Source: a virus
Reading direction: 5' to 3' (one strand)
DNA: 64,000 bases
Virus record (IMG/VR): IMGVR_UViG_3300042479_001216
Location: 43,203-107,202 of that record
Part shown: in pieces, positions 1 to 64,000 of the stretch
How the letters are laid out: each line of letters starts with the position of its first letter
Numbering within the stretch: the first letter of the stretch is position 1
Position numbers and translations under genes: made by a program
The notes under the pieces: generated by a model
Databases searched by the model: none
Seen by the model: the letters and a program-made list of their open reading frames with translations, nothing else
What the model was told of the DNA's origin: nothing

Positions 1-273
1 GATTTAACAGAAACAGATATTGAATCATTACCAGATGGATTGAACGTTGAGGATATTTTAAGTTTATATGGTTGTAAAAATATACAATCATTACCAGAAG
101 GATTAAAAGTTGGGGAGGATTTGGATTTGGGACATTCAAATATAACATCATTACCAAAAGGGTTGAAAGTTTGGGGTCGTTTGTTTATTAAAAATACACC
201 ATTAACAAAATATTCAACTGAGGAATTAAGGCAAATGGTTAATCCTGGATATATAAATAATATAATTAGATAA
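1..273 (+). CDS. LRR-family protein, 5' end outside window
   Basis: The reading frame is open from base 1, so the start lies upstream of the window. The visible 90 residues hold three LRR-like units built around SLPxGLxV, followed by the family's C-terminal signature (KYSTEELRQMVNPGYI). This is one of at least 15 paralogs in the window. The stop codon overlaps the ATG of the next paralog by one base (TAATG), which suggests translational coupling. Function is unknown; a solenoid binding protein is the likely fold. Confidence 0.8.
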   Translation, partial: DLTETDIESLPDGLNVEDILSLYGCKNIQSLPEGLKVGEDLDLGHSNITSLPKGLKVWGRLFIKNTPLTKYSTEELRQMVNPGYINNIIR

Positions 274-839
274 TGGAAAAAGAAACACTAAAGAATATAT
301 TTAATTTTATTGAAAAGTTAGATGGTACAAAAATTCCATTTTTATGGAAAATAACAAATGGTTCACCATTAACAAAAGAAGATTTAATTGTTAATGATGA
401 TTTGGATTTATCAAATTTTAAAATAACTTCATTACCAGAAGGATTGAAAGTTAGTGGCAATTTGAATTTAGATTATTCAAAAATAACTTCATTACCAGAA
501 GACTTGGAAGTTGGGGGCGAGTTATCTTTAGAACATTCAAATATAAAATCATTACCAGAACTATTGAAAGTTGGGGGTGATTTGGATTTATATGGCTGTG
601 AAAAACTTGAATCATTACCAGAAGGATTAAAAGTTAATGGTACATTATATTTAAATCATTGTTACAAATTACAATCATTACCAAAAGGATTGAAAGTTGA
701 TGATGGAATAAACATAACTTACACAAAATTAACCAAATACACTGAAAATCAATTAAAAAAAATGGTTAAACCTGGATATATTAAAGGTATTATATTAAAT
801 GAGGATCCTGATTGGGATGAAACAGAATTTGCTATTTAA
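273..839 (+). CDS. LRR-family protein, 5 repeats
   Basis: This 188-residue paralog has the complete family architecture. The conserved N-terminal block (MEKETLKNIFNFIEK, then W and PLTKEDL) covers about residues 1-45. Five units of about 20-23 residues with the core SLPEGLKVxGxLxL follow, and then the C-terminal block (KYTENQLKKMVKPGYIKGI). Unlike most siblings it has an extra acidic tail (DPDWDETEF). It overlaps the preceding paralog by one base. The repeat pattern indicates a leucine-rich solenoid, but no function can be assigned. Confidence 0.85.
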   Translation: MEKETLKNIFNFIEKLDGTKIPFLWKITNGSPLTKEDLIVNDDLDLSNFKITSLPEGLKVSGNLNLDYSKITSLPEDLEVGGELSLEHSNIKSLPELLKVGGDLDLYGCEKLESLPEGLKVNGTLYLNHCYKLQSLPKGLKVDDGINITYTKLTKYTENQLKKMVKPGYIKGIILNEDPDWDETEFAI

Positions 840-859
840 TTCAACTTGTAGTATATTTG
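828..859 (+). promoter_or_regulatory. Host-type (Bacteroidota) promoter
   Basis: TTTG at 828-831, a 20-base spacer and TATATTTG at 852-859 match the Bacteroidota -33/-7 consensus (TTTG, TAnnTTTG). The site lies just upstream of the ATG at 873, and its -33 element overlaps the end of the preceding gene. Confidence 0.6.
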
Positions 860-872
860 TAATAAAAAAACT

Positions 873-1259
873 ATGAACATTAAATCTTGGTTGACCCCCC
901 TAGTTAATTCATTTAAAGAAAACATCTTGGCATTAACTGACCCAACAGAGGATGAAGTTAGGTGTAAAAATATTATCTTTAAAATGCTGGACAATCCAGA
1001 TGCCAAACTTGCTTATTCATCAAAATCGCCAGAAAGATTAATTTATCTTGAAGATGAGAATATCTTTATCATTATATATGATAGAGAAATTCATATGATT
1101 TATGAATATGAACTTTTCAAGTTTTTTATTAATCACCATCAAACACATATTGATATTATCAGCAGGTTTGATGATAAGATGCAATCAAAATTTGATACCT
1201 TTTATGAGTTGTCAAATTATCTAAAAGAAAACTTTTTAATTAAGGTTGAAGCCTTTTAG
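873..1259 (+). CDS. Hypothetical protein, 128 aa
   Basis: I do not recognise this protein. It is 128 residues, mixed alpha/beta in character, with no signal peptide or membrane segment. A host-type promoter (828-859) lies directly upstream, so it is probably expressed separately from the LRR genes before it and perhaps early. The ATG at 873 follows an A-rich leader, as is usual here. Confidence 0.75.
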   Translation: MNIKSWLTPLVNSFKENILALTDPTEDEVRCKNIIFKMLDNPDAKLAYSSKSPERLIYLEDENIFIIIYDREIHMIYEYELFKFFINHHQTHIDIISRFDDKMQSKFDTFYELSNYLKENFLIKVEAF

Positions 1260-1301
1260 GTTAACAAAGATATGATAATATCATATAAATTTAAAAACAT
1301 T

Positions 1302-2210
1302 ATGAGCAAAATAAAAATTCTTATAACTCCTAATCAAGCAGATGAAATTTCAAATAAACTAAAAAAAACATCAGCTTCAGAAAAAGGTACAGACTTTGAA
1401 AACTATATTTTTGAACTATTCAAAAAAACAGATTTGTTTTCTGATTTAACCAAAAAAACTATTGATAAAAATAAATTTATAAATATTGATTCAAAAACTT
1501 CTTATGGTGAGGAAAGAAAAACAATAAAAAAATTATTTATACAATTAATGGGAAAATTTAAAAATATGAAACCCCAAACAACACTAAAGGGTGATTATTT
1601 AATTCAAATTAATGGGGAGGATGAAGTATTTGATGCAAAAAATTATGATAGCATTATTCCTATATTTAAATTCCCTGAAATTGAAGGGTTATCCCCTAAA
1701 TCTTTTATGAAGGGTAGCGACTCAAACATAAAATACCCTACTTTTTATTATCTAAAAAACCATGCTACTATTCTTTATAATTTTTTATTCCCTAGTAACA
1801 ATACTAAAAAAAATGAAGCCAAAGCAATTATTGAAACTGAATTTACAACAAAAAAACAAATAACTGAAATAACAAAAGATGAATTTATTGCAATATTTAG
1901 GATGACTGAATTAGGTTATGCTTGGAAAGAATTTAATATAATACCCAAGAGGAATTTTATTATAAAAAGTGGTAAAAAAATACAATATAAATTTGCTTCT
2001 TTTGATGAAATACCAAATAATAATGTTATAGTTGATTTACTTACACAAAATGGTTACTTGTATCTTTTTTTCACCCAAAATGATAATATTTTATTTATAT
2101 TATCACAAAGGGTTTCTGGACAAGGAAATTGTTCATTTATTAATTTAGATTATGTTCATTTAGTAAATGAAGTTAATGCTAATGATTATGAATTAAAAAC
2201 TCTTCAATAA
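1302..2210 (+). CDS. Hypothetical protein with KILIT-type N-terminus
   Basis: A 302-residue protein of unknown function. I chose the ATG at 1302 over the in-frame ATG at 1272 because it places the family-wide N-terminal motif (MSKIKILITPNQADEI) at the start. The same kind of motif opens several probable virion proteins here (for example at 53427 and 58958). Unlike those, no clear (I/L)-x-E site follows. The middle is Lys-rich. The last 32 bases overlap the end of the convergent gene at 2179-2532. Confidence 0.7.
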   Translation: MSKIKILITPNQADEISNKLKKTSASEKGTDFENYIFELFKKTDLFSDLTKKTIDKNKFINIDSKTSYGEERKTIKKLFIQLMGKFKNMKPQTTLKGDYLIQINGEDEVFDAKNYDSIIPIFKFPEIEGLSPKSFMKGSDSNIKYPTFYYLKNHATILYNFLFPSNNTKKNEAKAIIETEFTTKKQITEITKDEFIAIFRMTELGYAWKEFNIIPKRNFIIKSGKKIQYKFASFDEIPNNNVIVDLLTQNGYLYLFFTQNDNILFILSQRVSGQGNCSFINLDYVHLVNEVNANDYELKTLQ

Positions 2211-2532
2211 TTCTTATTAAACTTTCCTTTGTAACCATTGTTGGTTTATTGCCCGTTCCAGATTTTGGATTCTTTTTTTCAGCCGCTCTTTTCTTTGTAC
2301 AAGCTGACTTCTTTTCAGCATCACTCATCTTACTAGCAACACCAGCCGCCTTACATTTAGGATATGCACCCTTATCATCAGATTCTCTGCCACAGGGGGG
2401 GTGCTTACCATTTGAATCTTTTCTACATATATTAACCCAAGGACCTTTGGGTTGATTGCTACCTTTTGGTTTTTTCTTATCACCAAACCAAACTCTTAAA
2501 TCTTCATTAAAAAATGATGGCTTATTTTCCAT
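2179..2532 (-). CDS. DUF5872-like basic Cys-containing protein
   Basis: A 117-residue basic protein. I chose the start at 2532 (MENKPSFF) rather than 2577 because the longer version runs into the terminator hairpin at 2569-2594. The core (LRVWFGDKKKPKG, WVNICRK, HPPCGRE, YPKCKAAGVASKMSDAEK, then KKRAAEKK) matches my memory of small phage proteins annotated as DUF5872; that name is from memory. The C-terminus (TKESLIRIIEEFLI) resembles the amphipathic helix that other proteins here carry at their N-termini. Role unknown, perhaps virion-associated. Confidence 0.7.
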   Translation of the reverse strand: MENKPSFFNEDLRVWFGDKKKPKGSNQPKGPWVNICRKDSNGKHPPCGRESDDKGAYPKCKAAGVASKMSDAEKKSACTKKRAAEKKNPKSGTGNKPTMVTKESLIRIIEEFLIHNH

Positions 2533-2568
2533 AAAATTTTTATTAATAAATATATGCAAATAAAAAAA

Positions 2569-2594
2569 GGGTTGCAAAAAAATGCAACCCTTCC
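2569..2594. terminator. Bidirectional hairpin terminator
   Basis: GGGTTGCA (2569-2576) pairs with TGCAACCC (2583-2590). A-runs precede it, so it has a T-run in the minus-strand direction. It ends the capsid operon downstream of the major capsid gene. Confidence 0.7.
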
Positions 2595-2616
2595 TATTAT
2601 ATCAATATAAAATTGA

Positions 2617-4407
2617 TTATCTTAACTCTTGTAAGTCAAATGTTCTAACACCATCAACCGTAATTCTACCGTAGAAACGGTTGTTAACTAGTTTTTTAGC
2701 ATATCTTGTCATTATACCTTTAATTGGTGTAAAGTTGAATGGATTATACATTGTTGGTGTTAATTGTAATGGTACATATGGTGCATAGATATAACCAGTG
2801 TCTAATAATGATGTTCCTTTGTGTCCCATTAACACTTGGTTTGCTGGGAAGTAAGGGTCACGATATACTTGGTAACGACCTGCTAATGTACCAACTCTTT
2901 CAATACCCATGTTGTATTGGTCTTGGTCAGGAGATGCATTTGATACGTGGAAGTATTCCAAATCATCAAAAATTGCACTAACTTCAGAAGAAACAACAAT
3001 CCAGTTTGCACCACCTCTCAATGTTGATTTGTGGATTTGTGCTGATACTTGGTTAATAGTTGTGATTAATGTTTGATTCCAGTCTTTCTGTGTGTAAGGG
3101 ATAGCGTTTGTACCCAATCTCTTCCAACCATTGTAATCCCAACGTAAATTCCAAGCAGCACCTTTTCTAAGGTCTCTTAAAATTTCTCTATCAATCTCAG
3201 CTGCAATTTGCTCTGATAATAAAGCAGTTAATTCTGCTTCAGCATCAATGTTATGGAATGCAGCAACGTCTTGTGCCATTTCTGGTGACCATTGTGCTCT
3301 TAACTTTCTTTCTGTAACTGAAACAGTAACTGATTGTAAATCAAAAGAAACCTCACCAATTTTATCTTCAAATTCTAAACTCTTGTAAATTCTATAAGTT
3401 GCTGTAAAGTCAGTTGCGGCTGTACCTGAAATTGATGTTGTGAAACCTGTGTAACCATCTAATGAATCTGCACCAACTGTTGCAGGTCTTTGTAAATCAA
3501 CTTCAAGATAAACAACACCAGCAGGTGTTGATAAATCATTGTATGATCCACCTCCTGTTCTACTACTAGGGAAAGTTATTGTATTCTCAGAACCATATTG
3601 AACAAGCCCTTTTGCATATTTCTGTGTAACAACTCTAAACAATAATGGATTGCCAAGTCCAGATGCTGTTGTAACACCAGAGAATGCACCACCTGCTGAT
3701 GTACTTGCATAAACAGTCAAACCAGCCAAGAAACTTTCATTATCCATTGGATGACCATCAGGTCCAATTAATTTACCTTCACCATCAGATCCAAAACCTG
3801 TCAAAGCTAGTATAACTCTTCTATAATTACCTGCTGAATAACCTGAAGTAACTAATGAACCATCACTCCAAACAACTGTAGTACCTGTTGCAGTAACTGC
3901 ACTATATTGTCCTTTTGAATAATCATAAAGACCTTCTGGGTTTAAGCTTGGCTCATTACCTTCATAAAATCTATCATATAAATTTTTTCCACTACCATAA
4001 CCAGTAGTTGGTGTTTGAGTATCTGCTGCACCTGGAGCACCATATGGTGAATAGTGTGCACCAGAATTTGCTTCTTGGATTTGAGGTACAAAGAAGAACA
4101 GTTTACCAATTGGTAAATTCATTGCCTGTACAGATACAATATCATTAGCCAATAATTTAGAGAATACTCTCCTAACGATTGGGAAAACAACTGTTTCAAA
4201 CGCACCAGTATCAGATGTACTAGCCGCTTCGTTAATAAGATATGATGCTTGGTTTTCATATAACTGTGCAACATTCTCTTTTAAATGACCTTTTAAGCCT
4301 TCAAGGAATCCTAATTTATTCCATTTGTTAATTGTATCTTCTTTGATAACTTTTAGGTGTTTCAACCCAATATTACCAACAAGACCTGATTCTAATAATG
4401 CTCCCAT
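2617..4407 (-). CDS. Major capsid protein, gp23-like
   Basis: A 596-residue T4 gp23-type major capsid protein that forms the head shell. Around residues 51-75 it reads ENQASYLINE then AASTSDTG and FPIVRRVFSKL. This parallels the T4 gp23 region ENQ...FLTE/AEIGG...MVRRAIP, where the gp21 protease removes the propeptide. Cleavage is therefore expected after Glu60 (I-N-E). The motif VSVQAMNLPIGKLFFFVPQ also matches gp23. It follows the scaffold gene on the same strand and ends at a hairpin. About 70 residues longer than T4 gp23, probably through an insertion around residues 100-330. Confidence 0.92.
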   Translation of the reverse strand: MGALLESGLVGNIGLKHLKVIKEDTINKWNKLGFLEGLKGHLKENVAQLYENQASYLINEAASTSDTGAFETVVFPIVRRVFSKLLANDIVSVQAMNLPIGKLFFFVPQIQEANSGAHYSPYGAPGAADTQTPTTGYGSGKNLYDRFYEGNEPSLNPEGLYDYSKGQYSAVTATGTTVVWSDGSLVTSGYSAGNYRRVILALTGFGSDGEGKLIGPDGHPMDNESFLAGLTVYASTSAGGAFSGVTTASGLGNPLLFRVVTQKYAKGLVQYGSENTITFPSSRTGGGSYNDLSTPAGVVYLEVDLQRPATVGADSLDGYTGFTTSISGTAATDFTATYRIYKSLEFEDKIGEVSFDLQSVTVSVTERKLRAQWSPEMAQDVAAFHNIDAEAELTALLSEQIAAEIDREILRDLRKGAAWNLRWDYNGWKRLGTNAIPYTQKDWNQTLITTINQVSAQIHKSTLRGGANWIVVSSEVSAIFDDLEYFHVSNASPDQDQYNMGIERVGTLAGRYQVYRDPYFPANQVLMGHKGTSLLDTGYIYAPYVPLQLTPTMYNPFNFTPIKGIMTRYAKKLVNNRFYGRITVDGVRTFDLQELR

Positions 4408-4432
4408 TTTCTATTTTTTTTTATTTAATTTA

Positions 4433-6217
4433 TTAACCTAATTTACCCATCAAATCCTTCATCCTCAAAAATTGAGGATTTTCATAAGTTTTTGATTCAA
4501 TTAAGTTAGCTGATGAACCTGTTGACGCAACATTTGAAATCTTACGGTTAACAGACTCATTTAAAGACGAATTTGAATCTTTTGATAATTCATTGTTAAT
4601 AGCAGAATACAAGTTTTTAGATTCTTGTAATGTCTGAATATTATCAAATCGTCTTAAAATGTTTATTTTTTCTTTTTTAGTAGTTGAGTGTTCAGTAAAC
4701 AATCTTGTTGCATATGCTAAATTAGCATTGAAAACTGCAACATCATTTAGTTTCTCTCTAAAAATGTTTAATGATTTTTTATAATCATTATTTGTTTGTT
4801 TTAATTCAGAAACTTGGTTTTCCAGAGCCTCTAAATGTAAATTTCTATTTGGTGTTACGCCTTTTCTAAGACCTCTACCTGCTTTACTTCCCATTCCGTA
4901 AGTTCTTGATGCTTCTTTGGTTTCTTGTTTTTTACCAGTTGTAACTTTTTTCATTTTCCCATCAACATTTGCTGCGGATTTGTCATAGTTAAATTTGGCT
5001 TTACCTGTTCCCATTTTTTTAGGACCCTCTTTCATTTTTTCATTAAAACCGTTTTTAGCCATCTTGTACTTAAATTTGGAAGTCTTTTTAGCCTCACCTA
5101 AATAATTATAATTCTCTCCAACATTACCATCGCCACCATTTAAACAACCTTTTTCTTTCAAGTAATCATACACATCAGAAATAGTTGCTTTTGGATTTTT
5201 GGCTAAATAATCTGAAGTGCTAAAATTAGAACAATCAAAATCTTCATCATCTTCCATTTCATAATCATCATCTTCCATTTCATAATCCTCATCTTCCATC
5301 TCATAACCATCATCTTCTACATCAAACTCTTCTTCGTCTTCCATTTCTATTTCATAAATAACATTGCTATGTTTATTTGCTTTTTCAAAAATTTTATCAA
5401 TTGTTGATTGCGTATCATCTTCTTCTAACTCCATATCATCTTCCATATCATCATCTTCTTCTTTGTTGTCATTAAAATATTTCAAACCAAGTCTTTTGCT
5501 CATAGCATAGTCCACATCAATATCTTCGTTTTCGTCATCAAAAGGTTCAAAATCACCTTCTTCATCGTCGTCATTAAAATATCTCATACCATATTCTTGA
5601 GCATCATCTTCTTCATCACCATAACTTGACTTGATATAATCATCCTCTAAATCATCATCACCATCATCCATTTGATTACTAAGATGACGAACCATACGTG
5701 AATATTGTTTACCTTTCCCCATATCTGAATCAAAATCTTCTATTTGTTCTCCTAGTCTTATTAAATATTCATCACCATCATCAGTTAATGAGATATCATT
5801 ACCATCTTTTGATATAATTATACCATCTTCATCATCCATTGCTTTAAATACTTTTAAAAGTTCACTTTGTGATGCTCCCCTCATATCAATAACATCATCC
5901 TCCATATCCATATCATCTTCCATATCCATATCATCTTCCATATCCATATCATCTTCCATATCCATATCATCTTCCATATCATCTTCCATATCATCCTCCA
6001 TATCCATATCATCTTCCATATCCATATCATCTTCCATATCTAAATCAGTTTCATCATCTTCAATATCTGCTTGCTCATTTAAAGATTCTTTAACTAATTC
6101 TTCGATTTCTTCCTTCATTGTTGAAGCAAGTATTCCTTTTGCGTTTTCTGCAAGCACATCTTCAATTTGTTTCATTTGAATTAGTGCTTCTTCTACTAAA
6201 TTTTTTTCAGATTGCAT
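4433..6217 (-). CDS. Prohead core scaffold protein, gp22-like
   Basis: A 594-residue, very acidic protein directly upstream of the major capsid gene, in the position of T4 gene 22. Residues 55-110 are a low-complexity run of DMEDD units, and further Asp/Glu-rich stretches run to about residue 350. The C-terminal third is predicted coiled coil (LEALENQVSELKQTNND and following). The sequence ends NPQFLRMKDLMGKLG, and C-terminal capsid-binding tails are typical of scaffolds. Several I/L-x-E sites (e.g. VLAE) would allow gp21-type degradation. It is longer than T4 gp22 because of the acidic repeats. Confidence 0.8.
   Translation of the reverse strand: MQSEKNLVEEALIQMKQIEDVLAENAKGILASTMKEEIEELVKESLNEQADIEDDETDLDMEDDMDMEDDMDMEDDMEDDMEDDMDMEDDMDMEDDMDMEDDMDMEDDVIDMRGASQSELLKVFKAMDDEDGIIISKDGNDISLTDDGDEYLIRLGEQIEDFDSDMGKGKQYSRMVRHLSNQMDDGDDDLEDDYIKSSYGDEEDDAQEYGMRYFNDDDEEGDFEPFDDENEDIDVDYAMSKRLGLKYFNDNKEEDDDMEDDMELEEDDTQSTIDKIFEKANKHSNVIYEIEMEDEEEFDVEDDGYEMEDEDYEMEDDDYEMEDDEDFDCSNFSTSDYLAKNPKATISDVYDYLKEKGCLNGGDGNVGENYNYLGEAKKTSKFKYKMAKNGFNEKMKEGPKKMGTGKAKFNYDKSAANVDGKMKKVTTGKKQETKEASRTYGMGSKAGRGLRKGVTPNRNLHLEALENQVSELKQTNNDYKKSLNIFREKLNDVAVFNANLAYATRLFTEHSTTKKEKINILRRFDNIQTLQESKNLYSAINNELSKDSNSSLNESVNRKISNVASTGSSANLIESKTYENPQFLRMKDLMGKLG
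5898..6045 (-). repeat. In-gene tandem repeat encoding DMEDD units
   Basis: Tandem copies of a CATATCCATATCATCTTC-like unit (plus strand) encode repeated Asp-Met-Glu-Asp-Asp in the scaffold. Copy number is likely to vary by slippage. Confidence 0.8.
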
Positions 6218-6233
6218 AATTTTTATTTATTTT

Positions 6234-6248
6234 TATAATAAATATATC
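6234..6248 (-). promoter_or_regulatory. Late-type AT-rich promoter motif
   Basis: Read on the minus strand: GATATATTTATTATA, 17 bases before the scaffold ATG. The same core (ATATTTATAATAAA-like) precedes most virion genes in the window. Confidence 0.5.
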
Positions 6249-6295
6249 AAAAAGTAAAAAAGTTACTGATTATCATTATTATTTTTAAAATAAAA

Positions 6296-6326
6296 AAACC
6301 CCTAACATTATTTATGCTAGGGGTTT
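6296..6326. terminator. Hairpin terminator
   Basis: CCCCTA (6299-6304) pairs with TAGGGG (6318-6323), flanked by A- and T-rich sequence. It lies after the small gene at 6346-6555 and before the scaffold promoter. Confidence 0.6.
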
Positions 6327-6345
6327 ACGATAAAAGTTATTTGTT

Positions 6346-6555
6346 TTAAACAAAAACCTCATCAATTTTTGATTCTGAAACTGCTGTTATTCTCCAATCT
6401 TGGGAAAAGTTTTTATACTTTTCTGTAACTTTTGCTTCAACATCTGTTACAGAATAACCTTTAACTAATTTCTCTTCTCTTACTTTTTTCATTTTACCAG
6501 TATTCTCATCAGGTAGAGAAAAAGTTAATCTGGCAACAAAGAATTTTTCATCCAT
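6346..6555 (-). CDS. Small DUF4494-like protein
   Basis: A 69-residue protein. The pattern KKVREEKLVKGYSVTDVEAKV followed by WRITAVSESKIDEVF resembles the core of DUF4494, a short family found in Bacteroidota and their phages (YLVDA.SFTEAE...I.AV....Y.EIF). That assignment is from memory. It is single-domain with no membrane segment, sits between the LRR genes and the scaffold gene, and is isolated by a hairpin downstream. Confidence 0.65.
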   Translation of the reverse strand: MDEKFFVARLTFSLPDENTGKMKKVREEKLVKGYSVTDVEAKVTEKYKNFSQDWRITAVSESKIDEVFV

Positions 6556-6615
6556 AGGTATTGTTTTTTATTTGTTTGTATAAATATAGTTGTTTTTTTT
6601 GTAAAATCAAATTTT

Positions 6616-7206
6616 TTAATCTCTAATTATTGAACCTTTTATAACTCCAGGTTTAACCATTTTTCTTAATTCATCATCTGAATATTTTTCTAATGGTGTT
6701 CCAGCAATATCCAAACCACCTTTAACTATCAAACCTTTTGGTAATGTTTCTATTTTTGTAAAGGATAATATTAACTCTCCCCCAATTTTAACTCCTTGGG
6801 GTAATGATTTTATTTGGCTATTAAATAAATTTAAATCCCCACCAACAAACAATCCTTCCCCAATGGAAACTATTCGTTTTGGTGATAATTGAATGCTGTC
6901 ACCAACTTTTAATCCTTTTGGTAATGAGTTTATGGCATCACAACCAATTATGTTTAAATGACCACCAACTTGTAAATCATCTGGTAATGAGCTTATTTCT
7001 GAAAAGGTTAACATCAAATCACCCTCAACTTTCAAACCATCTGGTAAGGAGGTTATTTTTGAATTTTCTAAATTTAAATCACCTTTAAAAGTCAAATCTT
7101 CTTCTGTTAATGGTATATCATTTTTCAATTTCCAAAATAATGGTAAATTTTGTTTGCTCTTTTCTTTGATAAATTCAAATATCTTTCCTAATGTTTCTTC
7201 TTTCAT
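6616..7206 (-). CDS. LRR-family protein, 6 repeats
   Basis: A 196-residue paralog with the N-terminal block MKEETLGKIFEFIKEK...W...PLTEEDL, six LRR-like units, one degenerate (SIGEGLFVG for SLPEGLKVG), and the C-terminal block KYSDDELRKMVKPGVIKGSI. It is last of three LRR genes placed inside the head operon, between prohead protease and scaffold. One base separates it from the gene upstream. Co-transcription with late head genes is likely. Function unknown. Confidence 0.85.
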   Translation of the reverse strand: MKEETLGKIFEFIKEKSKQNLPLFWKLKNDIPLTEEDLTFKGDLNLENSKITSLPDGLKVEGDLMLTFSEISSLPDDLQVGGHLNIIGCDAINSLPKGLKVGDSIQLSPKRIVSIGEGLFVGGDLNLFNSQIKSLPQGVKIGGELILSFTKIETLPKGLIVKGGLDIAGTPLEKYSDDELRKMVKPGVIKGSIIRD

Positions 7207-7207
7207 T

Positions 7208-7609
7208 TTAATATATGTTACCTATATAGCCATCTGGTTTTACCATATTTAATATTTTCTCATCTGACATTCTCCCTAATGGTGTGCCACCAAGCCATAT
7301 ATTACCCCGAACTTTTAAATCTTTTGGTAGGGATTTTAAATTTTCACAATCTTGTAACTGCAAATCACCACCAACTCTTAAACCTTTTGGTAATTTTTTT
7401 ATTGGTGTGGCATTTAACAATAAATTACGTTTAATATATAACCCTGCTGGCAATTGTTCTATGTCTTCCCCTTGTAAATCCAAATCACCTTTGACATATA
7501 ATTGTTCTTTAGTAAAGGGGATTTTATTCATCATTTTCCATTTTATGGATAATTTTTTTTCATTTACTTCAAGGAAATTAAATATGTTTTTTAATGTTGC
7601 TATTTCCAT
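7208..7609 (-). CDS. LRR-family protein, 3 repeats
   Basis: A 133-residue short paralog with the N-terminal block MEIATLKNIFNFLEVN...W...PFTKEQL, three LRR units (QLPAGLYIK, KLPKGLRVG, SLPKDLKVR) and a C-terminal block with altered wording (RMSDEKILNMVKPDGYIGNI). It sits between two larger paralogs; its ATG overlaps the stop of the gene before it. Function unknown. Confidence 0.82.
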   Translation of the reverse strand: MEIATLKNIFNFLEVNEKKLSIKWKMMNKIPFTKEQLYVKGDLDLQGEDIEQLPAGLYIKRNLLLNATPIKKLPKGLRVGGDLQLQDCENLKSLPKDLKVRGNIWLGGTPLGRMSDEKILNMVKPDGYIGNIY

Positions 7610-8370
7610 TATCTCATTATCCTATTTATATGTCCAGGTTTAACCATTTCTCTTAATTGCTCATCTGTGTATTTTGTTAATGGTGCATTTTTAATATACA
7701 AACCACCAAAAACTTCCAACCCTTTTGGTAATGAGGTTATTTTTGAATATCCTAAAAACAAATGCTCCCCAACGTTTAATCCTTCTGGTAAGGATGTTAT
7801 TTCTGAATATCCTAAAAACAAATGCTTCCCAACTTTCAATCCTTCTGGTAATGAGGGTATTTTTGTATGTTGTAAATGCAAATCACTACTTATTGTTAAA
7901 TTTGAATTAAGTATTAATTTGTTGATAGTTACAATTCCTTCAGTTATTACACCTTTTGGTATTTCGTCTATATTAAATATATGACTATTTATTGCATAGA
8001 TAACTCCACCAACTTCCAATCCTTTTGGTAGTATTCCTATACTTGTATAAGATATAACCAGAGAACCACCAACTTTTAATCCTTTTGGTAATTTGCTTAT
8101 CATACTATCAGAAACATTTAACGTACCGCCAACTTCTAATCCTTCTGGTAATGATCTTACTTTACTATACCCTAAACTCATATTCCCATAAACTTTCAAG
8201 CCTTTTGGTAGTGAGGTTATGTTTCTATTTGATAAATGCAAATCACCTTTAACATTCAAATCTTCTTCTGTTAATGGCATATTATTTTTCATTTTCCAAA
8301 ATAATGGTAAATTTTGTTCACCCTTTTCTTTGATAAATTCAAATATCTTTCCTAATGTTGCTATTTCCAT
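7609..8370 (-). CDS. LRR-family protein, 8 repeats (longest paralog)
   Basis: At 253 residues this is the longest LRR paralog in the window. The N-terminal block (MEIATLGKIFEFIKEKGEQ) is nearly identical to that of the gene at 6616-7206. About eight repeats follow, interrupted near residue 130 by a degenerate unit (DEIPKGVITEGIV). Two neighbouring repeats (SLPEGLxVGxHLFLGYSxIT) are almost identical in DNA (see 7735-7860), which points to recent unit duplication. It starts one base after the prohead protease stop. Function unknown. Confidence 0.85.
   Translation of the reverse strand: MEIATLGKIFEFIKEKGEQNLPLFWKMKNNMPLTEEDLNVKGDLHLSNRNITSLPKGLKVYGNMSLGYSKVRSLPEGLEVGGTLNVSDSMISKLPKGLKVGGSLVISYTSIGILPKGLEVGGVIYAINSHIFNIDEIPKGVITEGIVTINKLILNSNLTISSDLHLQHTKIPSLPEGLKVGKHLFLGYSEITSLPEGLNVGEHLFLGYSKITSLPKGLEVFGGLYIKNAPLTKYTDEQLREMVKPGHINRIMR
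7735..7860 (-). repeat. Near-identical 60-bp LRR unit duplication
   Basis: Two successive 60-base units (each with TATCCTAAAAACAAATGC) encode consecutive, almost identical LRR repeats. The reading frame is kept because the unit is exactly 20 codons. This indicates recent expansion by recombination or slippage. Confidence 0.75.
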
Positions 8371-8371
8371 T

Positions 8372-9073
8372 TTATTTCAAATAACTATCAAGTTTATTCA
8401 TTAATTTTAATATATTAGTTGAGGGGTCAATTTTCTTTTCTTCTTCTAGTTTTTCATCATACTTATGCCTATCTTCCTTATTTGAGAATAGGTATGCCCC
8501 GGGTGTTGATGGGGATGAAACCAAATCAAAACAAATCAATTCAAAATCATCTTGAACCTCATTTTTCTCCCCAACTTTTTTAAGTGATCCAACCCCCCTA
8601 GAACTGATTCCTAGGCTCACTCCTTGCCTCATTAGATTTGCGGCAACATCACCCTTGGTTGACACAACACCGCTCTGGTGAAAGCCAGGAGAGGTTAATA
8701 GCAATAATTTACCCATTAGTATATTGCCATCCCACCAAATTTCTGTTATTAAGTGGGCAACTCTATCTAAGTCAATTAAGGATGATTCGGGGTGATTTAA
8801 TTCAGAAGTAGATAAACCCTTTTCAATAATTTGCTTATATCTTTCAGCCTCCCTTTTTAATATTTTTTCAGGATATGTTCTACCATTTCTATTTGGTACA
8901 TCATGCTTTTGCAATACAGCATAAAATTCAAAAGGGTTCTTATAATCTAACTTTTTGTTTTCTTGTATTAAATTAACATTTAATTGGTCTTTGGGATTAA
9001 TCCAACCAGCATCAGCCTCAATTAATATTCCATGACCAATTTCATTTGATTCTAATATTCTTAAACTATTCAT
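8372..9073 (-). CDS. Prohead core protease, T4 gp21-like
   Basis: A 233-residue serine protease that matures the prohead by cleaving scaffold, capsid and internal proteins. Family features visible: NRNGRTYP (residues 61-68), the catalytic His in ELNHPESS (His94) and the catalytic Ser in LGISSRGVGS (Ser157 or 158). T4 gp21 cuts after (I/L)-x-E. The N-terminus of this protein itself has such sites (RILE, ILIE/ADAG), consistent with self-processing. It lies between the portal region and the scaffold, the T4 gene order interrupted by three LRR genes. Confidence 0.9.
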   Translation of the reverse strand: MNSLRILESNEIGHGILIEADAGWINPKDQLNVNLIQENKKLDYKNPFEFYAVLQKHDVPNRNGRTYPEKILKREAERYKQIIEKGLSTSELNHPESSLIDLDRVAHLITEIWWDGNILMGKLLLLTSPGFHQSGVVSTKGDVAANLMRQGVSLGISSRGVGSLKKVGEKNEVQDDFELICFDLVSSPSTPGAYLFSNKEDRHKYDEKLEEEKKIDPSTNILKLMNKLDSYLK

Positions 9074-9084
9074 ATTATATTTTA

Positions 9085-9099
9085 TATAATAAATATATA
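9085..9099 (-). promoter_or_regulatory. Late-type AT-rich promoter motif
   Basis: Minus-strand TATATATTTATTATA, 12 bases before the prohead protease ATG. It matches the motif before the scaffold gene at 14 of 15 positions. Confidence 0.5.
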
Positions 9100-9111
9100 A
9101 AATGTTTTGTT

Positions 9112-9552
9112 TTATTGAATTAAATCTCTTTTTGTTATGAAAAAATCAAAATATTTGTTTTTAGAAATATTTTTATTATATATTTCTTTTATTATTTTTC
9201 TAACAGAGTCCTTTAATTCATTTGATTTAAAATCAACCCCAACTTTAGCAAATAAAGTTATTTCAAGGTTCATAAAAGATTTTTTATCTAACGAAAGACC
9301 ACTATGTCTAATATCCAAATCAACAATTGTTGATTTATGAAATAAATTCAAATCATTGACATCTAATATTGTGTGCTTAATATCCCTTGACTGGGTGCAA
9401 ACAATTTTTTTCCAGTTAGTATAGTCATCTTTTGGCTGAACCCAAGATTGAATATTTATGTAAATTGATTTTAATTCAATATAATCAATAGTACCGTAAA
9501 ATACTTTTAAATCATTAAATAACCTAAGTCTTATTTTTTTCCCATTCTTCAT
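9112..9552 (-). CDS. Hypothetical head-operon protein, 146 aa
   Basis: A 146-residue protein I do not recognise. It is rich in beta-strand-forming residues in its first two thirds and ends in a Lys/Asn-rich segment. No signal peptide or membrane helix is seen. It sits between the portal/coiled-coil gene pair and the prohead protease on the same strand, so a head assembly role is possible but inferred only from context. Confidence 0.7.
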   Translation of the reverse strand: MKNGKKIRLRLFNDLKVFYGTIDYIELKSIYINIQSWVQPKDDYTNWKKIVCTQSRDIKHTILDVNDLNLFHKSTIVDLDIRHSGLSLDKKSFMNLEITLFAKVGVDFKSNELKDSVRKIIKEIYNKNISKNKYFDFFITKRDLIQ

Positions 9553-9608
9553 TGATTGTTAATTGTTTATTTAAAAATAAACAAAAACAATATAATTATC
9601 AAATGAAA

Positions 9609-10313
9609 TTACCCATTTAATGATTTATTTAAATTTTTTATTTCATAATAATTCAATATATCAAACTTATCAGTTTTAACCTTATCAATTGCCTTTAATA
9701 TTTTTGTCTTAACTTCAGCATTTGTTTCGGTCAAAGACAATTCAACTAGTTTCTTCTCTGTATCAGATTTTAATGTTATAAAATCAGCATTTAATTTATT
9801 CTTATCTTCTTTTAATAATGATAAAATTTCCTTTTTTGTTTCCTCATTTAATGAATTAATATATTCATTAACTTTTGTATTAACAACTTTAACCATTGAA
9901 CTTATTGGTAAGTTAATTTTATTCTCATTAATTTTAATTGGTTGTACTAATACAGTTAAAATATTCTTTTTGATTTCAACCAATTCTTCAATACTTTTTG
10001 TTGATTCATAAACTAATTTATCAATATTTCCATATTCATTATTATCAAGTTTATTTAGGATGACTGGTATTTTAGATTTACTAATTAATTTCTTAGCCCA
10101 ATCAATGCCCTCATCCAGATAAGTTTTTGCCTCACTTTCAGTTAAACCCCTTGGCTTTGATAAATCACCATATAATACATATAATTTGGATAAATTTTTA
10201 TCCTTTAAAATATGCTTTTTAAAATTTTTTATGTTTTCTTTAAAAATCTTCTTATCTTTTACAGATTCTGAAAGATTATTTTCAATAATTGTTTTTACTC
10301 TACCAAATTTCAT
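9609..10313 (-). CDS. Helical protein with short propeptide-like N-terminus
   Basis: A 234-residue Lys/Glu-rich protein, largely alpha-helical, with probable coiled coil throughout. It begins MKFGRVKTIIE then NNLSES, an amphipathic helix ending in I-I-E, like other putative capsid-targeted proteins here. It lies between portal and prohead protease genes, where T4 encodes internal core components. I infer an internal or core head protein. Its own late-type motif overlaps the end of the portal gene. Confidence 0.7.
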   Translation of the reverse strand: MKFGRVKTIIENNLSESVKDKKIFKENIKNFKKHILKDKNLSKLYVLYGDLSKPRGLTESEAKTYLDEGIDWAKKLISKSKIPVILNKLDNNEYGNIDKLVYESTKSIEELVEIKKNILTVLVQPIKINENKINLPISSMVKVVNTKVNEYINSLNEETKKEILSLLKEDKNKLNADFITLKSDTEKKLVELSLTETNAEVKTKILKAIDKVKTDKFDILNYYEIKNLNKSLNG

Positions 10314-10324
10314 ATTTTTCTTTT

Positions 10325-10337
10325 TTTATAAATATTA
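10325..10337 (-). promoter_or_regulatory. Late-type AT-rich promoter motif
   Basis: Minus-strand TAATATTTATAAA overlapping the portal stop codon, 11 bases before the ATG at 10313. Same core as the other virion gene leaders. Confidence 0.4.
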
Positions 10338-12188
10338 TGAACCTAATAACTTTTTTAGTTCGTTTTCTAAATCCCCCAAAGATTTTTGACCTTTTGATAA
10401 TGGAATATAATTTGTTCCATTAAACTTGCTATGTTCAAGCAAAATATTCAAATTTCTATCTCTTGATTCTGGTGCTAAACCTGACTCTGCTGGTGGAGGT
10501 ATCCCCATATCCATACCACCCATATCATCCCCCATTGGAGGTGGTGGTGCACCCATATCCATACCACCCATATCCATACCACCCATATCATCCCCCATTG
10601 GAGGTGGTGGTGCTCCAGCAGTTGTTGTACCACCACTTACTGTACCATATAACTTATCAATATTATCAAATAATCCAGTTTTCTTAATAATGAGAGGGGT
10701 TTGTTTTAATTCTTCACCAACTGCTCTTTCAATTCTCTGTTGTTGTAAATCTAATCTAATCTCCTCATCAGAGAAACCAAAAATATGTTTTTTAGCCCAT
10801 GTTGCTGAAACTGGTGAAATACCTGTACCAGGATCCGCAACTGCATCCCTATAAAGACCAACCTTTTCTTTCCAAACATCAATCTTTAATAAATCTGATT
10901 GTGTTGATGGATTGGTTAATCCCAAAGTAAAATTAGATATTTCATCCTCAAAACCCAATAAAAATAAATGAATAATTGCAATTTTATTCAATTCAGATAT
11001 CATACATTTTTGTATTCTATTTATTGTTCTTGCAAATCTAATATCTTGTAACGCTAAAGTTTTTCCTTCACCAGCCACATCTTCAAAACCCAAGAATGTT
11101 TTTGGTATCCTTAATGCTGTAACCAATTTTTTCTGGATATACTCTATATCTGCAATTTCTCCAAGATTTGTTCCGCCAGGTAAAGTTTCAATGGGACTAC
11201 CTTGCCCGGGGTCTCTTACTGGTATAAAATAATCTTGGTCAACAGCCATTTGATTATATCTCATATCCACATTACCCGTTTTACTATCAACAATTTGTTC
11301 TCGTTTGAATTTATTTGCAACACGCTGTACATATGACTCAACATCATTATCATCCATATTACCAACAAAAACTTTAAATACCCTACGTTCTGGTGCTCTT
11401 GATGTTCTATATATTAACATAGCATCTTCTGCCAATAAAAGTTGTTTCCAAATACGCCTCGCTTTTTCCAATAAAGATGTACCATAAGGTAATTTTCTAT
11501 CATCTCCCAATATTCTAAAGTGAGCAACTTCCCAAGGCTGAAATTCCATCTGTTTATTTTTCCATTTGAATTTAAGGGATTGATTTTCTGATGACATTTC
11601 ACCATAATTTGGTGATTTTTCAGTACTACCTGGTTCTAATCTTTCTATTTCTATATTAGGTAATTGATTGCAACCAACAATGCCTTTTTCTGGGTCTAAC
11701 TTTAAATAGACAAAATTATCACCAAACTTAGCTGTATTCCTAGTCCACATAGGCAATGATGTGTTTATATCCAAAACATTATTAAATAAATCAGTTAGCA
11801 CCGATTTAATTCTTTTTGATTCAGAATATATTTGTAGCATATGACCATCTTCATTTGCTGTTGTTGATTCTTCAGCATATATATCTAATGCTGCCCCTAT
11901 TTCTGGCGTATACTCCATACTTTCAAAATCATAGACTGATGCTAATCTTGTTGGTTCATAATATACTGCTTGGGTATATAAGTGGTTATCAATCTTTGCC
12001 CATTGATTTGATAGATAAAATGATTGCTGGGCTTGTAATTTTTCCCTTTGATATTCATCTTTATTTTGCGTTCTTAATAACTCCTTCTTATCAAATTTAT
12101 ATGTTGGGATATCTTGATTTAAAAGAGAATTTGGTCCAAAAGTTGCAGATAACCTTTGCCAAACTGTTAGATTTTCATTATTACTCAT
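10335..12188 (-). CDS. Portal protein, T4 gp20-like
   Basis: A 617-residue portal vertex protein: the dodecameric ring through which DNA enters and leaves the head. Recognisable gp20 features include YTPEIGAALDIYAEES, KFGDNFVYLKLDPEKGIVG, WEVAHFRILGDDRKLPYGTSLLEKARRIWKQL, LLAEDAMLIYRTSRAPERRVF and PKTFLGFEDVAGEGKTLALQDIRFARTI, a very conserved portal stretch. The C-terminus carries a low-complexity tail with two copies of APPPPMGDDMGGMDMG, unlike T4. It lies immediately downstream of the terminase gene, the usual order. Confidence 0.93.
   Translation of the reverse strand: MSNNENLTVWQRLSATFGPNSLLNQDIPTYKFDKKELLRTQNKDEYQREKLQAQQSFYLSNQWAKIDNHLYTQAVYYEPTRLASVYDFESMEYTPEIGAALDIYAEESTTANEDGHMLQIYSESKRIKSVLTDLFNNVLDINTSLPMWTRNTAKFGDNFVYLKLDPEKGIVGCNQLPNIEIERLEPGSTEKSPNYGEMSSENQSLKFKWKNKQMEFQPWEVAHFRILGDDRKLPYGTSLLEKARRIWKQLLLAEDAMLIYRTSRAPERRVFKVFVGNMDDNDVESYVQRVANKFKREQIVDSKTGNVDMRYNQMAVDQDYFIPVRDPGQGSPIETLPGGTNLGEIADIEYIQKKLVTALRIPKTFLGFEDVAGEGKTLALQDIRFARTINRIQKCMISELNKIAIIHLFLLGFEDEISNFTLGLTNPSTQSDLLKIDVWKEKVGLYRDAVADPGTGISPVSATWAKKHIFGFSDEEIRLDLQQQRIERAVGEELKQTPLIIKKTGLFDNIDKLYGTVSGGTTTAGAPPPPMGDDMGGMDMGGMDMGAPPPPMGDDMGGMDMGIPPPAESGLAPESRDRNLNILLEHSKFNGTNYIPLSKGQKSLGDLENELKKLLGS
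10500..10612 (-). repeat. In-gene repeat encoding PPPPMGDDMGGMDMG
   Basis: Two copies of a unit of about 50-60 bases (with CCCATTGGAGGTGGTGGTGC) in the 3' part of the portal gene encode Pro/Met/Asp/Gly-rich segments. Confidence 0.75.
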
Positions 12189-12200
12189 AATATATTATAT

Positions 12201-13952
12201 TTATCTTCCACCAAATAACCAATTATATTTTTGGTAATCATTTACATTTGGGGTATTTATTCCATCTTTACCATTGGCATTTGATATCATTGGATTAAAA
12301 TAGAGTGATTGTTCAGTATATGTATTTGTATGTGTACTCCAAGAATTAATCATTGCTTTTGTGTGGTTTGTTACTTTTTCCAAAACTTGAAAAGACTTTT
12401 CTGCAACATAAGTAGCCATTGCTATTGCCATAATACAATCATCATGATGCCCCTTCTGGTGATCAGGTCTCCCATTTATATATATAAAGGTATTCATTTC
12501 ATTGTATAGTCTATTTGAATAAATTTTAAAACCATGTCTTAATGCTTCTTCATAAGATGCAATCATTTGAACTCTTTTGTTATTGAAATTTATTCCAGGA
12601 ATCCTTTCATACATTTTTGGGTCATACTTCCATTTATTATTTGTATCAACATTATCATAATATAAACTTGGATAATTCATTTCTTGTAATTTCCTAGATG
12701 TTGCAACTCCCATTCCACCAGTCAAATCGACAACAACAAATGCCCTATACATTGTACACCATTTATACACAACTTCTGCTAATATATCTGGGGGTATTTT
12801 GCCAACATATTCCAAAACTTGTTCTTGTGTATCAAAATCAATAATCTGAATTGTTGAAAAATCTTCTGAATCGCCCCTTGATACATCAACACCTGCAACA
12901 TACCTATGACCATTTTCTGGCTCTTTAAACATCCATAAACTATTTCCCATCAATTTTGATATGGGGTTTGCCAATTGGTTCTTTAAGATATTTGTTAATA
13001 ATTCTGAATCAAATACATTATCACCTGACCCCAAGAAATTACTTTCAATCTCTTGTGAAACTTTTCTTTTATCATATTTTAATTTCTTCACCATACCCTC
13101 ATACCAAGATGAACATGGTTTATAACCTTCTTCAATATGGTCAATCACTACTTGATGGTCTCTTTCGTATGAATTCTCATGTGATAAATCTAATATATCA
13201 TCTTTGGTATATTCTTCTTTATTTAAAAGATAATGAATCATATCTTTTGTCTTTACCAAAAATAAATCTTTTGTATATCTTGGATCCCTATACCAAACCA
13301 TTTCAGTAATCTTGAACTCATTCATATTACGCAATGCTTGGTCATATATCTCATAATATATCCTATCATAACCATTTGGTGTTGATATTACCACAACCTT
13401 ACCCCCTGTTGATAGCGATGCCATAGAGGCTGCCCAAAAGTCGGGGTCAGCATCAATATAGGCTGCCTCATCAAATATCAATGTGGTGGGTGTATAACCC
13501 CTTAACGCATCTTTTGATGTTGCCACTGCTTTAACCTCACAATCATTGTTTAATTTAAAATGCCTTGCTGAATTTTTTTCAGATGAAAATCCAATACCAA
13601 CCCAATTAGGCCATTGTTCTGTAAAATGTCTAACCTTATTAGCCATCTCAACTGCGGTATCCAATTTGTTGGCAATAATTAACACTTTTTCAGGTTTATT
13701 CTTATTTGCAAATGCTAATTTTTTTGATATCCAAGCAGCTGTAACCGTTGACACCCCAGCCTGCCTATACTTTAATGCAATATTTTCATTATATGAATCA
13801 AAATCCTCAATCAATTTTACTTGGTCTGGAAATAAATCTAATGGTACATATCTTTTAACTGTATTGTCATATGTTTGTAAATATGTCTTTAAACAATATG
13901 GTGTGCTTTTTATACATTTGGCTGATTCAATCAATACTTGATCTCTTGTCAT
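12201..13952 (-). CDS. Terminase large subunit, T4 gp17-like
   Basis: A 583-residue packaging motor with an N-terminal ATPase and a C-terminal nuclease. From this start, the Walker A-like motif KYRQAGVST is at about 61-69 and Walker B LIFDEAAYI at about 159-167. VVVISTPNG follows (coupling motif). The RNase H-like nuclease shows GVDVSRGDS (Asp356), VVDLTGGMG (Asp409) and HHDDCIMA near residue 500. I chose the ATG at 13952 rather than 13979 because the AT-rich late motif (13961-13974) would otherwise lie inside the gene. First gene of the portal/protease block. Confidence 0.93.
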   Translation of the reverse strand: MTRDQVLIESAKCIKSTPYCLKTYLQTYDNTVKRYVPLDLFPDQVKLIEDFDSYNENIALKYRQAGVSTVTAAWISKKLAFANKNKPEKVLIIANKLDTAVEMANKVRHFTEQWPNWVGIGFSSEKNSARHFKLNNDCEVKAVATSKDALRGYTPTTLIFDEAAYIDADPDFWAASMASLSTGGKVVVISTPNGYDRIYYEIYDQALRNMNEFKITEMVWYRDPRYTKDLFLVKTKDMIHYLLNKEEYTKDDILDLSHENSYERDHQVVIDHIEEGYKPCSSWYEGMVKKLKYDKRKVSQEIESNFLGSGDNVFDSELLTNILKNQLANPISKLMGNSLWMFKEPENGHRYVAGVDVSRGDSEDFSTIQIIDFDTQEQVLEYVGKIPPDILAEVVYKWCTMYRAFVVVDLTGGMGVATSRKLQEMNYPSLYYDNVDTNNKWKYDPKMYERIPGINFNNKRVQMIASYEEALRHGFKIYSNRLYNEMNTFIYINGRPDHQKGHHDDCIMAIAMATYVAEKSFQVLEKVTNHTKAMINSWSTHTNTYTEQSLYFNPMISNANGKDGINTPNVNDYQKYNWLFGGR

Positions 13953-13960
13953 ATTTTGTT

Positions 13961-13974
13961 TTTTTATAAATACA
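13961..13974 (-). promoter_or_regulatory. Late-type AT-rich promoter motif
   Basis: Minus-strand GTATTTATAAAAAA just before the preferred terminase ATG. It supports the shorter start. Confidence 0.45.
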
Positions 13975-13987
13975 TACAAAATAAAAA

Positions 13988-14016
13988 AACCCCCAAACTA
14001 ATTAAGAATGGGGGTT
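13988..14016. terminator. Hairpin terminator (CCCCC/GGGGG)
   Basis: AACCCCC (13988-13994) pairs with GGGGGTT (14010-14016). The loop contains ACTAATTAAGAAT, and the same stem and loop recur at 19193-19219. Confidence 0.75.
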
Positions 14017-14036
14017 AATTCTATGAAAAATAAAAA

Positions 14037-15383
14037 TTAATTTAACATATTTGCATCTCTCAAATTTTTAAGTAATTCAGGTAAACTGACATCCATATAG
14101 TCATTTGGGTCAAAATTTTTAACTTGTTTACCACCAGAATATGTGTTGTCTGGGGTATTTGTATCATCATCATCATCATCTTGGTCACCTAAACCACCAT
14201 CATCAAATTGACTCATTAAATAATCAAGATATCTTTGCTTACCTTCTCTTGCAGCAGCAACTAAGTCTTTAAATTCATTTTGAGCATATGAATTATCACT
14301 AGGATTAGTTGATATAACATATTTCATTAAGTTAAGAAATTCTTTTGCAGGTATTTTATACAATTCAACAAAAAAGAAATTAATTAATCCAATATCTGAT
14401 TTGTCCAATACATCCATTGGTAAAATATTTCTTATCTTCTTTAAGATGGCTGGCCCAATTCTTAAACCCTCTGTTTCTGCTTTTAATGTATCTGCTTGAC
14501 CTAATGTCATATTAGCTGTATCAGTATCAGAAGGATAACCTTGTCTTGCTAATGCTTCTTGAACTCCCTTACCTATTTCATGGCATAGAACTGGAAAAAT
14601 AAATCCAGCAGCATTTATAACAGTTTTTAATTCATTTGTTTCCTTATCTTCTTCATCATCAACTTCAACAGCACCAGCAACTCCACCACCACCACTAGCC
14701 ATATCCATATAATCTTCATTTAAATAATAAAAATGAAGATCAATTAATGGTAATGTTGATTTATATAATTGAAATAATCTTGGATTAATTTCATCCAATC
14801 TTGCTTTTATTTCTGGCTTTTCATAAATGTATTGGACTTTTTTCCCTGTACCACCAATTAAAGCATTAATAATATCTCTTTTAAATACTTCATCATCCAA
14901 CACCTCTTGTTCCTCAAAAGTTAATTCATCCTCTATTTCCTCTTTATTTTGTTTCATTTTGCCAACCACATCATTACCTGGCATATCTAATGTTGCATTA
15001 ATAGTAAATGTTTCATCAGAAATTTCCATTTCATTTAATGTCCCTTCAATTGCTAACTCTACTAATTCATCACTATTTGATTGTTCAATCTCTTGAATTG
15101 CTCTAACATTTCTAAACATAGTGGTTGATATTATGCTAGCCAATTCATTTGGTGTCAAATCATCCTTACCAACTACATCTCTAACCTTTTCAACCAAGTC
15201 ATTAAATGAATCACTATATAATTTTTGAACATCAGCAGCACCCCTCTTAAAGGCTGGGTTTTTAGCAAACATACTTTCAGGGTCAGCCAATTTCTTTTCA
15301 AGTCTTGGATCCATTCTTTCAGAACCACTATAATCTAATTGCTCCTTTAGTTTTCTTTTTATTAATTTATTAATATCCTTCAT
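14037..15383 (-). CDS. Probable structural protein with propeptide-like start
   Basis: A 448-residue protein that starts with a basic amphipathic helix MKDINKLIKRKLKE (site L-K-E at residue 14). The body is helical and acidic, with a Gly-rich spot (ASGGGGVAGA) near residue 230 and an Asp run (DQDDDDDD) near 400. No known domain recognised. A hairpin ends the transcript right after it. Position next to the packaging/head genes and the start motif suggest a virion or internal head protein; that is inference. Confidence 0.72.
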   Translation of the reverse strand: MKDINKLIKRKLKEQLDYSGSERMDPRLEKKLADPESMFAKNPAFKRGAADVQKLYSDSFNDLVEKVRDVVGKDDLTPNELASIISTTMFRNVRAIQEIEQSNSDELVELAIEGTLNEMEISDETFTINATLDMPGNDVVGKMKQNKEEIEDELTFEEQEVLDDEVFKRDIINALIGGTGKKVQYIYEKPEIKARLDEINPRLFQLYKSTLPLIDLHFYYLNEDYMDMASGGGGVAGAVEVDDEEDKETNELKTVINAAGFIFPVLCHEIGKGVQEALARQGYPSDTDTANMTLGQADTLKAETEGLRIGPAILKKIRNILPMDVLDKSDIGLINFFFVELYKIPAKEFLNLMKYVISTNPSDNSYAQNEFKDLVAAAREGKQRYLDYLMSQFDDGGLGDQDDDDDDTNTPDNTYSGGKQVKNFDPNDYMDVSLPELLKNLRDANMLN

Positions 15384-16162
15384 TAGTTTTCAAAATTTAG
15401 TAATTGCATAATGTTATCTATAATAGCGTTTTTTGCCTTTTCAGGTGAAATTGCTTTTGGTGTTGTATTAACTTTTGGGTTTGGGTTAATAAATGGGTTA
15501 TCTCTCCTTGTTGGTTTTGTTGTTGGTTTTGCTGGTTTTACAACTGGCTTTGTTTCAGTATTTGCTTTTGGGTCTGGATTAACTTTTGGATTTGGGTTGA
15601 TGAATGGATTATCCCTTCTTGTTGGTTTTGTAGTTGGTTTTGCTGGCTTTACAACTGGCTTAGTAGTTGGTGTATCATATTCTCTTAAATGCCTCAATAA
15701 TGCACTTTTTGTTACTTTTGGTTTTGAATAAGATTCAATCATTCTATCCATTTCATTTTCAATAAAAACATCAATTGGATTTACGCCTTCTTTCACACCT
15801 TTCTTAACATCCATAACACATCTTTCATATTTTTTAAGTTGTGATTTTGTCCACTCACTTCTTTCAGATGTTCCAAATTCTTTTTTTAATTGTGCTGTAC
15901 AAATTGCAAAAGGATTTTTTGTTTGAGATTTTTTCTTTGCCTCACCCATTTCCTTTTTCTCAAGTCTAACATTATAACCTTTAGCAACTAATTGCATTGC
16001 CTTTGGTTCATTTTTAGTTATAATACTACCCTTGGTTGATGTAGTTTGCTCTGTCACTAATTTTGAATATAAATAATTTATATTGTTCTCACTCATACCT
16101 CTTAAAGTTTGCATTGAAAATCCACCCTCTAAAAGTGATATTACTTTTTTATTAATTTTCAT
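15383..16162 (-). CDS. Pro/Lys repeat protein with propeptide-like start
   Basis: A 259-residue basic protein that begins MKINKKVISLLE then GGFSM (L-L-E at residue 12). A middle module (NPFAICTAQLKKEFG, WTKSQLKKYERCV, about residues 80-115) has two Cys and resembles a small module seen in phage structural proteins. The C-terminal third is a duplicated linker (TKPVVKPAKPTTKPTRRDN, then PFINPNPKVN). Start and stop overlap neighbouring genes by one base to a few bases. Likely virion-associated; function unknown. Confidence 0.72.
   Translation of the reverse strand: MKINKKVISLLEGGFSMQTLRGMSENNINYLYSKLVTEQTTSTKGSIITKNEPKAMQLVAKGYNVRLEKKEMGEAKKKSQTKNPFAICTAQLKKEFGTSERSEWTKSQLKKYERCVMDVKKGVKEGVNPIDVFIENEMDRMIESYSKPKVTKSALLRHLREYDTPTTKPVVKPAKPTTKPTRRDNPFINPNPKVNPDPKANTETKPVVKPAKPTTKPTRRDNPFINPNPKVNTTPKAISPEKAKNAIIDNIMQLLNFEN
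15463..15690 (-). repeat. In-gene duplicated linker (KPAKPTTKPTRRDNPF)
   Basis: Two direct copies of a stretch of about 100-110 bases encode the Pro/Lys-rich linker. The copies differ by few bases. Confidence 0.75.
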
Positions 16163-16544
16163 AAGTCATAATTTTTTCAAATTCTAATACTAAATCTCTT
16201 TCATATAGTTTATTTTTTATTTCTTGTTCAGTTTCACCAAACTTGAATACCAATCTATTTTTAACATCTTCATTTACTTCCCAACCTAGTGCAATAACTC
16301 CATCAACAGAATCTATCATTGAAAAATAATCTGAATTTTGTATTAAATATAATGATACATCTTCTGTTGTTAATTGTCCAACTTTTGTAATATATTTTAA
16401 TTCTGGTGGCTTTGGATATCCATTTGATGGTTTGGCTTCCCAACTTTCCCCCCAAACTGAATCAGAAGATGAAAATATAAATTCATATATAAAATCACCT
16501 TTATAATTGATGCCTAATGAGTTTATGAAAATTAATCTATTCAT
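16152..16544 (-). CDS. Hypothetical protein, 130 aa
   Basis: A 130-residue protein with no motif I recognise. It has mixed secondary structure, several Trp residues and a charged C-terminus. It overlaps the next gene by 11 bases and abuts the previous one, so it belongs to the same minus-strand unit. Structural or chaperone roles are both possible. Confidence 0.7.
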   Translation of the reverse strand: MNRLIFINSLGINYKGDFIYEFIFSSSDSVWGESWEAKPSNGYPKPPELKYITKVGQLTTEDVSLYLIQNSDYFSMIDSVDGVIALGWEVNEDVKNRLVFKFGETEQEIKNKLYERDLVLEFEKIMTYEN

Positions 16545-17899
16545 TATATGATATCTCCTTTTTTATTTATCTTAACTGTTCTTTCGTTTAATTTCAATAT
16601 AATATTACCCAAGTTTGATTTGCCCATAACTTTAAATCTTTTATATTTATTTAAAAAACTTTCAGCAGCTAAATATTGGTTTCTGGTTTCAGATAAAACA
16701 TTTATTGATTTTAAATTTTCTTTTAAGAATTTTGCATTTTTATTCTTCCTTTGTTCTGCTAATATTTTTTCTTGTGGGGTTAATTCAAAGTATCTTGATA
16801 AAATGTTGTCCACTTTGGATTCAGAATATCTCTTTTTTGGTGCATAACTTTCATCACCCCCTGGTGGTGGTGGCATTTGACCCATACTTGCCCTATTACC
16901 CCCATTTGCTGGTGGTGGCATTTGACCCATATAAGGCATTTCACCCATATCCTCATCACCCATATCAGGCATTTCACCCATATCCTCATCACCCATATCA
17001 GGCATTTCACCCATATCCTCATCACCCATATCAGGCATTTCACCCATATCTTCATCGCCCATATCTTCACCCCCTTCAAATTTTGACATAATATCATCAA
17101 GATCCTCTTCATCAAGGGCTTCAATATTTAATGATGAAATAACCATATTAATAACATATTTAATTTCTTCTGAAGTTAAACCTTCTTCATTTTCTAATGC
17201 TCTGATTTTCTGTGTTAATCTGCCTGTTAATTTTTGTATGGTTTTAAATGTAATTTGTTCTTCACCTTTTTTTGATTTATCACCCATTTCATCATCGCCC
17301 ATATCTGACATATCATCACCCATTTCATCATCACCCATATCTGGCATTTCACCACCCATATCATCCATAGGAGGCATTTCACCCCCTTCTGGTGGTGGCA
17401 TACCCATATCACCCATATCACCTCCACCATCCAATGGAGATGGGGGTAATTCTGGCTGTGGAACTGCTGGTGGTGCTGGTGGTGGCATAGGAACGTCACC
17501 CATATCATCAACAGGTGGTTTTGGTGTTTTTAATGTATATTTCTTTTGCTCACCAAATAATGAAATACCATCTGGGTTATCATAAATTTCATTTAATTCT
17601 TTGGTAATTAAATTTAACTTCTTTAATGCTTGTGAATATGATCTATAGTATGTTCTATTTTTCATTGGCTCAATATAATCCAATGTTGATTCGGTTAATC
17701 CTCTTTTGATTATATATCCAACTTTTTCCTTAATAATAAAATATTTATTACCATCAGGTAGATTTATATCATATTCTTTTGAGCTAGTTTCATTGATATT
17801 TTGTCTATCAACTTCCTTATACATAGCAATTTCTAACATTCTATTTAGCTTTGCACTACCTTGTAGTTTTTCACTACCAATTGGTTTTAATTTACTCAT
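16544..17899 (-). CDS. Probable structural protein with Met/Asp/Pro repeats
   Basis: A 451-residue protein with three parts. The N-terminal globular region (about 1-125) contains YFIIKEKVGYIIKRGLTES. The middle is a long low-complexity stretch: proline runs (MPPPAPPAVPQP), then MGDxEMGD units and four copies of MGEMPDMGDED. The C-terminal region is helical (VDNILSRYFELTPQEKILAEQR) and ends in a basic segment. The Met/Asp-rich composition resembles the portal tail and the scaffold repeats. No homolog recognised; head-associated by context. Confidence 0.7.
   Translation of the reverse strand: MSKLKPIGSEKLQGSAKLNRMLEIAMYKEVDRQNINETSSKEYDINLPDGNKYFIIKEKVGYIIKRGLTESTLDYIEPMKNRTYYRSYSQALKKLNLITKELNEIYDNPDGISLFGEQKKYTLKTPKPPVDDMGDVPMPPPAPPAVPQPELPPSPLDGGGDMGDMGMPPPEGGEMPPMDDMGGEMPDMGDDEMGDDMSDMGDDEMGDKSKKGEEQITFKTIQKLTGRLTQKIRALENEEGLTSEEIKYVINMVISSLNIEALDEEDLDDIMSKFEGGEDMGDEDMGEMPDMGDEDMGEMPDMGDEDMGEMPDMGDEDMGEMPYMGQMPPPANGGNRASMGQMPPPPGGDESYAPKKRYSESKVDNILSRYFELTPQEKILAEQRKNKNAKFLKENLKSINVLSETRNQYLAAESFLNKYKRFKVMGKSNLGNIILKLNERTVKINKKGDII
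16930..17070 (-). repeat. Tandem repeat encoding MGEMPDMGDED
   Basis: About four tandem copies of a 33-36 base unit (CATATCAGGCATTTCACCC on the plus strand) lie inside the 451-residue gene. Looser related repeats continue to about 17420. Confidence 0.8.
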
Positions 17900-17913
17900 T
17901 TTTTATATTTTTT

Positions 17914-18108
17914 TTAATTATTTAAACCATTTATTCCACCTAATGCAACTGCTGACATTTCAATAACTGTATCAGTCCCTCCTGTTGCATTTCTAACAAC
18001 TGCTTGTGGATGCGGTACTTGTGTTGTTCCGGTTAGAGGGTTTCCATTAAAAAACCCAAACATACCTCTGGTATATTCATAAAACGTGTTTGCACTAACT
18101 ACTGCCAT
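17914..18108 (-). CDS. Small hypothetical protein, 64 aa
   Basis: A 64-residue protein with no charged clusters. It reads like a small beta-rich structural piece (MFGFFNGNPLTGTTQVPHP, then TVIEMSAVALGG). A strong late-type motif lies just upstream (18121-18136). It is the first gene of this head block. Its function is unknown. Confidence 0.65.
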   Translation of the reverse strand: MAVVSANTFYEYTRGMFGFFNGNPLTGTTQVPHPQAVVRNATGGTDTVIEMSAVALGGINGLNN

Positions 18109-18120
18109 TTTTATTTTATT

Positions 18121-18136
18121 TATATATAAATATATC
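18121..18136 (-). promoter_or_regulatory. Late-type AT-rich promoter motif
   Basis: Minus-strand GATATATTTATATATA, 12 bases before the ATG at 18108. Probable start of the head-gene transcript that runs leftward. Confidence 0.5.
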
Positions 18137-18171
18137 TATTATGTCAAATATTAATATAGTAAAAATAAAAT

Positions 18172-18915
18172 TTAATAAATTTCATTTTCAATGGATAACT
18201 CTTTGGTTCTTTTCTTATATTGATAATTAAACACCTTATCTAATAGCCCACTTCGCCTTAAATACTTATAAACCAAATTTTCATTTGAAAATTCACCTCC
18301 CTTTTCCAATCCACCTTGCCTAAACTTCCTTAATTTATCTGTTAATTTTTTTATATTACTTTTTGCAACTTTTAATGAAGACTTATCTGCATCTATTAAT
18401 GTTTTTTTAACAACCCCAACCCAATGGTCAATTTTTAACTTTAATTTTGCTTTATTAACTGGTGGTTTTTCTTTTTTGGGGATAACAAGCCATTCACTAT
18501 TCATTAATGAATATTGTCCTTCACCTGAATGTTTCTCTTTTGAATCTTGTGGAAAAACCTCAACATCATAACCTTTTATGGTTAAATTATGTTTTTCGTT
18601 AAATATTAATTTTTTTGCTGAAAATAATTTTAAATATATTTCACCATCATCATCAAATTGATCCAAATCAATAACAATATGTAAATCAAAATCAGAATAT
18701 TCTGACCAATTATAATTGGATATTGAGCCAGTTAATATAATGTCCTCAATAAAGACTTCTTCATCCAGAAATTCAATAAATTCTTTTGCAATATCTAATA
18801 AACCCTTTTTAATTTCAGATTTAATTTTTGCTTTCTTTATATCATTTGGAGTTTCCCAGACCTTGGGATTCAATGTATCTTTAACAACAAAACTTTGAAT
18901 TATATTATCTTTCAT
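18172..18915 (-). CDS. Nucleotidyltransferase-fold protein
   Basis: A 247-residue protein with the DNA polymerase beta-type nucleotidyltransferase signature LTGSISNYNW...SDFDLHIVID: Gly63-Ser64, then Asp75 and Asp77 as metal ligands. The C-terminal half is helical and Lys-rich (KSNIKKLTDKLRKFRQ). Such proteins transfer nucleotides to RNA, protein or small molecules, and the substrate cannot be told. It overlaps the upstream KTSC gene by four bases. Confidence 0.8.
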   Translation of the reverse strand: MKDNIIQSFVVKDTLNPKVWETPNDIKKAKIKSEIKKGLLDIAKEFIEFLDEEVFIEDIILTGSISNYNWSEYSDFDLHIVIDLDQFDDDGEIYLKLFSAKKLIFNEKHNLTIKGYDVEVFPQDSKEKHSGEGQYSLMNSEWLVIPKKEKPPVNKAKLKLKIDHWVGVVKKTLIDADKSSLKVAKSNIKKLTDKLRKFRQGGLEKGGEFSNENLVYKYLRRSGLLDKVFNYQYKKRTKELSIENEIY

Positions 18916-19154
18916 TTTTTAACATATTTAAAACTTTTAGCAATATTTGTGCTAAAGAATTTACCTTGTGATTCTGATAATCTAAATTGAGTATATAATT
19001 TATGCGGAACATCATCATACTCATACATAATATCATTATTGAATGTAATCAATAACTTTTTTGTATTTAAGTCATATTCACTTTTCTTAATATTACTAGA
19101 TTTAATCTCATTAATGATTTTAGTTCCACTTATAATTTCTTTTGTAATTCCCAT
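18912..19154 (-). CDS. KTSC domain protein
   Basis: An 80-residue single-domain protein matching the KTSC family: the SSNIKKSEYD start, LLITFNNDIMYEYDDVPHKLY in the middle and SQGKFFSTNIAKSFKYVKK at the end. KTSC domains are small, common in phages and bacteria, and named after a conserved motif near a Lys-tRNA synthetase fusion; the biochemical role is not established. Translationally coupled with the nucleotidyltransferase downstream. Confidence 0.8.
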   Translation of the reverse strand: MGITKEIISGTKIINEIKSSNIKKSEYDLNTKKLLITFNNDIMYEYDDVPHKLYTQFRLSESQGKFFSTNIAKSFKYVKK

Positions 19155-19165
19155 AAATTGAATTT

Positions 19166-19180
19166 TATATATAAATATAC
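19166..19180 (-). promoter_or_regulatory. Late-type AT-rich promoter motif
   Basis: Minus-strand GTATATTTATATATA, 11 bases before the KTSC gene ATG. Confidence 0.45.
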
Positions 19181-19192
19181 CAAAAATAAAAA

Positions 19193-19219
19193 ACCCCCAG
19201 ACTAATTAAGAATGGGGGT
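19193..19219. terminator. Hairpin terminator, copy of 13988-14016
   Basis: ACCCCC pairs with GGGGGT around the loop AGACTAATTAAGAAT. Stem and loop are almost identical to the hairpin after the 14037 gene. Confidence 0.7.
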
Positions 19220-19246
19220 GGAATGGAAAAATACACTTAAATAATA

Positions 19247-19711
19247 TTAAGGTGTTGCTACAATAAATGAATATTGATATTTGAAAATAGATTCACATTT
19301 ATTGTTATAAACTTTAACATCCATAAAACCAAATTCAGGTGTTGTTGTCTTTATATTGAAAAGTAATCCCAAATTATTCCCAATTTTATTCTTATCCAGA
19401 ATAGTTATATTACTTTTGGTTGATGGATATAGTTTATACTCAACAGTATAATTACTATCAATTATGATATTTGTTAAGTTGGTGATATTACCCAATGAAT
19501 CATTATTAAAAAATTCAGTTGAAACATTATAAGATTTATTTGAGGCAATTGAAAACCAATCTTCATTTATGCTAGAATATTTTGTAATTGAATCAATTGT
19601 TAAAATAACAGCATTTATTTGCTTTGCTTTCACAACATCTTTTGTTTGCACAACTTCTTTTTCACAAGAAAAAATGGATATTAAACCCAAAAATAATATA
19701 AAATTTTTCAT
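19247..19711 (-). CDS. Putative lipoprotein
   Basis: A 154-residue protein with a signal sequence and lipobox: MKNFILFLGLISIFSC with Cys16, followed by EKEVVQ. It would be exported and lipid-anchored in the host envelope. The mature part is beta-rich with no domain I know. Phage lipoproteins often act in superinfection exclusion, but nothing in the sequence shows that here. Six bases separate its start from the stop of the cyclophilin gene upstream, so it is probably the last gene of the Hsp20 transcript. Confidence 0.75.
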   Translation of the reverse strand: MKNFILFLGLISIFSCEKEVVQTKDVVKAKQINAVILTIDSITKYSSINEDWFSIASNKSYNVSTEFFNNDSLGNITNLTNIIIDSNYTVEYKLYPSTKSNITILDKNKIGNNLGLLFNIKTTTPEFGFMDVKVYNNKCESIFKYQYSFIVATP

Positions 19712-19716
19712 CTTTG

Positions 19717-20148
19717 TTAAATTATTGAAATACTATTTATTAAATCACCTTGGCTAATTGAATCAATTACATCCAACCCATCAACAACTTTACCAAAGCA
19801 TGTATGATTTCCATCCAAATGAGCAACACCTTGCCTATTATGACATATGAAGAATTGTGATCCCCCAGTATCCCTACCAGCATGAGCCATACTCAATACA
19901 CCCCTATCGTGTTGTTGTTTATCAGCATTAACCTCACACTTAATATTATATCCTGGTCCACCATTTCCAACACCATTTGGGCAACCACCTTGTATCATAA
20001 AGTTGGGAATAACCCTATGGAAATTTAATCCATTATAAAATCCTTCATTGATTAATTTCTTAAAATTATCAACGGTAATTGGGGTTTCATTGTCATACAA
20101 TTCAGCAATCATCACCCCCTTTGCTGTTTCAATTTTTACTTTTGTCAT
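19717..20148 (-). CDS. Cyclophilin-type peptidyl-prolyl isomerase
   Basis: A 143-residue single-domain cyclophilin. It catalyses cis-trans isomerisation of Xaa-Pro bonds. Signatures: [14 protein letters not shown] with the catalytic Arg, [16 protein letters not shown], and [19 protein letters not shown]. It has no signal peptide, so it acts in the cytoplasm. Its ATG overlaps the Hsp20 stop by one base, so the two are coupled as a folding module. Confidence 0.93.
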
Positions 20149-20561
20149 TAGTTAATTGTTATTGTTTTTTTAGGTTTAGCAATATAATTTGGCAAGAATA
20201 ATGTTAAAATACCATTTGATACTGTTGCTTCAATATTTGATTCATTAAAGTTGCTATCAACTTTGTATTTGTGAAGTATTTTCTTAACTTCGCCTTTCTT
20301 ATTGACAACCCTTTCACCTTTAATTATGACTACCCTATCTTCTATAGATATTTCTAAGTTATCTTTGGTAAAACCTGGAACTTCAAAGGATATGTATGCA
20401 CCATCCTTAGTTAATTCAATATCATATTCACTATCATAGGCGCTATGTTTAATCCCATAATGACCATAAGTGGAATCTGATGCAAACGGTACTGAACTTG
20501 ATAAGCCAAATGGATTTGATAATCCAAATAATAGCTCTGCTAAATAATCTCTGTCTTTCAT
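20148..20561 (-). CDS. Small heat shock protein, Hsp20
   Basis: A 137-residue alpha-crystallin-type holdase that binds unfolded proteins. The crystallin domain spans about residues 45-130 ([38 protein letters not shown]). The C-terminus ends in ITIN, an I-x-I motif used in oligomer assembly. The flexible N-terminus is Phe/Ser-rich. First gene of the unit running leftward into cyclophilin, divergent from clpC, with palindromic repeats in the shared control region. Confidence 0.92.
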
Positions 20562-20603
20562 AATTTTAATTTTTATAAATGTTTATTTTTTTTATGATAA
20601 AGT

Positions 20604-20638
20604 CAAATATAATGCCAAATATATTTTTATATGACAAA
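20604..20638 (-). promoter_or_regulatory. Probable Hsp20 promoter
   Basis: On the minus strand TATATTTG (20611 to 20604) matches the -7 element. A TTTG at 20638-20635, with a slightly long 23-base spacer, may be the -33 element. It overlaps the outermost GACAA repeat. Confidence 0.45.
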
Positions 20639-20705
20639 ATGGCAGTTATATATATATCAATAAGACAATTTGTCATAATACAATGAAATTATAAGACAAT
20701 TTGTC
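20633..20705. promoter_or_regulatory. Three operator-like repeats, 31-bp period
   Basis: GACAATTTGTC, an inverted repeat GACAA-N-TTGTC, occurs exactly at 20664-20674 and 20695-20705. A degenerate copy, GACAAAATGGC, lies at 20633-20643. All three are spaced 31 bp apart, close to three helical turns, in the divergent Hsp20/clpC region. This looks like a cooperative repressor site. The sequence differs from CIRCE. Confidence 0.6.
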
Positions 20706-20732
20706 AAAACTATTTGATTAGTACAAAATTTG
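20700..20732 (+). promoter_or_regulatory. Probable clpC promoter
   Basis: TTTG at 20700-20703 lies inside the second palindrome. A 21-base spacer and AAAATTTG at 20725-20732 approximate TTTG/TAnnTTTG. The predicted leader is about 20 bases. Confidence 0.35.
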
Positions 20733-20759
20733 TAGCATATTTATAAAAAAACATAAGAT

Positions 20760-22760
20760 ATGAATGTTGACTATTTTGATGATGAAAAAACAACAAGAGG
20801 TAAGAAAAATACCTCAAGTTCAAAAACCCCAGTCTTAGACAATTTTAGTAGGGATTTATCCAAACTAGCTGAAATGGGGAAATTGGATGCGTCAATTGGT
20901 AGAGAGAAAGAGGTTAAGAGATTGGCTCAAATCTTATCAAGACGAAAAAAGAACAACCCATTAATCCTTGGTGAGGCTGGTTGTGGTAAAACTAACTTAA
21001 TTGAAGGCGTTGCTTTAATGATTTCAAAAGGTGAAGGTCCGCAAAATTTATTGAACAAAAGAATTGTTAATTTGGATTTAACATCTGTTGTTGCTGGAAC
21101 CAAATATAGGGGTCAGTTTGAAGAAAGAATGAAAGTTATTATTGATGAATTAACATCAAATCCAAATGTGGTTGTGTTTATTGATGAAATTCACACATTA
21201 ATTGGCTCTGGTAATTCTTCAAATTCTATGGATGGTGCAAATATATTCAAGCCAGCATTAGCATCTGGGGATATTCAATGCATTGGGGCAACCACATTTG
21301 ATGAATATAAAAAATCAATTGAGAAAGATGGGGCATTAGCAAGAAGATTTCAAAAAATCAAACTTGAACAACCCTCAATAGCAGAAACAATAACAATCAT
21401 TAAACAATCCATTGATAAATATGAATCATTTCATAAATCAATATATAGTGATGAGATAATTGAATTATGTGTTAGATTGGCTGATAGATATATCACAGAC
21501 AGAGCATTCCCAGATAAGGGATTTGATGTTATTGATGAAGTTGGTGCAAGGCAACAAGTTGAAGTTAAAATTCCAGAATCAATCAAAAAGTTAAAAGAAA
21601 AAATTTCTGAACTAAAACAAGAAAAAACAAGAGTTGTTATCAACCAAGAATATGAATTGGCTGCTGAAATTAGGGATAAGGAATTAAAATTATTAACCAA
21701 ACTTGATGCTGAAACAAAAAAGTTTGAAGAAGATAATATTAAAAACAAAAGAAAAATTGATGAAGAAGATGTTTATTCTGTTGTATCAATTATGACAAAC
21801 ATCCCAATTGAACAATTAAATCTTGATGAAAAGCAAAAACTTATCAATATTGATAAAAAGATTAAAGATAAAGTTATTGGGCAAGACCAAGCAGTTGATT
21901 CAATTGTTAAAGCAATTAAGAGAAATAGATTAAACATAAAAGACCCCAACCGACCAATTGGTAGTTTTATTTGTTTGGGATCCACAGGTGTTGGTAAGAC
22001 GCATCTTGCAAAACAACTTGCAAAACAATTGTTTGGGAATGAAAAATCACTAATTCGTGTTGATATGAGTGAATACCAAGAAAAGCATACCATATCAAGA
22101 TTAATTGGTTCACCTCCAGGATATGTTTCACATGATGAAGGTGGTCAATTAACTGAAAAAGTTAAAAACAATCCTTATTCTGTTATTTTATTTGATGAGA
22201 TAGAAAAAGCACATAAAGATGTATTCCATTTATTATTGCAAATTCTGGATGATGGTCATCTTACTGATGCTATGGGAAAAACAATTAATTTTAAAAATAC
22301 CATAATCATTTTAACATCAAACTTGGGTATTAAGAAATTCTCTGACTTTGGTACAGGTATTAGTTTCACTAGTTCAAAATATGGTAATGAAGAAGCAAAA
22401 AAATCTATGCTAATGGCTGAACTTAAAAAGTTTTTCTCACCAGAATTCTTAAATCGTATTGATGATACAGTTGTATTCAATACATTAAATGATGATAATG
22501 TTAAGAAAATCACAAGAATTGAACTTAACAAGTTGATTGATAGACTAAAAGAATCAAAATACAATTTCACTTATGATGATAGTGTTGTTGATTTAATATC
22601 AAAAATTGGGTTTGATGAAACTTATGGTGCAAGACCAATAAAACGAGCAATTCAAGATAAAATTGAAGATTTAATTTCTGATGAAGTATTAAATGATGTG
22701 GTTAAAGAAGGGGGTAAATACCAATTAACTGCAAAAGATGAAAATGTTATTCTAAACTAA
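20760..22760 (+). CDS. clpC: ClpC-type AAA+ unfoldase lacking the N-domain
   Basis: A 666-residue two-ring-domain Clp ATPase that unfolds proteins and feeds them to ClpP. It starts almost directly at the TPVLDNFSRDL linker, so the usual Clp N-domain of about 150 residues is absent. AAA1 has Walker A GEAGCGKT (71-78) and Walker B VVFIDEIHTL. The middle region carries a UVR-like motif (YELAAEIRDKEL), as in ClpC. AAA2 has GSTGVGKT and VILFDEIEKAH, with sensor 2 GARPIKRAI. A loop FGTGISF sits where ClpC proteins have the ClpP-docking VGF loop. A hairpin follows the stop. Confidence 0.93.
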   Translation: MNVDYFDDEKTTRGKKNTSSSKTPVLDNFSRDLSKLAEMGKLDASIGREKEVKRLAQILSRRKKNNPLILGEAGCGKTNLIEGVALMISKGEGPQNLLNKRIVNLDLTSVVAGTKYRGQFEERMKVIIDELTSNPNVVVFIDEIHTLIGSGNSSNSMDGANIFKPALASGDIQCIGATTFDEYKKSIEKDGALARRFQKIKLEQPSIAETITIIKQSIDKYESFHKSIYSDEIIELCVRLADRYITDRAFPDKGFDVIDEVGARQQVEVKIPESIKKLKEKISELKQEKTRVVINQEYELAAEIRDKELKLLTKLDAETKKFEEDNIKNKRKIDEEDVYSVVSIMTNIPIEQLNLDEKQKLINIDKKIKDKVIGQDQAVDSIVKAIKRNRLNIKDPNRPIGSFICLGSTGVGKTHLAKQLAKQLFGNEKSLIRVDMSEYQEKHTISRLIGSPPGYVSHDEGGQLTEKVKNNPYSVILFDEIEKAHKDVFHLLLQILDDGHLTDAMGKTINFKNTIIILTSNLGIKKFSDFGTGISFTSSKYGNEEAKKSMLMAELKKFFSPEFLNRIDDTVVFNTLNDDNVKKITRIELNKLIDRLKESKYNFTYDDSVVDLISKIGFDETYGARPIKRAIQDKIEDLISDEVLNDVVKEGGKYQLTAKDENVILN

Positions 22761-22764
22761 ACAA

Positions 22765-22789
22765 AAATGGGGGCTAACAACCCCCATTT
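22765..22789. terminator. Bidirectional hairpin terminator
   Basis: AAATGGGGG (22765-22773) pairs with CCCCCATTT (22781-22789). It ends both clpC and the convergent peptidase gene. Confidence 0.85.
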
Positions 22790-22793
22790 CTTT

Positions 22794-23591
22794 TTATCCT
22801 AATATTCTTAATGGTTTATATTTTTTGTAATATTTCTTGTATCCTAAACTTTCTATCATTTCTCTGCCCATTTTAATTCCTTTCTCCACATCTTCTAAAA
22901 CAACATATTCATCCTTTGTGTGGTAATCATAATATCCTATTGATATATTAACACAACTAAAATCAAATAATTTCTTTAAGGCAAATATATCGGTATATGG
23001 GTGTGATTGATATTGGGGGTTTGTGTTTTCTGTTAATACCTTATCTATCTTTGTGAAGAACTTGCTATCTCTGTCAAATAATCTAACTCCAGAAGATATT
23101 TCACTTACCATCCAATCAAAGGGGGCATCAAATTGAATTGCATAACCCACATCTAGGAAAAAATTTGCATCAGCGTTTAATGATCCCACGCAACCAATTT
23201 CTTCTGAAACAAAAAAGGCCGCTTTTATTACTGGTAATTCCTTTAATAAAGTAAGACAAGCAAATACTCCAGCCTTATCATCACCACCAATTCCTGTTGG
23301 GTTTCCTTTTACATCATAACCCTTATACGCCTCTTTTAAGACTCTTTTGGAGTTTGGTTTAAGTTCAGTTCTAACATCTATAAAAGTGTTGTTATGGACA
23401 GTATCTGTGTGTGCTACGACACAAGGATAATACTCTGCTTCACCTTTCACACAATAAATGTTTTTCATTTCATCTAATGTGTATTTGATATCGTTAGCAT
23501 CTAAATAACTGGTAATAAAATTAACCAATTTTGTTTCATCACCCGAATAGGAGGGGATTGATAATATTTCTTTTAAAAGTTCTTTGTCCAT
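22794..23591 (-). CDS. M20-family zinc peptidase (PepT-like)
   Basis: A 265-residue di-zinc aminopeptidase-like enzyme. Visible ligands and catalytic residues: VAHTDTV (His61, Asp63), GIGGDDKAG (Asp104 region), SEEIGCVG (Glu130/131), QFDAP (Asp155) and YHTKDEYV (His224). It is shorter than bacterial PepT because the dimerisation (lid) domain seems absent. The family removes residues from short peptides, so it could degrade the peptides released by a Clp protease; that link is inference from location next to clpC. Confidence 0.85.
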   Translation of the reverse strand: MDKELLKEILSIPSYSGDETKLVNFITSYLDANDIKYTLDEMKNIYCVKGEAEYYPCVVAHTDTVHNNTFIDVRTELKPNSKRVLKEAYKGYDVKGNPTGIGGDDKAGVFACLTLLKELPVIKAAFFVSEEIGCVGSLNADANFFLDVGYAIQFDAPFDWMVSEISSGVRLFDRDSKFFTKIDKVLTENTNPQYQSHPYTDIFALKKLFDFSCVNISIGYYDYHTKDEYVVLEDVEKGIKMGREMIESLGYKKYYKKYKPLRILG

Positions 23592-23615
23592 GTTTTTTTG
23601 TGTAAATATAGTAAA

Positions 23616-24095
23616 TTATCTATAATATTCTCTAATTATTTTCCCTTTAATATACCCAGGTTCAATCATTTTTCTTATTTCTTTATCTGAATATTTTAAT
23701 AATTCACTCTCAATTATAATCAAAATACTCCCAACTTTTAAACCTTTTGGTAGTGATGTTATGTATGTATATGCTAAATCCAATTCATCCCCAACTTCCA
23801 ATCCTTCTGGTAAACTTTCTATATATGAATTTCTTAAATCTAAATCACCCCCAACCTTCAAGCCTTCTGGTAAGGAGATTATTTCTGATTCATATAAACT
23901 TAAACCACCTTTAACTTCCAAACCTTTTGGTAGTGAGGTTATGTTTGAACTAGATAAATCCAAACTACCTTTAACAATCAAATCATCTTTTTCTGTTATT
24001 GGTATATTGTTTTTTAATTTCCACATAAGTGGTTTTCTTTTATTATGATTTTCTTCAAGAAAATCAAATATCTTTTTTAGTGTTTCTTTTTTCAT
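23616..24095 (-). CDS. LRR-family protein, 4 repeats (cluster gene 7)
   Basis: A 159-residue paralog and the last of seven consecutive LRR genes transcribed leftward. N-terminal block MKKETLKKIFDFLEEN...W...PITEKDDL, with one extra Asp. Four SLPxGL units follow, then KYSDKEIRKMIEPGYIKGKI. Its ATG overlaps the stop of the gene before it. Function unknown. Confidence 0.85.
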   Translation of the reverse strand: MKKETLKKIFDFLEENHNKRKPLMWKLKNNIPITEKDDLIVKGSLDLSSSNITSLPKGLEVKGGLSLYESEIISLPEGLKVGGDLDLRNSYIESLPEGLEVGDELDLAYTYITSLPKGLKVGSILIIIESELLKYSDKEIRKMIEPGYIKGKIIREYYR

Positions 24096-24646
24096 TATCT
24101 AACTATTTTTCCTTTTATATATCCATTTAATCCAATCATATCTTTTAAACTCTCATCTGAAAATTTTGCTAATGGGCTGTTTTTAATATATAAATTTTCA
24201 CCAACTTTTAATCCTTTTGGTAATGAGGTTAAACTTTTGCAATTTGTTAAATTCAAACCACCACGACCAACTTTCATTCCTTCTGGTAAGGATGTTAAAC
24301 TTTTGCAATTTGTTAAATTCAAACCACCAAGGAGTAGTCCTTCTGGTAAGGATTTTATAGTTGAACCTTTTAAATCCAAAGTCCCCCAAACAGACAATCC
24401 TTCTGGTAAGGATGTTAAACTTTTACAGTTTCTTAAATATAAATTACCCCTAACTTCCAATCCTTTTGGTAATGATGTTATATTTTTGCCTGATAAATCC
24501 AAAAATCCATCAAAAATAAACTTACCATCAACATTTAACTCTTCTTCTGTAAATGGTTCATTATGTAATAATTTCCATCTAATAGATGATTTCCCTTCCT
24601 TTTCTTTAAGAAAATCAAGTATGTTTTTTAGTGTTTCTTTTTCCAT
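24095..24646 (-). CDS. LRR-family protein, 5 repeats (cluster gene 6)
   Basis: A 183-residue paralog. It has an extra segment in the first repeat (DGKFIFDGFLDLSGKNIT). Three repeats carry the variant NCKSLTSLPEG instead of NSxITSLPEG, and these are nearly identical in DNA (24230-24430), which suggests local unit duplication. The C-terminus is KFSDESLKDMIGLNGYIKGKI, like the variant in the gene at 7208. Overlaps both neighbours by one base. Confidence 0.85.
   Translation of the reverse strand: MEKETLKNILDFLKEKEGKSSIRWKLLHNEPFTEEELNVDGKFIFDGFLDLSGKNITSLPKGLEVRGNLYLRNCKSLTSLPEGLSVWGTLDLKGSTIKSLPEGLLLGGLNLTNCKSLTSLPEGMKVGRGGLNLTNCKSLTSLPKGLKVGENLYIKNSPLAKFSDESLKDMIGLNGYIKGKIVR
24230..24430 (-). 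repeat. Duplicated LRR units (NCKSLTSLPEG)
   Basis: The 20-base string AAACTTTTGCAATTTGTTAA recurs with about 63-66 base spacing, and a third, weaker copy follows. These encode repeated NLTNCKSLTSLP units. Confidence 0.7.
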
Positions 24647-25170
24647 TACATGTCTGATTTAAGCCAATTCTCACCTTCTTCATCAAAAATTACATTACCT
24701 TTAATAAAACCAGGTTCAACCATTTTTTTTACAATATCCCTTAATTCATTACTATCATTATAATCTATATTATTAAGTAATTTACTATCATTCAAATATA
24801 AATCACCACCAACTTGTAAGCCTCTTGGTAATGATTTTATGTAAGTGGCTTCAATACTCAAATACCCCCCAACCTTCAAGTCCTTTGGTAATGATTTTAT
24901 AAAACTGTGATCCAAATATAAATTACCAGCAACTTCCAATCTTTCTGGTAATGATTCCATATCTGTTTCAGTTAAATTCAAATTCCCAGCAACTTTCAAT
25001 CCATCTGGTAATGATTTAATATCTGTGTCTGTTAAATCCAAATTACCTTCAATATTTAAATCTTTTTCTGTTAATGGTATATTATTTACCCATTTCCACA
25101 AAAATGGAGTTTGATGTCTTTCATTTTCTTCAAGAAAATTGAATATTTTTTTTAGTGTTTCTTTTTCCAT
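24646..25170 (-). CDS. LRR-family protein, 4 repeats (cluster gene 5, type A)
   Basis: A 174-residue paralog with four repeats. It shares an unusual C-terminus (NDSNELRDIVKKMVEPGFIK) with the first cluster gene at 26565-27068. The two are clearly sister genes even though four others lie between them. It ends with an acidic tail (FDEEGENWLKSDM). Function unknown. Confidence 0.85.
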   Translation of the reverse strand: MEKETLKKIFNFLEENERHQTPFLWKWVNNIPLTEKDLNIEGNLDLTDTDIKSLPDGLKVAGNLNLTETDMESLPERLEVAGNLYLDHSFIKSLPKDLKVGGYLSIEATYIKSLPRGLQVGGDLYLNDSKLLNNIDYNDSNELRDIVKKMVEPGFIKGNVIFDEEGENWLKSDM

Positions 25171-25173
25171 TAA

Positions 25174-25719
25174 CTAAAATTTAATTATTCTTCCTTTTAT
25201 ATATCCAGGTTTGACCATATTTCTTAATTCACCATCTGAGTATCCTGTTAATTTTGTACCATTCAACTCTATATAACCCTCAACTTTTAACCCTCTTGGT
25301 AATAATGTTATATTTGTAGCCCCTAAATCTAAATTGCCCCCAACCTTCAAGCCTTCTGGTAGTGAAGTTATATTTGCACAATCAAATAAAGATAAACTCC
25401 CCCCAACTTTTAATCCTTCTGGTAATGATTTTATAAGTGAATAACTTAAATCCAAATACCCACCAACTTCCAAGCCTTTTGGTAAAAATTGCATATCTGA
25501 GCCCATAAGGTCTAAACGACCAGAAACTTTTAATCCTTCTGGTAATGATTCTATATCCATGTAATCTATGCTACTAGGTCTCAAATCCAAATCACCATTA
25601 ACAATCAAATCATCTTCTGTTATTGGCTCATTATTTTTTAATTTCCACATAAATGGAATATTTCTATTATCTTTTGTTTTGATAAAATCAAATATCTTTT
25701 TTAATGTTTCTTTTTCCAT
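25174..25719 (-). CDS. LRR-family protein, 5 repeats (cluster gene 4, type B)
   Basis: A 181-residue paralog with five repeats. From LSYSLIKSLPEGLKVGG onward it is nearly identical to the gene at 26077-26547 (type B pair), with scattered substitutions. The N-terminal part differs by an inserted segment (LRPSSIDYMDIESLPEG). Three bases separate it from the next gene. Function unknown. Confidence 0.85.
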   Translation of the reverse strand: MEKETLKKIFDFIKTKDNRNIPFMWKLKNNEPITEDDLIVNGDLDLRPSSIDYMDIESLPEGLKVSGRLDLMGSDMQFLPKGLEVGGYLDLSYSLIKSLPEGLKVGGSLSLFDCANITSLPEGLKVGGNLDLGATNITLLPRGLKVEGYIELNGTKLTGYSDGELRNMVKPGYIKGRIIKF

Positions 25720-25722
25720 AAT

Positions 25723-26073
25723 TTACCAACTTCTATCTATTTTACCTTGAATATATCCAGGCGCAATCATTTTTATTATTTCATAATCTGAATATTTAGT
25801 TAATGGGCTGTTTTTAATATATAAATTTTCACCAACTTTTAATCCTTTTGGTAATGAGGTTATTTTTGTGTGAGATAAATCCAAATCATCTTTAATATTT
25901 AAATATTCTGGTAAGGATTTTATAGTTGAACCTTTTAAATCCAAATCACGATCAATAGTTAATTCCTTTTCTGTTAATGGTTCATTATTTATTAATTTCC
26001 AAGCAATTGGAATATTTCTATTCTCATTCTGTTTAAGAAAATCAAGTATTTTTTTTAGTGTTTCTTTTTCCAT
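25723..26073 (-). CDS. LRR-family protein, 2 repeats (shortest paralog)
   Basis: At 116 residues this is the smallest intact paralog. It keeps the N-terminal block (MEKETLKKILDFLKQN), two repeats and a full C-terminal block (KYSDYEIIKMIAPGYIQGKI). It shows that repeat number can fall to two with both conserved ends preserved, so the ends are probably the functional constant part. Confidence 0.82.
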   Translation of the reverse strand: MEKETLKKILDFLKQNENRNIPIAWKLINNEPLTEKELTIDRDLDLKGSTIKSLPEYLNIKDDLDLSHTKITSLPKGLKVGENLYIKNSPLTKYSDYEIIKMIAPGYIQGKIDRSW

Positions 26074-26076
26074 TAA

Positions 26077-26547
26077 CTAAACTTTAATTATTCTTCCTTT
26101 TATATATCCAGGTTTAATCATTTTTCTTAATTCATCATCTGTGTATTCTGTTAATTTTGTACCATTCAAATCTATAAAACCCTCAACTTTTAACCCTCTT
26201 GGTAATGAGATTATTTTTGTAAAACCTAAATCTAAATTACGCCCAACCTTCAAGCCTTCTGGTAGTGAAGTTATAATTGCACAATCAAATAAAGATAAAC
26301 TCCCACCAACTTTTAAACCTTCTGGTAATGAGTTTATAAGTGAATAACTTAAATCCAAAAACCCACCAACTTCCAAGCCTTCTGGTAGTGAAGTTATTTT
26401 TGAATGACCCAAATTCAAATCACCATTAACAATCAAATCATCTTCTGTTATTGGTTCATTATTTTTTAATTTCCACATAAGTGGTGCATTATGCTCACCA
26501 TTTTCTTCAAGAAAATCAAATATCTTTTTTATTGTTTCTTTTTCCAT
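26077..26547 (-). CDS. LRR-family protein, 4 repeats (cluster gene 2, type B)
   Basis: A 156-residue paralog with four repeats and the type B C-terminus (LPRGLKVEGFIDLNGTKL, then RKMIKPGYIKGRI). It is the near twin of the gene at 25174-25719, with one repeat fewer. Three bases separate it from the next gene, so it belongs to one transcript with its neighbours. Confidence 0.85.
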   Translation of the reverse strand: MEKETIKKIFDFLEENGEHNAPLMWKLKNNEPITEDDLIVNGDLNLGHSKITSLPEGLEVGGFLDLSYSLINSLPEGLKVGGSLSLFDCAIITSLPEGLKVGRNLDLGFTKIISLPRGLKVEGFIDLNGTKLTEYTDDELRKMIKPGYIKGRIIKV

Positions 26548-26564
26548 AATATATTTAATTTAAA

Positions 26565-27068
26565 TCAATCATCATCGTCATCAAAAATTACCTTACCTTT
26601 AATAAAACCAGGTTCAACCATTTTTTTTACAATATCCCTTAATTCATTACTATCATTATAATCTATGCTGTGATGCAAATCACTATCATTCAAATATAAA
26701 TCACCACCAACTTGTAAGCCACTTGGTAATAATTCTATGTAAGTGCCTTCAATATTCAAATCCCCACCAACCTTCAAGCCCTTTGGTAATGAGTCTATTT
26801 TTGAAGCATATAAATCCAAATGGCCACCAACTAATAGTCCTTCTGGTAAGAATCTCATATCTGTTTCAGTTAAAATCAAATTCCCAGTAATTTTCAATCC
26901 ATTTGGTAATGATTTAATATTTGTCTCTGTTAAATCCAAATCACCTTTAATATTTAAATCTTTTTCTGTTAATGGTTCATTATTTAATAATTTCCAAGTA
27001 AATGGTACATTTCTGTTATCATTCTTTTCAAGAAAATTGAATATCTTTTTTAATGTTTCTTTTTCCAT
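26565..27068 (-). CDS. LRR-family protein, 4 repeats (cluster gene 1, type A)
   Basis: A 167-residue paralog and the first gene of the seven-gene cluster. A late-type motif lies 13 bases upstream of its ATG. Four repeats are followed by the type A C-terminus (NDSNELRDIVKKMVEPGFIK) and an acidic tail of consecutive Asp. It is transcribed away from the tmRNA gene. Function unknown. Confidence 0.85.
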   Translation of the reverse strand: MEKETLKKIFNFLEKNDNRNVPFTWKLLNNEPLTEKDLNIKGDLDLTETNIKSLPNGLKITGNLILTETDMRFLPEGLLVGGHLDLYASKIDSLPKGLKVGGDLNIEGTYIELLPSGLQVGGDLYLNDSDLHHSIDYNDSNELRDIVKKMVEPGFIKGKVIFDDDDD

Positions 27069-27081
27069 AATTCATATATTA

Positions 27082-27094
27082 ATATATAAATATA
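27082..27094 (-). promoter_or_regulatory. Late-type AT-rich promoter motif
   Basis: Minus-strand TATATTTATATAT, 13 bases before the first gene of the LRR cluster. The same motif class as the head genes. Confidence 0.45.
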
Positions 27095-27161
27095 ACTAAA
27101 TATTATTATTCCATCCACAAAACAGCAAATCAAATTCTTTTAAAAGAAAATGAAAAAACCA

Positions 27162-27193
27162 TTTGGAAAATCAAAAAAAGGGATCTATATTTG
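27162..27193 (+). promoter_or_regulatory. Host-type promoter of the tmRNA gene
   Basis: TTTG (27162-27165), a 20-base spacer and TATATTTG (27186-27193) match the Bacteroidota consensus exactly. Transcription should start near 27200. The mature 5' end at 27229 would then arise by RNase P processing. Confidence 0.7.
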
Positions 27194-27228
27194 TGTCATC
27201 AACAGAAATGATGATATTTATAAAACAA

Positions 27229-27650
27229 GGGGGCGAAAGGGATCGATTGGCGTGGATTGGGTAAGAAGGCATGTTGGGGCTGAATTAACCTCATTAACAA
27301 CTGGTTCAAGCCTTTAACTGGCAACACTTTAGAAACTTTAGCAACTTTAGGTCTAGTACGTGAAGATGCTGTTGTTGCGGCTTAGTAGTCATAACAACCC
27401 CGGGTCGGTGGGCATATAACCCAGGAACAGAAGCCTCATAGTGTGATACTACTTATTGTGTCAAAGGTTTTGGTTTGGGGTGCTACCTGTTAGTCTATGT
27501 AAATAGTGAAAGTGAACCCCCCACAGTTGGCAGTAAAAATGGAAAAATATGAACTGTCTTATGTGTCCATACAGAATCTATGGAATAAACATGTAGTCTT
27601 TTTATTAAATTACGAGCAAGACCAGGGTTCAATTCCCTGCGTCTCCACCA
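27229..27650 (+). ncRNA. ssrA: Transfer-messenger RNA (tmRNA)
   Basis: A 422-base one-piece tmRNA. The 5' end GGGGGCG pairs with CGTCTCC at the 3' end to form a 7-bp acceptor stem with two G-U pairs, followed by discriminator A and an encoded CCA (27648-27650). The T arm reads CAGGG-TTCAATT-CCCTG. The 5' part GGGATCGATTGGCG corresponds to the conserved tmRNA D-arm region. The tag frame is preceded by CTAGTA, equivalent to AUAGUC before the E. coli resume codon. It has its own host-type promoter and a strong terminator. It rescues stalled ribosomes and tags the nascent protein. Confidence 0.93.
27359..27385 (+). other. tmRNA tag-peptide reading frame
   Basis: Placing the resume codon after CTAGTA gives CGT GAA GAT GCT GTT GTT GCG GCT, then two TAG stops. 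The encoded tag is (A)REDAVVAA. It keeps the terminal AA of degradation tags but has Val instead of the usual Leu (ALAA). An Arg resume codon is uncommon, so the exact start could be off by a codon. Confidence 0.7.
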
Positions 27651-27651
27651 A

Positions 27652-27688
27652 AGAAAGTGCCACGTTTTGTGGCACTTTCTATTTGTTT
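27652..27688 (+). terminator. Terminator of the tmRNA gene
   Basis: AGAAAGTGCCAC (27652-27663) pairs perfectly with GTGGCACTTTCT (27669-27680) around a 5-base loop, followed by a T-rich tail. It begins two bases after the CCA end. Confidence 0.9.
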
Positions 27689-27744
27689 TAAACAAAAAAA
27701 TGACTATTATTGGTATTTATCAATAAAGTCTAATTGGTTTGCAT

Positions 27745-27752
27745 TATCTTTG
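27745..27752 (+). promoter_or_regulatory. Host-type -7 element (TATCTTTG)
   Basis: TATCTTTG lies 34 bases before the ATG at 27787. A -33 TTTG at the expected distance is not obvious. Confidence 0.4.
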
Positions 27753-27786
27753 CACCAAATTATTTACATAACAAAAATAAAAATTT

Positions 27787-28392
27787 ATGAAAAAATTAAT
27801 ATATGCATCAATTGCATTAATTGCAATTAGTTTAATTATTTTAACAGAAAATGTTAAAATTCAAAAGAATGAAATCAATGATATAAAAATCAATGAACAA
27901 CAACTTTTTAATGAGGATAATTCAAAATTATTATTTTTATATTTTGAAATATTGGATAATGACATAAAATATCCAGACATAGTTTTTGCTCAAGCATTAT
28001 TGGAAAGTGGATATATGACCAGTTATATTTTTACAGAAAATAAAAATTTATTTGGTATGAGATATCCAGAAAGAAGAGAAACTACTGCTATTGATGAAAA
28101 TAGAGGATATTCAATGTATGAATGCTGGACAGATAGCGTGAAAGATTATAAATTATTTCAAGAATTTTTACTTAGAAAAAAAGAAAAATCAAGAGAAGAG
28201 TATTTTAGTTTTTTAAGTAGAATATATGCAGAAGATTCAAATTATGTTTTCTTTGTTAAGAAAATTATAAATGAAAATGAATCTATAATAAATAAAAATT
28301 ATGATTCATATAAAAAATACAAAAAAAGTATTGACATATATGAGTATAATGAAAAATTATGTGAAATAATCAAATCAAAAAGAATAGTTTAG
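27787..28392 (+). CDS. Membrane-anchored glucosaminidase (lysis enzyme)
   Basis: A 201-residue protein with an N-terminal hydrophobic segment (about residues 4-20) that is a signal anchor or signal peptide. The catalytic domain matches the endo-beta-N-acetylglucosaminidase family: FAQALLESGYMTSYIFTENKNLFGM, with Glu in ALLESG as the expected catalytic acid, then YSMYECWTDSVKDYKLFQEFL. It cleaves peptidoglycan glycan strands. Followed by an M23 peptidase and a two-TM protein, which together look like a lysis module. Confidence 0.85.
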   Translation: MKKLIYASIALIAISLIILTENVKIQKNEINDIKINEQQLFNEDNSKLLFLYFEILDNDIKYPDIVFAQALLESGYMTSYIFTENKNLFGMRYPERRETTAIDENRGYSMYECWTDSVKDYKLFQEFLLRKKEKSREEYFSFLSRIYAEDSNYVFFVKKIINENESIINKNYDSYKKYKKSIDIYEYNEKLCEIIKSKRIV

Positions 28393-28399
28393 ATGTTTG

Positions 28400-28416
28400 T
28401 AATATTTATTGTAAAA
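28400..28416 (+). promoter_or_regulatory. Late-type AT-rich promoter motif
   Basis: TAATATTTATTGTAAAA, 8 bases before the ATG at 28424. The core matches the other late-type sites. Confidence 0.4.
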
Positions 28417-28423
28417 AATAAAT

Positions 28424-30049
28424 ATGAAACTTATAAAAGAACAGGTTAGTAAAATTAAAGTTGTTGGTAATAAAACTATAACTAATATTAATAAAAATAT
28501 TATTAATGTATTAAATGATTTTGCAACAAAAAAAAACATAACAATTAATATTGATTTTAATCCAAATAATATTGAATATAAAAATGGAAATGGTATATAT
28601 GTTACTAACATAACAAACATTGAAGATTTACGTAAATTTTTGGTAGAAAACCAATTTAAAGAAGTCACTAGTTTAACCCAAAATCCAAATGAATTAAAAT
28701 ATTTTAAGGTAGTAAGTTCTACTCAGATATACATCTGTAATGTTGAAAAACCCCAAGCATCATCTACCCAAACAAATACTAATTTTAGCACAGGTAGAAC
28801 AAATATGAGTACAAATCCTGATGTCTTTTCTAAATATGGTAGTGGCAGAACAAATATGAGTACAACTCCTGATGTAATGAGTAAGGGTAGAGTTGGAGAG
28901 AATTATTTTATAACAAAATCAAAAATATTACATTTGTTTGAAACCACAACATCTATTTTTAATGCCCCTGTTCCAAATTTTTCTGAAAATTTAATCTCAT
29001 CATCATTTGATGAAACTGGGGCTAAAGAAGGTAGAAAACATTCAGGTATTGATATTGCTATTGCATCTGGGACTAATGTTTTGGCACCAATGGATGGTAC
29101 AGTCATAAGTAGTAGAGACACTACTGATGGCTGTGGTGGGCTAATATCAATAAAACATAGTGAAGTGTTATTTACAAGATATTGCCATATTAAAAGTAGA
29201 AAAGTTAATGAAGGTGATGCTGTTAAAGCAGGTGCAGTTATTGGGTTAAGTGGAGGGGGAGAAAATGATGAGTATAAGGGTAATTCTACTGGTCCACATC
29301 TTCATTTTGAAGTTATAGATAATGGTAAAAATGTTGATCCAATTAATTTTATAAATGGAAGTTATAATGCAAATAATGATTCAAAACAAAGTGGTGTTTT
29401 TAGTGCAAAGACCAATATGGCAACAAACCCAACGCTCCAATTAACATCAATAGCAAATAGACTAAATATAATTATAGAAGCACCTGAACCAACTAGAAAT
29501 GAAATTATTGCATCAAAAATATATAAATTAGGTGATGGTGAAAAAATAGGAGAATATAAATATGTTATAGATGCTAATGGCGTAGAAAAAAAATTAAAAT
29601 CAACTTTTGATACATGTGAAAAAAGAAGATATTCAACTTCTACAGAATATAGATGTACAATTAATCCAGATATTGAATTTAATTTAAAAATAGGTGGTGA
29701 ATTAAATGATTCAAAATCTAATGTTGCGTTAGGTGAGGTTATTGGTAAATATAAAGATAAATTAACATTCACAGCATATATTGGATTTACTAATATACCT
29801 ATAAATGGAACAGAGGCGAAAAAAAGTAGAAGTGATGCTAAATTAATATCAGGTAAAACAAATATGGCAACAAAACCAGATGTGAAATCATATTCAAGTT
29901 CAAATAGTGCTAAAGGTAAATCCAATTTTGATATAGACACAATGAAATCAAATATTGCTTTAATTCCTAGTAAAACTAGTGGAGCAAGTAGATTAGATAT
30001 TAAAAAGATTGATGAAAATATTAATAAAATTAAAAAATTAATGATATGA
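28424..30049 (+). CDS. M23 peptidase with TNM-type repeats
   Basis: A 541-residue protein. A LytM/M23 zinc endopeptidase domain lies at about 200-305, with HSGIDIAIASGTNVLAPMDG (His and Asp ligands), YCHIKSRKVNEGDAVKAG and GPHLHFEVID (HxH ligand). It cuts peptidoglycan cross-links. Short repeats of the form (R/K)TNM(S/A)TxPDV flank the domain at least four times. The N-terminus (MKLIKE) and the C-terminus (IDENINKIKKLMI) resemble the short helices shared by putative capsid-targeted proteins. It may be a virion lysin rather than an endolysin. It overlaps the next gene by four bases. Confidence 0.85.
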   Translation: MKLIKEQVSKIKVVGNKTITNINKNIINVLNDFATKKNITINIDFNPNNIEYKNGNGIYVTNITNIEDLRKFLVENQFKEVTSLTQNPNELKYFKVVSSTQIYICNVEKPQASSTQTNTNFSTGRTNMSTNPDVFSKYGSGRTNMSTTPDVMSKGRVGENYFITKSKILHLFETTTSIFNAPVPNFSENLISSSFDETGAKEGRKHSGIDIAIASGTNVLAPMDGTVISSRDTTDGCGGLISIKHSEVLFTRYCHIKSRKVNEGDAVKAGAVIGLSGGGENDEYKGNSTGPHLHFEVIDNGKNVDPINFINGSYNANNDSKQSGVFSAKTNMATNPTLQLTSIANRLNIIIEAPEPTRNEIIASKIYKLGDGEKIGEYKYVIDANGVEKKLKSTFDTCEKRRYSTSTEYRCTINPDIEFNLKIGGELNDSKSNVALGEVIGKYKDKLTFTAYIGFTNIPINGTEAKKSRSDAKLISGKTNMATKPDVKSYSSSNSAKGKSNFDIDTMKSNIALIPSKTSGASRLDIKKIDENINKIKKLMI

Positions 30050-30282
30050 AAAGATTTTTTAAATCATTATTAAGTGCAAATGGTGAAATATCAAGTAAAC
30101 GTTCTATTGGTATTTCTGCATCACTAACAATAATATTTGCGTCAATTGTTGATTTGTTTTCAAGCTACACCATAACAGATTATGTATTTGAAGGATTAGT
30201 CTGGCTGGCAATTGCTGGACTTGGATTTATTGCTAGTGAAAAATTTGCAGATTTCATTAGCAATAAAAACACCAAACCTTAA
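30046..30282 (+). CDS. Two-TM protein, holin candidate
   Basis: A 78-residue protein with a basic N-terminus (MKRFFKSLL) and two hydrophobic segments (about 22-45 and 50-68). Short size, topology and position directly after cell-wall hydrolases fit a holin that permeabilises the inner membrane. No holin family recognised by sequence. Its ATG overlaps the stop of the M23 gene. Confidence 0.6.
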   Translation: MKRFFKSLLSANGEISSKRSIGISASLTIIFASIVDLFSSYTITDYVFEGLVWLAIAGLGFIASEKFADFISNKNTKP

Positions 30283-31988
30283 TCTTTTATACAAAATTGT
30301 CTAGTTTCATAACTATACTCTATATCATATGATTTGTAGTTGTCAGGTAATTTTAGTTTAATTCCAACACCTTCACCTTGTTGTAATCCTGGTCCTTTAT
30401 AAATTTTATAAGCCCAATCACCATCCTTTGGTATGTATTTTGGTCCAGCTATAAATAATCCAGAAGTAGGTCTGGAAAATCGCTCAATGTCTTTTTTAAA
30501 TTCAATAACTTTGTTCTTAACAACTTCTATTACTGAATTCAGTGTTAAATTAAAAAAAGTATTAAATTCTTCTGAATTTTTATTAAAGTTGGACAAACCA
30601 GTTATATTAGAAAATATATAATTTCTATCTGGCTCTAGTATTCTTGTAATATGTAAATTATTTTCTTTCTTTTTAATTTGATCAGTAGTAAAAAATTTTA
30701 GTTCAATTTTAGAATTTGGGTTTATAACCACACGTGAACTATCACTACAACTATAAACTGGTTTAATTACTTTAATATCACCTTTTGCCTTATTATCATT
30801 ATCTTTTTTTAGTTTAATACCCAATTCATCTGACAATTTTTCTTCTAATTTTTTTGAAACTTTTTCTTTTGGGTAACAAAAAGTAACACTTGTTGATGTT
30901 GAACCACTAAGATTTAGACAATTATTAAATAAATATATCATATCTTTATCTCTAAAAATTATATTAAATAATTCAACATATAATTTTTTTATATTATAAT
31001 CTAAATTATCACTACTACCTTTCTCTATACTTTCCATTCTATCTATTTCAGCCCTCAAATCCTTTGTTGTTATCTTAAATGATATATTTCCTTTGTATGG
31101 TTTAAATTGTACTGAATGTTCAAATGTTTTTTCAAAAGCAAAAGATGCAGCAAAATCTCTGTCATGTGTTAAAACACATAATAATTTATCTATTGGTTCA
31201 GTTTTTTTAGTACAATCATACAAATAACCAATATTCTTTTTTGATACCCCCCCACTTAATACATAATTATATAATTTATAAATGTGATTGGGATTTTGGT
31301 TTTCTAATTGAAATATATAAAGATTTTCTGTTTCTATTTTTGGTTTCTTTTGTGTTTTACCTGGCTTTGTAATTACTTCTTTTGGAGAGGTATCTGGGAT
31401 TTCAACTTTTTTAAATGGTTTACTCATGTAAACATCAACTAATTGTCGATATAATAAATTTCTTGGCAATTCTTTTGACTGTCCTCTATGTCTATTTTCA
31501 AAAAAATTAACAAAAACATCAATATGTAATGAAATAAATTCATTTAACCTACCTTTATCTTTATCCTCAATAGGATATTCATTAATATTATTAAATAATA
31601 ATGGAACTAATTCATTCATAAATTTAGGCACAGCATCACAGAACAATTGTACATCATCTTCACCCTCTTTCTTTTTGCCAACCTCTCCTTTTACATAATT
31701 TTTTCTTCTTTTATCCCCCCCTGCAGCTTCTATGTTTTTTCTTCTGGCTTCTTCACAATCTTTAAAACTACTAAGGTCTTCGGTAAAAGTGGTATTAACA
31801 TTTAAATAATTTACAATTTTATTTATTAATTTATTTTTATCCTTTGATGAAACCCATTTAGAATATTTACCATTGTCATCTACACAGTTATAAATAAACT
31901 CAAATTCATTTGCTGTTATAAATTTAAATTTTTTAGCAGTTCTACCCTCATTTAATAAAATAAAATCAAACATATTCACTCTCTCCAT
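30279..31988 (-). CDS. Large hypothetical protein with propeptide-like start
   Basis: A 569-residue protein that begins MERVNMFDFILLNE then GRTAKKF, a hydrophobic helix ending in L-N-E as in the putative capsid-targeted set. The body is Lys-rich and I recognise no domain. One stretch near 260-300 (SFAFEKTFEHSVQFKPYKG) is reminiscent of conserved segments in phage internal proteins, but weakly. The C-terminal part has a Gly-rich turn (GPGLQQGEGVGIKL). A late-type motif lies upstream at 32011-32023. Converges with the holin candidate and overlaps it by four bases. Confidence 0.7.
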   Translation of the reverse strand: MERVNMFDFILLNEGRTAKKFKFITANEFEFIYNCVDDNGKYSKWVSSKDKNKLINKIVNYLNVNTTFTEDLSSFKDCEEARRKNIEAAGGDKRRKNYVKGEVGKKKEGEDDVQLFCDAVPKFMNELVPLLFNNINEYPIEDKDKGRLNEFISLHIDVFVNFFENRHRGQSKELPRNLLYRQLVDVYMSKPFKKVEIPDTSPKEVITKPGKTQKKPKIETENLYIFQLENQNPNHIYKLYNYVLSGGVSKKNIGYLYDCTKKTEPIDKLLCVLTHDRDFAASFAFEKTFEHSVQFKPYKGNISFKITTKDLRAEIDRMESIEKGSSDNLDYNIKKLYVELFNIIFRDKDMIYLFNNCLNLSGSTSTSVTFCYPKEKVSKKLEEKLSDELGIKLKKDNDNKAKGDIKVIKPVYSCSDSSRVVINPNSKIELKFFTTDQIKKKENNLHITRILEPDRNYIFSNITGLSNFNKNSEEFNTFFNLTLNSVIEVVKNKVIEFKKDIERFSRPTSGLFIAGPKYIPKDGDWAYKIYKGPGLQQGEGVGIKLKLPDNYKSYDIEYSYETRQFCIKD

Positions 31989-32010
31989 AAATTTTTATAT
32001 TTTTATATAT

Positions 32011-32023
32011 ATTTATAAATATA
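32011..32023 (-). promoter_or_regulatory. Late-type AT-rich promoter motif
   Basis: Minus-strand CTATATTTATAAA, about 23 bases before the ATG at 31988. Confidence 0.4.
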
Positions 32024-32067
32024 GCATTATTGCTATATATAAACATTTTTATTAAAAAATAAATAAA

Positions 32068-32250
32068 ATGAATAAAGAACAAATTTTAGGTATTGTTAGA
32101 CACATACTTACATTCATTGGTGGATTTTTAATTACAAAAGGTCTTATTGATGAAACAATTGTAACTGAGGTAATTGGTGGTGTTTCAACATTAATTGGTG
32201 CCGTATGGTCTTTTATTGCTAAAAAACCAGTTGTAACTCCAAAAGTTTAA
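32068..32250 (+). CDS. Small membrane protein, Pam3-gp28-like holin candidate
   Basis: A 60-residue protein: NKEQILGIVRHILTFIGGFL, a second hydrophobic segment (VIGGVSTLIGAVWSFIA) and a short basic tail. The pattern fits small phage holins annotated as Pam3-gp28-like; that name is from memory. It is monocistronic and ends at a strong hairpin. Together with the gene at 30046 the phage has two holin candidates. Confidence 0.65.
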   Translation: MNKEQILGIVRHILTFIGGFLITKGLIDETIVTEVIGGVSTLIGAVWSFIAKKPVVTPKV

Positions 32251-32283
32251 AAAAAAGGTAGATAATCAAACTTACCAAATTAA

Positions 32284-32314
32284 AAAAGGGCTTATATCAC
32301 TATAAGCCCTTTTT
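32284..32314. terminator. Bidirectional hairpin terminator
   Basis: AGGGCTTATA (32287-32296) pairs with TATAAGCCCT (32301-32310), with A- and T-runs outside. Serves the small membrane protein and the convergent thyX-like gene. Confidence 0.85.
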
Positions 32315-32315
32315 A

Positions 32316-33029
32316 TTATACTCCAAATGCTTTTAATGAATCCTTAAATGGGTTATCTGGTATTGATTTTATCTCATTTAACATTTGTTCCAGAACATCT
32401 CCAATTTCTTTTTGGGAGGGGGATAACAAATTTCTTTTCTTATATATTTGCATAAATCCATCAAAAGACATTATCTTATTGCTATTCAATTGAGAATTGT
32501 ACATCTTAAAAAATCTTGCTGATTCTTTTGCCCTGGCTTTGGGCATTCCAGCCTGTATTAAATCATTTAAGCAATTGTGATACATTTTATTGAGTTTCTC
32601 ACTTTGTGTTTTTAATGTGTTATGCCAAAATTCACCTTTTTCACCATATTCAAGCCAATCGTTTGGCAAGTAGAATTTATCTTCTTTTAGTTCTTTATAT
32701 CTGGCTGATTCTGCGTTCTCTGCACCTAACGCCACAGAATGCTTCAGAAATTGGATGTGAGTGGCTATTTCAGTTGTGGTGACAAAGTGTAAGGTACTAA
32801 ATCTAAAAGGTGATGTGTGGCCTTCTGATGCCAAAAATTCCAACAATTGCTCAATGTTTCTAATCCTTTTTGAATTTGCTAAAATGTAATTAATAATTAC
32901 ATCAACCCTATCTTCTATTTGCTTTGGCATTTCCAGATTTAATTCAAGGAATGTTGAACTCCAAGCAGCTAAACAATGCGTCTTGTCTCCACCATAATGA
33001 CCTATTAATATTGCTTTGTTGTCTGTCAT
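32316..33029 (-). CDS. ThyX-like flavin-dependent thymidylate synthase
   Basis: A 237-residue protein with the ThyX layout: GHTSPFRFSTLHFVTTTEIA (residues 70-89) and then the region of the signature RHRxxSxNExSxRY, here LKHSVALGAENAESARY (95-111). The RHR triplet is replaced by KHS and the spacing to SARY is longer. The fold assignment is good, but the changed signature leaves catalysis in doubt. A functional enzyme would make dTMP from dUMP using FAD and methylene-tetrahydrofolate. Confidence 0.75.
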   Translation of the reverse strand: MTDNKAILIGHYGGDKTHCLAAWSSTFLELNLEMPKQIEDRVDVIINYILANSKRIRNIEQLLEFLASEGHTSPFRFSTLHFVTTTEIATHIQFLKHSVALGAENAESARYKELKEDKFYLPNDWLEYGEKGEFWHNTLKTQSEKLNKMYHNCLNDLIQAGMPKARAKESARFFKMYNSQLNSNKIMSFDGFMQIYKKRNLLSPSQKEIGDVLEQMLNEIKSIPDNPFKDSLKAFGV

Positions 33030-33034
33030 AAAAT

Positions 33035-33355
33035 TTATTTTAAACTATTAATTAATTCATTCAATTCATTTAAACTTGGTAATCCAACAATTGTATCTTT
33101 AACCAAAGATGATGTATAACTTTTAATTGTAGGAACACCCCTAACTCCAGCAACATTCACAGCATATTCTACATCATTCTGAACATTAAAGGTGTATAAA
33201 GATACCTCAGAATTTTGTTCTTTTAATTCATTTGCCAACTTTTCATACATTGGCTTTAACATTTTGCATGGTCCGCAAGTGGTAGAATAAAAATCCACAA
33301 CCATCTTCTCACCATTGTTTATTTTATCAACAAGTTGTTCTTTTGTTAGTTCCAT
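33035..33355 (-). CDS. Thioredoxin
   Basis: A 106-residue thioredoxin from the ATG at 33355. An upstream in-frame ATG (33397) would add a 14-residue hydrophobic extension that overlaps the AT-rich leader, so I prefer the shorter form. Active site TTCGPCKML, with CGPC at 27-30, and the cis-Pro segment GVRGVPTI. It reduces disulfides in the cytoplasm, for example to support ribonucleotide reductase or other redox enzymes. Confidence 0.88.
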   Translation of the reverse strand: MELTKEQLVDKINNGEKMVVDFYSTTCGPCKMLKPMYEKLANELKEQNSEVSLYTFNVQNDVEYAVNVAGVRGVPTIKSYTSSLVKDTIVGLPSLNELNELINSLK

Positions 33356-33475
33356 AATTTTTTTACATAAATATAACACAATAAAGATTAAAAACAACCA
33401 AAATATATCTTTTATGTTTCAAATATTAACCCACTTTTTTATTTTATAATATTTATTAAATATAACACAAATAAT

Positions 33476-33561
33476 ATGAAAATATCAAACCTGTTATGTC
33501 TTTTTGGAGTAAATTGGATAAATTTGTTGGAAAAACGACCAAGCGTCATAAACTAATATAA
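33476..33561 (+). CDS. Possible small ORF(s) before a terminator
   Basis: Two overlapping small frames occur here: ATG 33476 to stop 33556 (26 residues, MKISNLLCLFG start) and ATG 33496 to stop 33561 (21 residues, very basic, MSFWSKLDKFVGKTTKRHK). A hairpin directly follows, so a short transcript is likely. I cannot decide which frame, if either, is translated. Confidence 0.3.
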
Positions 33562-33564
33562 AAC

Positions 33565-33598
33565 TGGGTTGCAGAAATACTTGCAACCCTTTTTTTAT
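33565..33598 (+). terminator. Hairpin terminator
   Basis: GGGTTGCA (33566-33573) pairs with TGCAACCC (33582-33589), followed by a run of T. The stem is the same as at 2569-2590. Confidence 0.8.
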
Positions 33599-33624
33599 TT
33601 TATTATATTTTTATAAAAAAAAAC

Positions 33625-34113
33625 ATGGAATCAATCTTAGTGCTAAATTCAGATTATACCCCCTTAAATATAACAACTTTTAAAAGAGCAATTATATTAG
33701 TCATTAAAGGGAAAGCAGAAATCATAAAAAATGATGATAATACCATCAGAAGTGAAAGCATAACTTATTCAAAACCATTAATCATTAGACTTTTTGATTA
33801 CATTTCACATAAAATTAAGAATTTGAGGGTCAATAGAAGTAGATTATATAAAAGAGATAATAATGAATGCGTTTATTGCGGTTCAAAAAAGGATTTAACT
33901 ATTGATCACATATTGCCAAAATCAAGAGGGGGAAAGAATACCTGGAATAACCTCATAACTTGTTGCTTACCTTGTAATTTAAGAAAGGGGGATAAAACCC
34001 CAGAGGAAGCAAGAATGCCTCTAAGATTCCAGCCAAGAACACCAACTTTATTCGCAAATGAATCATCTGTTGCAAAAGTATGGGAAGATTATAAATCATC
34101 ATTTGTTTCTTAA
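33625..34113 (+). CDS. HNH endonuclease
   Basis: A 162-residue protein with a C-terminal HNH nuclease domain: CVYCG, LTIDHILPKSRGG (catalytic His), WNNLITCCLPCNLRKG. The two CxxC pairs bind zinc. The N-terminal half (ILVLNSDYTPLNITTFKRAI) is a conserved extension of this HNH subfamily, common in Bacteroidota and phages. It could be a free-standing nuclease or take part in packaging or host DNA degradation. It lies 38 bases upstream of clpP, in the same direction. Confidence 0.88.
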   Translation: MESILVLNSDYTPLNITTFKRAIILVIKGKAEIIKNDDNTIRSESITYSKPLIIRLFDYISHKIKNLRVNRSRLYKRDNNECVYCGSKKDLTIDHILPKSRGGKNTWNNLITCCLPCNLRKGDKTPEEARMPLRFQPRTPTLFANESSVAKVWEDYKSSFVS

Positions 34114-34151
34114 CAAAAAAAGTATTATACTTATAAAAAAACCAAAATAAT

Positions 34152-34808
34152 ATGAAAAACGAATTCAAATCCTATTATGTTAACCATTTAGGAAAACCAT
34201 CATCAAATTTGGATTATTTTGAAAACTCTATGACACCCTACATTCTTGAAGAAAGGGAAATGAGGGCAACACAAATTGACATCTTTTCAAGGTTAATGAG
34301 AGATAGATTAATCTGGATTGCCGGACCAGTAGAAGATCGAATGGCAACCATAATTCAAGCACAATTAATGTTCCTTGATTCTGTTGATAAATCAGATGTT
34401 ACATTGCACGTGGATAGCCCTGGTGGCTCTGTGAAGGCAGGTTTGTCAATTGTTGATGTTATGGACTATATTGCTTGTGATGTGCGTACAGTGAACACAG
34501 GAATGGCTGCATCAATGGGGTCCATTATCCTTGGTGCTGGAACAAAAGGGAAAAGAACTTCTCTTAGGTTTTCAAAAACAATGCTACACCAAAGTTCTGG
34601 GGGGGCTTATGGTAATATCCAAGATGCTGAAATAACAATGAAAGAATGGCAAAAAACTAATGAAATTCTTTTTAAATTGTTGGGGGATTATTGTGGTAAA
34701 ACAGCAGAACAAGTTAAATTGGATGCTAGTAGAGATTTATGGCTTGATGCTAATGAATCATTATCCTATGGTATTATTGATGAGATTATTGTTTCTAAAA
34801 AGAAATAA
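34152..34808 (+). CDS. clpP: ClpP protease subunit
   Basis: A 218-residue ClpP serine protease that forms the proteolytic chamber fed by a Clp ATPase. The catalytic triad is intact: Ser121 in TGMAASMGS, His146 in TMLHQSSGG and Asp195 in ASRDLWL. LHVDSPGGSVKAGLSI is the classic ClpP stretch. The N-terminus is about 20 residues longer than in typical ClpP. The phage also encodes ClpC (20760-22760), so a complete phage ClpCP is possible. A hairpin follows. Confidence 0.93.
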   Translation: MKNEFKSYYVNHLGKPSSNLDYFENSMTPYILEEREMRATQIDIFSRLMRDRLIWIAGPVEDRMATIIQAQLMFLDSVDKSDVTLHVDSPGGSVKAGLSIVDVMDYIACDVRTVNTGMAASMGSIILGAGTKGKRTSLRFSKTMLHQSSGGAYGNIQDAEITMKEWQKTNEILFKLLGDYCGKTAEQVKLDASRDLWLDANESLSYGIIDEIIVSKKK

Positions 34809-34817
34809 CAAAAAGAA

Positions 34818-34840
34818 AAGGTTGGGTAAATCCCAACCTT
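34818..34840 (+). terminator. Hairpin terminator of clpP
   Basis: AAGGTTGGG (34818-34826) pairs with CCCAACCTT (34832-34840) around a short loop. Confidence 0.8.
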
Positions 34841-34918
34841 CTCCTAAAATTTAAATACCTCCTCTTTTTTTTAAAACCGATTTATAATCAACAGATGCTA
34901 TCTGTAGGATTCAAATAT

Positions 34919-35590
34919 TTACCCAACTTTAGTAATAACAAATTTTTTATTTTTCATTTTATTATAAAAAGAATCAATTTTCCCACCAACTTTACCATCA
35001 AATATTTCACTTCCTCCTGCAACCATTGTATTGGGATCCCAACTCCCTCCATCATATGATATTAGTTTATAATAATTGTTATTATGATAAATAGTTGACC
35101 CAGTTGATGTAATAGTCCCAGAGTAGCTATCTAAATACTCCTCAAGTATTATATCTTGGGTAGCGTCATCAAATGGATAAGGTCTTGAAACTATTTTAAC
35201 CATATTTGGTGTATTTCTACTTGTACCTGTGAATTGTTCAAATGTAGCTTTTGAAAAATCAAGATAATCAGTATAATGAACATTATTTTGTTCATATTTA
35301 AATCTTATTTTATCCAAAGAATCATATGGGACATAACCAACTATTTTTTTCTTATTTGAGTCACTCTCATAATTTTTTGTTTTATAATAGTTTTTTGCAA
35401 TAAATAAAAATGCTTTTCTATATTTATATAAAATATCATTTTTATAACTTTGCAAATTATTCTCATTTATTAATGTTTCATTAAAAAAAGATTCATAAAT
35501 CTTTGATTTACTATCAGTTAATAATGATTCTTTAATAATAGCATCTAATTTATATGCTAAATCAATATATTTTTTTATATCTTTTTTCAT
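34919..35590 (-). CDS. Hypothetical protein with propeptide-like start
   Basis: A 223-residue protein beginning with an amphipathic helix that ends KLDAIIKE then SLLTDSK (I-K-E at residue 21). The body has many Tyr and Asn residues and a Gly-rich C-terminal segment (MVAGGSEIFDGKVGGKI). No domain recognised. Last gene of a minus-strand operon with similar genes upstream; probable internal virion protein. Confidence 0.7.
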   Translation of the reverse strand: MKKDIKKYIDLAYKLDAIIKESLLTDSKSKIYESFFNETLINENNLQSYKNDILYKYRKAFLFIAKNYYKTKNYESDSNKKKIVGYVPYDSLDKIRFKYEQNNVHYTDYLDFSKATFEQFTGTSRNTPNMVKIVSRPYPFDDATQDIILEEYLDSYSGTITSTGSTIYHNNNYYKLISYDGGSWDPNTMVAGGSEIFDGKVGGKIDSFYNKMKNKKFVITKVG

Positions 35591-37641
35591 TATTGTAGAG
35601 TTAAATTATATATCTTACGGTCTTTACCTGTTACTTTTACAGAAGAAGCCCTTGATTGATCATCTACATAAATATATGTAGCATTTGATCCAGCAGGGGC
35701 AAAGCTTAAAGATTGATTGCCAATTTTAGCAGATTCAATTTCAGTTGTAGGTTTTTGAATTATAATTGCATCCATCCCAGAATTACGATACTTTAAATTA
35801 TTACTTGTATCAGTTGTATTACTTGTATCAGTTCTATTAGGTCTTGGTATTTGGCTGCCACCACCAAACCAGCTAGCAATACTTTTATATATCAAATCAT
35901 ATAAATTCTTATAGGCTGTTTCATTTCTAAAATCTTTATGCCTATTAGAATTATTGATTATAAAAACAAGTAGTTTACCAAGTGGTGAATTTGTTAATAT
36001 AGTATGAGCAGTTCCTAAAAATGGTGTGGCCATAATTATACCTTTAACTAAATAATCAGCATTTGTTAAACCATTAGTTCTGACTTTTATTGTTTCCTTA
36101 AAACACATTTCTGCCAAATTAACACCACCTTTTCCTTCATATTCTTTAAGTAAATTTTCATAATCAGCTTCTGATAACCCTGTAAATCTGTTTATACCTT
36201 TGTCAGTAATCAAAAACTTTGATAACCAACTTTGTTGTGCATATACACCACCACCATAGTCTGATAGTAAAAAACTATTACCAAAATATCTTGCTAATGC
36301 TAATGCTAAAACCACACCACCTTCATAAGCTATATTAGTTACAAATGTTGCTACTACAAATTTAGCAGTTGATGCAAACCTATTTGGATTATCCCCTTTA
36401 AAAGCTCTAATATAATTATTAATTTCTCTTTGGAGATAATTTTTATTTCCATATTTAACAACCTGCCAAAAACTTGAGTTTGTAATAACACTTTTAACTG
36501 TTGTTCCAAATTTTTCTTTGAAGTTTGCTTGCCCCATTGCATTTTCTATAAAAGCTTTTGCAAAACCCTTAGAAGGTAAAAGACTTCTCCCAACATCCCT
36601 AAGTGGTTCAAGAAGAACCTCTTTTAATATACCTTTTTGATTAAGACTATCAAATAATATTTTTGATTTACTATTTGTAGTTACCTCTTGACCTTTAAAA
36701 TAGTCTTTTATTTCTTTTGCAATAGTTTTATCATTTTCTATTAATCTTTTAAAATCACCAATAATTTCTCCCTCAAAGAATTTGAGTTTTAAAAATAAAT
36801 TTTTTACTGTTGCAGCATATGCTGCTATAAGTTTTTGTTGTCCTTCTGGATTTTTAGCTAAGTCTTGAAATTGATCCTCAAATCCAATCATATAACTAGT
36901 AAGTTCATCTTTTAATTTTTTTATATAATTTTCTCTACTTCTAAAAATATTTATTGCAGCATCTTTATAATTAGGATTATCCCATAAATTATTTAATTTT
37001 AGTATACTAAAATTTTCAGGGTTAGTTCCCCATGATGGGTTAACAACTTTTTTCTTTTTATTTCTTATTTTAGTTGTGATATATGTTACAACATTTTCTA
37101 TTTGTGCAAATTCTTCACCAAAGTTATTAGTTATTTGAGTTTTAATATCTACTTCAGGTATATTAGCCATTTTACTATAAAAAGCATCAAGATCAAATGC
37201 TGCACCCTTTTCTCTTAAAATTAAATTTAAAATTTGATGTTTACTACTATCATCTGCATTTTCAAAAAATTCTTTTAATATAGTTTTTTGAAAAATATCA
37301 AATAACCCCTCAGGTAAACTTTTTATAAATACATCAAAGTCAGCAGAGTTAGTAAGGTTTTTAGGTGAACTATATGTGGTTAAAAACTCATCCTCAAAGG
37401 CAATAATTTTGTCTTTTGTTTTCAAAAAATGAGCTCCAACTTTTGTTTTATCACCCCTATATTTGTTATCAATGCTCTCATAATATTTATTAATCTCATC
37501 AAGTGCTTTTTTTACAAAAACATCATAATTTGTACTATTATTTGTTTCAATAGCATCAATTATATTTTTAAATAAAATTAATGGTATTTTAGTTTCTAAT
37601 AACATTAATTTTTTAATTCTATTTATTTCTTCATTTATCAT
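35590..37641 (-). CDS. Large putative internal virion protein
   Basis: A 683-residue protein. It starts MINEEINRIKKLMLLE then TKIPL (L-L-E at residue 16), the clearest example of the IxRIKxLMxLxE start. The N-terminal two thirds are helical. Hydrophobic segments occur near 425-450 (FVVATFVTNIAYEGGVVLALALA) and around 545-580, which might insert into membranes. The tail is beta-rich (SLSFAPAGSNATYIYVDD). An ejected, membrane-active virion protein is a reasonable guess, but no homolog is recognised. Confidence 0.7.
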   Translation of the reverse strand: MINEEINRIKKLMLLETKIPLILFKNIIDAIETNNSTNYDVFVKKALDEINKYYESIDNKYRGDKTKVGAHFLKTKDKIIAFEDEFLTTYSSPKNLTNSADFDVFIKSLPEGLFDIFQKTILKEFFENADDSSKHQILNLILREKGAAFDLDAFYSKMANIPEVDIKTQITNNFGEEFAQIENVVTYITTKIRNKKKKVVNPSWGTNPENFSILKLNNLWDNPNYKDAAINIFRSRENYIKKLKDELTSYMIGFEDQFQDLAKNPEGQQKLIAAYAATVKNLFLKLKFFEGEIIGDFKRLIENDKTIAKEIKDYFKGQEVTTNSKSKILFDSLNQKGILKEVLLEPLRDVGRSLLPSKGFAKAFIENAMGQANFKEKFGTTVKSVITNSSFWQVVKYGNKNYLQREINNYIRAFKGDNPNRFASTAKFVVATFVTNIAYEGGVVLALALARYFGNSFLLSDYGGGVYAQQSWLSKFLITDKGINRFTGLSEADYENLLKEYEGKGGVNLAEMCFKETIKVRTNGLTNADYLVKGIIMATPFLGTAHTILTNSPLGKLLVFIINNSNRHKDFRNETAYKNLYDLIYKSIASWFGGGSQIPRPNRTDTSNTTDTSNNLKYRNSGMDAIIIQKPTTEIESAKIGNQSLSFAPAGSNATYIYVDDQSRASSVKVTGKDRKIYNLTLQ

Positions 37642-37656
37642 ATTTTAAAGTTTTTT

Positions 37657-39027
37657 TTAATTAGAGTTTAGTATAGGAGAAATCATTTTAGCCACTCCCT
37701 TTGGATCATTTTTTGCATATTTAATCAATTCTTTTAACTTCTCTTCATCATCATAAACTAATTTAAATATTTTATTTTTATCTTCATTATTTAATTTTGG
37801 AAAAAATAATTCAAGATATAAATTAAATAACAAACCTGAAACACCTATTGAAATATCTTTTTTAAATGCATTCCTCCAAAAATTTATATTGTTTAACACA
37901 TCTGGATTATCTTTAATTGTATCCATTATTTGTTTGCTAAAAATTGCTTCATATTGTTTTCCTGAAATTTTTGCTATTTGATTTTTAAATATATTAAAAT
38001 TATCTTGTGTGAATATAATAGCAAATGATTTTTTTTCTTCATCATTTAAATTATTATAAAATTGTAAAATATTATCTGGAGTTATATTTTCATTTTTTAA
38101 TTTTTGAACAATAGATTTGAATGCTTCAAGGTCAATACCTCTATATATTTTTGAAAAATCTAAAATTGGCATCAATCCCATTAAAATGGAGAAAACAGCA
38201 CTTATATTATGTCCCTTCTGTATATCTCTGATAGTAACAGGTAATGCTAATCCAAGTTGAACTAAAATATCAGCAATAAGTAGCCATCCTGGAATATTAG
38301 CTCCACCAGTTGCAATCACACTAATTATAATACCACCCCATTGGATATAATCACCATATACATCTATAAATCTTTGATATTCTGTTCTTGTATCTTCAAG
38401 TTTTGGTGGTATGTAATACTCATTTTTTTTGTTTGAAAAATACCCATTAAATGAAATTGCTCCTGTTTTTAAATTTGTTCTGTAATTTGCAGAATATTTA
38501 ATTAATCCATTGGTTGAAAAAAATTCCATATTTTTAACTGTATTTATTGGAAATAATGTTCTAAACATTTTTTTAAAATCTTCTTCTGAATATTTTGGAT
38601 ATGATTTTCCATTTTTTAAAATACTAAAATTCCAAGTATAAACAGAATCGTTTTTTAAATGTTTTTCAACCAATTTTGCATAATCATCTTCAGTAAAAAA
38701 TGTAATCTCAGCATCATTACTAATAATTATTGTTTTTTTGGCTCCACTATGTACATTAGATGGCTGGGTATAAACACAACAACGCATATTTTCTAATGCT
38801 TTAGTTATATTTTCATCTTTTAAGTTATTACTATTAGCTAAATAATTTTGATATTTACAATAAGAAGGATATGGTTCAACTTGGGCAACCTCTTGGGTTG
38901 CCTTTTTTGGTAAACCTATTGGAGATGCTAAAACATCTCCAATAGGAGCATCATCTTGCTCCAACAACAAATTATATTGTTTTAAAATATTTAATTTATC
39001 CTCATCTAATAAAACAAAAGATTTCAT
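37657..39027 (-). CDS. Putative internal virion protein with membrane segments
   Basis: A 456-residue protein. It begins FVLLDEDKLNILKQYNLLLE then QDDAP (L-L-E at residue 23), a common start pattern here. A hydrophobic region at about 225-285 (IIISVIATGGANIPGWLLIA, then VFSILMGLMPIL) suggests one or two membrane-associated helices. The C-terminal part is helical and Lys-rich. It lies between the large 683-residue gene and a repeat protein on the same strand. Function inferred only from context. Confidence 0.7.
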   Translation of the reverse strand: MKSFVLLDEDKLNILKQYNLLLEQDDAPIGDVLASPIGLPKKATQEVAQVEPYPSYCKYQNYLANSNNLKDENITKALENMRCCVYTQPSNVHSGAKKTIIISNDAEITFFTEDDYAKLVEKHLKNDSVYTWNFSILKNGKSYPKYSEEDFKKMFRTLFPINTVKNMEFFSTNGLIKYSANYRTNLKTGAISFNGYFSNKKNEYYIPPKLEDTRTEYQRFIDVYGDYIQWGGIIISVIATGGANIPGWLLIADILVQLGLALPVTIRDIQKGHNISAVFSILMGLMPILDFSKIYRGIDLEAFKSIVQKLKNENITPDNILQFYNNLNDEEKKSFAIIFTQDNFNIFKNQIAKISGKQYEAIFSKQIMDTIKDNPDVLNNINFWRNAFKKDISIGVSGLLFNLYLELFFPKLNNEDKNKIFKLVYDDEEKLKELIKYAKNDPKGVAKMISPILNSN

Positions 39028-39028
39028 T

Positions 39029-39265
39029 TTAATTTAGAGGATTTGCTTTTCCCCTTGTTGCACCAGATTCCCATTTAGCTTTGCTATCAATTGGATTTGC
39101 TTTTCCTCTTGTTGCACCAGATTCCCATTTAGCTTTGCTATCAATTGGGTTGGCTCTACCCCTTGTTGCACCTGATTCCCATTTTGATGTTGTTGATGTT
39201 GACGCTCCGCCAGTTGCTGGTTCAGATGGTGCATCTTGTTCTCCAAATTGTTTTTTATTTTTCAT
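39029..39265 (-). CDS. Small repeat protein (KWESGATRGxANPID x3)
   Basis: A 78-residue protein made almost wholly of three copies of a 17-18 residue unit, AKWESGATRGKANPIDS, after a short Ala/Thr/Ser-rich head. The composition is low complexity and basic. The repeats resemble the short TNM-type repeats of the M23 protein in spirit but not in sequence. Unknown role, possibly a virion linker or peptide that is cut into units. Confidence 0.65.
   Translation of the reverse strand: MKNKKQFGEQDAPSEPATGGASTSTTSKWESGATRGRANPIDSKAKWESGATRGKANPIDSKAKWESGATRGKANPLN
39040..39182 (-). repeat. Three 54-base direct repeats
   Basis: The unit containing TTGTTGCACC..GATTCCCATTT..GCT occurs three times with few changes and fills the gene at 39029-39265. 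Confidence 0.85.
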
Positions 39266-39269
39266 AATT

Positions 39270-39569
39270 TTAATAATTTTGTTGTTTTGGTAATTGATTT
39301 AAATTTATTGTATAATATTCTGTTAAAAAATTTATCAATTCTGTTTTATCTACCTCTTCTTCTTCAAACTCATCAGAATCAATTTCTGAATCATCATTTG
39401 GAACATATAGTTGTTCTGGAAGGAGTTGGTATCCATATTCTTCTGTTAGGTCAAAATCAATCTGGTCTTGACGTATAACCTCATCTGTATCATCAATTAA
39501 TCTAAATGTTACATCAAGTATGTTTGCTTCTTTATCAACAAAGAAACTAATTAAATCTTTAATTTCCAT
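39270..39569 (-). CDS. Small acidic hypothetical protein, 99 aa
   Basis: A 99-residue acidic protein. It has beta-rich sequence at the start (ISFFVDKEANILDVTFRL) and an acidic stretch (DDSEIDSDEFEEEEVDK). No domain recognised. It is embedded in the minus-strand operon of probable virion proteins, three bases after the previous gene, and is likely co-expressed. Confidence 0.7.
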   Translation of the reverse strand: MEIKDLISFFVDKEANILDVTFRLIDDTDEVIRQDQIDFDLTEEYGYQLLPEQLYVPNDDSEIDSDEFEEEEVDKTELINFLTEYYTINLNQLPKQQNY

Positions 39570-39571
39570 TA

Positions 39572-40171
39572 TTAGTATTTATTAATACGATTTAAAAATT
39601 GGTTAAAATTAGTTATTGATTCCAAAACTGGCTTGGAAAATGTATTTTGTGTTATTGGTTTTTTTAATATTGGTTTAATTGTCCCAATTTTATCTTCTTT
39701 AAGAATATTTTTAATTGATTCCATCAATGGGCTTTTGGTTTTATTATCAAAGTGAATTTCATACATAACATCTTCATCTAAAATAGGATCAGCATAAGGG
39801 TCAACTCCTTCATGGTAATCATCTTCAATTGAAGTGTCAACATAATCATTTTCCTCCATTTCAATGAAATCCATGTTTGTTTCAGTATCAATATCATCTG
39901 TATCCCAATTTTCATTCATTGCACCACATTCCATACATTCACCTTCTGACATACTGCCACCACATTGCTCACAGGCTCTTTCTCTGCCTTCTTTTACTAG
40001 GTCAGCATTTGTTAATGTGAAGCCTTTTTTATCAGAAATATCATCATATGTTGATAATCTTGTTGGTTTTACTTTTTCTTGAACTGAAAGATATCCATTA
40101 TATAAATCTTTATGTTTATTTAGGATATTTGTTTTTTCTTCATCTGTTATTTTAAAAAAATAAGAATTCAT
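39572..40171 (-). CDS. Zinc-ribbon protein with shared N-terminal motif
   Basis: A 199-residue protein. N-terminus FKITDEEKTNILNKHKDLYN is like the start of the 456-residue neighbour (LDEDKLNILKQYN), so it carries the same class of start helix. A zinc-ribbon-like cluster CEQCGGSMSEGECMECG lies at about residues 63-80. A long acidic stretch follows (DTDDIDTETNMDFIEMEEND). First gene of the operon 40171 to 34919, with a late-type motif upstream (40184-40198). Confidence 0.72.
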   Translation of the reverse strand: MNSYFFKITDEEKTNILNKHKDLYNGYLSVQEKVKPTRLSTYDDISDKKGFTLTNADLVKEGRERACEQCGGSMSEGECMECGAMNENWDTDDIDTETNMDFIEMEENDYVDTSIEDDYHEGVDPYADPILDEDVMYEIHFDNKTKSPLMESIKNILKEDKIGTIKPILKKPITQNTFSKPVLESITNFNQFLNRINKY

Positions 40172-40183
40172 AGTTTTAATTTT

Positions 40184-40198
40184 ATTATAAATATTACC
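40184..40198 (-). promoter_or_regulatory. Late-type AT-rich promoter motif
   Basis: Minus-strand GGTAATATTTATAAT, 12 bases before the ATG at 40171. Probable promoter of the internal-protein operon. Confidence 0.45.
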
Positions 40199-40216
40199 AA
40201 CTATTCAAAATTTTTG

Positions 40217-40224
40217 TATATTTG
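40217..40224 (+). promoter_or_regulatory. Host-type -7 element (TATATTTG)
   Basis: TATATTTG lies 11 bases before the ATG at 40236. No TTTG at -33 is visible. Confidence 0.4.
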
Positions 40225-40235
40225 CAAAAAAAAAC

Positions 40236-40700
40236 ATGAACATATTCTTATTGGATGAAAATCCCCAAATAAATGCTCAATACCACTGCAACAAACATGT
40301 AGTAAAAATGTTATTAGAGACAGCACAAATTTTATGTTCAGCAAACCATATATGTGGTGATAGTGAACCCCCATATAAGTTGGCACATAAAAATCATCCA
40401 TGTTCTATCTGGTGTAGAGCATCTTTAACAAATTATTTATATTTGTGTGAACTAGGATTGGAATTATCAAAAGAATACACCTTTAGATATGGAAAACACC
40501 ACAAATCAACTGATGTGATTCAATGGTGTTTGAATAATTTGCCAAATATCCCAGATATTGGATTTACTCCTCCAGCATTAGCAATGCCAGACCAATATAA
40601 AGTTGATGATTTTGTGCAATCATATAGGAACTACTATATTGGTGAAAAAAAAGGTTTTGCAACCTGGAAAAACAGAGAAATTCCTTATTGGTTTAAGTGA
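40236..40700 (+). CDS. DenV-like pyrimidine dimer glycosylase family protein
   Basis: A 154-residue protein of a conserved phage family: NIFLLDENPQINAQYHCNKHVVKMLLETAQ, HKNHPCSIWCRASLTNYLYL, FRYGKHHKS, and PDQYKVDD..YRNYYIGEKKGFATWKNREIPYWF. I recall this family as related to the T4 endonuclease V (pyrimidine dimer DNA glycosylase). Glycosylase activity is not proven by the sequence. Preceded by a TATATTTG -7 element, so it may be early. It converges with the 105-residue gene downstream. Confidence 0.75.
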   Translation: MNIFLLDENPQINAQYHCNKHVVKMLLETAQILCSANHICGDSEPPYKLAHKNHPCSIWCRASLTNYLYLCELGLELSKEYTFRYGKHHKSTDVIQWCLNNLPNIPDIGFTPPALAMPDQYKVDDFVQSYRNYYIGEKKGFATWKNREIPYWFK

Positions 40701-40702
40701 AT

Positions 40703-41020
40703 TTAATTTAGGTATTTATCTTCCAATTCTTTCTTTGACATTGATGTTTCAAAGTGCATATAAAATGACAAAGTTCTATTTTCAGATTCTACTGCTAATT
40801 CACTAGTTGGCTTACCTTTTGGTAATGAATTTATGAATTTTTTAATTTTGGAATCAATTTTTAATATTTCAGATATTGTAATATCATCTTTGCTTTGGTA
40901 TGTTATAACCTTTTTATTGTCCCACATTGAAAATTGCATACTTTTTGGTAATTTTTGTTCTACAATAACTTTATGAACCAATCTTTTTAAATCTGTTTCT
41001 GTTAATCTTAATGTTCTCAT
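40703..41020 (-). CDS. Small protein with RLTETDLKRLV start (paralog 1)
   Basis: A 105-residue protein. Its first 21 residues form the RLTETDLKRLVHKVIVE helix (I-V-E at residue 21), followed by QKLPKSMQF. The rest (SEILKIDSKIKKFINSLPKG, then FYMHFETSMSKKELEDKY) is clearly paralogous to the gene at 41646-41963. The two paralogs flank a deoxyribosyltransferase with the same start helix. Unknown function, likely virion-targeted. Confidence 0.78.
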   Translation of the reverse strand: MRTLRLTETDLKRLVHKVIVEQKLPKSMQFSMWDNKKVITYQSKDDITISEILKIDSKIKKFINSLPKGKPTSELAVESENRTLSFYMHFETSMSKKELEDKYLN

Positions 41021-41028
41021 AATTTTTT

Positions 41029-41043
41029 TATATAAATATAAAG
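41029..41043 (-). promoter_or_regulatory. Late-type AT-rich promoter motif
   Basis: Minus-strand CTTTATATTTATATA, 8 bases before the ATG at 41020. Confidence 0.4.
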
Positions 41044-41625
41044 TTAATGGTTCTCAACCAAGTGTTTAACACATTCTTCAAAGGTTTTGAATATATCACC
41101 ACCTGATGATCGAATAGAATCAACAATCATCAAATTTCTTGGATATTTAAAATTCTCTACATGTGGAAATTTTTCATCATCTCCATATAAATCAGCAGTA
41201 ATATCTTTTAACTCCTTATCTGAGTGAGTCATATATCCATACATAATTTTATTTTTTGAATATCCATAACCCAATTCAAAAGCAGTACCATCATCAACAT
41301 TTGGACCCCTAAAAGGCTCAAGATTTGCAATAATAACATCACAATTATCCATCATCTCAACATTGCCATGAAATATTCTAGTTGCAGCATCAACTTTAGC
41401 AAAGTCAACTTCATTATCAATAGGCGCATTACCAATCTGGTTATATTTTTTTGATATTTGTTTCATTTGATTCAAATCCTCAATGGCATCTTTCTTAAAA
41501 ACATTAGGTCCTGCTAAATATATACTATACGATTTACCTGATTTTTGTTCTAATATTTTGTTTTCCTTAATGACCCTATTCACAAGCCTAATCAAATCTG
41601 ATTCTGTTAATCTTAATGTTCTCAT
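41044..41625 (-). CDS. Nucleoside 2-deoxyribosyltransferase with start helix
   Basis: A 193-residue enzyme. The catalytic domain begins at about residue 30: YSIYLAGPNVF, then NCDVIIANLEPFRGPNVDDGTAFELGYGYSKNK, which fits the nucleoside 2-deoxyribosyltransferase family (Glu in TAFELG is the expected nucleophile). The family exchanges bases on deoxynucleosides or hydrolyses them. In front lies RLTESDLIRLVNRVIKE (I-K-E at 21, then I-L-E at 26), which is not part of the enzyme family. The enzyme may be packaged in the virion or regulated by this extension. Confidence 0.85.
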   Translation of the reverse strand: MRTLRLTESDLIRLVNRVIKENKILEQKSGKSYSIYLAGPNVFKKDAIEDLNQMKQISKKYNQIGNAPIDNEVDFAKVDAATRIFHGNVEMMDNCDVIIANLEPFRGPNVDDGTAFELGYGYSKNKIMYGYMTHSDKELKDITADLYGDDEKFPHVENFKYPRNLMIVDSIRSSGGDIFKTFEECVKHLVENH

Positions 41626-41645
41626 AATTAGTTTAATTGAATTAA

Positions 41646-41963
41646 TTATTTATACTTTTCTTCCAACTCCTCAACGGATAATGACGTTTCAAACTCTTGG
41701 GTGAAAAATATAGAATCGTAATCAGGCTCTAATACCAATTCACCAACAACTCTTCCATTAGGGAGAAAGTTTATGAATTCTTTCATCACTTCATGTATTT
41801 CTGTTATTTCAGATAATTTAATATTACCGCCATCTACACCTGAAGAAATCACTTTTTTACCTTTGTAAGTTTCAAACTGCGTATCCTTTGGTAATGATTG
41901 TTCTGAAATAACTTTACGAACCAATCTTTTTAATTCTGTTTCTGTTAATCTTAATGTTCTCAT
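41646..41963 (-). CDS. Small protein with RLTETELKRLV start (paralog 2)
   Basis: A 105-residue paralog of the gene at 40703-41020, with start helix RLTETELKRLVRKVISE (I-S-E at 21) and body INFLPNGRVVGELVLEPDYD, then FEFETSLSVEELEEKYK-type end (FTQEFETSLSVEELEEKYK). First gene of a three-gene group with the deoxyribosyltransferase in the middle. A late-type motif lies upstream. Unknown function. Confidence 0.78.
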   Translation of the reverse strand: MRTLRLTETELKRLVRKVISEQSLPKDTQFETYKGKKVISSGVDGGNIKLSEITEIHEVMKEFINFLPNGRVVGELVLEPDYDSIFFTQEFETSLSVEELEEKYK

Positions 41964-41979
41964 AATTTTTTTATTTTTT

Positions 41980-41993
41980 TATATAAATATACC
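41980..41993 (-). promoter_or_regulatory. Late-type AT-rich promoter motif
   Basis: Minus-strand GGTATATTTATATA, 16 bases before the ATG at 41963. Promoter, leader and start-helix codons are similar in the three genes here and in the gene at 48563. Confidence 0.45.
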
Positions 41994-42012
41994 AATATTT
42001 CCTTTTTTTTTG

Positions 42013-42020
42013 TATCTTTG
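42013..42020 (+). promoter_or_regulatory. Host-type -7 element (TATCTTTG)
   Basis: TATCTTTG lies 23 bases before the ATG at 42044; -33 element unclear. Confidence 0.4.
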
Positions 42021-42043
42021 TATCACATTAAAACCAACACAGT

Positions 42044-42238
42044 ATGATACCACAGATTGACCACAAGAATTACCCCAAAAAACTGAAATCTATTGATATT
42101 AATGCCTTACATTATATAATTAAAGATTGTCAAGAGGCAATTAATGCTATGCCAGATAACCCCAAGAATGGTTATTATGCTGATGAAATAAATTACATAA
42201 CAATGGAATTATCCAACAGAAAAAACAAAAGAAAATGA
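42044..42238 (+). CDS. Small hypothetical protein, 64 aa
   Basis: A 64-residue basic protein with a probable helix-turn-helix-like helical content (LHYIIKDCQEAINAMPDNPKNGYYADEINYI). No domain recognised. Four bases overlap with the phosphoesterase gene, so the two are coupled. A host-type -7 element upstream suggests early expression. Confidence 0.7.
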   Translation: MIPQIDHKNYPKKLKSIDINALHYIIKDCQEAINAMPDNPKNGYYADEINYITMELSNRKNKRK

Positions 42239-42888
42239 AGTTAAAAATTAAAAAAGAAAGGCAAATTTGGTTTTTTAGTGATCCCCACTATAACCACAAT
42301 AACATATGTAGGGGAACAACCAATTGGAGAACTAAAGATGGTCAAGTCCCAACAGAGAACACAAGGGATTTTGAATCAATTGAGAAAATGAATGCCGCTA
42401 TTGTTAACAACATAAATGCAGTTGTAAATCAAGACGACATATTAATATGCTTGGGTGACTGGTCATTTGGTGGGTTTGATAGCATAGCAGAATTTCACAA
42501 TCGACTAGTTTGCAAGAATATCCACCTTGTTCTTGGAAATCACGATGACCACATTGAGAAAAACAAAGGTGATATACAGAGATTATTTCTAACTGTTAAC
42601 TCCTATGTTGAACTTGAATTTGATAATAATAAATTTGTCCTTTGCCACTACCCCATAGCATCCTGGAATGGCTTAAATAAGGGGGTTATACACTTACATG
42701 GACACTGCCACCTTCCAACCAATAAAAGGCTGGGAAACGGCAAAAGAATGGATGTGGGGATGGATGGACACCCAGAGTTTAGGCCATACAATCTGAAAGA
42801 GGTTCTTTCAATTTTAAATAAACAACCAATTGCATCTGATATGGGTTTTGACCACCACATAGAAGAATTGGTAAATATTGTAGGTTAA
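42235..42888 (+). CDS. Calcineurin-like metallophosphoesterase
   Basis: A 217-residue metallophosphoesterase. Motifs in order: FFSDPHYNHNN, CLGDWSFGG, LVLGNHDDH, FVLCHYPIASW and HLHGHCH. These supply the two-metal site. The substrate (phosphodiester of nucleotide, RNA or DNA end) is not given by sequence. Close relatives occur in many phages. Coupled to the 64-residue gene before it. Confidence 0.88.
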   Translation: MKLKIKKERQIWFFSDPHYNHNNICRGTTNWRTKDGQVPTENTRDFESIEKMNAAIVNNINAVVNQDDILICLGDWSFGGFDSIAEFHNRLVCKNIHLVLGNHDDHIEKNKGDIQRLFLTVNSYVELEFDNNKFVLCHYPIASWNGLNKGVIHLHGHCHLPTNKRLGNGKRMDVGMDGHPEFRPYNLKEVLSILNKQPIASDMGFDHHIEELVNIVG

Positions 42889-42928
42889 ATATTGAATTAA
42901 TTGTAAATTATATTATACTTAACCAATA

Positions 42929-42939
42929 GACAATATGTC
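42929..42939. promoter_or_regulatory. Single GACAA-type palindrome
   Basis: GACAATATGTC within AGACA-ATA-TGTCT differs at one base from the repeats before clpC. It lies 24 bases before the ATG at 42963, so the same regulator might act here. Confidence 0.35.
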
Positions 42940-42962
42940 TTATAAAACTTAAAAACAAAACA

Positions 42963-43175
42963 ATGCAAACATTACTATTTAACACAACAGAGAAGACTGT
43001 TAGAGTTTATGAAGGCCACAAATCAAGTGGCACAATCATCTGCACATTTAATTCTGTACCAACAGTTAAGATTTATGATGGTTATTATGAAGTTAAACAA
43101 AAGGATGAGGATGAAAAGACTTATCCGGTTGCCAGATTTCCAGTAAACCAAACAAATATGTTTATTGAGAAGTAA
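42963..43175 (+). CDS. Small hypothetical protein, 70 aa
   Basis: A 70-residue beta-rich protein (LFNTTEKTVRVYEG, then VPTVKIYDGYYEVKQKDEDE). No family recognised. It is monocistronic, with a palindromic site upstream and a hairpin downstream, an arrangement typical of a small regulated early gene. Confidence 0.7.
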   Translation: MQTLLFNTTEKTVRVYEGHKSSGTIICTFNSVPTVKIYDGYYEVKQKDEDEKTYPVARFPVNQTNMFIEK

Positions 43176-43180
43176 AATAA

Positions 43181-43212
43181 AAACCCCCAAGCATAATTTG
43201 TCTGGGGGTTTT
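43181..43212. terminator. Bidirectional hairpin terminator
   Basis: AAACCCCCA pairs with TGGGGGTTT around a loop of about 13 bases. It separates the 70-residue gene from the convergent 641-residue gene. Confidence 0.8.
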
Positions 43213-43216
43213 TCAT

Positions 43217-45142
43217 TTAGGATTCCTCAATGTCAGTATTATTCAAAAATAAGTCTAATTTATAATTAAACATAGTATTATATAATTCATCAATAGGCAT
43301 ATTTCCAGTATATTCATTTTTTGTTTTCTTATCAATCAAGATTATTTTAACAGTTGAATCATCAAAATCAATTTGTGGATTTAAATATATCTTTACAAGT
43401 GACCCATTAAAAATTTGTGGATAATCATTATATTTCCAATTATATTCAGTATTTTCATTAAAATATTTTTCAAGTATTTCTACCAATTTAATTCTAATTT
43501 TTACAATTTCTGCATTTGGTTCATCCACGGATCCAAATTCTTCCATAATGAAATCTTCTAATACATCTGCAATAATTGGGTGCATATCTTCATCTGATGG
43601 ATATATAGTATCATACTCAACATACCATTCATCAGTTACAATATCAGCATCATCAATATAACTCTCAAAAAGTTGGCAGAAATCAGTTATTTGTTTAATT
43701 CTTTGTTTATTAACATATTGGATAAACTCATAAGAATTCACACTCAAAACTTGTGTACGCGAATAATATCCTGATTCAGTTATAAATGCATATTTTTTTA
43801 TAGAATCTAATTCATTTTCTATAGCACCATTATAACCTGATATGGTTGCATCATATGTTTTATCTGAATATTTTTCAAATATTTTATCAAAATATTTTGA
43901 CTTTTTATTATTTATAATAGTTAAAAAATATCTTTTAAAGGCATCTAATGTTATAAAATTATAATTCATATACTTTATATCAGAACTATTTTTTTCAAAA
44001 TAATCACTCACATAGTTTTCTAGTGTTTCAGCAAAATCATATCTATCATTATATATGCTATCAGTTAAATCATTATCTCTTTTTTGCCCTTCTAGGTGTG
44101 AAATACGTTCTTTTAAAGAACCAATTGAAGAATAATTTCCAACCTTCCCTGAACATGGAGTTCTAAGTTCAAAATCAATGTTTGACCCATCATATGTGAT
44201 ATCATCAAGATTTCTATCACTAATAAGTGGTATTATTCCTTCCTCTTCATCATCCTCTGTTAATTGGTCATAAGTGTCATTTTTGGCAAACGCCAAAGCA
44301 ATTGGATTGCTTATACCAGATTCAACCAATCTTTCAATTCTAACCTCATTTAATTTACTTGCAAACTTATCTGATAGAGCATTTATTCTATCAAATTGTT
44401 CTTCCTCAGTAAAAATACCTTCTTTATCTAATAATAATGGAAAATAAAACTCTCTTAGTTCATCATGTTTAATAAAAAATCCTTTAACATTTATCATACC
44501 ATCTCTAACATCTCTAAATTCATCCTTTTTAAATTGAAATTGGTATTTGTGTTTCTCATCACTCTTATCAATCATAATATATATTGGTGCATAATTGTAT
44601 GTTGTAAATAAGTTGCTTCTACTCTTGTATGCTGGGTCTAAACTATATTTACCCCAAGTTGTACACCAAGATGAACCAACGCCAAGCCAGGCTGCTGCCT
44701 TCTCTGTTAAAGGTCTAAAAACAACCCATTTTTCTCCATTATGCAGAAGTTTATATGAATCTTTTGGTAATTCTTTTAAAATTTCTTTTATTGGTGTTTC
44801 AATAGATACAATATAATTTTTTACAATATCATATAAATCTGATATTTGCTTGATATTCTTAATATCAATACTCAAATTTTTATTATAAACAATAGCCAAG
44901 TATCTGGTGGCTTCAACCAAGTTTTCAAGATTTGGCATATTACCAATCTTATAAATGTTCAGTAATATTTTGGCATATTTACCGACTTTTACTATTTTAT
45001 CATTTTTAACAACCGTTTTGGGGTCTGCCTTTATAATTCTATTAAATATTTGCAAAGGTATATCACTATAATACTGGGTATAAATTTCTTCCAAAGACTT
45101 TGCTTCAGAAATTATGGATTTTAAAGAGTTTAATAGTTTCAT
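43217..45142 (-). CDS. Large protein with WCT/QF-x-F domain and propeptide-like start
   Basis: A 641-residue protein. It starts MKLLNSLKSIISE then AKSLEE (I-S-E at 13), matching the lengths in the genes at 45149 and 60630. A domain at about 160-235 reads GSSWCTTWGKYS...LFTTYNYAPIYIMID...YQFQFKKDEFRDVRD; a similar pattern (FCTFGHGHYSRYL, YQFHYESNQFMDRRD) occurs in the gene at 48563. The C-terminal half is acidic. I know no function for this domain; the layout suggests a virion-packaged protein acting after entry. Confidence 0.75.
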   Translation of the reverse strand: MKLLNSLKSIISEAKSLEEIYTQYYSDIPLQIFNRIIKADPKTVVKNDKIVKVGKYAKILLNIYKIGNMPNLENLVEATRYLAIVYNKNLSIDIKNIKQISDLYDIVKNYIVSIETPIKEILKELPKDSYKLLHNGEKWVVFRPLTEKAAAWLGVGSSWCTTWGKYSLDPAYKSRSNLFTTYNYAPIYIMIDKSDEKHKYQFQFKKDEFRDVRDGMINVKGFFIKHDELREFYFPLLLDKEGIFTEEEQFDRINALSDKFASKLNEVRIERLVESGISNPIALAFAKNDTYDQLTEDDEEEGIIPLISDRNLDDITYDGSNIDFELRTPCSGKVGNYSSIGSLKERISHLEGQKRDNDLTDSIYNDRYDFAETLENYVSDYFEKNSSDIKYMNYNFITLDAFKRYFLTIINNKKSKYFDKIFEKYSDKTYDATISGYNGAIENELDSIKKYAFITESGYYSRTQVLSVNSYEFIQYVNKQRIKQITDFCQLFESYIDDADIVTDEWYVEYDTIYPSDEDMHPIIADVLEDFIMEEFGSVDEPNAEIVKIRIKLVEILEKYFNENTEYNWKYNDYPQIFNGSLVKIYLNPQIDFDDSTVKIILIDKKTKNEYTGNMPIDELYNTMFNYKLDLFLNNTDIEES

Positions 45143-45148
45143 ATTTTT

Positions 45149-46672
45149 TTATTTTTTAATTGGTATATCATTTTCTGAACATAGTTCATAAAAATTTTCA
45201 ACAAAATCCTCATCATTTGGATAGGGGTCATTTATTCTATTAGTATTAACTCTAGGCTTATCTATTTGATTCTCAGTAGCTGCATCAAAAAATAAATCTT
45301 CCAACTTAGTATATGTTGCCAAATCAGGATAATTTTTAAGTTCATATAAATTTAATATATCAATACGAATTTTAACATATTCATCATTAAAGTCCAATAC
45401 ATCACCATATTCTTCAAATAAACCTCTATAATATTGATAATATGCATCATATACTGCTGTCTCGTTTGCTCTATCTAATGATTGTCTTAATACTGATTGT
45501 AAATCATGATCATCTATTTCTTTTATTTTATTACTTAATTCCATATCATAAAATTCATCTTGATTATTTTCAGAATCATCTGTACTCCATTTTTTTGAAC
45601 GATAGATGTTATCAACATAATCTTCTATTTTTTGTTCTAAATTGTTATCTGTATAATGCACAAAATCTTCCCAAGAATAACCAGAGTCATTATATAAATC
45701 ACCACTAAACACTTTTTCTAAAAACTTCTCCTCTGAATTACCAAAATTGTCCAAGAAATATTTATAGTGATGATTTTTAATGGTAATATCAAAAATAGTC
45801 TTTGGTTTTTCTTTAATTAAACCTTTTTTGTATGCCTCAACTCTTAAAAATATATCTAATAATTCTGGTTTTTCTTCAATTATCACTTTTAGTGATTCAT
45901 CACCTAAATCTGTTATTTTAAAATCACTTGCAGAATCATATTCAGAGCCAAATCCAATAATATCAATTTTATCAGTTATTAACAATTCAACAATATATTT
46001 ATGATATTTTTCTGCTGGTTTTGAGTTTTTTTGACCTTTTAATTGTAAAATTTTATCACCACTACCCCCCCATTGAATTGCAGCAGTTAAATGACTTTTA
46101 CTTAATGTAAATTTATCATTTATTCTTTTTGTTTCTCTTAATGAATATAAAGTATCCCCCCTAGTTGAAGCACAATGACCCATTCTTTTTTGTTCCTCTG
46201 TACACCTTGATGTGGCTAAATCTACCCAATAAAATCCCATACCATCACTATCTCTAAAATCTAATATAATGTCATTTTCTTCATTATAATTATATTCACC
46301 ATCACCCACACCTAATTCATTATGCCATTTTACTGATTCATTAAATAATGTTTCAAAATTATCATTTTTATGTTCACCTAAATTACCATTTAATCCAATT
46401 TTAATCCAGTCCATAATGGAGGCCAACTTTGTATAATATCTTCGGTAAGTTTTGTTTAATGATTCAGCTGATGTAAATACATCATTCATATCTAATGTAT
46501 CCAAGGTTTCTTTTTCGCTTTTAATGATTTTATTAACCATTATGACAGCCAATTTGCCACATCTTTCAACAAAGAAATCAGCAGCTTCATCACTTAATTT
46601 TAACTTATTAACCAAAACATCCTTTGCAGATGCCTCTAAGATTAAACTTTTTGCAACATTAATTAATTTCAT
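45149..46672 (-). CDS. Large protein, paralog of 58958 gene, propeptide-like start
   Basis: A 507-residue protein. It starts MKLINVAKSLILE then ASAKDV (I-L-E at 13). The core IMDWIKIGLNGNLGEH, LDFRDSDGMGFYWVDLATSRCTEEQKRMGHC, GDTLYSLRE, and KYHKYIVELL is shared with the gene at 58958-60625, so the two are paralogs. The conserved Cys-Thr-Glu-Glu...Met-Gly-His-Cys block could be a metal or catalytic site. The remainder is acidic and variable. Seven bases lie between it and the 641-residue gene. Confidence 0.75.
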   Translation of the reverse strand: MKLINVAKSLILEASAKDVLVNKLKLSDEAADFFVERCGKLAVIMVNKIIKSEKETLDTLDMNDVFTSAESLNKTYRRYYTKLASIMDWIKIGLNGNLGEHKNDNFETLFNESVKWHNELGVGDGEYNYNEENDIILDFRDSDGMGFYWVDLATSRCTEEQKRMGHCASTRGDTLYSLRETKRINDKFTLSKSHLTAAIQWGGSGDKILQLKGQKNSKPAEKYHKYIVELLITDKIDIIGFGSEYDSASDFKITDLGDESLKVIIEEKPELLDIFLRVEAYKKGLIKEKPKTIFDITIKNHHYKYFLDNFGNSEEKFLEKVFSGDLYNDSGYSWEDFVHYTDNNLEQKIEDYVDNIYRSKKWSTDDSENNQDEFYDMELSNKIKEIDDHDLQSVLRQSLDRANETAVYDAYYQYYRGLFEEYGDVLDFNDEYVKIRIDILNLYELKNYPDLATYTKLEDLFFDAATENQIDKPRVNTNRINDPYPNDEDFVENFYELCSENDIPIKK

Positions 46673-46673
46673 A

Positions 46674-47381
46674 TTAATCCCAATATTTATGCGATTGTTT
46701 AAAGAACTCTGGATTATTCCTATTTATAAAAGACTTAAAAAGCATTTTACCCATATAATAAATACCTTTGGATTCAAATCTTCTATTTAATGTATAAGCG
46801 TATTGCTTACTAACTTTAAATTTCTTTGGTTCAACTCTTTTGCTTAACTCATAATCTTCAGCAAAAACACATTCATTATTAAATCCACCCAATTCACGTA
46901 ATTTTAATGTTCTGAAAAACATAAATCCGCCCAGACAAAATGGGGATATCCTTGAAACCATTTTCCTTAAAAAATCAAGCATAATATAAGCAAAATCATA
47001 TTTACCATTCAGCGTTTTAAATTTAACAGTAAGCAAATCTAAATAATTGTCCAATGAATCATGCACACAATTTAATAATAAATTTTTATCTTTCAAAAAA
47101 ACATCAGCATCAAGAAATAATGTATAAATTGTCTTTGAACGCTTGAACCCTATGTTCCTAGCCTTTGCAGGTAAGCCCCCAGACAGCATTTCAATATTCA
47201 AATTATTAAATTCATTTAATTTTATCAAACTTTTTGTAATTCTATCATTAGATGAGTCACAAATATAAACATTTGTTCCTAAAATGTCAGTTTGTTTATC
47301 CAAATAAGTTAAACAGTCTATTATTACATTTTTTTCATTTTTACATGGGATAACAATTGTTAAATAATCACTTATTTTCAT
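46674..47381 (-). CDS. Family 2 glycosyltransferase
   Basis: A 235-residue glycosyltransferase with GT-A fold: YLTIVIPCKNEKNVI at the start, SGGLPAKARNIGFKRSKT in the middle, LFLDADVFL as the DxD motif and FAEDYELSKRV as the catalytic-base region. Sugar and acceptor are unknown. Phage glycosyltransferases may decorate phage DNA, virions or host surface polysaccharide. It starts the leftward unit that continues into the two large proteins. Confidence 0.88.
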   Translation of the reverse strand: MKISDYLTIVIPCKNEKNVIIDCLTYLDKQTDILGTNVYICDSSNDRITKSLIKLNEFNNLNIEMLSGGLPAKARNIGFKRSKTIYTLFLDADVFLKDKNLLLNCVHDSLDNYLDLLTVKFKTLNGKYDFAYIMLDFLRKMVSRISPFCLGGFMFFRTLKLRELGGFNNECVFAEDYELSKRVEPKKFKVSKQYAYTLNRRFESKGIYYMGKMLFKSFINRNNPEFFKQSHKYWD

Positions 47382-47453
47382 CTTTTTTATAAAATAAATA
47401 TCTTATAAAAATTAATATTATTAAAATTAATTTATTTTATTGCTTTAATTACT

Positions 47454-47470
47454 CATATTTATAATAAAAC
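47454..47470 (+). promoter_or_regulatory. Late-type AT-rich promoter motif
   Basis: CATATTTATAATAAAAC, five bases before the ATG at 47476. Confidence 0.45.
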
Positions 47471-47475
47471 TACAT

Positions 47476-48252
47476 ATGAAAAATTTAATACTCTTATTAT
47501 TATTTCCAATAATGGTTATTGGGCAAGATAATTCCAAACAAAAGACAGAAATGTCAAAAAGTGAAGAATTGAGGGAAAAACAAAGCATTAGGAATGAAAA
47601 ATTTGCACCTAAAACACCAAATGTTGTTATAATTCAAGAAAATTCAAGATTTATGGATAACGGATTTTATAATGTCAACCCATATTATAATCCAAATCAA
47701 ATTACCAGATATATTGATAGAGACAATAGGAGATATTACCAATATTCACCAAGATATGCAGAATTACCATATGCCCCGCTTAAACCATTCAATGGAACTA
47801 TTGGTTTATCCAAATCAACAAAACTTTATGGGTTATTTACAACAATTGGTGAAAGTAAATTCTTTGTCTGGGATGTTATGTTTAGGCCAAACATAGATAA
47901 TAGTGAATTTTACTCAAATATTACGCTTTCTGATGCCCAAAGATGGGGGGATGAACAATTAAAAGATATTGAGAAGGGTTACAGGTTTTATGTTGGCTAT
48001 GGTCAAAATATGGGCTTAATTTCACCATATATTTCAATTGGAATTGGTAGTAGAGTTGTTAATTATCAGTTTATTGATGATTTGGCTGTTTTGAATGGGG
48101 ATAAATCATATTCATTTCCAAAATTTGGCAAGAATTTTGTTGGAATTAAATTTGGCGGGTTATTTGACTTTAAGAAAATTGTTATTAAGTTTGACATAGA
48201 CCCAATAAACCCAGACTTTTTGATTGGCGCTGGACTTCGTATAACAAAGTAA
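47476..48252 (+). CDS. Exported protein, possible outer-membrane barrel
   Basis: A 258-residue protein with a signal peptide (MKNLILLLLFPIMVIGQ, cleavage near residue 17). The first half of the mature part is Asn/Tyr-rich. The second half has alternating strands (YRFYVGYGQNMGLISPYISI, KFGGLFDFKKIVIKFDID) and ends PDFLIGAGLRITK, a typical last strand of small outer-membrane barrels. It may be an envelope protein that modifies host surface properties. It overlaps the next gene by one base. Confidence 0.75.
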   Translation: MKNLILLLLFPIMVIGQDNSKQKTEMSKSEELREKQSIRNEKFAPKTPNVVIIQENSRFMDNGFYNVNPYYNPNQITRYIDRDNRRYYQYSPRYAELPYAPLKPFNGTIGLSKSTKLYGLFTTIGESKFFVWDVMFRPNIDNSEFYSNITLSDAQRWGDEQLKDIEKGYRFYVGYGQNMGLISPYISIGIGSRVVNYQFIDDLAVLNGDKSYSFPKFGKNFVGIKFGGLFDFKKIVIKFDIDPINPDFLIGAGLRITK

Positions 48253-48524
48253 TGATTTTTGAATATATTTTAATTTTTTTATTTCAAATTGTTTTTAATA
48301 TTTTTAAAACATTGGAAATAAAATACACCTATGAAAATAAGTTAAACCAACTATTGATTAATTCTGTTTGGATTAACTTGACATCATTGTGTACAGCATA
48401 TTATTCATTGGATAATCTATTTAACCATAACTATGCTGTAGTACCTGTATATATTGTTGGGAGTATCATTGGGAAATGGATTAGTATGGAGGGGTATAAA
48501 TTAAAAAAGGAAACCATTGATTAA
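48252..48524 (+). CDS. Small multi-pass membrane protein
   Basis: A 90-residue hydrophobic protein with two or three membrane segments (about 4-20, 35-52 and 60-78). The pattern is loosely like the N-terminal part of the UPF0316 family, but this is weak. It is coupled to the exported protein before it (shared base) and followed by a hairpin. Function unknown, envelope-directed by composition. Confidence 0.65.
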   Translation: MIFEYILIFLFQIVFNIFKTLEIKYTYENKLNQLLINSVWINLTSLCTAYYSLDNLFNHNYAVVPVYIVGSIIGKWISMEGYKLKKETID

Positions 48525-48535
48525 TGATTTCCTTT
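48507..48535. terminator. Hairpin terminator
   Basis: AAGGAAA...TTTCCTT stem followed by eight T bases. It overlaps the last codons of the membrane protein gene. Confidence 0.65.
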
Positions 48536-48562
48536 TTTTTAATTAAGTTATTTTTAAATACC

Positions 48563-49363
48563 TTAAAATATTTGTTGGTCTCTTCTGTCCATAAATTGAT
48601 TTGACTCATAATGGAATTGATAAGGAGCCATAGGATCACCCAAATTAAATATGAAGTAATATGCTGACCCGGGGTAGTCTTTTAAATATCTGCTATAATG
48701 CCCGTGTCCAAAAGTACAGAATTTAATTTCAGCACCTTTTTGAGCTTTAAATAAAATATCACAATATACCTTATGTGTTTCTTTTGAAATGTCAGATATT
48801 TTAAATATTTGATAACCATCAACAAGACCTAGTAACTTAATTCCAGCAGCATCTAATTTCATTAAATCTGGTTTTGAAACTAAATTCCCAGTATTAACAA
48901 GGTTATCATCCATACCCAAATCAAGACTTTTCTGTTTGAAAGCATCTACTGCTTTTTCTAAATCTCTAATATCACTTTGTGTTTTAATACTATCAAGGTT
49001 AAATATATATATTGGCTCACCATTTTCATCTTCTTCTCCTGTTTCAAATTGAGGAATATGCAAATATTGTTGAGAAATTTTGTTTGATTTTTTTATTTGC
49101 TCAAAAGTTTTAAATAAACTCTCATACCTAAGAGAATCCTCAGCTTTGATTATTTTTCTTACAATCCTAGAACATAACCACTTCATATAAGCATCTTTAC
49201 CCATAGTTGCCTGAACAATCTCATCCCAATATTCTTCATCAATTTTACCTGAATCAACAAATATTTGTTTATATTTAGCAATAGTTGCTTCATTTGCTTC
49301 ATTAATAATTCTTCTAATGATTAATTGTAAATCATTCTCTGTTAATCTTATTGTTTTTGCCAT
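48563..49363 (-). CDS. Protein with RLTENDLQLII start and QF-x-F domain
   Basis: A 266-residue protein. It starts TIRLTENDLQLIIRRIINE then ANEAT (I-N-E at 22). The C-terminal segment IKFCTFGHGHYSRYL...YYFIFNLGDPMAPYQFHYESNQFMDRRDQQIF corresponds to the WCT domain of the 641-residue protein at 43217, here at the very end. The middle is helical. Upstream late-type motif at 49379-49390. Probable virion-targeted protein of unknown activity. Confidence 0.75.
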   Translation of the reverse strand: MAKTIRLTENDLQLIIRRIINEANEATIAKYKQIFVDSGKIDEEYWDEIVQATMGKDAYMKWLCSRIVRKIIKAEDSLRYESLFKTFEQIKKSNKISQQYLHIPQFETGEEDENGEPIYIFNLDSIKTQSDIRDLEKAVDAFKQKSLDLGMDDNLVNTGNLVSKPDLMKLDAAGIKLLGLVDGYQIFKISDISKETHKVYCDILFKAQKGAEIKFCTFGHGHYSRYLKDYPGSAYYFIFNLGDPMAPYQFHYESNQFMDRRDQQIF

Positions 49364-49378
49364 TATTTTGTTTTTTAA

Positions 49379-49390
49379 TTATAAATATCA
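49379..49390 (-). promoter_or_regulatory. Late-type AT-rich promoter motif
   Basis: Minus-strand TGATATTTATAA, 15 bases before the ATG at 49363. Confidence 0.4.
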
Positions 49391-49431
49391 ATATTAGTGA
49401 AAAAAATTTATTAATCAAAATTTTTTATTTC

Positions 49432-49446
49432 ATAATATTTATAATA
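49432..49446 (+). promoter_or_regulatory. Late-type AT-rich promoter motif
   Basis: ATAATATTTATAATA, 12 bases before the amidase ATG at 49459. Opposes the minus-strand motif at 49379-49390. Confidence 0.45.
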
Positions 49447-49458
49447 AATATATATAAA

Positions 49459-49992
49459 ATGAAAATTACTGAAAATTTTATCCCCGAACGCCCAAAAAAA
49501 CCATTAAAAAAATTAAAGGGTATTATAGTTCATTGGACTGCTAATACTAGAAGTGGTGCTGGGGCTGCCTCTCATTTGAATTATTTTAAAAATAATTGGA
49601 AAATAGGTTGTACTCATTATGTTGTTGATGATAAAGAAATAATTTACTTAATACCAGATGATGAGGTTGCTTATCATGTTGGTGATAGAGAAAGAAAAAG
49701 CAATTTACCAGTTAGAAAAGCATTAGTACCCCAAGGTGGTAGTCCTAATGATTATTTCATTGGCATTGAAATGTGTGTAAATATAGACAATGATTGGGGA
49801 AAAACCATAAATAATGTGAAAGAATTATTACATCATTTATTTGAAAAGCATAACCTAACAGTGAATGATGTTCATCGACATTTTGATATTTCTGGAAAGG
49901 ATTGTCCTTTTATGTATCAACCACAATATGTGAATGAAAAATATTTTGATTGGGGCTGGATAACTTTTAAAGAATTTATAAAAACCAAATAA
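49459..49992 (+). CDS. N-acetylmuramoyl-L-alanine amidase (Amidase_2)
   Basis: A 177-residue T7-lysozyme-type zinc amidase. I chose the ATG at 49459 (MKITENFIPERPKKP) because the upstream frame is AT-rich leader with the promoter motif. Features: GIIVHWTAN (zinc His), CTHYVVDDKEIIYLIPDDEVAYHVGD, FIGIEMCVN and HRHFDISGKDCP (zinc His and Cys). It cleaves the bond between muramic acid and the stem peptide. One of four wall hydrolases in the window. Confidence 0.92.
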   Translation: MKITENFIPERPKKPLKKLKGIIVHWTANTRSGAGAASHLNYFKNNWKIGCTHYVVDDKEIIYLIPDDEVAYHVGDRERKSNLPVRKALVPQGGSPNDYFIGIEMCVNIDNDWGKTINNVKELLHHLFEKHNLTVNDVHRHFDISGKDCPFMYQPQYVNEKYFDWGWITFKEFIKTK

Positions 49993-50008
49993 CCCCAACC
50001 AAAACTTA

Positions 50009-51058
50009 TTACTTAAATAATTTATCGAATTTTGGATACCCATAACCATACCAATCATCTCTACCAGGTTTACCACCATCAGTTAGATTGTTTACCAAGT
50101 ATTCTTTTAAATCATTCTGATTCTTAATATCTGGATTGTATTTTAATAATAATCCAACTGCTGCTGTTCCGTGGGGTGTTGCCATTGATGTACCATCCCA
50201 ACTAACATAAGAATTATTATCTTTAAAACATGACCAAATTTGCACACCAGGGGCAATACCGACCAGCGTGTTGCCATATTGTGAGAAAGATGCCTTGTTA
50301 CCCCTACTATCGTGTGCACCCCAAGAAATGACATTCTGCAAGCCCCCCGGAAATGATAATAAACCAGTTCCATTATTACCAGCAGCAGCATTAACAAATG
50401 CTCCATTATTTATTGCTTCATTTATAGCTTTAGTTATTGCATTATTTTCAGTGGTTGCACCCCAAGAGAAATTAAACACCAATAAATAATCTTTAAAATT
50501 ATCTTTCCAAACATTTAATCCGTGATTTATAGCATTAATTAAACTTTGTGTTGATCCACCGCCATTAGAACCCAATCCTTTTTGTGCCATAATTAAATCC
50601 CCGTGATTAACACCATTAACATAACCAACACCAAGTTTATATTGCGGATGTTTACCTAATATAATACCTGCAACATGGTGACCATGACCGTGTCCATCAT
50701 CTTGAGTACTATCAGTTGTAAAGTCTTTACAATATTTCTTATCAACAAATTGATTATCTGACGTTAATGCAGTATGTGTCGGATAAGCCATAGTATCAAC
50801 AACACAATAAAGAATTTTTCTTTTAAAATTACTGCCAGATTTTAATTTTTCATCAAGAATCTGACTTTGTAGGAAATTCCAACCCCAACTTGGTTGATTA
50901 TTTAATGCAGTCGCTTTTGATAAAGCATGTATTTGGGTTGGGGGTAAATCCAGAATGATATCATTACCCTCTTCTAATGCTTTGAAGTGTTTAGCAATCA
51001 AATCAAAATTGATTTTTTTAGCTAATGCTACATCTGCTGAACTGAAATTTAAATTCAT
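50009..51058 (-). CDS. Subtilisin-like serine protease (S8)
   Basis: A 349-residue subtilase with an intact triad: Asp88 in LYCVVDTMAYP, His125 in DDGHGHGHHVAGI and Ser291 in DGTSMATPHG. The oxyanion Asn228 lies in AAAGNNG. No signal peptide is seen. The first 60 residues look like a short propeptide-type region. Subtilases are unusual in phages; a role in processing phage or host proteins is possible. It converges with the amidase gene and ends 17 bases from it. Confidence 0.92.
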   Translation of the reverse strand: MNLNFSSADVALAKKINFDLIAKHFKALEEGNDIILDLPPTQIHALSKATALNNQPSWGWNFLQSQILDEKLKSGSNFKRKILYCVVDTMAYPTHTALTSDNQFVDKKYCKDFTTDSTQDDGHGHGHHVAGIILGKHPQYKLGVGYVNGVNHGDLIMAQKGLGSNGGGSTQSLINAINHGLNVWKDNFKDYLLVFNFSWGATTENNAITKAINEAINNGAFVNAAAGNNGTGLLSFPGGLQNVISWGAHDSRGNKASFSQYGNTLVGIAPGVQIWSCFKDNNSYVSWDGTSMATPHGTAAVGLLLKYNPDIKNQNDLKEYLVNNLTDGGKPGRDDWYGYGYPKFDKLFK

Positions 51059-51143
51059 ATTAGTATATTTTTGTAGATAAATAGTTTTTTATTTATTTTT
51101 TTTGAATAAATATATATTTATAGTAATAATAAAAAATAACAAC

Positions 51144-51641
51144 ATGAGTATAAAATTTAGCATAAGTAATGATGATAAGATTAGAATACAGAATCTTTAT
51201 CTTAATGAAAAATCAAAGGAAGAAAATAGAAAATTCTGCCACAAAAATAATGTGAAGAGTTTGGAAGAAATTGTTGGTGAAGATGACCAAGAAGATTATA
51301 TTGAAGGAATTAAAATTAGAAAATCTGGTATTAATTCACTAACAGATATGATTGAAACTTTGAAAACAATGAGAACAAGGCCAAATCTAAATGATAGGGG
51401 GGAAGACTTATGCTTTAAAGTATCTAAGATGATAAATCAATATAAACCATACAATTACTTTGATGAAACAAGTAATCAATGCGTTTCTGCTATGGATAAA
51501 ATAATTGAATTATATAAAGAAAATAAACATGGTGAAGAACTAGTTAAAGACCTAGAAAAAGTTTATAATGATGAAAGCGTTTCACCAAGGGGAAGAGAAT
51601 ACATTAAGCATTGCTTGGGGGTTATAAAAGGCAAGAACTAA
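51144..51641 (+). CDS. Hypothetical protein with propeptide-like start
   Basis: A 165-residue charged helical protein. I chose the ATG at 51144 because it gives the family start FSISNDDKIRIQNLYLNE then KSKEEN (L-N-E at 22); the upstream extension is leader sequence. No domain recognised. Contains Cys residues spaced through the helical part. Probably virion-targeted like others with this start. Confidence 0.7.
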   Translation: MSIKFSISNDDKIRIQNLYLNEKSKEENRKFCHKNNVKSLEEIVGEDDQEDYIEGIKIRKSGINSLTDMIETLKTMRTRPNLNDRGEDLCFKVSKMINQYKPYNYFDETSNQCVSAMDKIIELYKENKHGEELVKDLEKVYNDESVSPRGREYIKHCLGVIKGKN

Positions 51642-51655
51642 ATCCTTGCCTTTTT
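51626..51655. terminator. Bidirectional hairpin terminator
   Basis: AAAAGGCAAG pairs with CTTGCCTTTT. It overlaps the end of both convergent genes. Confidence 0.7.
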
Positions 51656-51835
51656 AACCGTTTTACTTATTTCCTTATTTAAATTGGCTTCGTAAACTCT
51701 ATTGTACTTTATTGCTACCTCAACAGGTCCTTTCGTTGTTATGGCTTCGTCATAAAACCAAGTGGTTGTTGAATTTTCATCAGTAAACACTCTGGTGTAT
51801 TTCTTTGGCGTGTTGGTTGGGGTTTCTTTTTTCAT
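51638..51835 (-). CDS. Small basic hypothetical protein, 65 aa
   Basis: A 65-residue basic protein (KKETPTNTPKKYTRVFTDENS, then TTWFYDEAITTKGPVEVAIKY). Beta-rich, no family recognised. It overlaps the terminator and the end of the convergent gene by four bases. Lies downstream of an LRR paralog on the opposite side of a short gap. Confidence 0.65.
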   Translation of the reverse strand: MKKETPTNTPKKYTRVFTDENSTTTWFYDEAITTKGPVEVAIKYNRVYEANLNKEISKTVKKARI

Positions 51836-51872
51836 CTTTTTTTTGTAAAGATAATGAAAAATATTTAAATTT

Positions 51873-52352
51873 TTACTGTCTATGTATTTTTCCTAATATA
51901 AATCCAGGTATAATCATTTCAGAGAATTCTTCATCAGAAAATCTTGATAATTTTGAAGAATCAATATTCAAATCACCATATACTTTTAAACCTTTTGGTA
52001 ATGATGAAATAAATGAATATTGTATGTTCAAATCACGCCCAACTGTTAACCCTTCTGGTAATTTATCTATATCTGAACCATATAAATCCAAATCTCCCCC
52101 AATTTTCAAGCCCTTTGGTAACTCTTGTATGGGTGAATAGTATAAATTTAAATCACCTCCAACGTATAATCCTTCTGGTAATTCTGATATGTCTATATTC
52201 TCTAAAATCAAATCACCGTTAAAAACTAAATCTTCTTTTGTTAATGACTCATTAAACATATATTTCCAAATGAATGTATTTTTGTATCTATGTTTTTTTC
52301 CTTCATTCTCTTCAATAAAATTAAGTATATTTTTTAGTACTTGTTTTTCCAT
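51873..52352 (-). CDS. LRR-family protein, 4 repeats (isolated copy)
   Basis: A 159-residue paralog that stands alone. N-terminal block MEKQVLKNILNFIEENEGK...W...SLTKEDL, four repeats with variant cores (ELPEGLYVG, ELPKGLKIG, KLPEGLTVG, SLPKGLKVY) and C-terminus RFSDEEFSEMIIPGFILGKI. It is more diverged than the cluster genes. Seven bases separate it from the propeptide-type gene upstream. Function unknown. Confidence 0.83.
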   Translation of the reverse strand: MEKQVLKNILNFIEENEGKKHRYKNTFIWKYMFNESLTKEDLVFNGDLILENIDISELPEGLYVGGDLNLYYSPIQELPKGLKIGGDLDLYGSDIDKLPEGLTVGRDLNIQYSFISSLPKGLKVYGDLNIDSSKLSRFSDEEFSEMIIPGFILGKIHRQ

Positions 52353-52359
52353 TATCTAA

Positions 52360-53427
52360 TTACTTTAGTGCAATTGCATATCCTGGATTACAATTTCTAA
52401 TCATATTTTTTAATTCAGTATTTGATGATTTATCTGCTGCTTTTTTAACTAAATCAGTAAATTTATATCCAATATTTTCAAAATATGAAACTAATGAATC
52501 ATCATATGTTATAGGTGCATTTTTCAAGAAAACTGAACAAGCAGGATATGAATTGAATATTTTATAATCATTACCATCTTCATCTGATATATTAAAAACA
52601 GAACTATTTTCTTCATCCCTAAATGCTAAATCAAATATGTCTGCTAACTTTGACACATAATAAGATTCTTTTTCATCAAGACCTGTTAGTCTTCTATTGA
52701 TATTCCTTTTTAATTTACTAAACCCAGATAACCCTTCATCACTGAATCTATCTGGTTTCATACTATCTAAGTCTAAATCCTTCAAATTTCTTAACCCGGT
52801 TTTTTGTAGTATTTCACTAGTTACCTTTCCATGAATAAACTTATCAAACCATTCAAATAATGGGTCTTCACTTTGTCTATTATTTTTATGACTAACATAA
52901 TATGTTCTAATATTGTCAGTAAATGATTCTTTGGTTATAATATCTTCATCAATTAATACATTTATAATATTATATTTTGTGACATATTCTGCATTTTCTC
53001 CCTTGTATTTTGAAGCCAATCTATTAAAAACTAATTTGTTATAGTAGATAATATTCTTTTCATAAGGATTATTAACATTAGGTTTGATATATAATGCAAT
53101 TTCCCTTCTATTATCTTTGAATATTACATTCTCAGGTCTCAATGAAGGAATTTGTTGAAATACATAAAAAATACTCCCTTTATATTCAAATTTTTCACAT
53201 GAGTCTAATAATTTTTTTATATTCCTTTTCATATCTTCTGATTCAAGAGTTCTTAATCTCCCAAGACTAGTAAATGCTACTGCTACTTTATTAGCAGCTC
53301 GTTTTTTCATTTGATCAATCATTTCTTCAGCATCCATATCTTCTTTTAATCCAAGAACTTTACGAGAATTTAATGAAGATTCATTCAGAATATTAGATAG
53401 TTGTTGCTCTGTTATTAATATTTTCAT
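52360..53427 (-). CDS. Hypothetical protein with KILITEQQ start
   Basis: A 355-residue protein. It starts MKILITEQQLSNILNE then SSLNSRK (L-N-E at 16). The body is helical and charged, with no domain recognised. It lies directly after a one-TM coiled-coil gene in the same direction. The start pattern is shared with the genes at 58482 and 58958. Likely virion-targeted by inference. Confidence 0.72.
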   Translation of the reverse strand: MKILITEQQLSNILNESSLNSRKVLGLKEDMDAEEMIDQMKKRAANKVAVAFTSLGRLRTLESEDMKRNIKKLLDSCEKFEYKGSIFYVFQQIPSLRPENVIFKDNRREIALYIKPNVNNPYEKNIIYYNKLVFNRLASKYKGENAEYVTKYNIINVLIDEDIITKESFTDNIRTYYVSHKNNRQSEDPLFEWFDKFIHGKVTSEILQKTGLRNLKDLDLDSMKPDRFSDEGLSGFSKLKRNINRRLTGLDEKESYYVSKLADIFDLAFRDEENSSVFNISDEDGNDYKIFNSYPACSVFLKNAPITYDDSLVSYFENIGYKFTDLVKKAADKSSNTELKNMIRNCNPGYAIALK

Positions 53428-53429
53428 AA

Positions 53430-53726
53430 TTAATGTTGTATCATTTTTAACATTTTATTTTCTTCTTCCAAGAATTGAACTTTTACAGTTAGTGCAGAAA
53501 CTTGCTCAACCAATTTCAAAATGGTTTCCCTCATCTGGTCTTTTTCTTCTGAACTTTTTAATAATAAGACTTCTAGTTTAGCAATTCTATCCCTACAATC
53601 TTCTCTGATAAAATTATCTTCTTCTCTACGTCTTTCAGCCCTTTTTTCATAGAATCTCCAAGCACTTGCTGACCCCAAGACAGTTATTGCTGTAACAAAT
53701 ACTGTTGCTATTGTATTTTCATCCAT
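53430..53726 (-). CDS. One-TM coiled-coil protein (spanin-like topology)
   Basis: A 98-residue protein with one N-terminal membrane segment (TIATVFVTAITVLGSASAWRF) and then a long charged coiled coil (RAERRREEDNFIREDC, KLEVLLLKSSEEKDQMRETI, KVQFLEEENKMLKM). The topology fits an inner-membrane spanin or a membrane-tethering factor, but the sequence is not diagnostic and no outer-membrane partner is adjacent. Confidence 0.65.
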   Translation of the reverse strand: MDENTIATVFVTAITVLGSASAWRFYEKRAERRREEDNFIREDCRDRIAKLEVLLLKSSEEKDQMRETILKLVEQVSALTVKVQFLEEENKMLKMIQH

Positions 53727-53740
53727 ATCTATTTTCTTTT

Positions 53741-53753
53741 ATTATAAATATGC
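53741..53753 (-). promoter_or_regulatory. Late-type AT-rich promoter motif
   Basis: Minus-strand GCATATTTATAAT, 14 bases before the ATG at 53726. Confidence 0.4.
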
Positions 53754-53770
53754 TAAATATCCTAAATAAG

Positions 53771-53802
53771 AAAAGTTTGGGGCAAAAAACCCCAAACTTT
53801 TT
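53771..53802. terminator. Hairpin terminator
   Basis: AAAAGTTTGGGG pairs with CCCCAAACTTTT around a short A-rich loop, with a T-rich end. Terminates the phosphoesterase unit from the right. Confidence 0.85.
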
Positions 53803-53821
53803 CATAATAAATGTTTACATT

Positions 53822-54487
53822 TTAAATAAATATAATTTCCTTTGATTCTGTATTATATTCTATGTTAATTGGATTGTTTGTTAAGTTATAATTCTCCCCC
53901 AAGACAGCGGCATTGAAATATTGGACACCATCAACATATTTCTCACCATAACCAGAATGGATATGACCAAAGCAATGTATTTTTGGTTTAACAAACCCAA
54001 TACGCTTTGCTAATTCCTCACATCCAACATTGACTCCAGTAGGTAACACATCTAAGGTGTATTTTGGTGGACCATGTGTGATAAGGACATCCAGATTATC
54101 AGGTATTTTATTCCAGTAATATTTTAAGTCCTTACTTGTGTGTAAATTAAATGCCCAGTTAAAGAATGCTGGTTGCCAAGGTGATCCGTAGATATTCAAA
54201 CCATCTATATTAACAAAATGGTCAAATAAATAAACAACACCTTTGTCTTTATATTTTTTATCAATATCAAAGGTTTTCTCAAACCAGAAATCATGATTAC
54301 CAGCAATAAATATCTTATGAGCGTAGTCCAAATCTTGAAACCAATCCAAAAAACTAGTTACCTCATTCTCATAACCCCGACCTGAAATATCACCACTATG
54401 AATAATGACATCACCACCAATTAACAAATTGTTATCTGTTAATTCTTTGTGCTTATTATGAGTGTCTGAAATAAATGTTATTTTCAT
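53822..54487 (-). CDS. Calcineurin-like metallophosphoesterase (MPPED-like)
   Basis: A 221-residue metallophosphoesterase. I chose the start at 54487 (MKITFISDTHNKH). Motifs: FISDTHNKH, IHSGDISGRG, FIAGNHDFWF, LITHGPPKY and HCFGHIHSGYG. These define the two-metal phosphodiesterase site; the arrangement resembles the MPPED subgroup. Substrate unknown. A second, unrelated-looking phosphoesterase sits at 42235. It is preceded by a 123-residue gene whose 3' end abuts its start. Confidence 0.88.
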   Translation of the reverse strand: MKITFISDTHNKHKELTDNNLLIGGDVIIHSGDISGRGYENEVTSFLDWFQDLDYAHKIFIAGNHDFWFEKTFDIDKKYKDKGVVYLFDHFVNIDGLNIYGSPWQPAFFNWAFNLHTSKDLKYYWNKIPDNLDVLITHGPPKYTLDVLPTGVNVGCEELAKRIGFVKPKIHCFGHIHSGYGEKYVDGVQYFNAAVLGENYNLTNNPINIEYNTESKEIIFI

Positions 54488-54498
54488 TGTTTTTGTTT

Positions 54499-54870
54499 TT
54501 ATACCCACCAAGATTTTATTCCTTCTAATCCTTCTGAATTTCCTTTTAATCTTTCAAATAATTCCTCCCAATCTCTTTCCTCTTTTTTAATCATTTCCTT
54601 AATATTTTTAGCATATGCTTCAGAATTAGCAAAATCACTTGAATTACTTAAATAATACACATCATTTATTGCATTATCTAATAAGTAAATAATTCTTTTT
54701 AGATTTTTTGTATCCTCATTATCTATTTTATTTTCAATATATGAATCCAGCATTAATTCTGTTGAGTTTTTCATGTTTTTTAGCATAAAAGTATAATCCC
54801 AATATGGATAATTCCAAAATGTGGGAGCAAATTTCCAGAGGCATTTGATAAAGTTTATTAGTTTGTTCAT
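54499..54870 (-). CDS. Hypothetical protein, 123 aa
   Basis: A 123-residue helical protein with several Trp and Tyr residues (FAPTFWNYPYWDYTFML near the start). No domain recognised. A host-type minus-strand promoter (54897-54926) lies just upstream, so it heads an early-type unit with the phosphoesterase. Confidence 0.7.
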   Translation of the reverse strand: MNKLINFIKCLWKFAPTFWNYPYWDYTFMLKNMKNSTELMLDSYIENKIDNEDTKNLKRIIYLLDNAINDVYYLSNSSDFANSEAYAKNIKEMIKKEERDWEELFERLKGNSEGLEGIKSWWV

Positions 54871-54896
54871 TTGTGTTGTTTTATTTGTTTAATATG

Positions 54897-54926
54897 CAAA
54901 TATACAAAAAAAAATAGACCCAACAA
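54897..54926 (-). promoter_or_regulatory. Host-type promoter (minus strand)
   Basis: Minus-strand TATATTTG (54904 to 54897) with TTG 19 bases upstream (54926 to 54924), before the ATG at 54870. Confidence 0.5.
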
Positions 54927-54942
54927 GTTTTTTGTTAGGTCT
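54916..54942. terminator. Hairpin near 54.9 kb
   Basis: AGACC(C)AACAA pairs with TTGTTAGGTCT, one bulge. It ends the GH19 gene transcript from the right and overlaps the -33 region of the promoter at 54897-54926. Confidence 0.6.
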
Positions 54943-55034
54943 CTTTGAAATAAATCGGATATATAAAAAATTCCAAAGAAGAGGAATGATTTTAAAATAA
55001 TACATAAATATATCATTTTCTATGAAAAGTCAAG

Positions 55035-55661
55035 TTAATTTAGTTTTTTATAAAATTTATTGAAATAAGAAATTCTTGAATCTAGTCCGTGTGTTCCGCC
55101 ATTTACTTTCTTTGTAATTCTTGTAATTATCTCTTTTGTTCCTCCAAGATCAGCAATCTCATTCAAATTATTTTTGTTAAAAAACCAAGCAGCAGAAATC
55201 AATGGATATGTTGTTGCAACCAAATCAGGATCACCAATGATATCAACCTCCAAACCAGTTTCATTTAATGATTTATCAAACAATAAATAATTATTCTTAC
55301 CTGTCAACTGGATATATCCCCTACCTCGATATTTGTATCCTTCAATGCTTTGTTCGTCACCATTTCCCATTCTATTGCCATATACCAGACTTGCAATTTT
55401 CACTGGTTTTCTTTCATATAACAATGCTTTTGCGTGTGTTGTAAAATATTTTCCAAATACTTCTTGCAATCTTTTGGCTGAGTAGTTTAAATTTTCTTGT
55501 TTTACAGAAAAGTTACCAGATTCATGGGCACATTGTGCCAAAAAGTGGGAAATTCGTAAAATTGTGTTAATTTCATATTTATCAAATATAATATCCAATT
55601 CATTAATAACTGGATTTGGGATCACTCCTAATAATTTTTCTTTGATAGTTGATAGTTCCAT
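55035..55661 (-). CDS. GH19 chitinase-like lysozyme (endolysin)
   Basis: A 208-residue glycoside hydrolase family 19 enzyme. RISHFLAQCAHESGNF gives the catalytic Glu47; ENLNYSAKRLQEVFGKYF, YGNRMGNGDE..YKYRGRGYIQLTG and the C-terminal ITKKVNGGTHGLDSRISYFN complete the family pattern. It cleaves glycan strands of peptidoglycan. No signal peptide, so it would need a holin. Fourth wall hydrolase of the window and the best candidate for the canonical endolysin. Confidence 0.9.
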   Translation of the reverse strand: MELSTIKEKLLGVIPNPVINELDIIFDKYEINTILRISHFLAQCAHESGNFSVKQENLNYSAKRLQEVFGKYFTTHAKALLYERKPVKIASLVYGNRMGNGDEQSIEGYKYRGRGYIQLTGKNNYLLFDKSLNETGLEVDIIGDPDLVATTYPLISAAWFFNKNNLNEIADLGGTKEIITRITKKVNGGTHGLDSRISYFNKFYKKLN

Positions 55662-55720
55662 TTTTTATGATTAATATTATTAATAACTATATTAGTTATA
55701 ACTATAATTATTATAATATG

Positions 55721-55738
55721 GATATATTTATAATAAAA
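55721..55738 (+). promoter_or_regulatory. Late-type AT-rich promoter motif
   Basis: GATATATTTATAATAAAA, 11 bases before the ATG at 55750. One of the best-formed copies. Confidence 0.5.
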
Positions 55739-55749
55739 ATATAATAATT

Positions 55750-56337
55750 ATGTCTAATTTAACTAAAATAATTAAAGAACATTTAATTAAAGAACTAAAT
55801 AAAACATTAGTTCTATTAGAAGATACAAAAGTATCTGAAGAATTACAATACCATATTGAAAATGGTTTTACTCTATCAAATAATGTTTTTAAAGTTTATT
55901 CTGAAAAATATTTTGATTTGATAAATGAAGTTAGAGATTTATGGATGCATAATTTAATCCAATTAAATGAAGAAGATGAAGAAATAGTTTTATCTGATAT
56001 TGGCAGAATTGCCTTGTATGAGGGTAAAATAGTTTATCTGGATGTTCCAATTGAATATGAAGTTGAAGACCTAAATGAAGCAAAATATAAAGGAAGAACG
56101 GTCACTTTAAATAAACCTATGCAGGGGGATGTAAAAAAATCTCAGGTGTTTGTTAAAAATGAAAAAGGTAATGTAATAAAAGTTAATTTTGGATTTGGTG
56201 GAACATCTGCAAAAGGTAAAGTGATGAGAATTAAAAAATCAAACCCAGAAAGAAGGAAAAATTTTAGAGCAAGACACAATTGTGATAATCCTGGGCCAAA
56301 AACCAAAGCAAGATATTGGAGTTGCAGAGCATGGTAA
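55750..56337 (+). CDS. Protein with propeptide-like start and basic Cys tail
   Basis: A 195-residue protein. It starts LTKIIKEHLIKELNKTLVLLE then DTKVSEE (I-K-E at 15, L-L-E at 24). The C-terminal 65 residues are basic: SQVFVKNEKGNVIKVNFG, then NPERRKNFRARHNCDNPGP and KTKARYWSCRAW. This tail is a recurrent module of phage proteins of unknown role. Late-type motif upstream; followed by two LRR genes in the same direction. Confidence 0.75.
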   Translation: MSNLTKIIKEHLIKELNKTLVLLEDTKVSEELQYHIENGFTLSNNVFKVYSEKYFDLINEVRDLWMHNLIQLNEEDEEIVLSDIGRIALYEGKIVYLDVPIEYEVEDLNEAKYKGRTVTLNKPMQGDVKKSQVFVKNEKGNVIKVNFGFGGTSAKGKVMRIKKSNPERRKNFRARHNCDNPGPKTKARYWSCRAW

Positions 56338-56355
56338 ATTTATTTTGAAAAAATA

Positions 56356-56883
56356 ATGGAAAAAGAAACATTAAAGAACATATTCAATTTTATTGAAAAG
56401 AATGAAGGACATAAAACACCATTTATGTGGAAATTGAAGAATGAGATACCATTAACAGAAGAAGAATTAAATGTTAAGGGTAATTTGGATTTGGAAAGGT
56501 CAAAAATAACCTCCTTACCAGAAGGATTATATGTTAAGGGTAATTTGGATTTAAGTAATTCAAAAATAACATCACTACCAAAAGGTTTAAAAGTTGGGGG
56601 AAAATTACTTTTAATAGCAACACCAATAACCTCATTACCAGAAGGATTGAAAGTTGATGGTGTTCTGTGTTGTTATCTTGCAGAAGAACTAGAATCATTA
56701 CCAAAAGGAGTTAAAATTGGGAATCAATTGGATATAAGGCGGACAAAAATAACCTTATTACCAAGAGGTTTGGAAGTTGGTGGCATTTTAAGAATAGGTA
56801 ACACAGAACTAGAAAAATACACAGATGATGAATTACAAGAAATGGTTAAACCTGGATTTATAGAAGGAGAAATACTTAGATAA
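56356..56883 (+). CDS. LRR-family protein, 5 repeats
   Basis: A 175-residue paralog, plus strand. N-terminal block MEKETLKNIFNFIEKNEGH...W...PLTEEEL, five repeats, one with an altered core (CCYLAEELESLPKGVKIG), and C-terminus KYTDDELQEMVKPGFIEGEI. It shares one base with the next paralog (TAATG). Lies 18 bases after a probable virion gene, again suggesting late co-expression. Function unknown. Confidence 0.85.
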   Translation: MEKETLKNIFNFIEKNEGHKTPFMWKLKNEIPLTEEELNVKGNLDLERSKITSLPEGLYVKGNLDLSNSKITSLPKGLKVGGKLLLIATPITSLPEGLKVDGVLCCYLAEELESLPKGVKIGNQLDIRRTKITLLPRGLEVGGILRIGNTELEKYTDDELQEMVKPGFIEGEILR

Positions 56884-57434
56884 TGGAAAAAGGAACATTA
56901 AAGAATATATTTTCTTTTCTTGAAAAGAATGAAAAAATAAAAACACCGTTTTTGTGGAAATGGGAAAATAATATACCATTAACAGAAGATGATTTGCATA
57001 TTAAAGGTGATTTGGATTTAACACAATCAGAAATAAAATCATTACCAGAAGGATTAAGAGTTGATGGTGAATTGGATTTATCATATTCAGAAATAGAAAC
57101 ACTCCCAAAAGGTTTAATAGTTAATAGTCACTTAGTGCTAGAAGAATCAGAAATACGTTCTTTACCAGAAGGGTTAGAAGTTGGGGGTGATTTAATTTTA
57201 GCAAGTTGTCAATATATTTTTTCATTACCAAAAGGATTAAAAGTTGGTGGTGAGTTGCATTTAGATGGATCTAGTTTACATTCTCTACCAAAAGGATTAG
57301 AGGTTGGGGGTTATTTACATATAAACTCAACAGTTTTAGCCTCCAAATCTGATGATGAATTAAGAGAAATGATTAAGCCTGGATTTATAAAAGGTGAAAT
57401 AATAAATAATGAATATGATGAAGGATTTGATTAA
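56883..57434 (+). CDS. LRR-family protein, 5 repeats
   Basis: A 183-residue paralog. N-terminal block MEKGTLKNIFSFLEKN...W...PLTEDDL, five repeats of 20-23 residues, C-terminal block with SKSDDELREMIKPGFIKGEI and a short acidic tail (NEYDEGFD). Coupled to the preceding paralog. Function unknown. Confidence 0.85.
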   Translation: MEKGTLKNIFSFLEKNEKIKTPFLWKWENNIPLTEDDLHIKGDLDLTQSEIKSLPEGLRVDGELDLSYSEIETLPKGLIVNSHLVLEESEIRSLPEGLEVGGDLILASCQYIFSLPKGLKVGGELHLDGSSLHSLPKGLEVGGYLHINSTVLASKSDDELREMIKPGFIKGEIINNEYDEGFD

Positions 57435-57437
57435 TAA

Positions 57438-57469
57438 TTTTGAAATTATAAAAATATTCTGTATCTTTG
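57438..57469 (+). promoter_or_regulatory. Host-type promoter
   Basis: TTTTG at 57438-57442, 19-base spacer and TATCTTTG at 57462-57469. Lies 19 bases before the ATG at 57489. Confidence 0.6.
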
Positions 57470-57488
57470 TTTATAATTAGTTAAAAAT

Positions 57489-57767
57489 ATGAATAACTTT
57501 AAATTAGGTAAAGAAATAAATATAACTGGATTAGTTAACAAAAGTACAATTAGTGTACCATATCATGTACTTGAAAATGCATTTGGAGAACCAACCATTA
57601 TTGAAGACAATAATTATGCAATCTGGAAGTTAAAGTTTGAGGATGTAAACGAATCTATTGCTATATTAAATGATAATGGAAATTATCTTGAAACAACTAA
57701 ATGGATTGTTAAAGCAGGTAATTTAAGGACCCTTAACAGAGTAAAAAATATTTTAGCAAGTATTTAA
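57489..57767 (+). CDS. Hypothetical protein, 92 aa
   Basis: A 92-residue protein (FKLGKEINITGLVNKSTISV, then WKLKFEDVNESIAIL). It looks like a small alpha/beta domain. No family recognised. It has its own host-type promoter directly upstream and is probably an early gene. Confidence 0.72.
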   Translation: MNNFKLGKEINITGLVNKSTISVPYHVLENAFGEPTIIEDNNYAIWKLKFEDVNESIAILNDNGNYLETTKWIVKAGNLRTLNRVKNILASI

Positions 57768-57775
57768 TTAAAAGA

Positions 57776-57807
57776 TTTGATTTTATAAAAATTAAAACCT
57801 ATCTTTG
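57776..57807 (+). promoter_or_regulatory. Host-type promoter
   Basis: TTTG at 57776-57779, 20-base spacer and TATCTTTG at 57800-57807, upstream of the small gene at 57832 and perhaps of the tRNA genes. Confidence 0.6.
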
Positions 57808-57831
57808 TGTAGTAATAAAAACAATAACAAA

Positions 57832-57990
57832 ATGAAGGATCCATTAAAAGCATGTACTTGTGAACAGTGTTCTTTAAAGAAGGCTAAGATGTCAACAAGT
57901 GTTAAAAAATTCTTCAAGAGATATAATTATAAAAAATTAAGGAGAATGGATTTAGAAAATCCAGAGTATATTAATTTTTATTACTCATAG
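57832..57990 (+). CDS. Small basic protein with CxCxxC
   Basis: A 52-residue basic protein from the ATG at 57832 (MKDPLKACTCEQCSLKKAK). An upstream in-frame TTG lies inside the promoter and is not used here. Three Cys in CTCEQC suggest a metal site or redox motif. Expressed from a host-type promoter just before two tRNA genes. Function unknown. Confidence 0.65.
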   Translation: MKDPLKACTCEQCSLKKAKMSTSVKKFFKRYNYKKLRRMDLENPEYINFYYS

Positions 57991-57999
57991 AAAAAAATG

Positions 58000-58070
58000 G
58001 CGGGGTCGTATAATTGGTTAGTATACTGGGCTCATAACCCAGAGACAGTAGTTCGAATCTACTCTCCGCA
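58000..58070 (+). tRNA. tRNA-Met (CAT)
   Basis: Cloverleaf: acceptor GCGGGG with CTCCGC (one G-U pair), anticodon stem CTGGG/CCCAG around CTCATAA with anticodon CAT, T arm AGTAG-TTCGAAT-CTACT. CCA is not encoded. Elongator, initiator or Ile (lysidine) identity cannot be told. Confidence 0.88.
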
Positions 58071-58077
58071 ACTAAAT

Positions 58078-58151
58078 TAGGATGTAGCTCAACCCGGTAG
58101 AGTACTTGCTTTGGGAGCAAGATGTTGCAGGTTCAAATCCTGTCATCCTAA
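58078..58151 (+). tRNA. tRNA-Pro (TGG)
   Basis: A 7-bp acceptor TAGGATG/CATCCTA, anticodon stem CTTGC/GCAAG around TTTGGGA with anticodon TGG, T arm CAGG-TTCAAAT-CCTG. CCA is not encoded. It lies 7 bases after tRNA-Met. Confidence 0.9.
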
Positions 58152-58180
58152 CAATAATTAACAATTTAAAAAATTTTATT

Positions 58181-58450
58181 ATGATTACTTTTAATGACTT
58201 AAATTTTGAAGAAGTACCTTCTTTTAGAGGAAGGCCAAAAATGAGGGCACAAATTGAATTTGATAATGGTTATGGTGCTTCTGTTATAACAGAAGTTGAT
58301 GAAGATGAGGATATGGATGATGCCTATTACGAATTAGCAGTTTTGCAAAATGGTACAATAACAACAGACACACCAATCACAAATGATGTTCTTTCATCTT
58401 TAAGTAAAGATGAAGTAACTGAATATTTAAAAGAAATAGAAAATTTGTAG
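58181..58450 (+). CDS. Small acidic hypothetical protein, 89 aa
   Basis: An 89-residue acidic protein. I chose the ATG at 58181, because the longer frame runs back through the tRNA-Pro gene. Beta-rich start (FNDLNFEEVPSFRGRPKMRA) and acidic middle (TEVDEDEDMDDAYYEL). No family recognised. Downstream of the tRNA genes and ended by a strong hairpin. Confidence 0.72.
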   Translation: MITFNDLNFEEVPSFRGRPKMRAQIEFDNGYGASVITEVDEDEDMDDAYYELAVLQNGTITTDTPITNDVLSSLSKDEVTEYLKEIENL

Positions 58451-58471
58451 CATCTTATAATCTTTTATATT

Positions 58472-58504
58472 AACCCCAACCTTAATTAGGTTGGGGTTTT
58501 TTTG
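58472..58504. terminator. Bidirectional hairpin terminator
   Basis: AACCCCAACCT pairs with AGGTTGGGGTT around TAATT, followed by a T-run. It separates the tRNA unit from the convergent gene at 58482, whose last codons it overlaps. Confidence 0.85.
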
Positions 58505-58895
58505 TATCATCAATATTCTTTAAATGGGAGTTTGGAAAGAAGTTAAATTTTGTTTTTTTGGATAACCATATTAAAGTTGGTAGTATTGGTAAAGGCACTG
58601 GAATAAATCTTGTGATAATCAAGAAGAGTATTTTTACCAAATCTAATGATTGCATTTTTAAAAATCTTTTTTCTTTATCTGAAACATAAGCATTTGTTAA
58701 TATTTTCTTTAAAATTATTAATGCAATTAATGTTTCTTCTTTTTCCAATTTTGTGGCATCTTGCAATGTTACCCAAGATTCTTTTACATAAATAATTGAT
58801 TTATTTAGCCATTTTACAATTTTATTTTTACTCTGGGGGTTATTTAGTGATTTAACAATTAAATTTAATTGTTCTTTTGTTATTAATACCTTCAT
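58482..58895 (-). CDS. Protein with KVLITKEQ start and hydrophobic LETM1-like segment
   Basis: A 137-residue basic protein. It begins MKVLITKEQLNLIVK, like the putative capsid-targeted set but without a clear I/L-x-E. A hydrophobic segment (ILFLIITRFIPVPLPILPTLIWL, about 90-112) preceded by FLKMQSLDLVK is reminiscent of LETM1-type membrane proteins; this similarity is weak. Probably membrane-associated. Confidence 0.65.
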   Translation of the reverse strand: MKVLITKEQLNLIVKSLNNPQSKNKIVKWLNKSIIYVKESWVTLQDATKLEKEETLIALIILKKILTNAYVSDKEKRFLKMQSLDLVKILFLIITRFIPVPLPILPTLIWLSKKTKFNFFPNSHLKNIDDTKKPQPN

Positions 58896-58906
58896 TTATA
58901 ATATTT

Positions 58907-58922
58907 ATTATAATAAATATAA
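58907..58922 (-). promoter_or_regulatory. Late-type AT-rich promoter motif
   Basis: Minus-strand TTATATTTATTATAAT, 11 bases before the ATG at 58895. Confidence 0.4.
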
Positions 58923-58928
58923 TGAACT

Positions 58929-58940
58929 ATATTTATCTTT
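58929..58940 (+). promoter_or_regulatory. Late-type AT-rich promoter motif
   Basis: TATATTTATCTT, 17 bases before the ATG at 58958. Faces the minus-strand copy at 58907-58922. Confidence 0.4.
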
Positions 58941-58957
58941 AAACAAATTACAATGTT

Positions 58958-60625
58958 ATGAGAATACTAATAAGTGAAAATCAAGTTAATTTAATTGTTG
59001 AAAACAAAGCAACAATTGATAATTTGGTTAAAATAATAAAGTTAACCCAATCTGATGCTGAAATGCTTTATGCTACGGCTGGAAAATTATCTATGTGGAT
59101 TGCAAAGAAAATAAAAGATAAAAGAATTAAATCAAAAATAGAAAAAATAACAGGAATTATTGACTGGATTAGAGTTGGATTAAATGGTAATATCCAAACA
59201 ATAAGAAATGTTGATTTTGATACATTAGTTGAAATGCAAGAAACTTGGCATAAAAGTTTGAAAAGTAAAGAATATGATTTTGACTATGATGAAAAAAACA
59301 AAGTTATATTAGATTTTAGAGATAATGATGGTATTGGCTACTATTGGGTTAGATTAAACCAAAATCCCTGCACAGAAGAGGCTGAAAGAATGGGACATTG
59401 TGGTAGGTCAGGCAAGGGGGATATATATTCTTTAAGAGTTAATGAATTAAAAACTTCTGGTAAAGTTGTAAATAAATCAGTTGCCACAGCAGCCATTAAG
59501 TCTGGTGTTGTTTATCAATTGAAGGGTAGGTTCAACAAAAAAGTTGAATCAATTTACCATAAGTATATTGTTAAATTGCTTGAATTAAAAAATCAAGATG
59601 GTGAATATTTTATAAAATCATTTGGATCCGAATATCAATCAGGTGAAGATTTTAGATTAACTGATTTAGATTTTAAAAAATATGCTGATACAATTAGAAA
59701 AAGAATTGATTTAATTATTAGTGATGAAGAAATTAAGCAAAATGACGCTCGCATTCAGGGTGAAAGTATAGAAGGTGCGTCTGGGGAGGATTGCAAAAGA
59801 TTAGCAGCATTTAAATTCCTTTCAGGTAAGAGTGGGGTAGATATAGCATCAAGGCAAGAAAGTTTATATTTAGCCAAACTAATAAATTCAATAGTAAATT
59901 CTAGTGAATTATCTGATAATGAATTTGGTGAAAAAATAAATGAATATAATGATATTAAGAAATCATTAATTGATGAATATAATATTAATTTTAGTCATAC
60001 TGAGTTTACTTTTTATGATAATTTGGAAGAAACTAATGTCACATATACAATTTATGATGAGGAAACTGCCCGTATAAATACATTAGAATCAATTGCAGAT
60101 AGTTATAATAATCAGTTTGATTATATTTTAAAAGAACCCTATTATACAAAATTAAAGAGAATGGGTATTAATTTTGATAAGGTAATTAAAATGGATAATG
60201 ATGAAATCTATGATTTTTTTTCAGAAATGATATATGATTCACCTAAAGATTATATTGATGATAGAGTTTTAAGTTCTGCCCAAGAAAAAGAAATTCAAGA
60301 AATAAAAAAGGAACTTGAAACAGCAACAGATGAAGATAGAATAGATTATTTGGAAAATGAAATTGAATATATAAATGCCCGCCCAGATGAAATTTCTGAA
60401 GAGTTAATTCAGGCTGCAATAGATTCAAGATATGAGGTATATGAAAATAATCCCATATCATTTATTAACGATTATGATTTTGATAAGGAAAATTATTTTG
60501 ATATGGATGCATTTGCCTTGGAGATGTTTAAAATAGATCAGTATGCAACTTTATCATTTTATAATGGTGAGTGGGAAGAGGTATATGCTTGTGATGATAC
60601 CTGGATAATATTTAGAACAGATTAA
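58958..60625 (+). CDS. Large protein, paralog of 45149 gene, propeptide-like start
   Basis: A 555-residue protein beginning MRILISENQVNLIVE then NKATID (I-V-E at 15). From about residue 60 to 240 it is paralogous to the protein at 45149: IIDWIRVGLNGNIQ, LDFRDNDGIGYYWVRLNQNP, CTEEAERMGHCGRSGKG, IYSLRV and YHKYIVKLLEL. The CTEE...MGHC block is the most conserved element. The C-terminal half is acidic and helical. Activity unknown. It is followed after four bases by a zincin gene. Confidence 0.75.
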   Translation: MRILISENQVNLIVENKATIDNLVKIIKLTQSDAEMLYATAGKLSMWIAKKIKDKRIKSKIEKITGIIDWIRVGLNGNIQTIRNVDFDTLVEMQETWHKSLKSKEYDFDYDEKNKVILDFRDNDGIGYYWVRLNQNPCTEEAERMGHCGRSGKGDIYSLRVNELKTSGKVVNKSVATAAIKSGVVYQLKGRFNKKVESIYHKYIVKLLELKNQDGEYFIKSFGSEYQSGEDFRLTDLDFKKYADTIRKRIDLIISDEEIKQNDARIQGESIEGASGEDCKRLAAFKFLSGKSGVDIASRQESLYLAKLINSIVNSSELSDNEFGEKINEYNDIKKSLIDEYNINFSHTEFTFYDNLEETNVTYTIYDEETARINTLESIADSYNNQFDYILKEPYYTKLKRMGINFDKVIKMDNDEIYDFFSEMIYDSPKDYIDDRVLSSAQEKEIQEIKKELETATDEDRIDYLENEIEYINARPDEISEELIQAAIDSRYEVYENNPISFINDYDFDKENYFDMDAFALEMFKIDQYATLSFYNGEWEEVYACDDTWIIFRTD

Positions 60626-60629
60626 TGAT

Positions 60630-61229
60630 ATGAAACTAATAGAAATTTTTAAAACACTAATTAATGAGGAAACTGATGGTATAACTATCTTTTTAAATAA
60701 GATACAAGCAGAGTATGACATATCTGATTCTTTATACGTGGAAATGTTAGATTTTATTGAAGAATCTGGATGTAAGAAAATTGAGTTTGCAAAATTTAAT
60801 TATCCAGCACTAGGATTGGCATTACATAATGGCGTTTTAATAAACTCAAATATGATTGGAGATAATTTAAGTTTTTTAATCTTTGTTATTTTCCATGAGG
60901 TTGCACATCAATTCCAGTTTAAGAAATATGGTGATAAAATTATGTATGGCGTTTATTCTGGTGATGTTAGTATTGATGAGGCTGCCAAGTTTATGAAACA
61001 TACAGAAGAGGTTGCTGATGAATTTGCAATGAGAAAAATAAGAGAATTACAGAAAAAAGATTTAATTGATAAGAATTATAGGGCAAATTCACCATATAGA
61101 AATATATCAGTTCAATCAATAAAAAGTATGATAATTAGATTTAGGGATGATCTTAAAAGCAAAAACATAACATCCCCAAATGATATTAGCAAATACTTTT
61201 ATAATATGGTAAAAAGTAAAATGCAATAA
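60630..61229 (+). CDS. HExxH zinc metalloprotease-like protein with propeptide-like start
   Basis: A 199-residue protein. It starts MKLIEIFKTLINE then ETDG (I-N-E at 13), the same length of start segment as the proteins at 43217 and 45149. The zincin motif is FHEVAHQFQF (His89, Glu90, His93) with a likely third ligand in TEEVADEFA (Glu126 or 127). It would be an M-class peptidase of unknown substrate. If the start segment is a capsid-targeting peptide, this protease would be injected with the DNA. Confidence 0.8.
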   Translation: MKLIEIFKTLINEETDGITIFLNKIQAEYDISDSLYVEMLDFIEESGCKKIEFAKFNYPALGLALHNGVLINSNMIGDNLSFLIFVIFHEVAHQFQFKKYGDKIMYGVYSGDVSIDEAAKFMKHTEEVADEFAMRKIRELQKKDLIDKNYRANSPYRNISVQSIKSMIIRFRDDLKSKNITSPNDISKYFYNMVKSKMQ

Positions 61230-61230
61230 T

Positions 61231-61533
61231 ATGTTTAATGTTTTTAAATTTTTCAATCAAAAAAAATCTGAAATAATTTTGGATGAATATCTTGGTGAGT
61301 ATAAAGCCAATGATGGAAGGACTGGTAAGTTATATACTGATGGTAAAAAGATAAAATTTACCTATGATGGTAAGACCATTAGTTTCACATCTTCTGATAA
61401 AAAGGATGTATTTACCATAACTTATTTCCCGTTTAAAGGTTTGGCATCATTTATAAGAAATTCAAAGGGAATTATAAGTGGGGTTAAGGCTGATATGGCT
61501 GGATACATTATTGATGCAAATAAAATTGCTTAA
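61231..61533 (+). CDS. Hypothetical protein, 100 aa
   Basis: A 100-residue beta-rich basic protein (GEYKANDGRTGKLYTDGKKI, then FTYDGKTISFTSSDKKDVF). No family recognised. One base separates it from the metalloprotease stop, so it belongs to the same unit. Could be an inhibitor or partner of the protease; there is no sequence evidence. Confidence 0.7.
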   Translation: MFNVFKFFNQKKSEIILDEYLGEYKANDGRTGKLYTDGKKIKFTYDGKTISFTSSDKKDVFTITYFPFKGLASFIRNSKGIISGVKADMAGYIIDANKIA

Positions 61534-61595
61534 AATTAAATTATTAGTTTGGACTATTTAGTATATTCACTTATATTTAGATAAAACAAACTTAT

Positions 61596-62222
61596 ATGAA
61601 TGTATTGGAGTTATTTGCTGGTAGCAGATCTATTGGCAAAGTTGGGGATGAGTTGGGTATGAATGTTTTTTCTGTTGATTGGGAAAAATATGAAGATATT
61701 GATTTATGTATTGATGTTGCAAAACTAACAAAAGAAGATATTCCTTTTATCCCTGATGTTATTTGGGCTTCACCAGACTGTACTACATATACTATAGCAG
61801 CTATTTCTACTCATAGGAATAATACAGAACCAAAAAGTGAATATGCAAAAAAATGTGATATTACAAATCAACATTTTATTTCTTTAATAAAAGAATGGTT
61901 GGAGATAAATCCTAATATGGTTTTCTTTATTGAGAATCCTAGGGGTATGTTGCGTAAAATGCCCTGGATGCAAGAGTTTAAAAGACATACTGTTTGGTAT
62001 TGTACATATGGTGATGAAAGAGCCAAACCAACTGATATATGGACAAATTCGGATACATGGATTCCAAGGCCAGTATGTCATAATGGTAATAAAGAATGTC
62101 ATCATGCACCTGCACCAAGGGGTTCTAAAACTGGAACACAAGGTAGAAAAGGCGCTTATGAAAGAAGTAAAATTCCAGAAGAATTATGTAGAGAAGTGTT
62201 ATTATCAACAATTAAAAAATAA
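61596..62222 (+). CDS. C5 cytosine methyltransferase-like protein
   Basis: A 208-residue protein of the phage-type C5 DNA methyltransferase group. Motif I is LELFAGSRSIG (SAM binding), the motif IV Cys is in ASPDCTTY rather than the usual PPCQ, and the motif VI Glu is in FFIENPRG. It is shorter than bacterial Dcm and lacks an obvious target-recognition domain. It would methylate phage or host DNA. First of three methyltransferases in this region. Confidence 0.78.
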   Translation: MNVLELFAGSRSIGKVGDELGMNVFSVDWEKYEDIDLCIDVAKLTKEDIPFIPDVIWASPDCTTYTIAAISTHRNNTEPKSEYAKKCDITNQHFISLIKEWLEINPNMVFFIENPRGMLRKMPWMQEFKRHTVWYCTYGDERAKPTDIWTNSDTWIPRPVCHNGNKECHHAPAPRGSKTGTQGRKGAYERSKIPEELCREVLLSTIKK

Positions 62223-62232
62223 GTTTTACAAT

Positions 62233-62622
62233 ATGATATCAAAACCAAAAAAAGTAGATAAACTTTGGGGACATGAGTTATGGATTCATAATGATTCCCA
62301 ATATTGTGGCAAGTTATTAGTATTTCCAGAAAAGGGAAATCATTTTTCTATGCATTACCATATGATTAAAAATGAAACATGGTATATACAAGAGGGTAAA
62401 TTCCAATTTGATTGGATTGATACAGATAATGCTAAATTGTTTAGAAAAACCTTATATAAAGGTGATGTTGTTTATATTGAAAGAGGTAAACCCCACCAAT
62501 TAACTGCATTAGAAGATAATTCAGTAGTATTTGAAGTATCAACAGAACATTTTGATTATGATTCATATAGAGTATATAGAAATTCCCTACTTGAGTTAGA
62601 TGAGGACATAAATTATGTTTAA
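62233..62622 (+). CDS. Cupin-fold protein
   Basis: A 129-residue single cupin. I chose the ATG at 62233 because the longer frame overlaps the methyltransferase. Features: KLWGHELWIHN, HFSMHYHMIKNETWYIQEGKF (metal His residues), YIERGKPHQLTALED. It resembles the cupin part of mannose-6-phosphate isomerase or mannose-1-phosphate guanylyltransferase, so a sugar-related function is possible. It sits between two DNA methyltransferases. Confidence 0.83.
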   Translation: MISKPKKVDKLWGHELWIHNDSQYCGKLLVFPEKGNHFSMHYHMIKNETWYIQEGKFQFDWIDTDNAKLFRKTLYKGDVVYIERGKPHQLTALEDNSVVFEVSTEHFDYDSYRVYRNSLLELDEDINYV

Positions 62623-62644
62623 AACAATTTTCAAGTAAAAAATA

Positions 62645-63400
62645 ATGGAAAAAAATATACTTTATAATGAAGATTGTAAAATAACTATGAATAGATTTAA
62701 AGATAAATCTATAGATGGGATAATTACATCCCCCCCTTATAATATCAATACTGAAAGAAGTGATTGTTATTATAATAATGGTTATTCTGAATTAGATGGT
62801 TTAAGTGAAAATGATTATTTAGAAGTAAGAACAAATGAATTTAAAGAATTTTCAAGGATTATGAATGATGTTGGGGTTATTTGTTATAACATTTCTTATG
62901 CCAAAGAAAACCCAATATTACCAACATTATTAGTTGCTAAAATTCATAATGAAACAGATTTAACTATTGCTGATATTATTTGTTGGAAAAAACCAAATGC
63001 TATACCATTTCAAACATCACCAACTAAATTAAGTAGAATAACTGAATTGATTTATATTTTTGTAAAAAAACAATATTTGCATACATTCAAAACAAATAAA
63101 GAAATAAGTAAAATAAATGAAAGTACAGGTCAAAAGTTTTATAAAAACTATGTAAATTATATTGAGGCAAAAAATAATGATGGGTATAAGTGTAATTTAA
63201 AAGCATCTTTTTCTCAAGATTTAGTAATCAAGTTATTAAATATTTATTTTCCAAAAGGTAGTTTAATATATGATCCATTTTCTGGGATTGGCACTACCCA
63301 ATTAAGTTGTATTAAAAGCGGTTGTAATTATTCTGGAAGTGAGTTAATTAAAAATCATTATGATATTGCAATTAGTAGAATAAATGAATTATTATTATGA
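62645..63400 (+). CDS. N4-cytosine/N6-adenine DNA methyltransferase
   Basis: A 251-residue amino-methyltransferase of the beta arrangement. Motif IV TSPPYNINTE comes first (residue 28 on), and the SAM-binding motif YDPFSGIGTT lies near the C-terminus. SPPY is found in both N4-cytosine and N6-adenine enzymes, so the product is uncertain. A four-base overlap (ATGA) couples it to the next methyltransferase. Confidence 0.88.
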   Translation: MEKNILYNEDCKITMNRFKDKSIDGIITSPPYNINTERSDCYYNNGYSELDGLSENDYLEVRTNEFKEFSRIMNDVGVICYNISYAKENPILPTLLVAKIHNETDLTIADIICWKKPNAIPFQTSPTKLSRITELIYIFVKKQYLHTFKTNKEISKINESTGQKFYKNYVNYIEAKNNDGYKCNLKASFSQDLVIKLLNIYFPKGSLIYDPFSGIGTTQLSCIKSGCNYSGSELIKNHYDIAISRINELLL

Positions 63401-64000
63401 ATGTATTAAGTTTGTTTGATGGTATGTCTTGCGGACAGATTGCTCTAAATAGGGTAGGTGTGCAATATGATAATTATTTTGCATCTGAGATTGATAAATA
63501 TGCTATGGATGTAACGCAACATAATTATCCAAAAACAATTCAGTTAGGGGATATAACAAAACTAGATGTTAGTACATTACCAAAGATTGATTTGGTGATT
63601 GGCGGTAGTCCTTGTCAAAGTTTTAGTAGAGCAGGAAATAATACTGGTTTTGATGGAAAAAGTGGATTATTTTGGGAGTATGTTAGAATATTGAATGAAG
63701 TTAAGCCAACTTATTTTTTATTGGAGAATGTAATTATGAAAAAAGAGTGGGAGGATATAATTACTGAAGCATTAAATGTTAATCCAATTGAAATTTCAAG
63801 TGCTAAATTTGTCCCCCAAGCAAGAAAAAGACTATATTGGACTAATATACCAAATGTGGGACAGCCTGAACAAAAGCATTACAATATTTCTGATTTTATA
63901 GAGGGAGAAGGGTTTCCAACATCTTGTGGGGTAGATAGAGTTTTTAAACAAAAAAATATATTTAACACATTAACTGCTACCTATTACAAAGGTATAAGAG
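63397..64000 (+). CDS. C5 cytosine DNA methyltransferase, 3' end outside window
   Basis: The first 201 residues of a C5 methyltransferase; the gene continues past the window. Motif I VLSLFDGMSCGQIAL, motif IV GGSPCQSFSRAG with the catalytic Cys, motif VI FLLENV and motif VIII QARKRLYW are all present, so it is likely active. Together with the two preceding genes it forms a methylation module. Starts inside the stop of the previous gene. Confidence 0.9.
   Translation, partial: MNVLSLFDGMSCGQIALNRVGVQYDNYFASEIDKYAMDVTQHNYPKTIQLGDITKLDVSTLPKIDLVIGGSPCQSFSRAGNNTGFDGKSGLFWEYVRILNEVKPTYFLLENVIMKKEWEDIITEALNVNPIEISSAKFVPQARKRLYWTNIPNVGQPEQKHYNISDFIEGEGFPTSCGVDRVFKQKNIFNTLTATYYKGIR

Follow-up and report, generated by a model that had tools for sequence, protein, structure and literature searches.

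The nucleoside 2-deoxyribosyltransferase described here, from a large uncultured phage, carries an N-terminal helix that we read, with a probability of roughly 0.7, as a capsid-targeting propeptide that would be cut by the gp21-type prohead protease, leaving the free enzyme in the head for injection. The gene lies in a window (the whole stretch of DNA that was analysed) formed by the final 64 kb of an IMG/VR record of 107,202 bases; its relevant features are listed in Table 1. An earlier note on this DNA had proposed such a capsid-targeting helix. Its proposal is strongly but indirectly supported by a T4-type gp21/gp22/gp23 head, the [IL]xE site of the capsid protein, enrichment of that site in the scaffold and the exchange of the tag between proteins, while the position of the putative cut had to be refined.

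Table 1. Features of the window discussed in the text. A slash marks the predicted cut; coordinates are window positions.
Feature	Coordinates	Strand	Remarks
T4 gp23-type major capsid protein, propeptide end YLINE/A at residue 60	2617..4407	-	phrog_138 E=2.7e-66
Scaffold protein, gp22 position, between protease and capsid genes	4433..6217	-	
T4 gp21-type prohead protease	8372..9073	-	phrog_207 E=8.8e-43
T4 gp20-type portal protein	10335..12188	-	phrog_213 E=5.3e-67
Terminase large subunit	12201..13979	-	phrog_2 E=2.5e-36
Tagged 105-aa protein, MRTLRLTETDLKRLVHKVIVE/Q, paralogue of the 41646 protein	40703..41020	-	
Tagged nucleoside 2-deoxyribosyltransferase gene, 193 aa	41044..41625	-	read 41625→41044; PF05014 E=4.6e-27; phrog_7995/1817; Foldseek 2a0k, 6qai
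Enzyme domain, residues 33-193, with Y36, D96 and nucleophile E117 (GTAFELG)	41047..41529	-	PDB and viral alignments
N-terminal tag, residues 1-26, MRTLRLTESDLIRLVNRVIKENKILE/Q	41548..41625	-	alignment of four relatives; AlphaFold2 helix
Tagged 105-aa protein, MRTLRLTETELKRLVRKVISE/Q	41646..41963	-	
Second tag type, MKLLNSLKSIISE/A	43217..45142	-	homologues MRLLKSLEQLIIE/S and MRLLKALTQLIIE/S keep the site only
Second tag type, MKLINVAKSLILE/A	45149..46672	-	
Tagged 266-aa protein, MAKTIRLTENDLQLIIRRIINE/A	48563..49363	-	homologue L132; L006 and L007 homologues keep the tag
Second tag type, MKLIEIFKTLINE/E	60630..61229	+	

The assignment of the protein as a nucleoside deoxyribosyltransferase with a domain starting near residue 30 was borne out. 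The Pfam match spans residues 35-166 (94.9 bits, against a cut-off of 28.8), and the AlphaFold2 model (mean pLDDT 81, pTM 0.73) shows residues 8-29 as a single helix, separate from the enzyme fold, which begins at residue 34. The closest solved enzymes by sequence are those of Trypanosoma brucei (2a0k, E=1.4e-18) and Leishmania mexicana (6qai, E=1.7e-17), which are also the best Foldseek matches. The catalytic Tyr, Asp and Glu are common to the phage and trypanosomatid enzymes, Y36, D96 and E117 aligning with 2a0k/6qai and with other viral enzymes; the Glu of GTAFELG was assigned as nucleophile on the basis of E88 of CtNDT (PMC10913048). Judged from these alignments the active site is intact, and the predicted activity is base exchange between 2'-deoxynucleosides, although the protein may also act as a hydrolase, as do its DNPH1/MilB relatives.

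The full helix-forming extension ahead of the domain is MRTLRLTESDLIRLVNRVIKENKILEQKSGKS. In agreement with the claim that it is foreign to the enzyme family, 2a0k and 6qai begin at the first enzyme strand, without an N-terminal tag, and the homologues of Pseudomonas phages Astolliot and Milchi and of Acetobacter phage phiAX1 start at IYLAGP or the corresponding residues. Of seven distant IMG/VR homologues, six likewise have no extension and one has an unrelated extension. The untagged phage enzymes (Astolliot, Milchi, phiAX1 and IMG/VR L299, L301-L305) are 29-51% identical to the tagged enzyme and belong to the same family, but are presumably made only after infection. On the other hand, the extension is kept in four viral contigs that encode close relatives of the enzyme (91-100% identical), so that conservation among homologues, which the earlier note had suggested checking, holds for the close relatives and not for the distant ones. 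An extension typical of the enzyme family is thus ruled out by the solved enzymes and the distant viral homologues. A wrongly placed start codon is ruled out by the in-frame tag in four relatives and its match to the family tag, and a signal peptide or membrane anchor by the sequence itself, which is amphipathic and charged and has no hydrophobic core.

The same tag is found on a large number of other proteins. We searched IMG/VR with two DNA patterns, both codon-restricted, for M...[RK]LTExDL close to the N-terminus, without requiring the [IL]xE end. The tag was found on at least 237 distinct proteins besides the four in the window, at least 241 in total, an occurrence that is far beyond chance. 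The consensus reads M[KR]K[IV][IV][RK]LTESDLTRIV[KR]RV[IL]xE/Q; among the matches listed, 235 of 237 tags end in [ILVMF]xE, 207 of them in the identical register. The column entropy, again among the matches listed, is 0.49 bits at the Glu, 2.9 bits at the next residue, where Gln is commonest, and about 4 bits (random) by the fifth. The bodies behind the tag fall into at least 171 unrelated clusters, with at least 140 singletons, and the large phages that use it have 6-14 tagged ORFs each. Recognisable bodies include NUDIX hydrolase, GNAT acetyltransferase, phage lysozyme, alpha/beta hydrolase, LysM and peptidoglycan-binding domains. Among the tagged bodies sampled, nearly a tenth are of the peptidoglycan-binding, LysM or lysozyme kind; as head cargo they would be unexpected, yet not impossible. 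One body family, ENYMFFxNLxQIKRQ..., has the RLTESDL tag in at least 10 contigs, while its member in this genome, encoded directly ahead of the window at record 41534-41956, has a different helix, MIHPVIKKIVKNAINE/Q. Different helices with the same [IL]xE end on one body indicate that a helix plus [IL]xE is what matters.

Several observations touch on this distribution. A NUDIX hydrolase of another phage (L025:7207-7971; PF00293, 7e-20) is a second nucleotide-metabolism enzyme with the tag. A small basic peptide, KKKxKKKDTTLCSRGxxAAKSKxxVYPSAYANGYAVQVCKG, occurs in L040, L087, L100 and L242. It either follows the tag immediately or closes the ENYMFF protein, where an internal [IV]xE precedes it, as if the same protease set it free. 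The isolate Flavobacterium phage immuto (L144-L146) has repeated N-terminal helices of its own: MENFDLKKFLVENKLTxNSxLLxE (four copies), MKKQILSEQFKRMQxLAGIITE (two), MKKSQLRQIIKE/A and others. A direct search for the tag in eight phage records, including those of T4, immuto and RM378, found none, and a tblastn search of phage records with the 23-residue tag gave no match, the query being so short that the test was nearly powerless.

Within the window, the enzyme gene and both flanking 105-aa genes share identical first 8 residues and 24 bases, followed by a similar helix, and the identity of 24 bases in three adjacent genes suggests that recombination has spread the module recently. The earlier note had described the helix as the same in the two neighbours and in the 48563 protein; this fits the neighbours, but the 48563 protein has a diverged copy that is only similar. 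A second tag type, with the consensus MKL[LI]NxxKSLI.E/, is present on the 43217, 45149 and 60630 proteins, and relatives keep its [IL]xE end only. N-terminal helices of other types than RLTESDL that end in [IL]xE, MKL[LI]NxxKSLI.E/ and M[KR][IV]LI[ST]ExQ[LV]xxI[LV].E, lie at window positions 43217-46672, 58958-61229 and 52360-53427; the large bodies behind them gave no significant Pfam match, and a Pfam search of the other tagged proteins of the window found no function. Among 112 N-termini of the genome outside its main repeat family, 33 have a polar-hydrophobic helix stretch plus [ILVM]xE, whereas for internal segments the share is 10.9% (binomial p=7e-8, for a stricter helix rule of the analyst's own choice); the simple count of [ILVM]xE is 53/112 versus 31% internally.

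The main repeat family comprises about 24 paralogues, MEKETLKKIFDFLEENE..., whose leucine-rich repeats read SLPEGLKVxGDLDL and which fill much of the genome (window 273-839, 6616-8370, 23616-27068, 51873-52352 and 56356-57434; record 36569-43475). The RLTESDL tag is found on the same repeat body in other phages (L028, L046, L077), and these paralogues, with their own helix ending in FLE/FIE, may also be head cargo. We also note a 78-aa protein with tandem SKWESGATRGKANPIDSK repeats at window 39029-39265, kept in relatives L005 and L006, and an ORF with the subtilisin-like motifs GHGHHVAGI and GTSMATPHGT at window 50009-51058.

The head genes point to a T4-type particle, with a gp21-type protease and a gp23-type capsid protein in the same genome as four RLTExDL proteins, a short N-terminal extension common to unrelated bodies. 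Near isolates by capsid protein include Flavobacterium phage immuto (42%), Microcystis phage Mel-JY01 (44%) and Rhodothermus phage RM378 (35%), and judging by such isolates a Bacteroidota host is plausible. The capsid propeptide ends in an invariant [ILV]xE in 22 of 22 proteins (this phage, 20 relatives among the tag phages and immuto), with the variants LINE/A (one LINE/S), LLNE/A, LIYE/A, LLYE/A and IVSE/A; the T4 counterparts are FLTE/A at residue 65 of gp23 and FIAE/A in IPII and IPIII. In 21 homologues of the scaffold family, whose members have to be cut to pieces, [IL]xE[AS] was observed 82 times versus 21.1 expected from shuffling (3.9-fold enriched), while the ratio is 0.35-fold in the mature capsid protein and 0.77-fold in the tagged cargo bodies; these counts come from homologous sequences, so that their z values overstate independence. 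The tag thus appears to end in a site for the phage's own prohead protease, although the residue after the predicted cut is mostly Gln in tags versus Ala in the capsid site (Ser in one case).

The tag also tends to occur together with the protease. Among the matches listed from the same scan, 23 of the 50 records bearing the tag encode a gp21-type protease, against 2 of the 37 off-target ones (Fisher p=2.6e-5), and the gp23 family is likewise found on 23/50 tag records. Restricting the listed matches to contigs of at least 40 kb gives 18/31 with the tag versus 2/12 off-target (p=0.02), and all six listed tag contigs above 240 kb have the protease. The capsid proteins of the tag phages are closely related, and this co-occurrence may therefore reflect ancestry and not function. 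Within the enzyme family, gp21 accompanies three of three tagged contigs, including that of the window phage, and none of five untagged contigs of at least 40 kb; Astolliot and Milchi, Pseudomonas phages that bear gp21 and have untagged enzyme homologues, are exceptions to this pairing.

The cut in this enzyme is probably not where the tag family would place it. The site in canonical register, E21, reads IKE here and IKK, TNE or NKA in close relatives, and is thus not conserved. R5-D10, R13-V15, V18, I24, E26 and Q27 are invariant in the four aligned relatives, while P2 and neighbouring residues vary, so that an I-x-E26/Q27 site lies five residues downstream of the canonical register. Because the E21 site is not conserved, I-x-E26/Q27 is kept and Gln is the commonest P1' residue of the tag family, E26/Q27 is the likeliest cut of the tagged enzyme as predicted from the alignment, and the favoured mature N-terminus would be QKSGKSYSIYLAGP... 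The helix of 21 residues that had been described earlier is a real tag, but its canonical end at E21 is not conserved and a cut at E26/Q27 is likelier.

The reading as a capsid-targeting propeptide rests on analogy with T4, in which internal proteins enter the core by way of capsid-targeting sequences (CTS) that gp21 cleaves off, the products being injected (PMC5694885, PMC3012670, PMC9391042). These propeptides of 10-20 residues are able to package foreign proteins (PMC5694885, PMC3012670), and those of IPI, IPII, IPIII and Alt are cut by gp21 (Mullaney and Black 1996, as cited in PMC5694885 and PMC9958956). The two systems have in common a short N-terminal propeptide on unrelated proteins of one phage, with a hydrophobic-x-Glu end (FIAE/A in T4), a gp21-type protease and a gp23-type capsid protein with an equivalent cut, at residue 60 here and 65 in T4. 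Unlike the T4 CTS, the present tag is longer (21-26 residues), has another sequence (RLTESDLxRIVKRVIxE/Q) with mostly Gln at P1', and occurs on far more kinds of protein, whose packaging we infer from sequence. It shows no similarity to the T4 CTS MKTYQEFIAEA beyond the x-x-Glu end, and the T4 genome has no match; we therefore describe it as CTS-like in its working and not as a homologue. The ejection proteins of SPN3US and phiKZ likewise have N-terminal propeptides on cargo inside the head, cut after x-x-Glu by gp21-related proteases (gp245/gp175), but theirs are mostly longer than 100 residues with an AXE/SXE motif, compared to about 22 residues and a T4-type protease and capsid here (PMC5694885).

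By this analogy, the tag would attach the protein to the scaffold core as the prohead assembles, and the activated gp21-type protease would cut after [IL]xE, most likely at the I-L-E26/Q27 site seen in the sequence of this enzyme. The tag peptide would then leave, and the free deoxyribosyltransferase would stay in the head with the DNA, to be injected at infection and to exchange bases between 2'-deoxynucleosides before phage gene expression. On entry, the enzyme may salvage deoxynucleosides of the host, supply bases or counter a defence that depletes nucleotides. No virion proteome of a tag-bearing phage was found.

A different account, which we judge rather unlikely, is that the tag of this gene is a decaying by-product of recombination with its tagged neighbours and that the enzyme is an ordinary intracellular auxiliary metabolic enzyme, which would leave room for the tag to act as a CTS on other proteins. 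It would explain the 24 bases identical to both neighbours, the canonical site lost in three of four relatives and the fact that untagged phage homologues are common. The tag of the enzyme also evolves faster than its body, with 5-9 of 23 residues changed between relatives versus 6-10 of 166 in the rest, which makes decay a live rival. However, R5-D10, R13-V15, V18 and I-x-E/Q are invariant in the same four relatives, and the extension stays open and in frame.

Two further readings concern the tag family as a whole. The helix could bind the scaffold or another virion part and so place the protein on or in the particle (for instance a baseplate, tail or envelope-acting component) without being a cleaved CTS. 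Tagged PG_binding, LysM and lysozyme proteins would suit a part that meets the cell wall, and the Gln at P1', against Ala in the capsid site, fits as well; but a near-invariant [IL]xE followed by random sequence is the pattern of a cleavage site, a docking helix alone needs no Glu with Ile or Leu at P3, and the capsid propeptide has the same motif, as has the scaffold in excess, all of which makes this reading unlikely. That the helix serves some general interaction or regulation without any role in the virion, for instance as a docking element for a phage or host factor, is very unlikely: the at least 171 unrelated body types and the lack of any known function for the tag would agree with it, but it leaves unexplained the match to a gp21-type site, the stop in conservation at the Glu and the interchangeable helices with only the [IL]xE end in common.

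The tag was also seldom matched in cellular genomes. A first pattern scan of genome contigs gave no match, and a longer tag pattern found three stretches in 84,980 bacterial and archaeal genomes, although this pattern is codon-restricted and absence elsewhere is weak evidence. Two of the stretches (L149/L150) lie on QCKH01000009.1, a 64-kb contig of the Prochlorococcus AG-409-L21 single-cell genome with tagged genes and gp21 and gp23 homologues, which is a phage contig and not host chromosome. The third, a tagged 73-aa ORF (L148:2378-2599), comes from a bacterial contig of a Prevotellaceae MAG. This contig, which has an integrase-like ORF and lacks gp21, may hold the remnant of a prophage. With these numbers and contexts we rejected the tag as a cellular module. 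The earlier note had counted occurrence of the extension in cells outside a phage context against its proposal, and in this respect two stretches agree with a phage origin while the third stands on a bacterial contig.

To our knowledge, T4 and a few giant phages are the main cases in which the proteins injected at the start of infection have been identified. A literature search, mostly of open-access papers, found neither the tag sequence in print nor a known function for it, and no report of a packaged deoxyribosyltransferase. We tentatively suggest, at somewhat less than even odds, that the RLTESDLxRIVKRVI[x]E/ helix, along with the helices that can take its place (MKLxNxxKSLIxE/, MKxLITExQLxxILNE/ and others), forms a virion-loading code of a large group of uncultured phages with T4-type heads, in which the deoxyribosyltransferase is one of hundreds of first-minute effectors. 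If so, the tag alone would mark injected effectors, and a tag readable from sequence would make many proteins without a Pfam match predicted head cargo, a question that virion proteomics could test. The enzyme would then be a nucleotide-metabolism activity delivered with the genome instead of expressed after entry, acting before transcription on host deoxynucleosides or on nucleotide-based defences.
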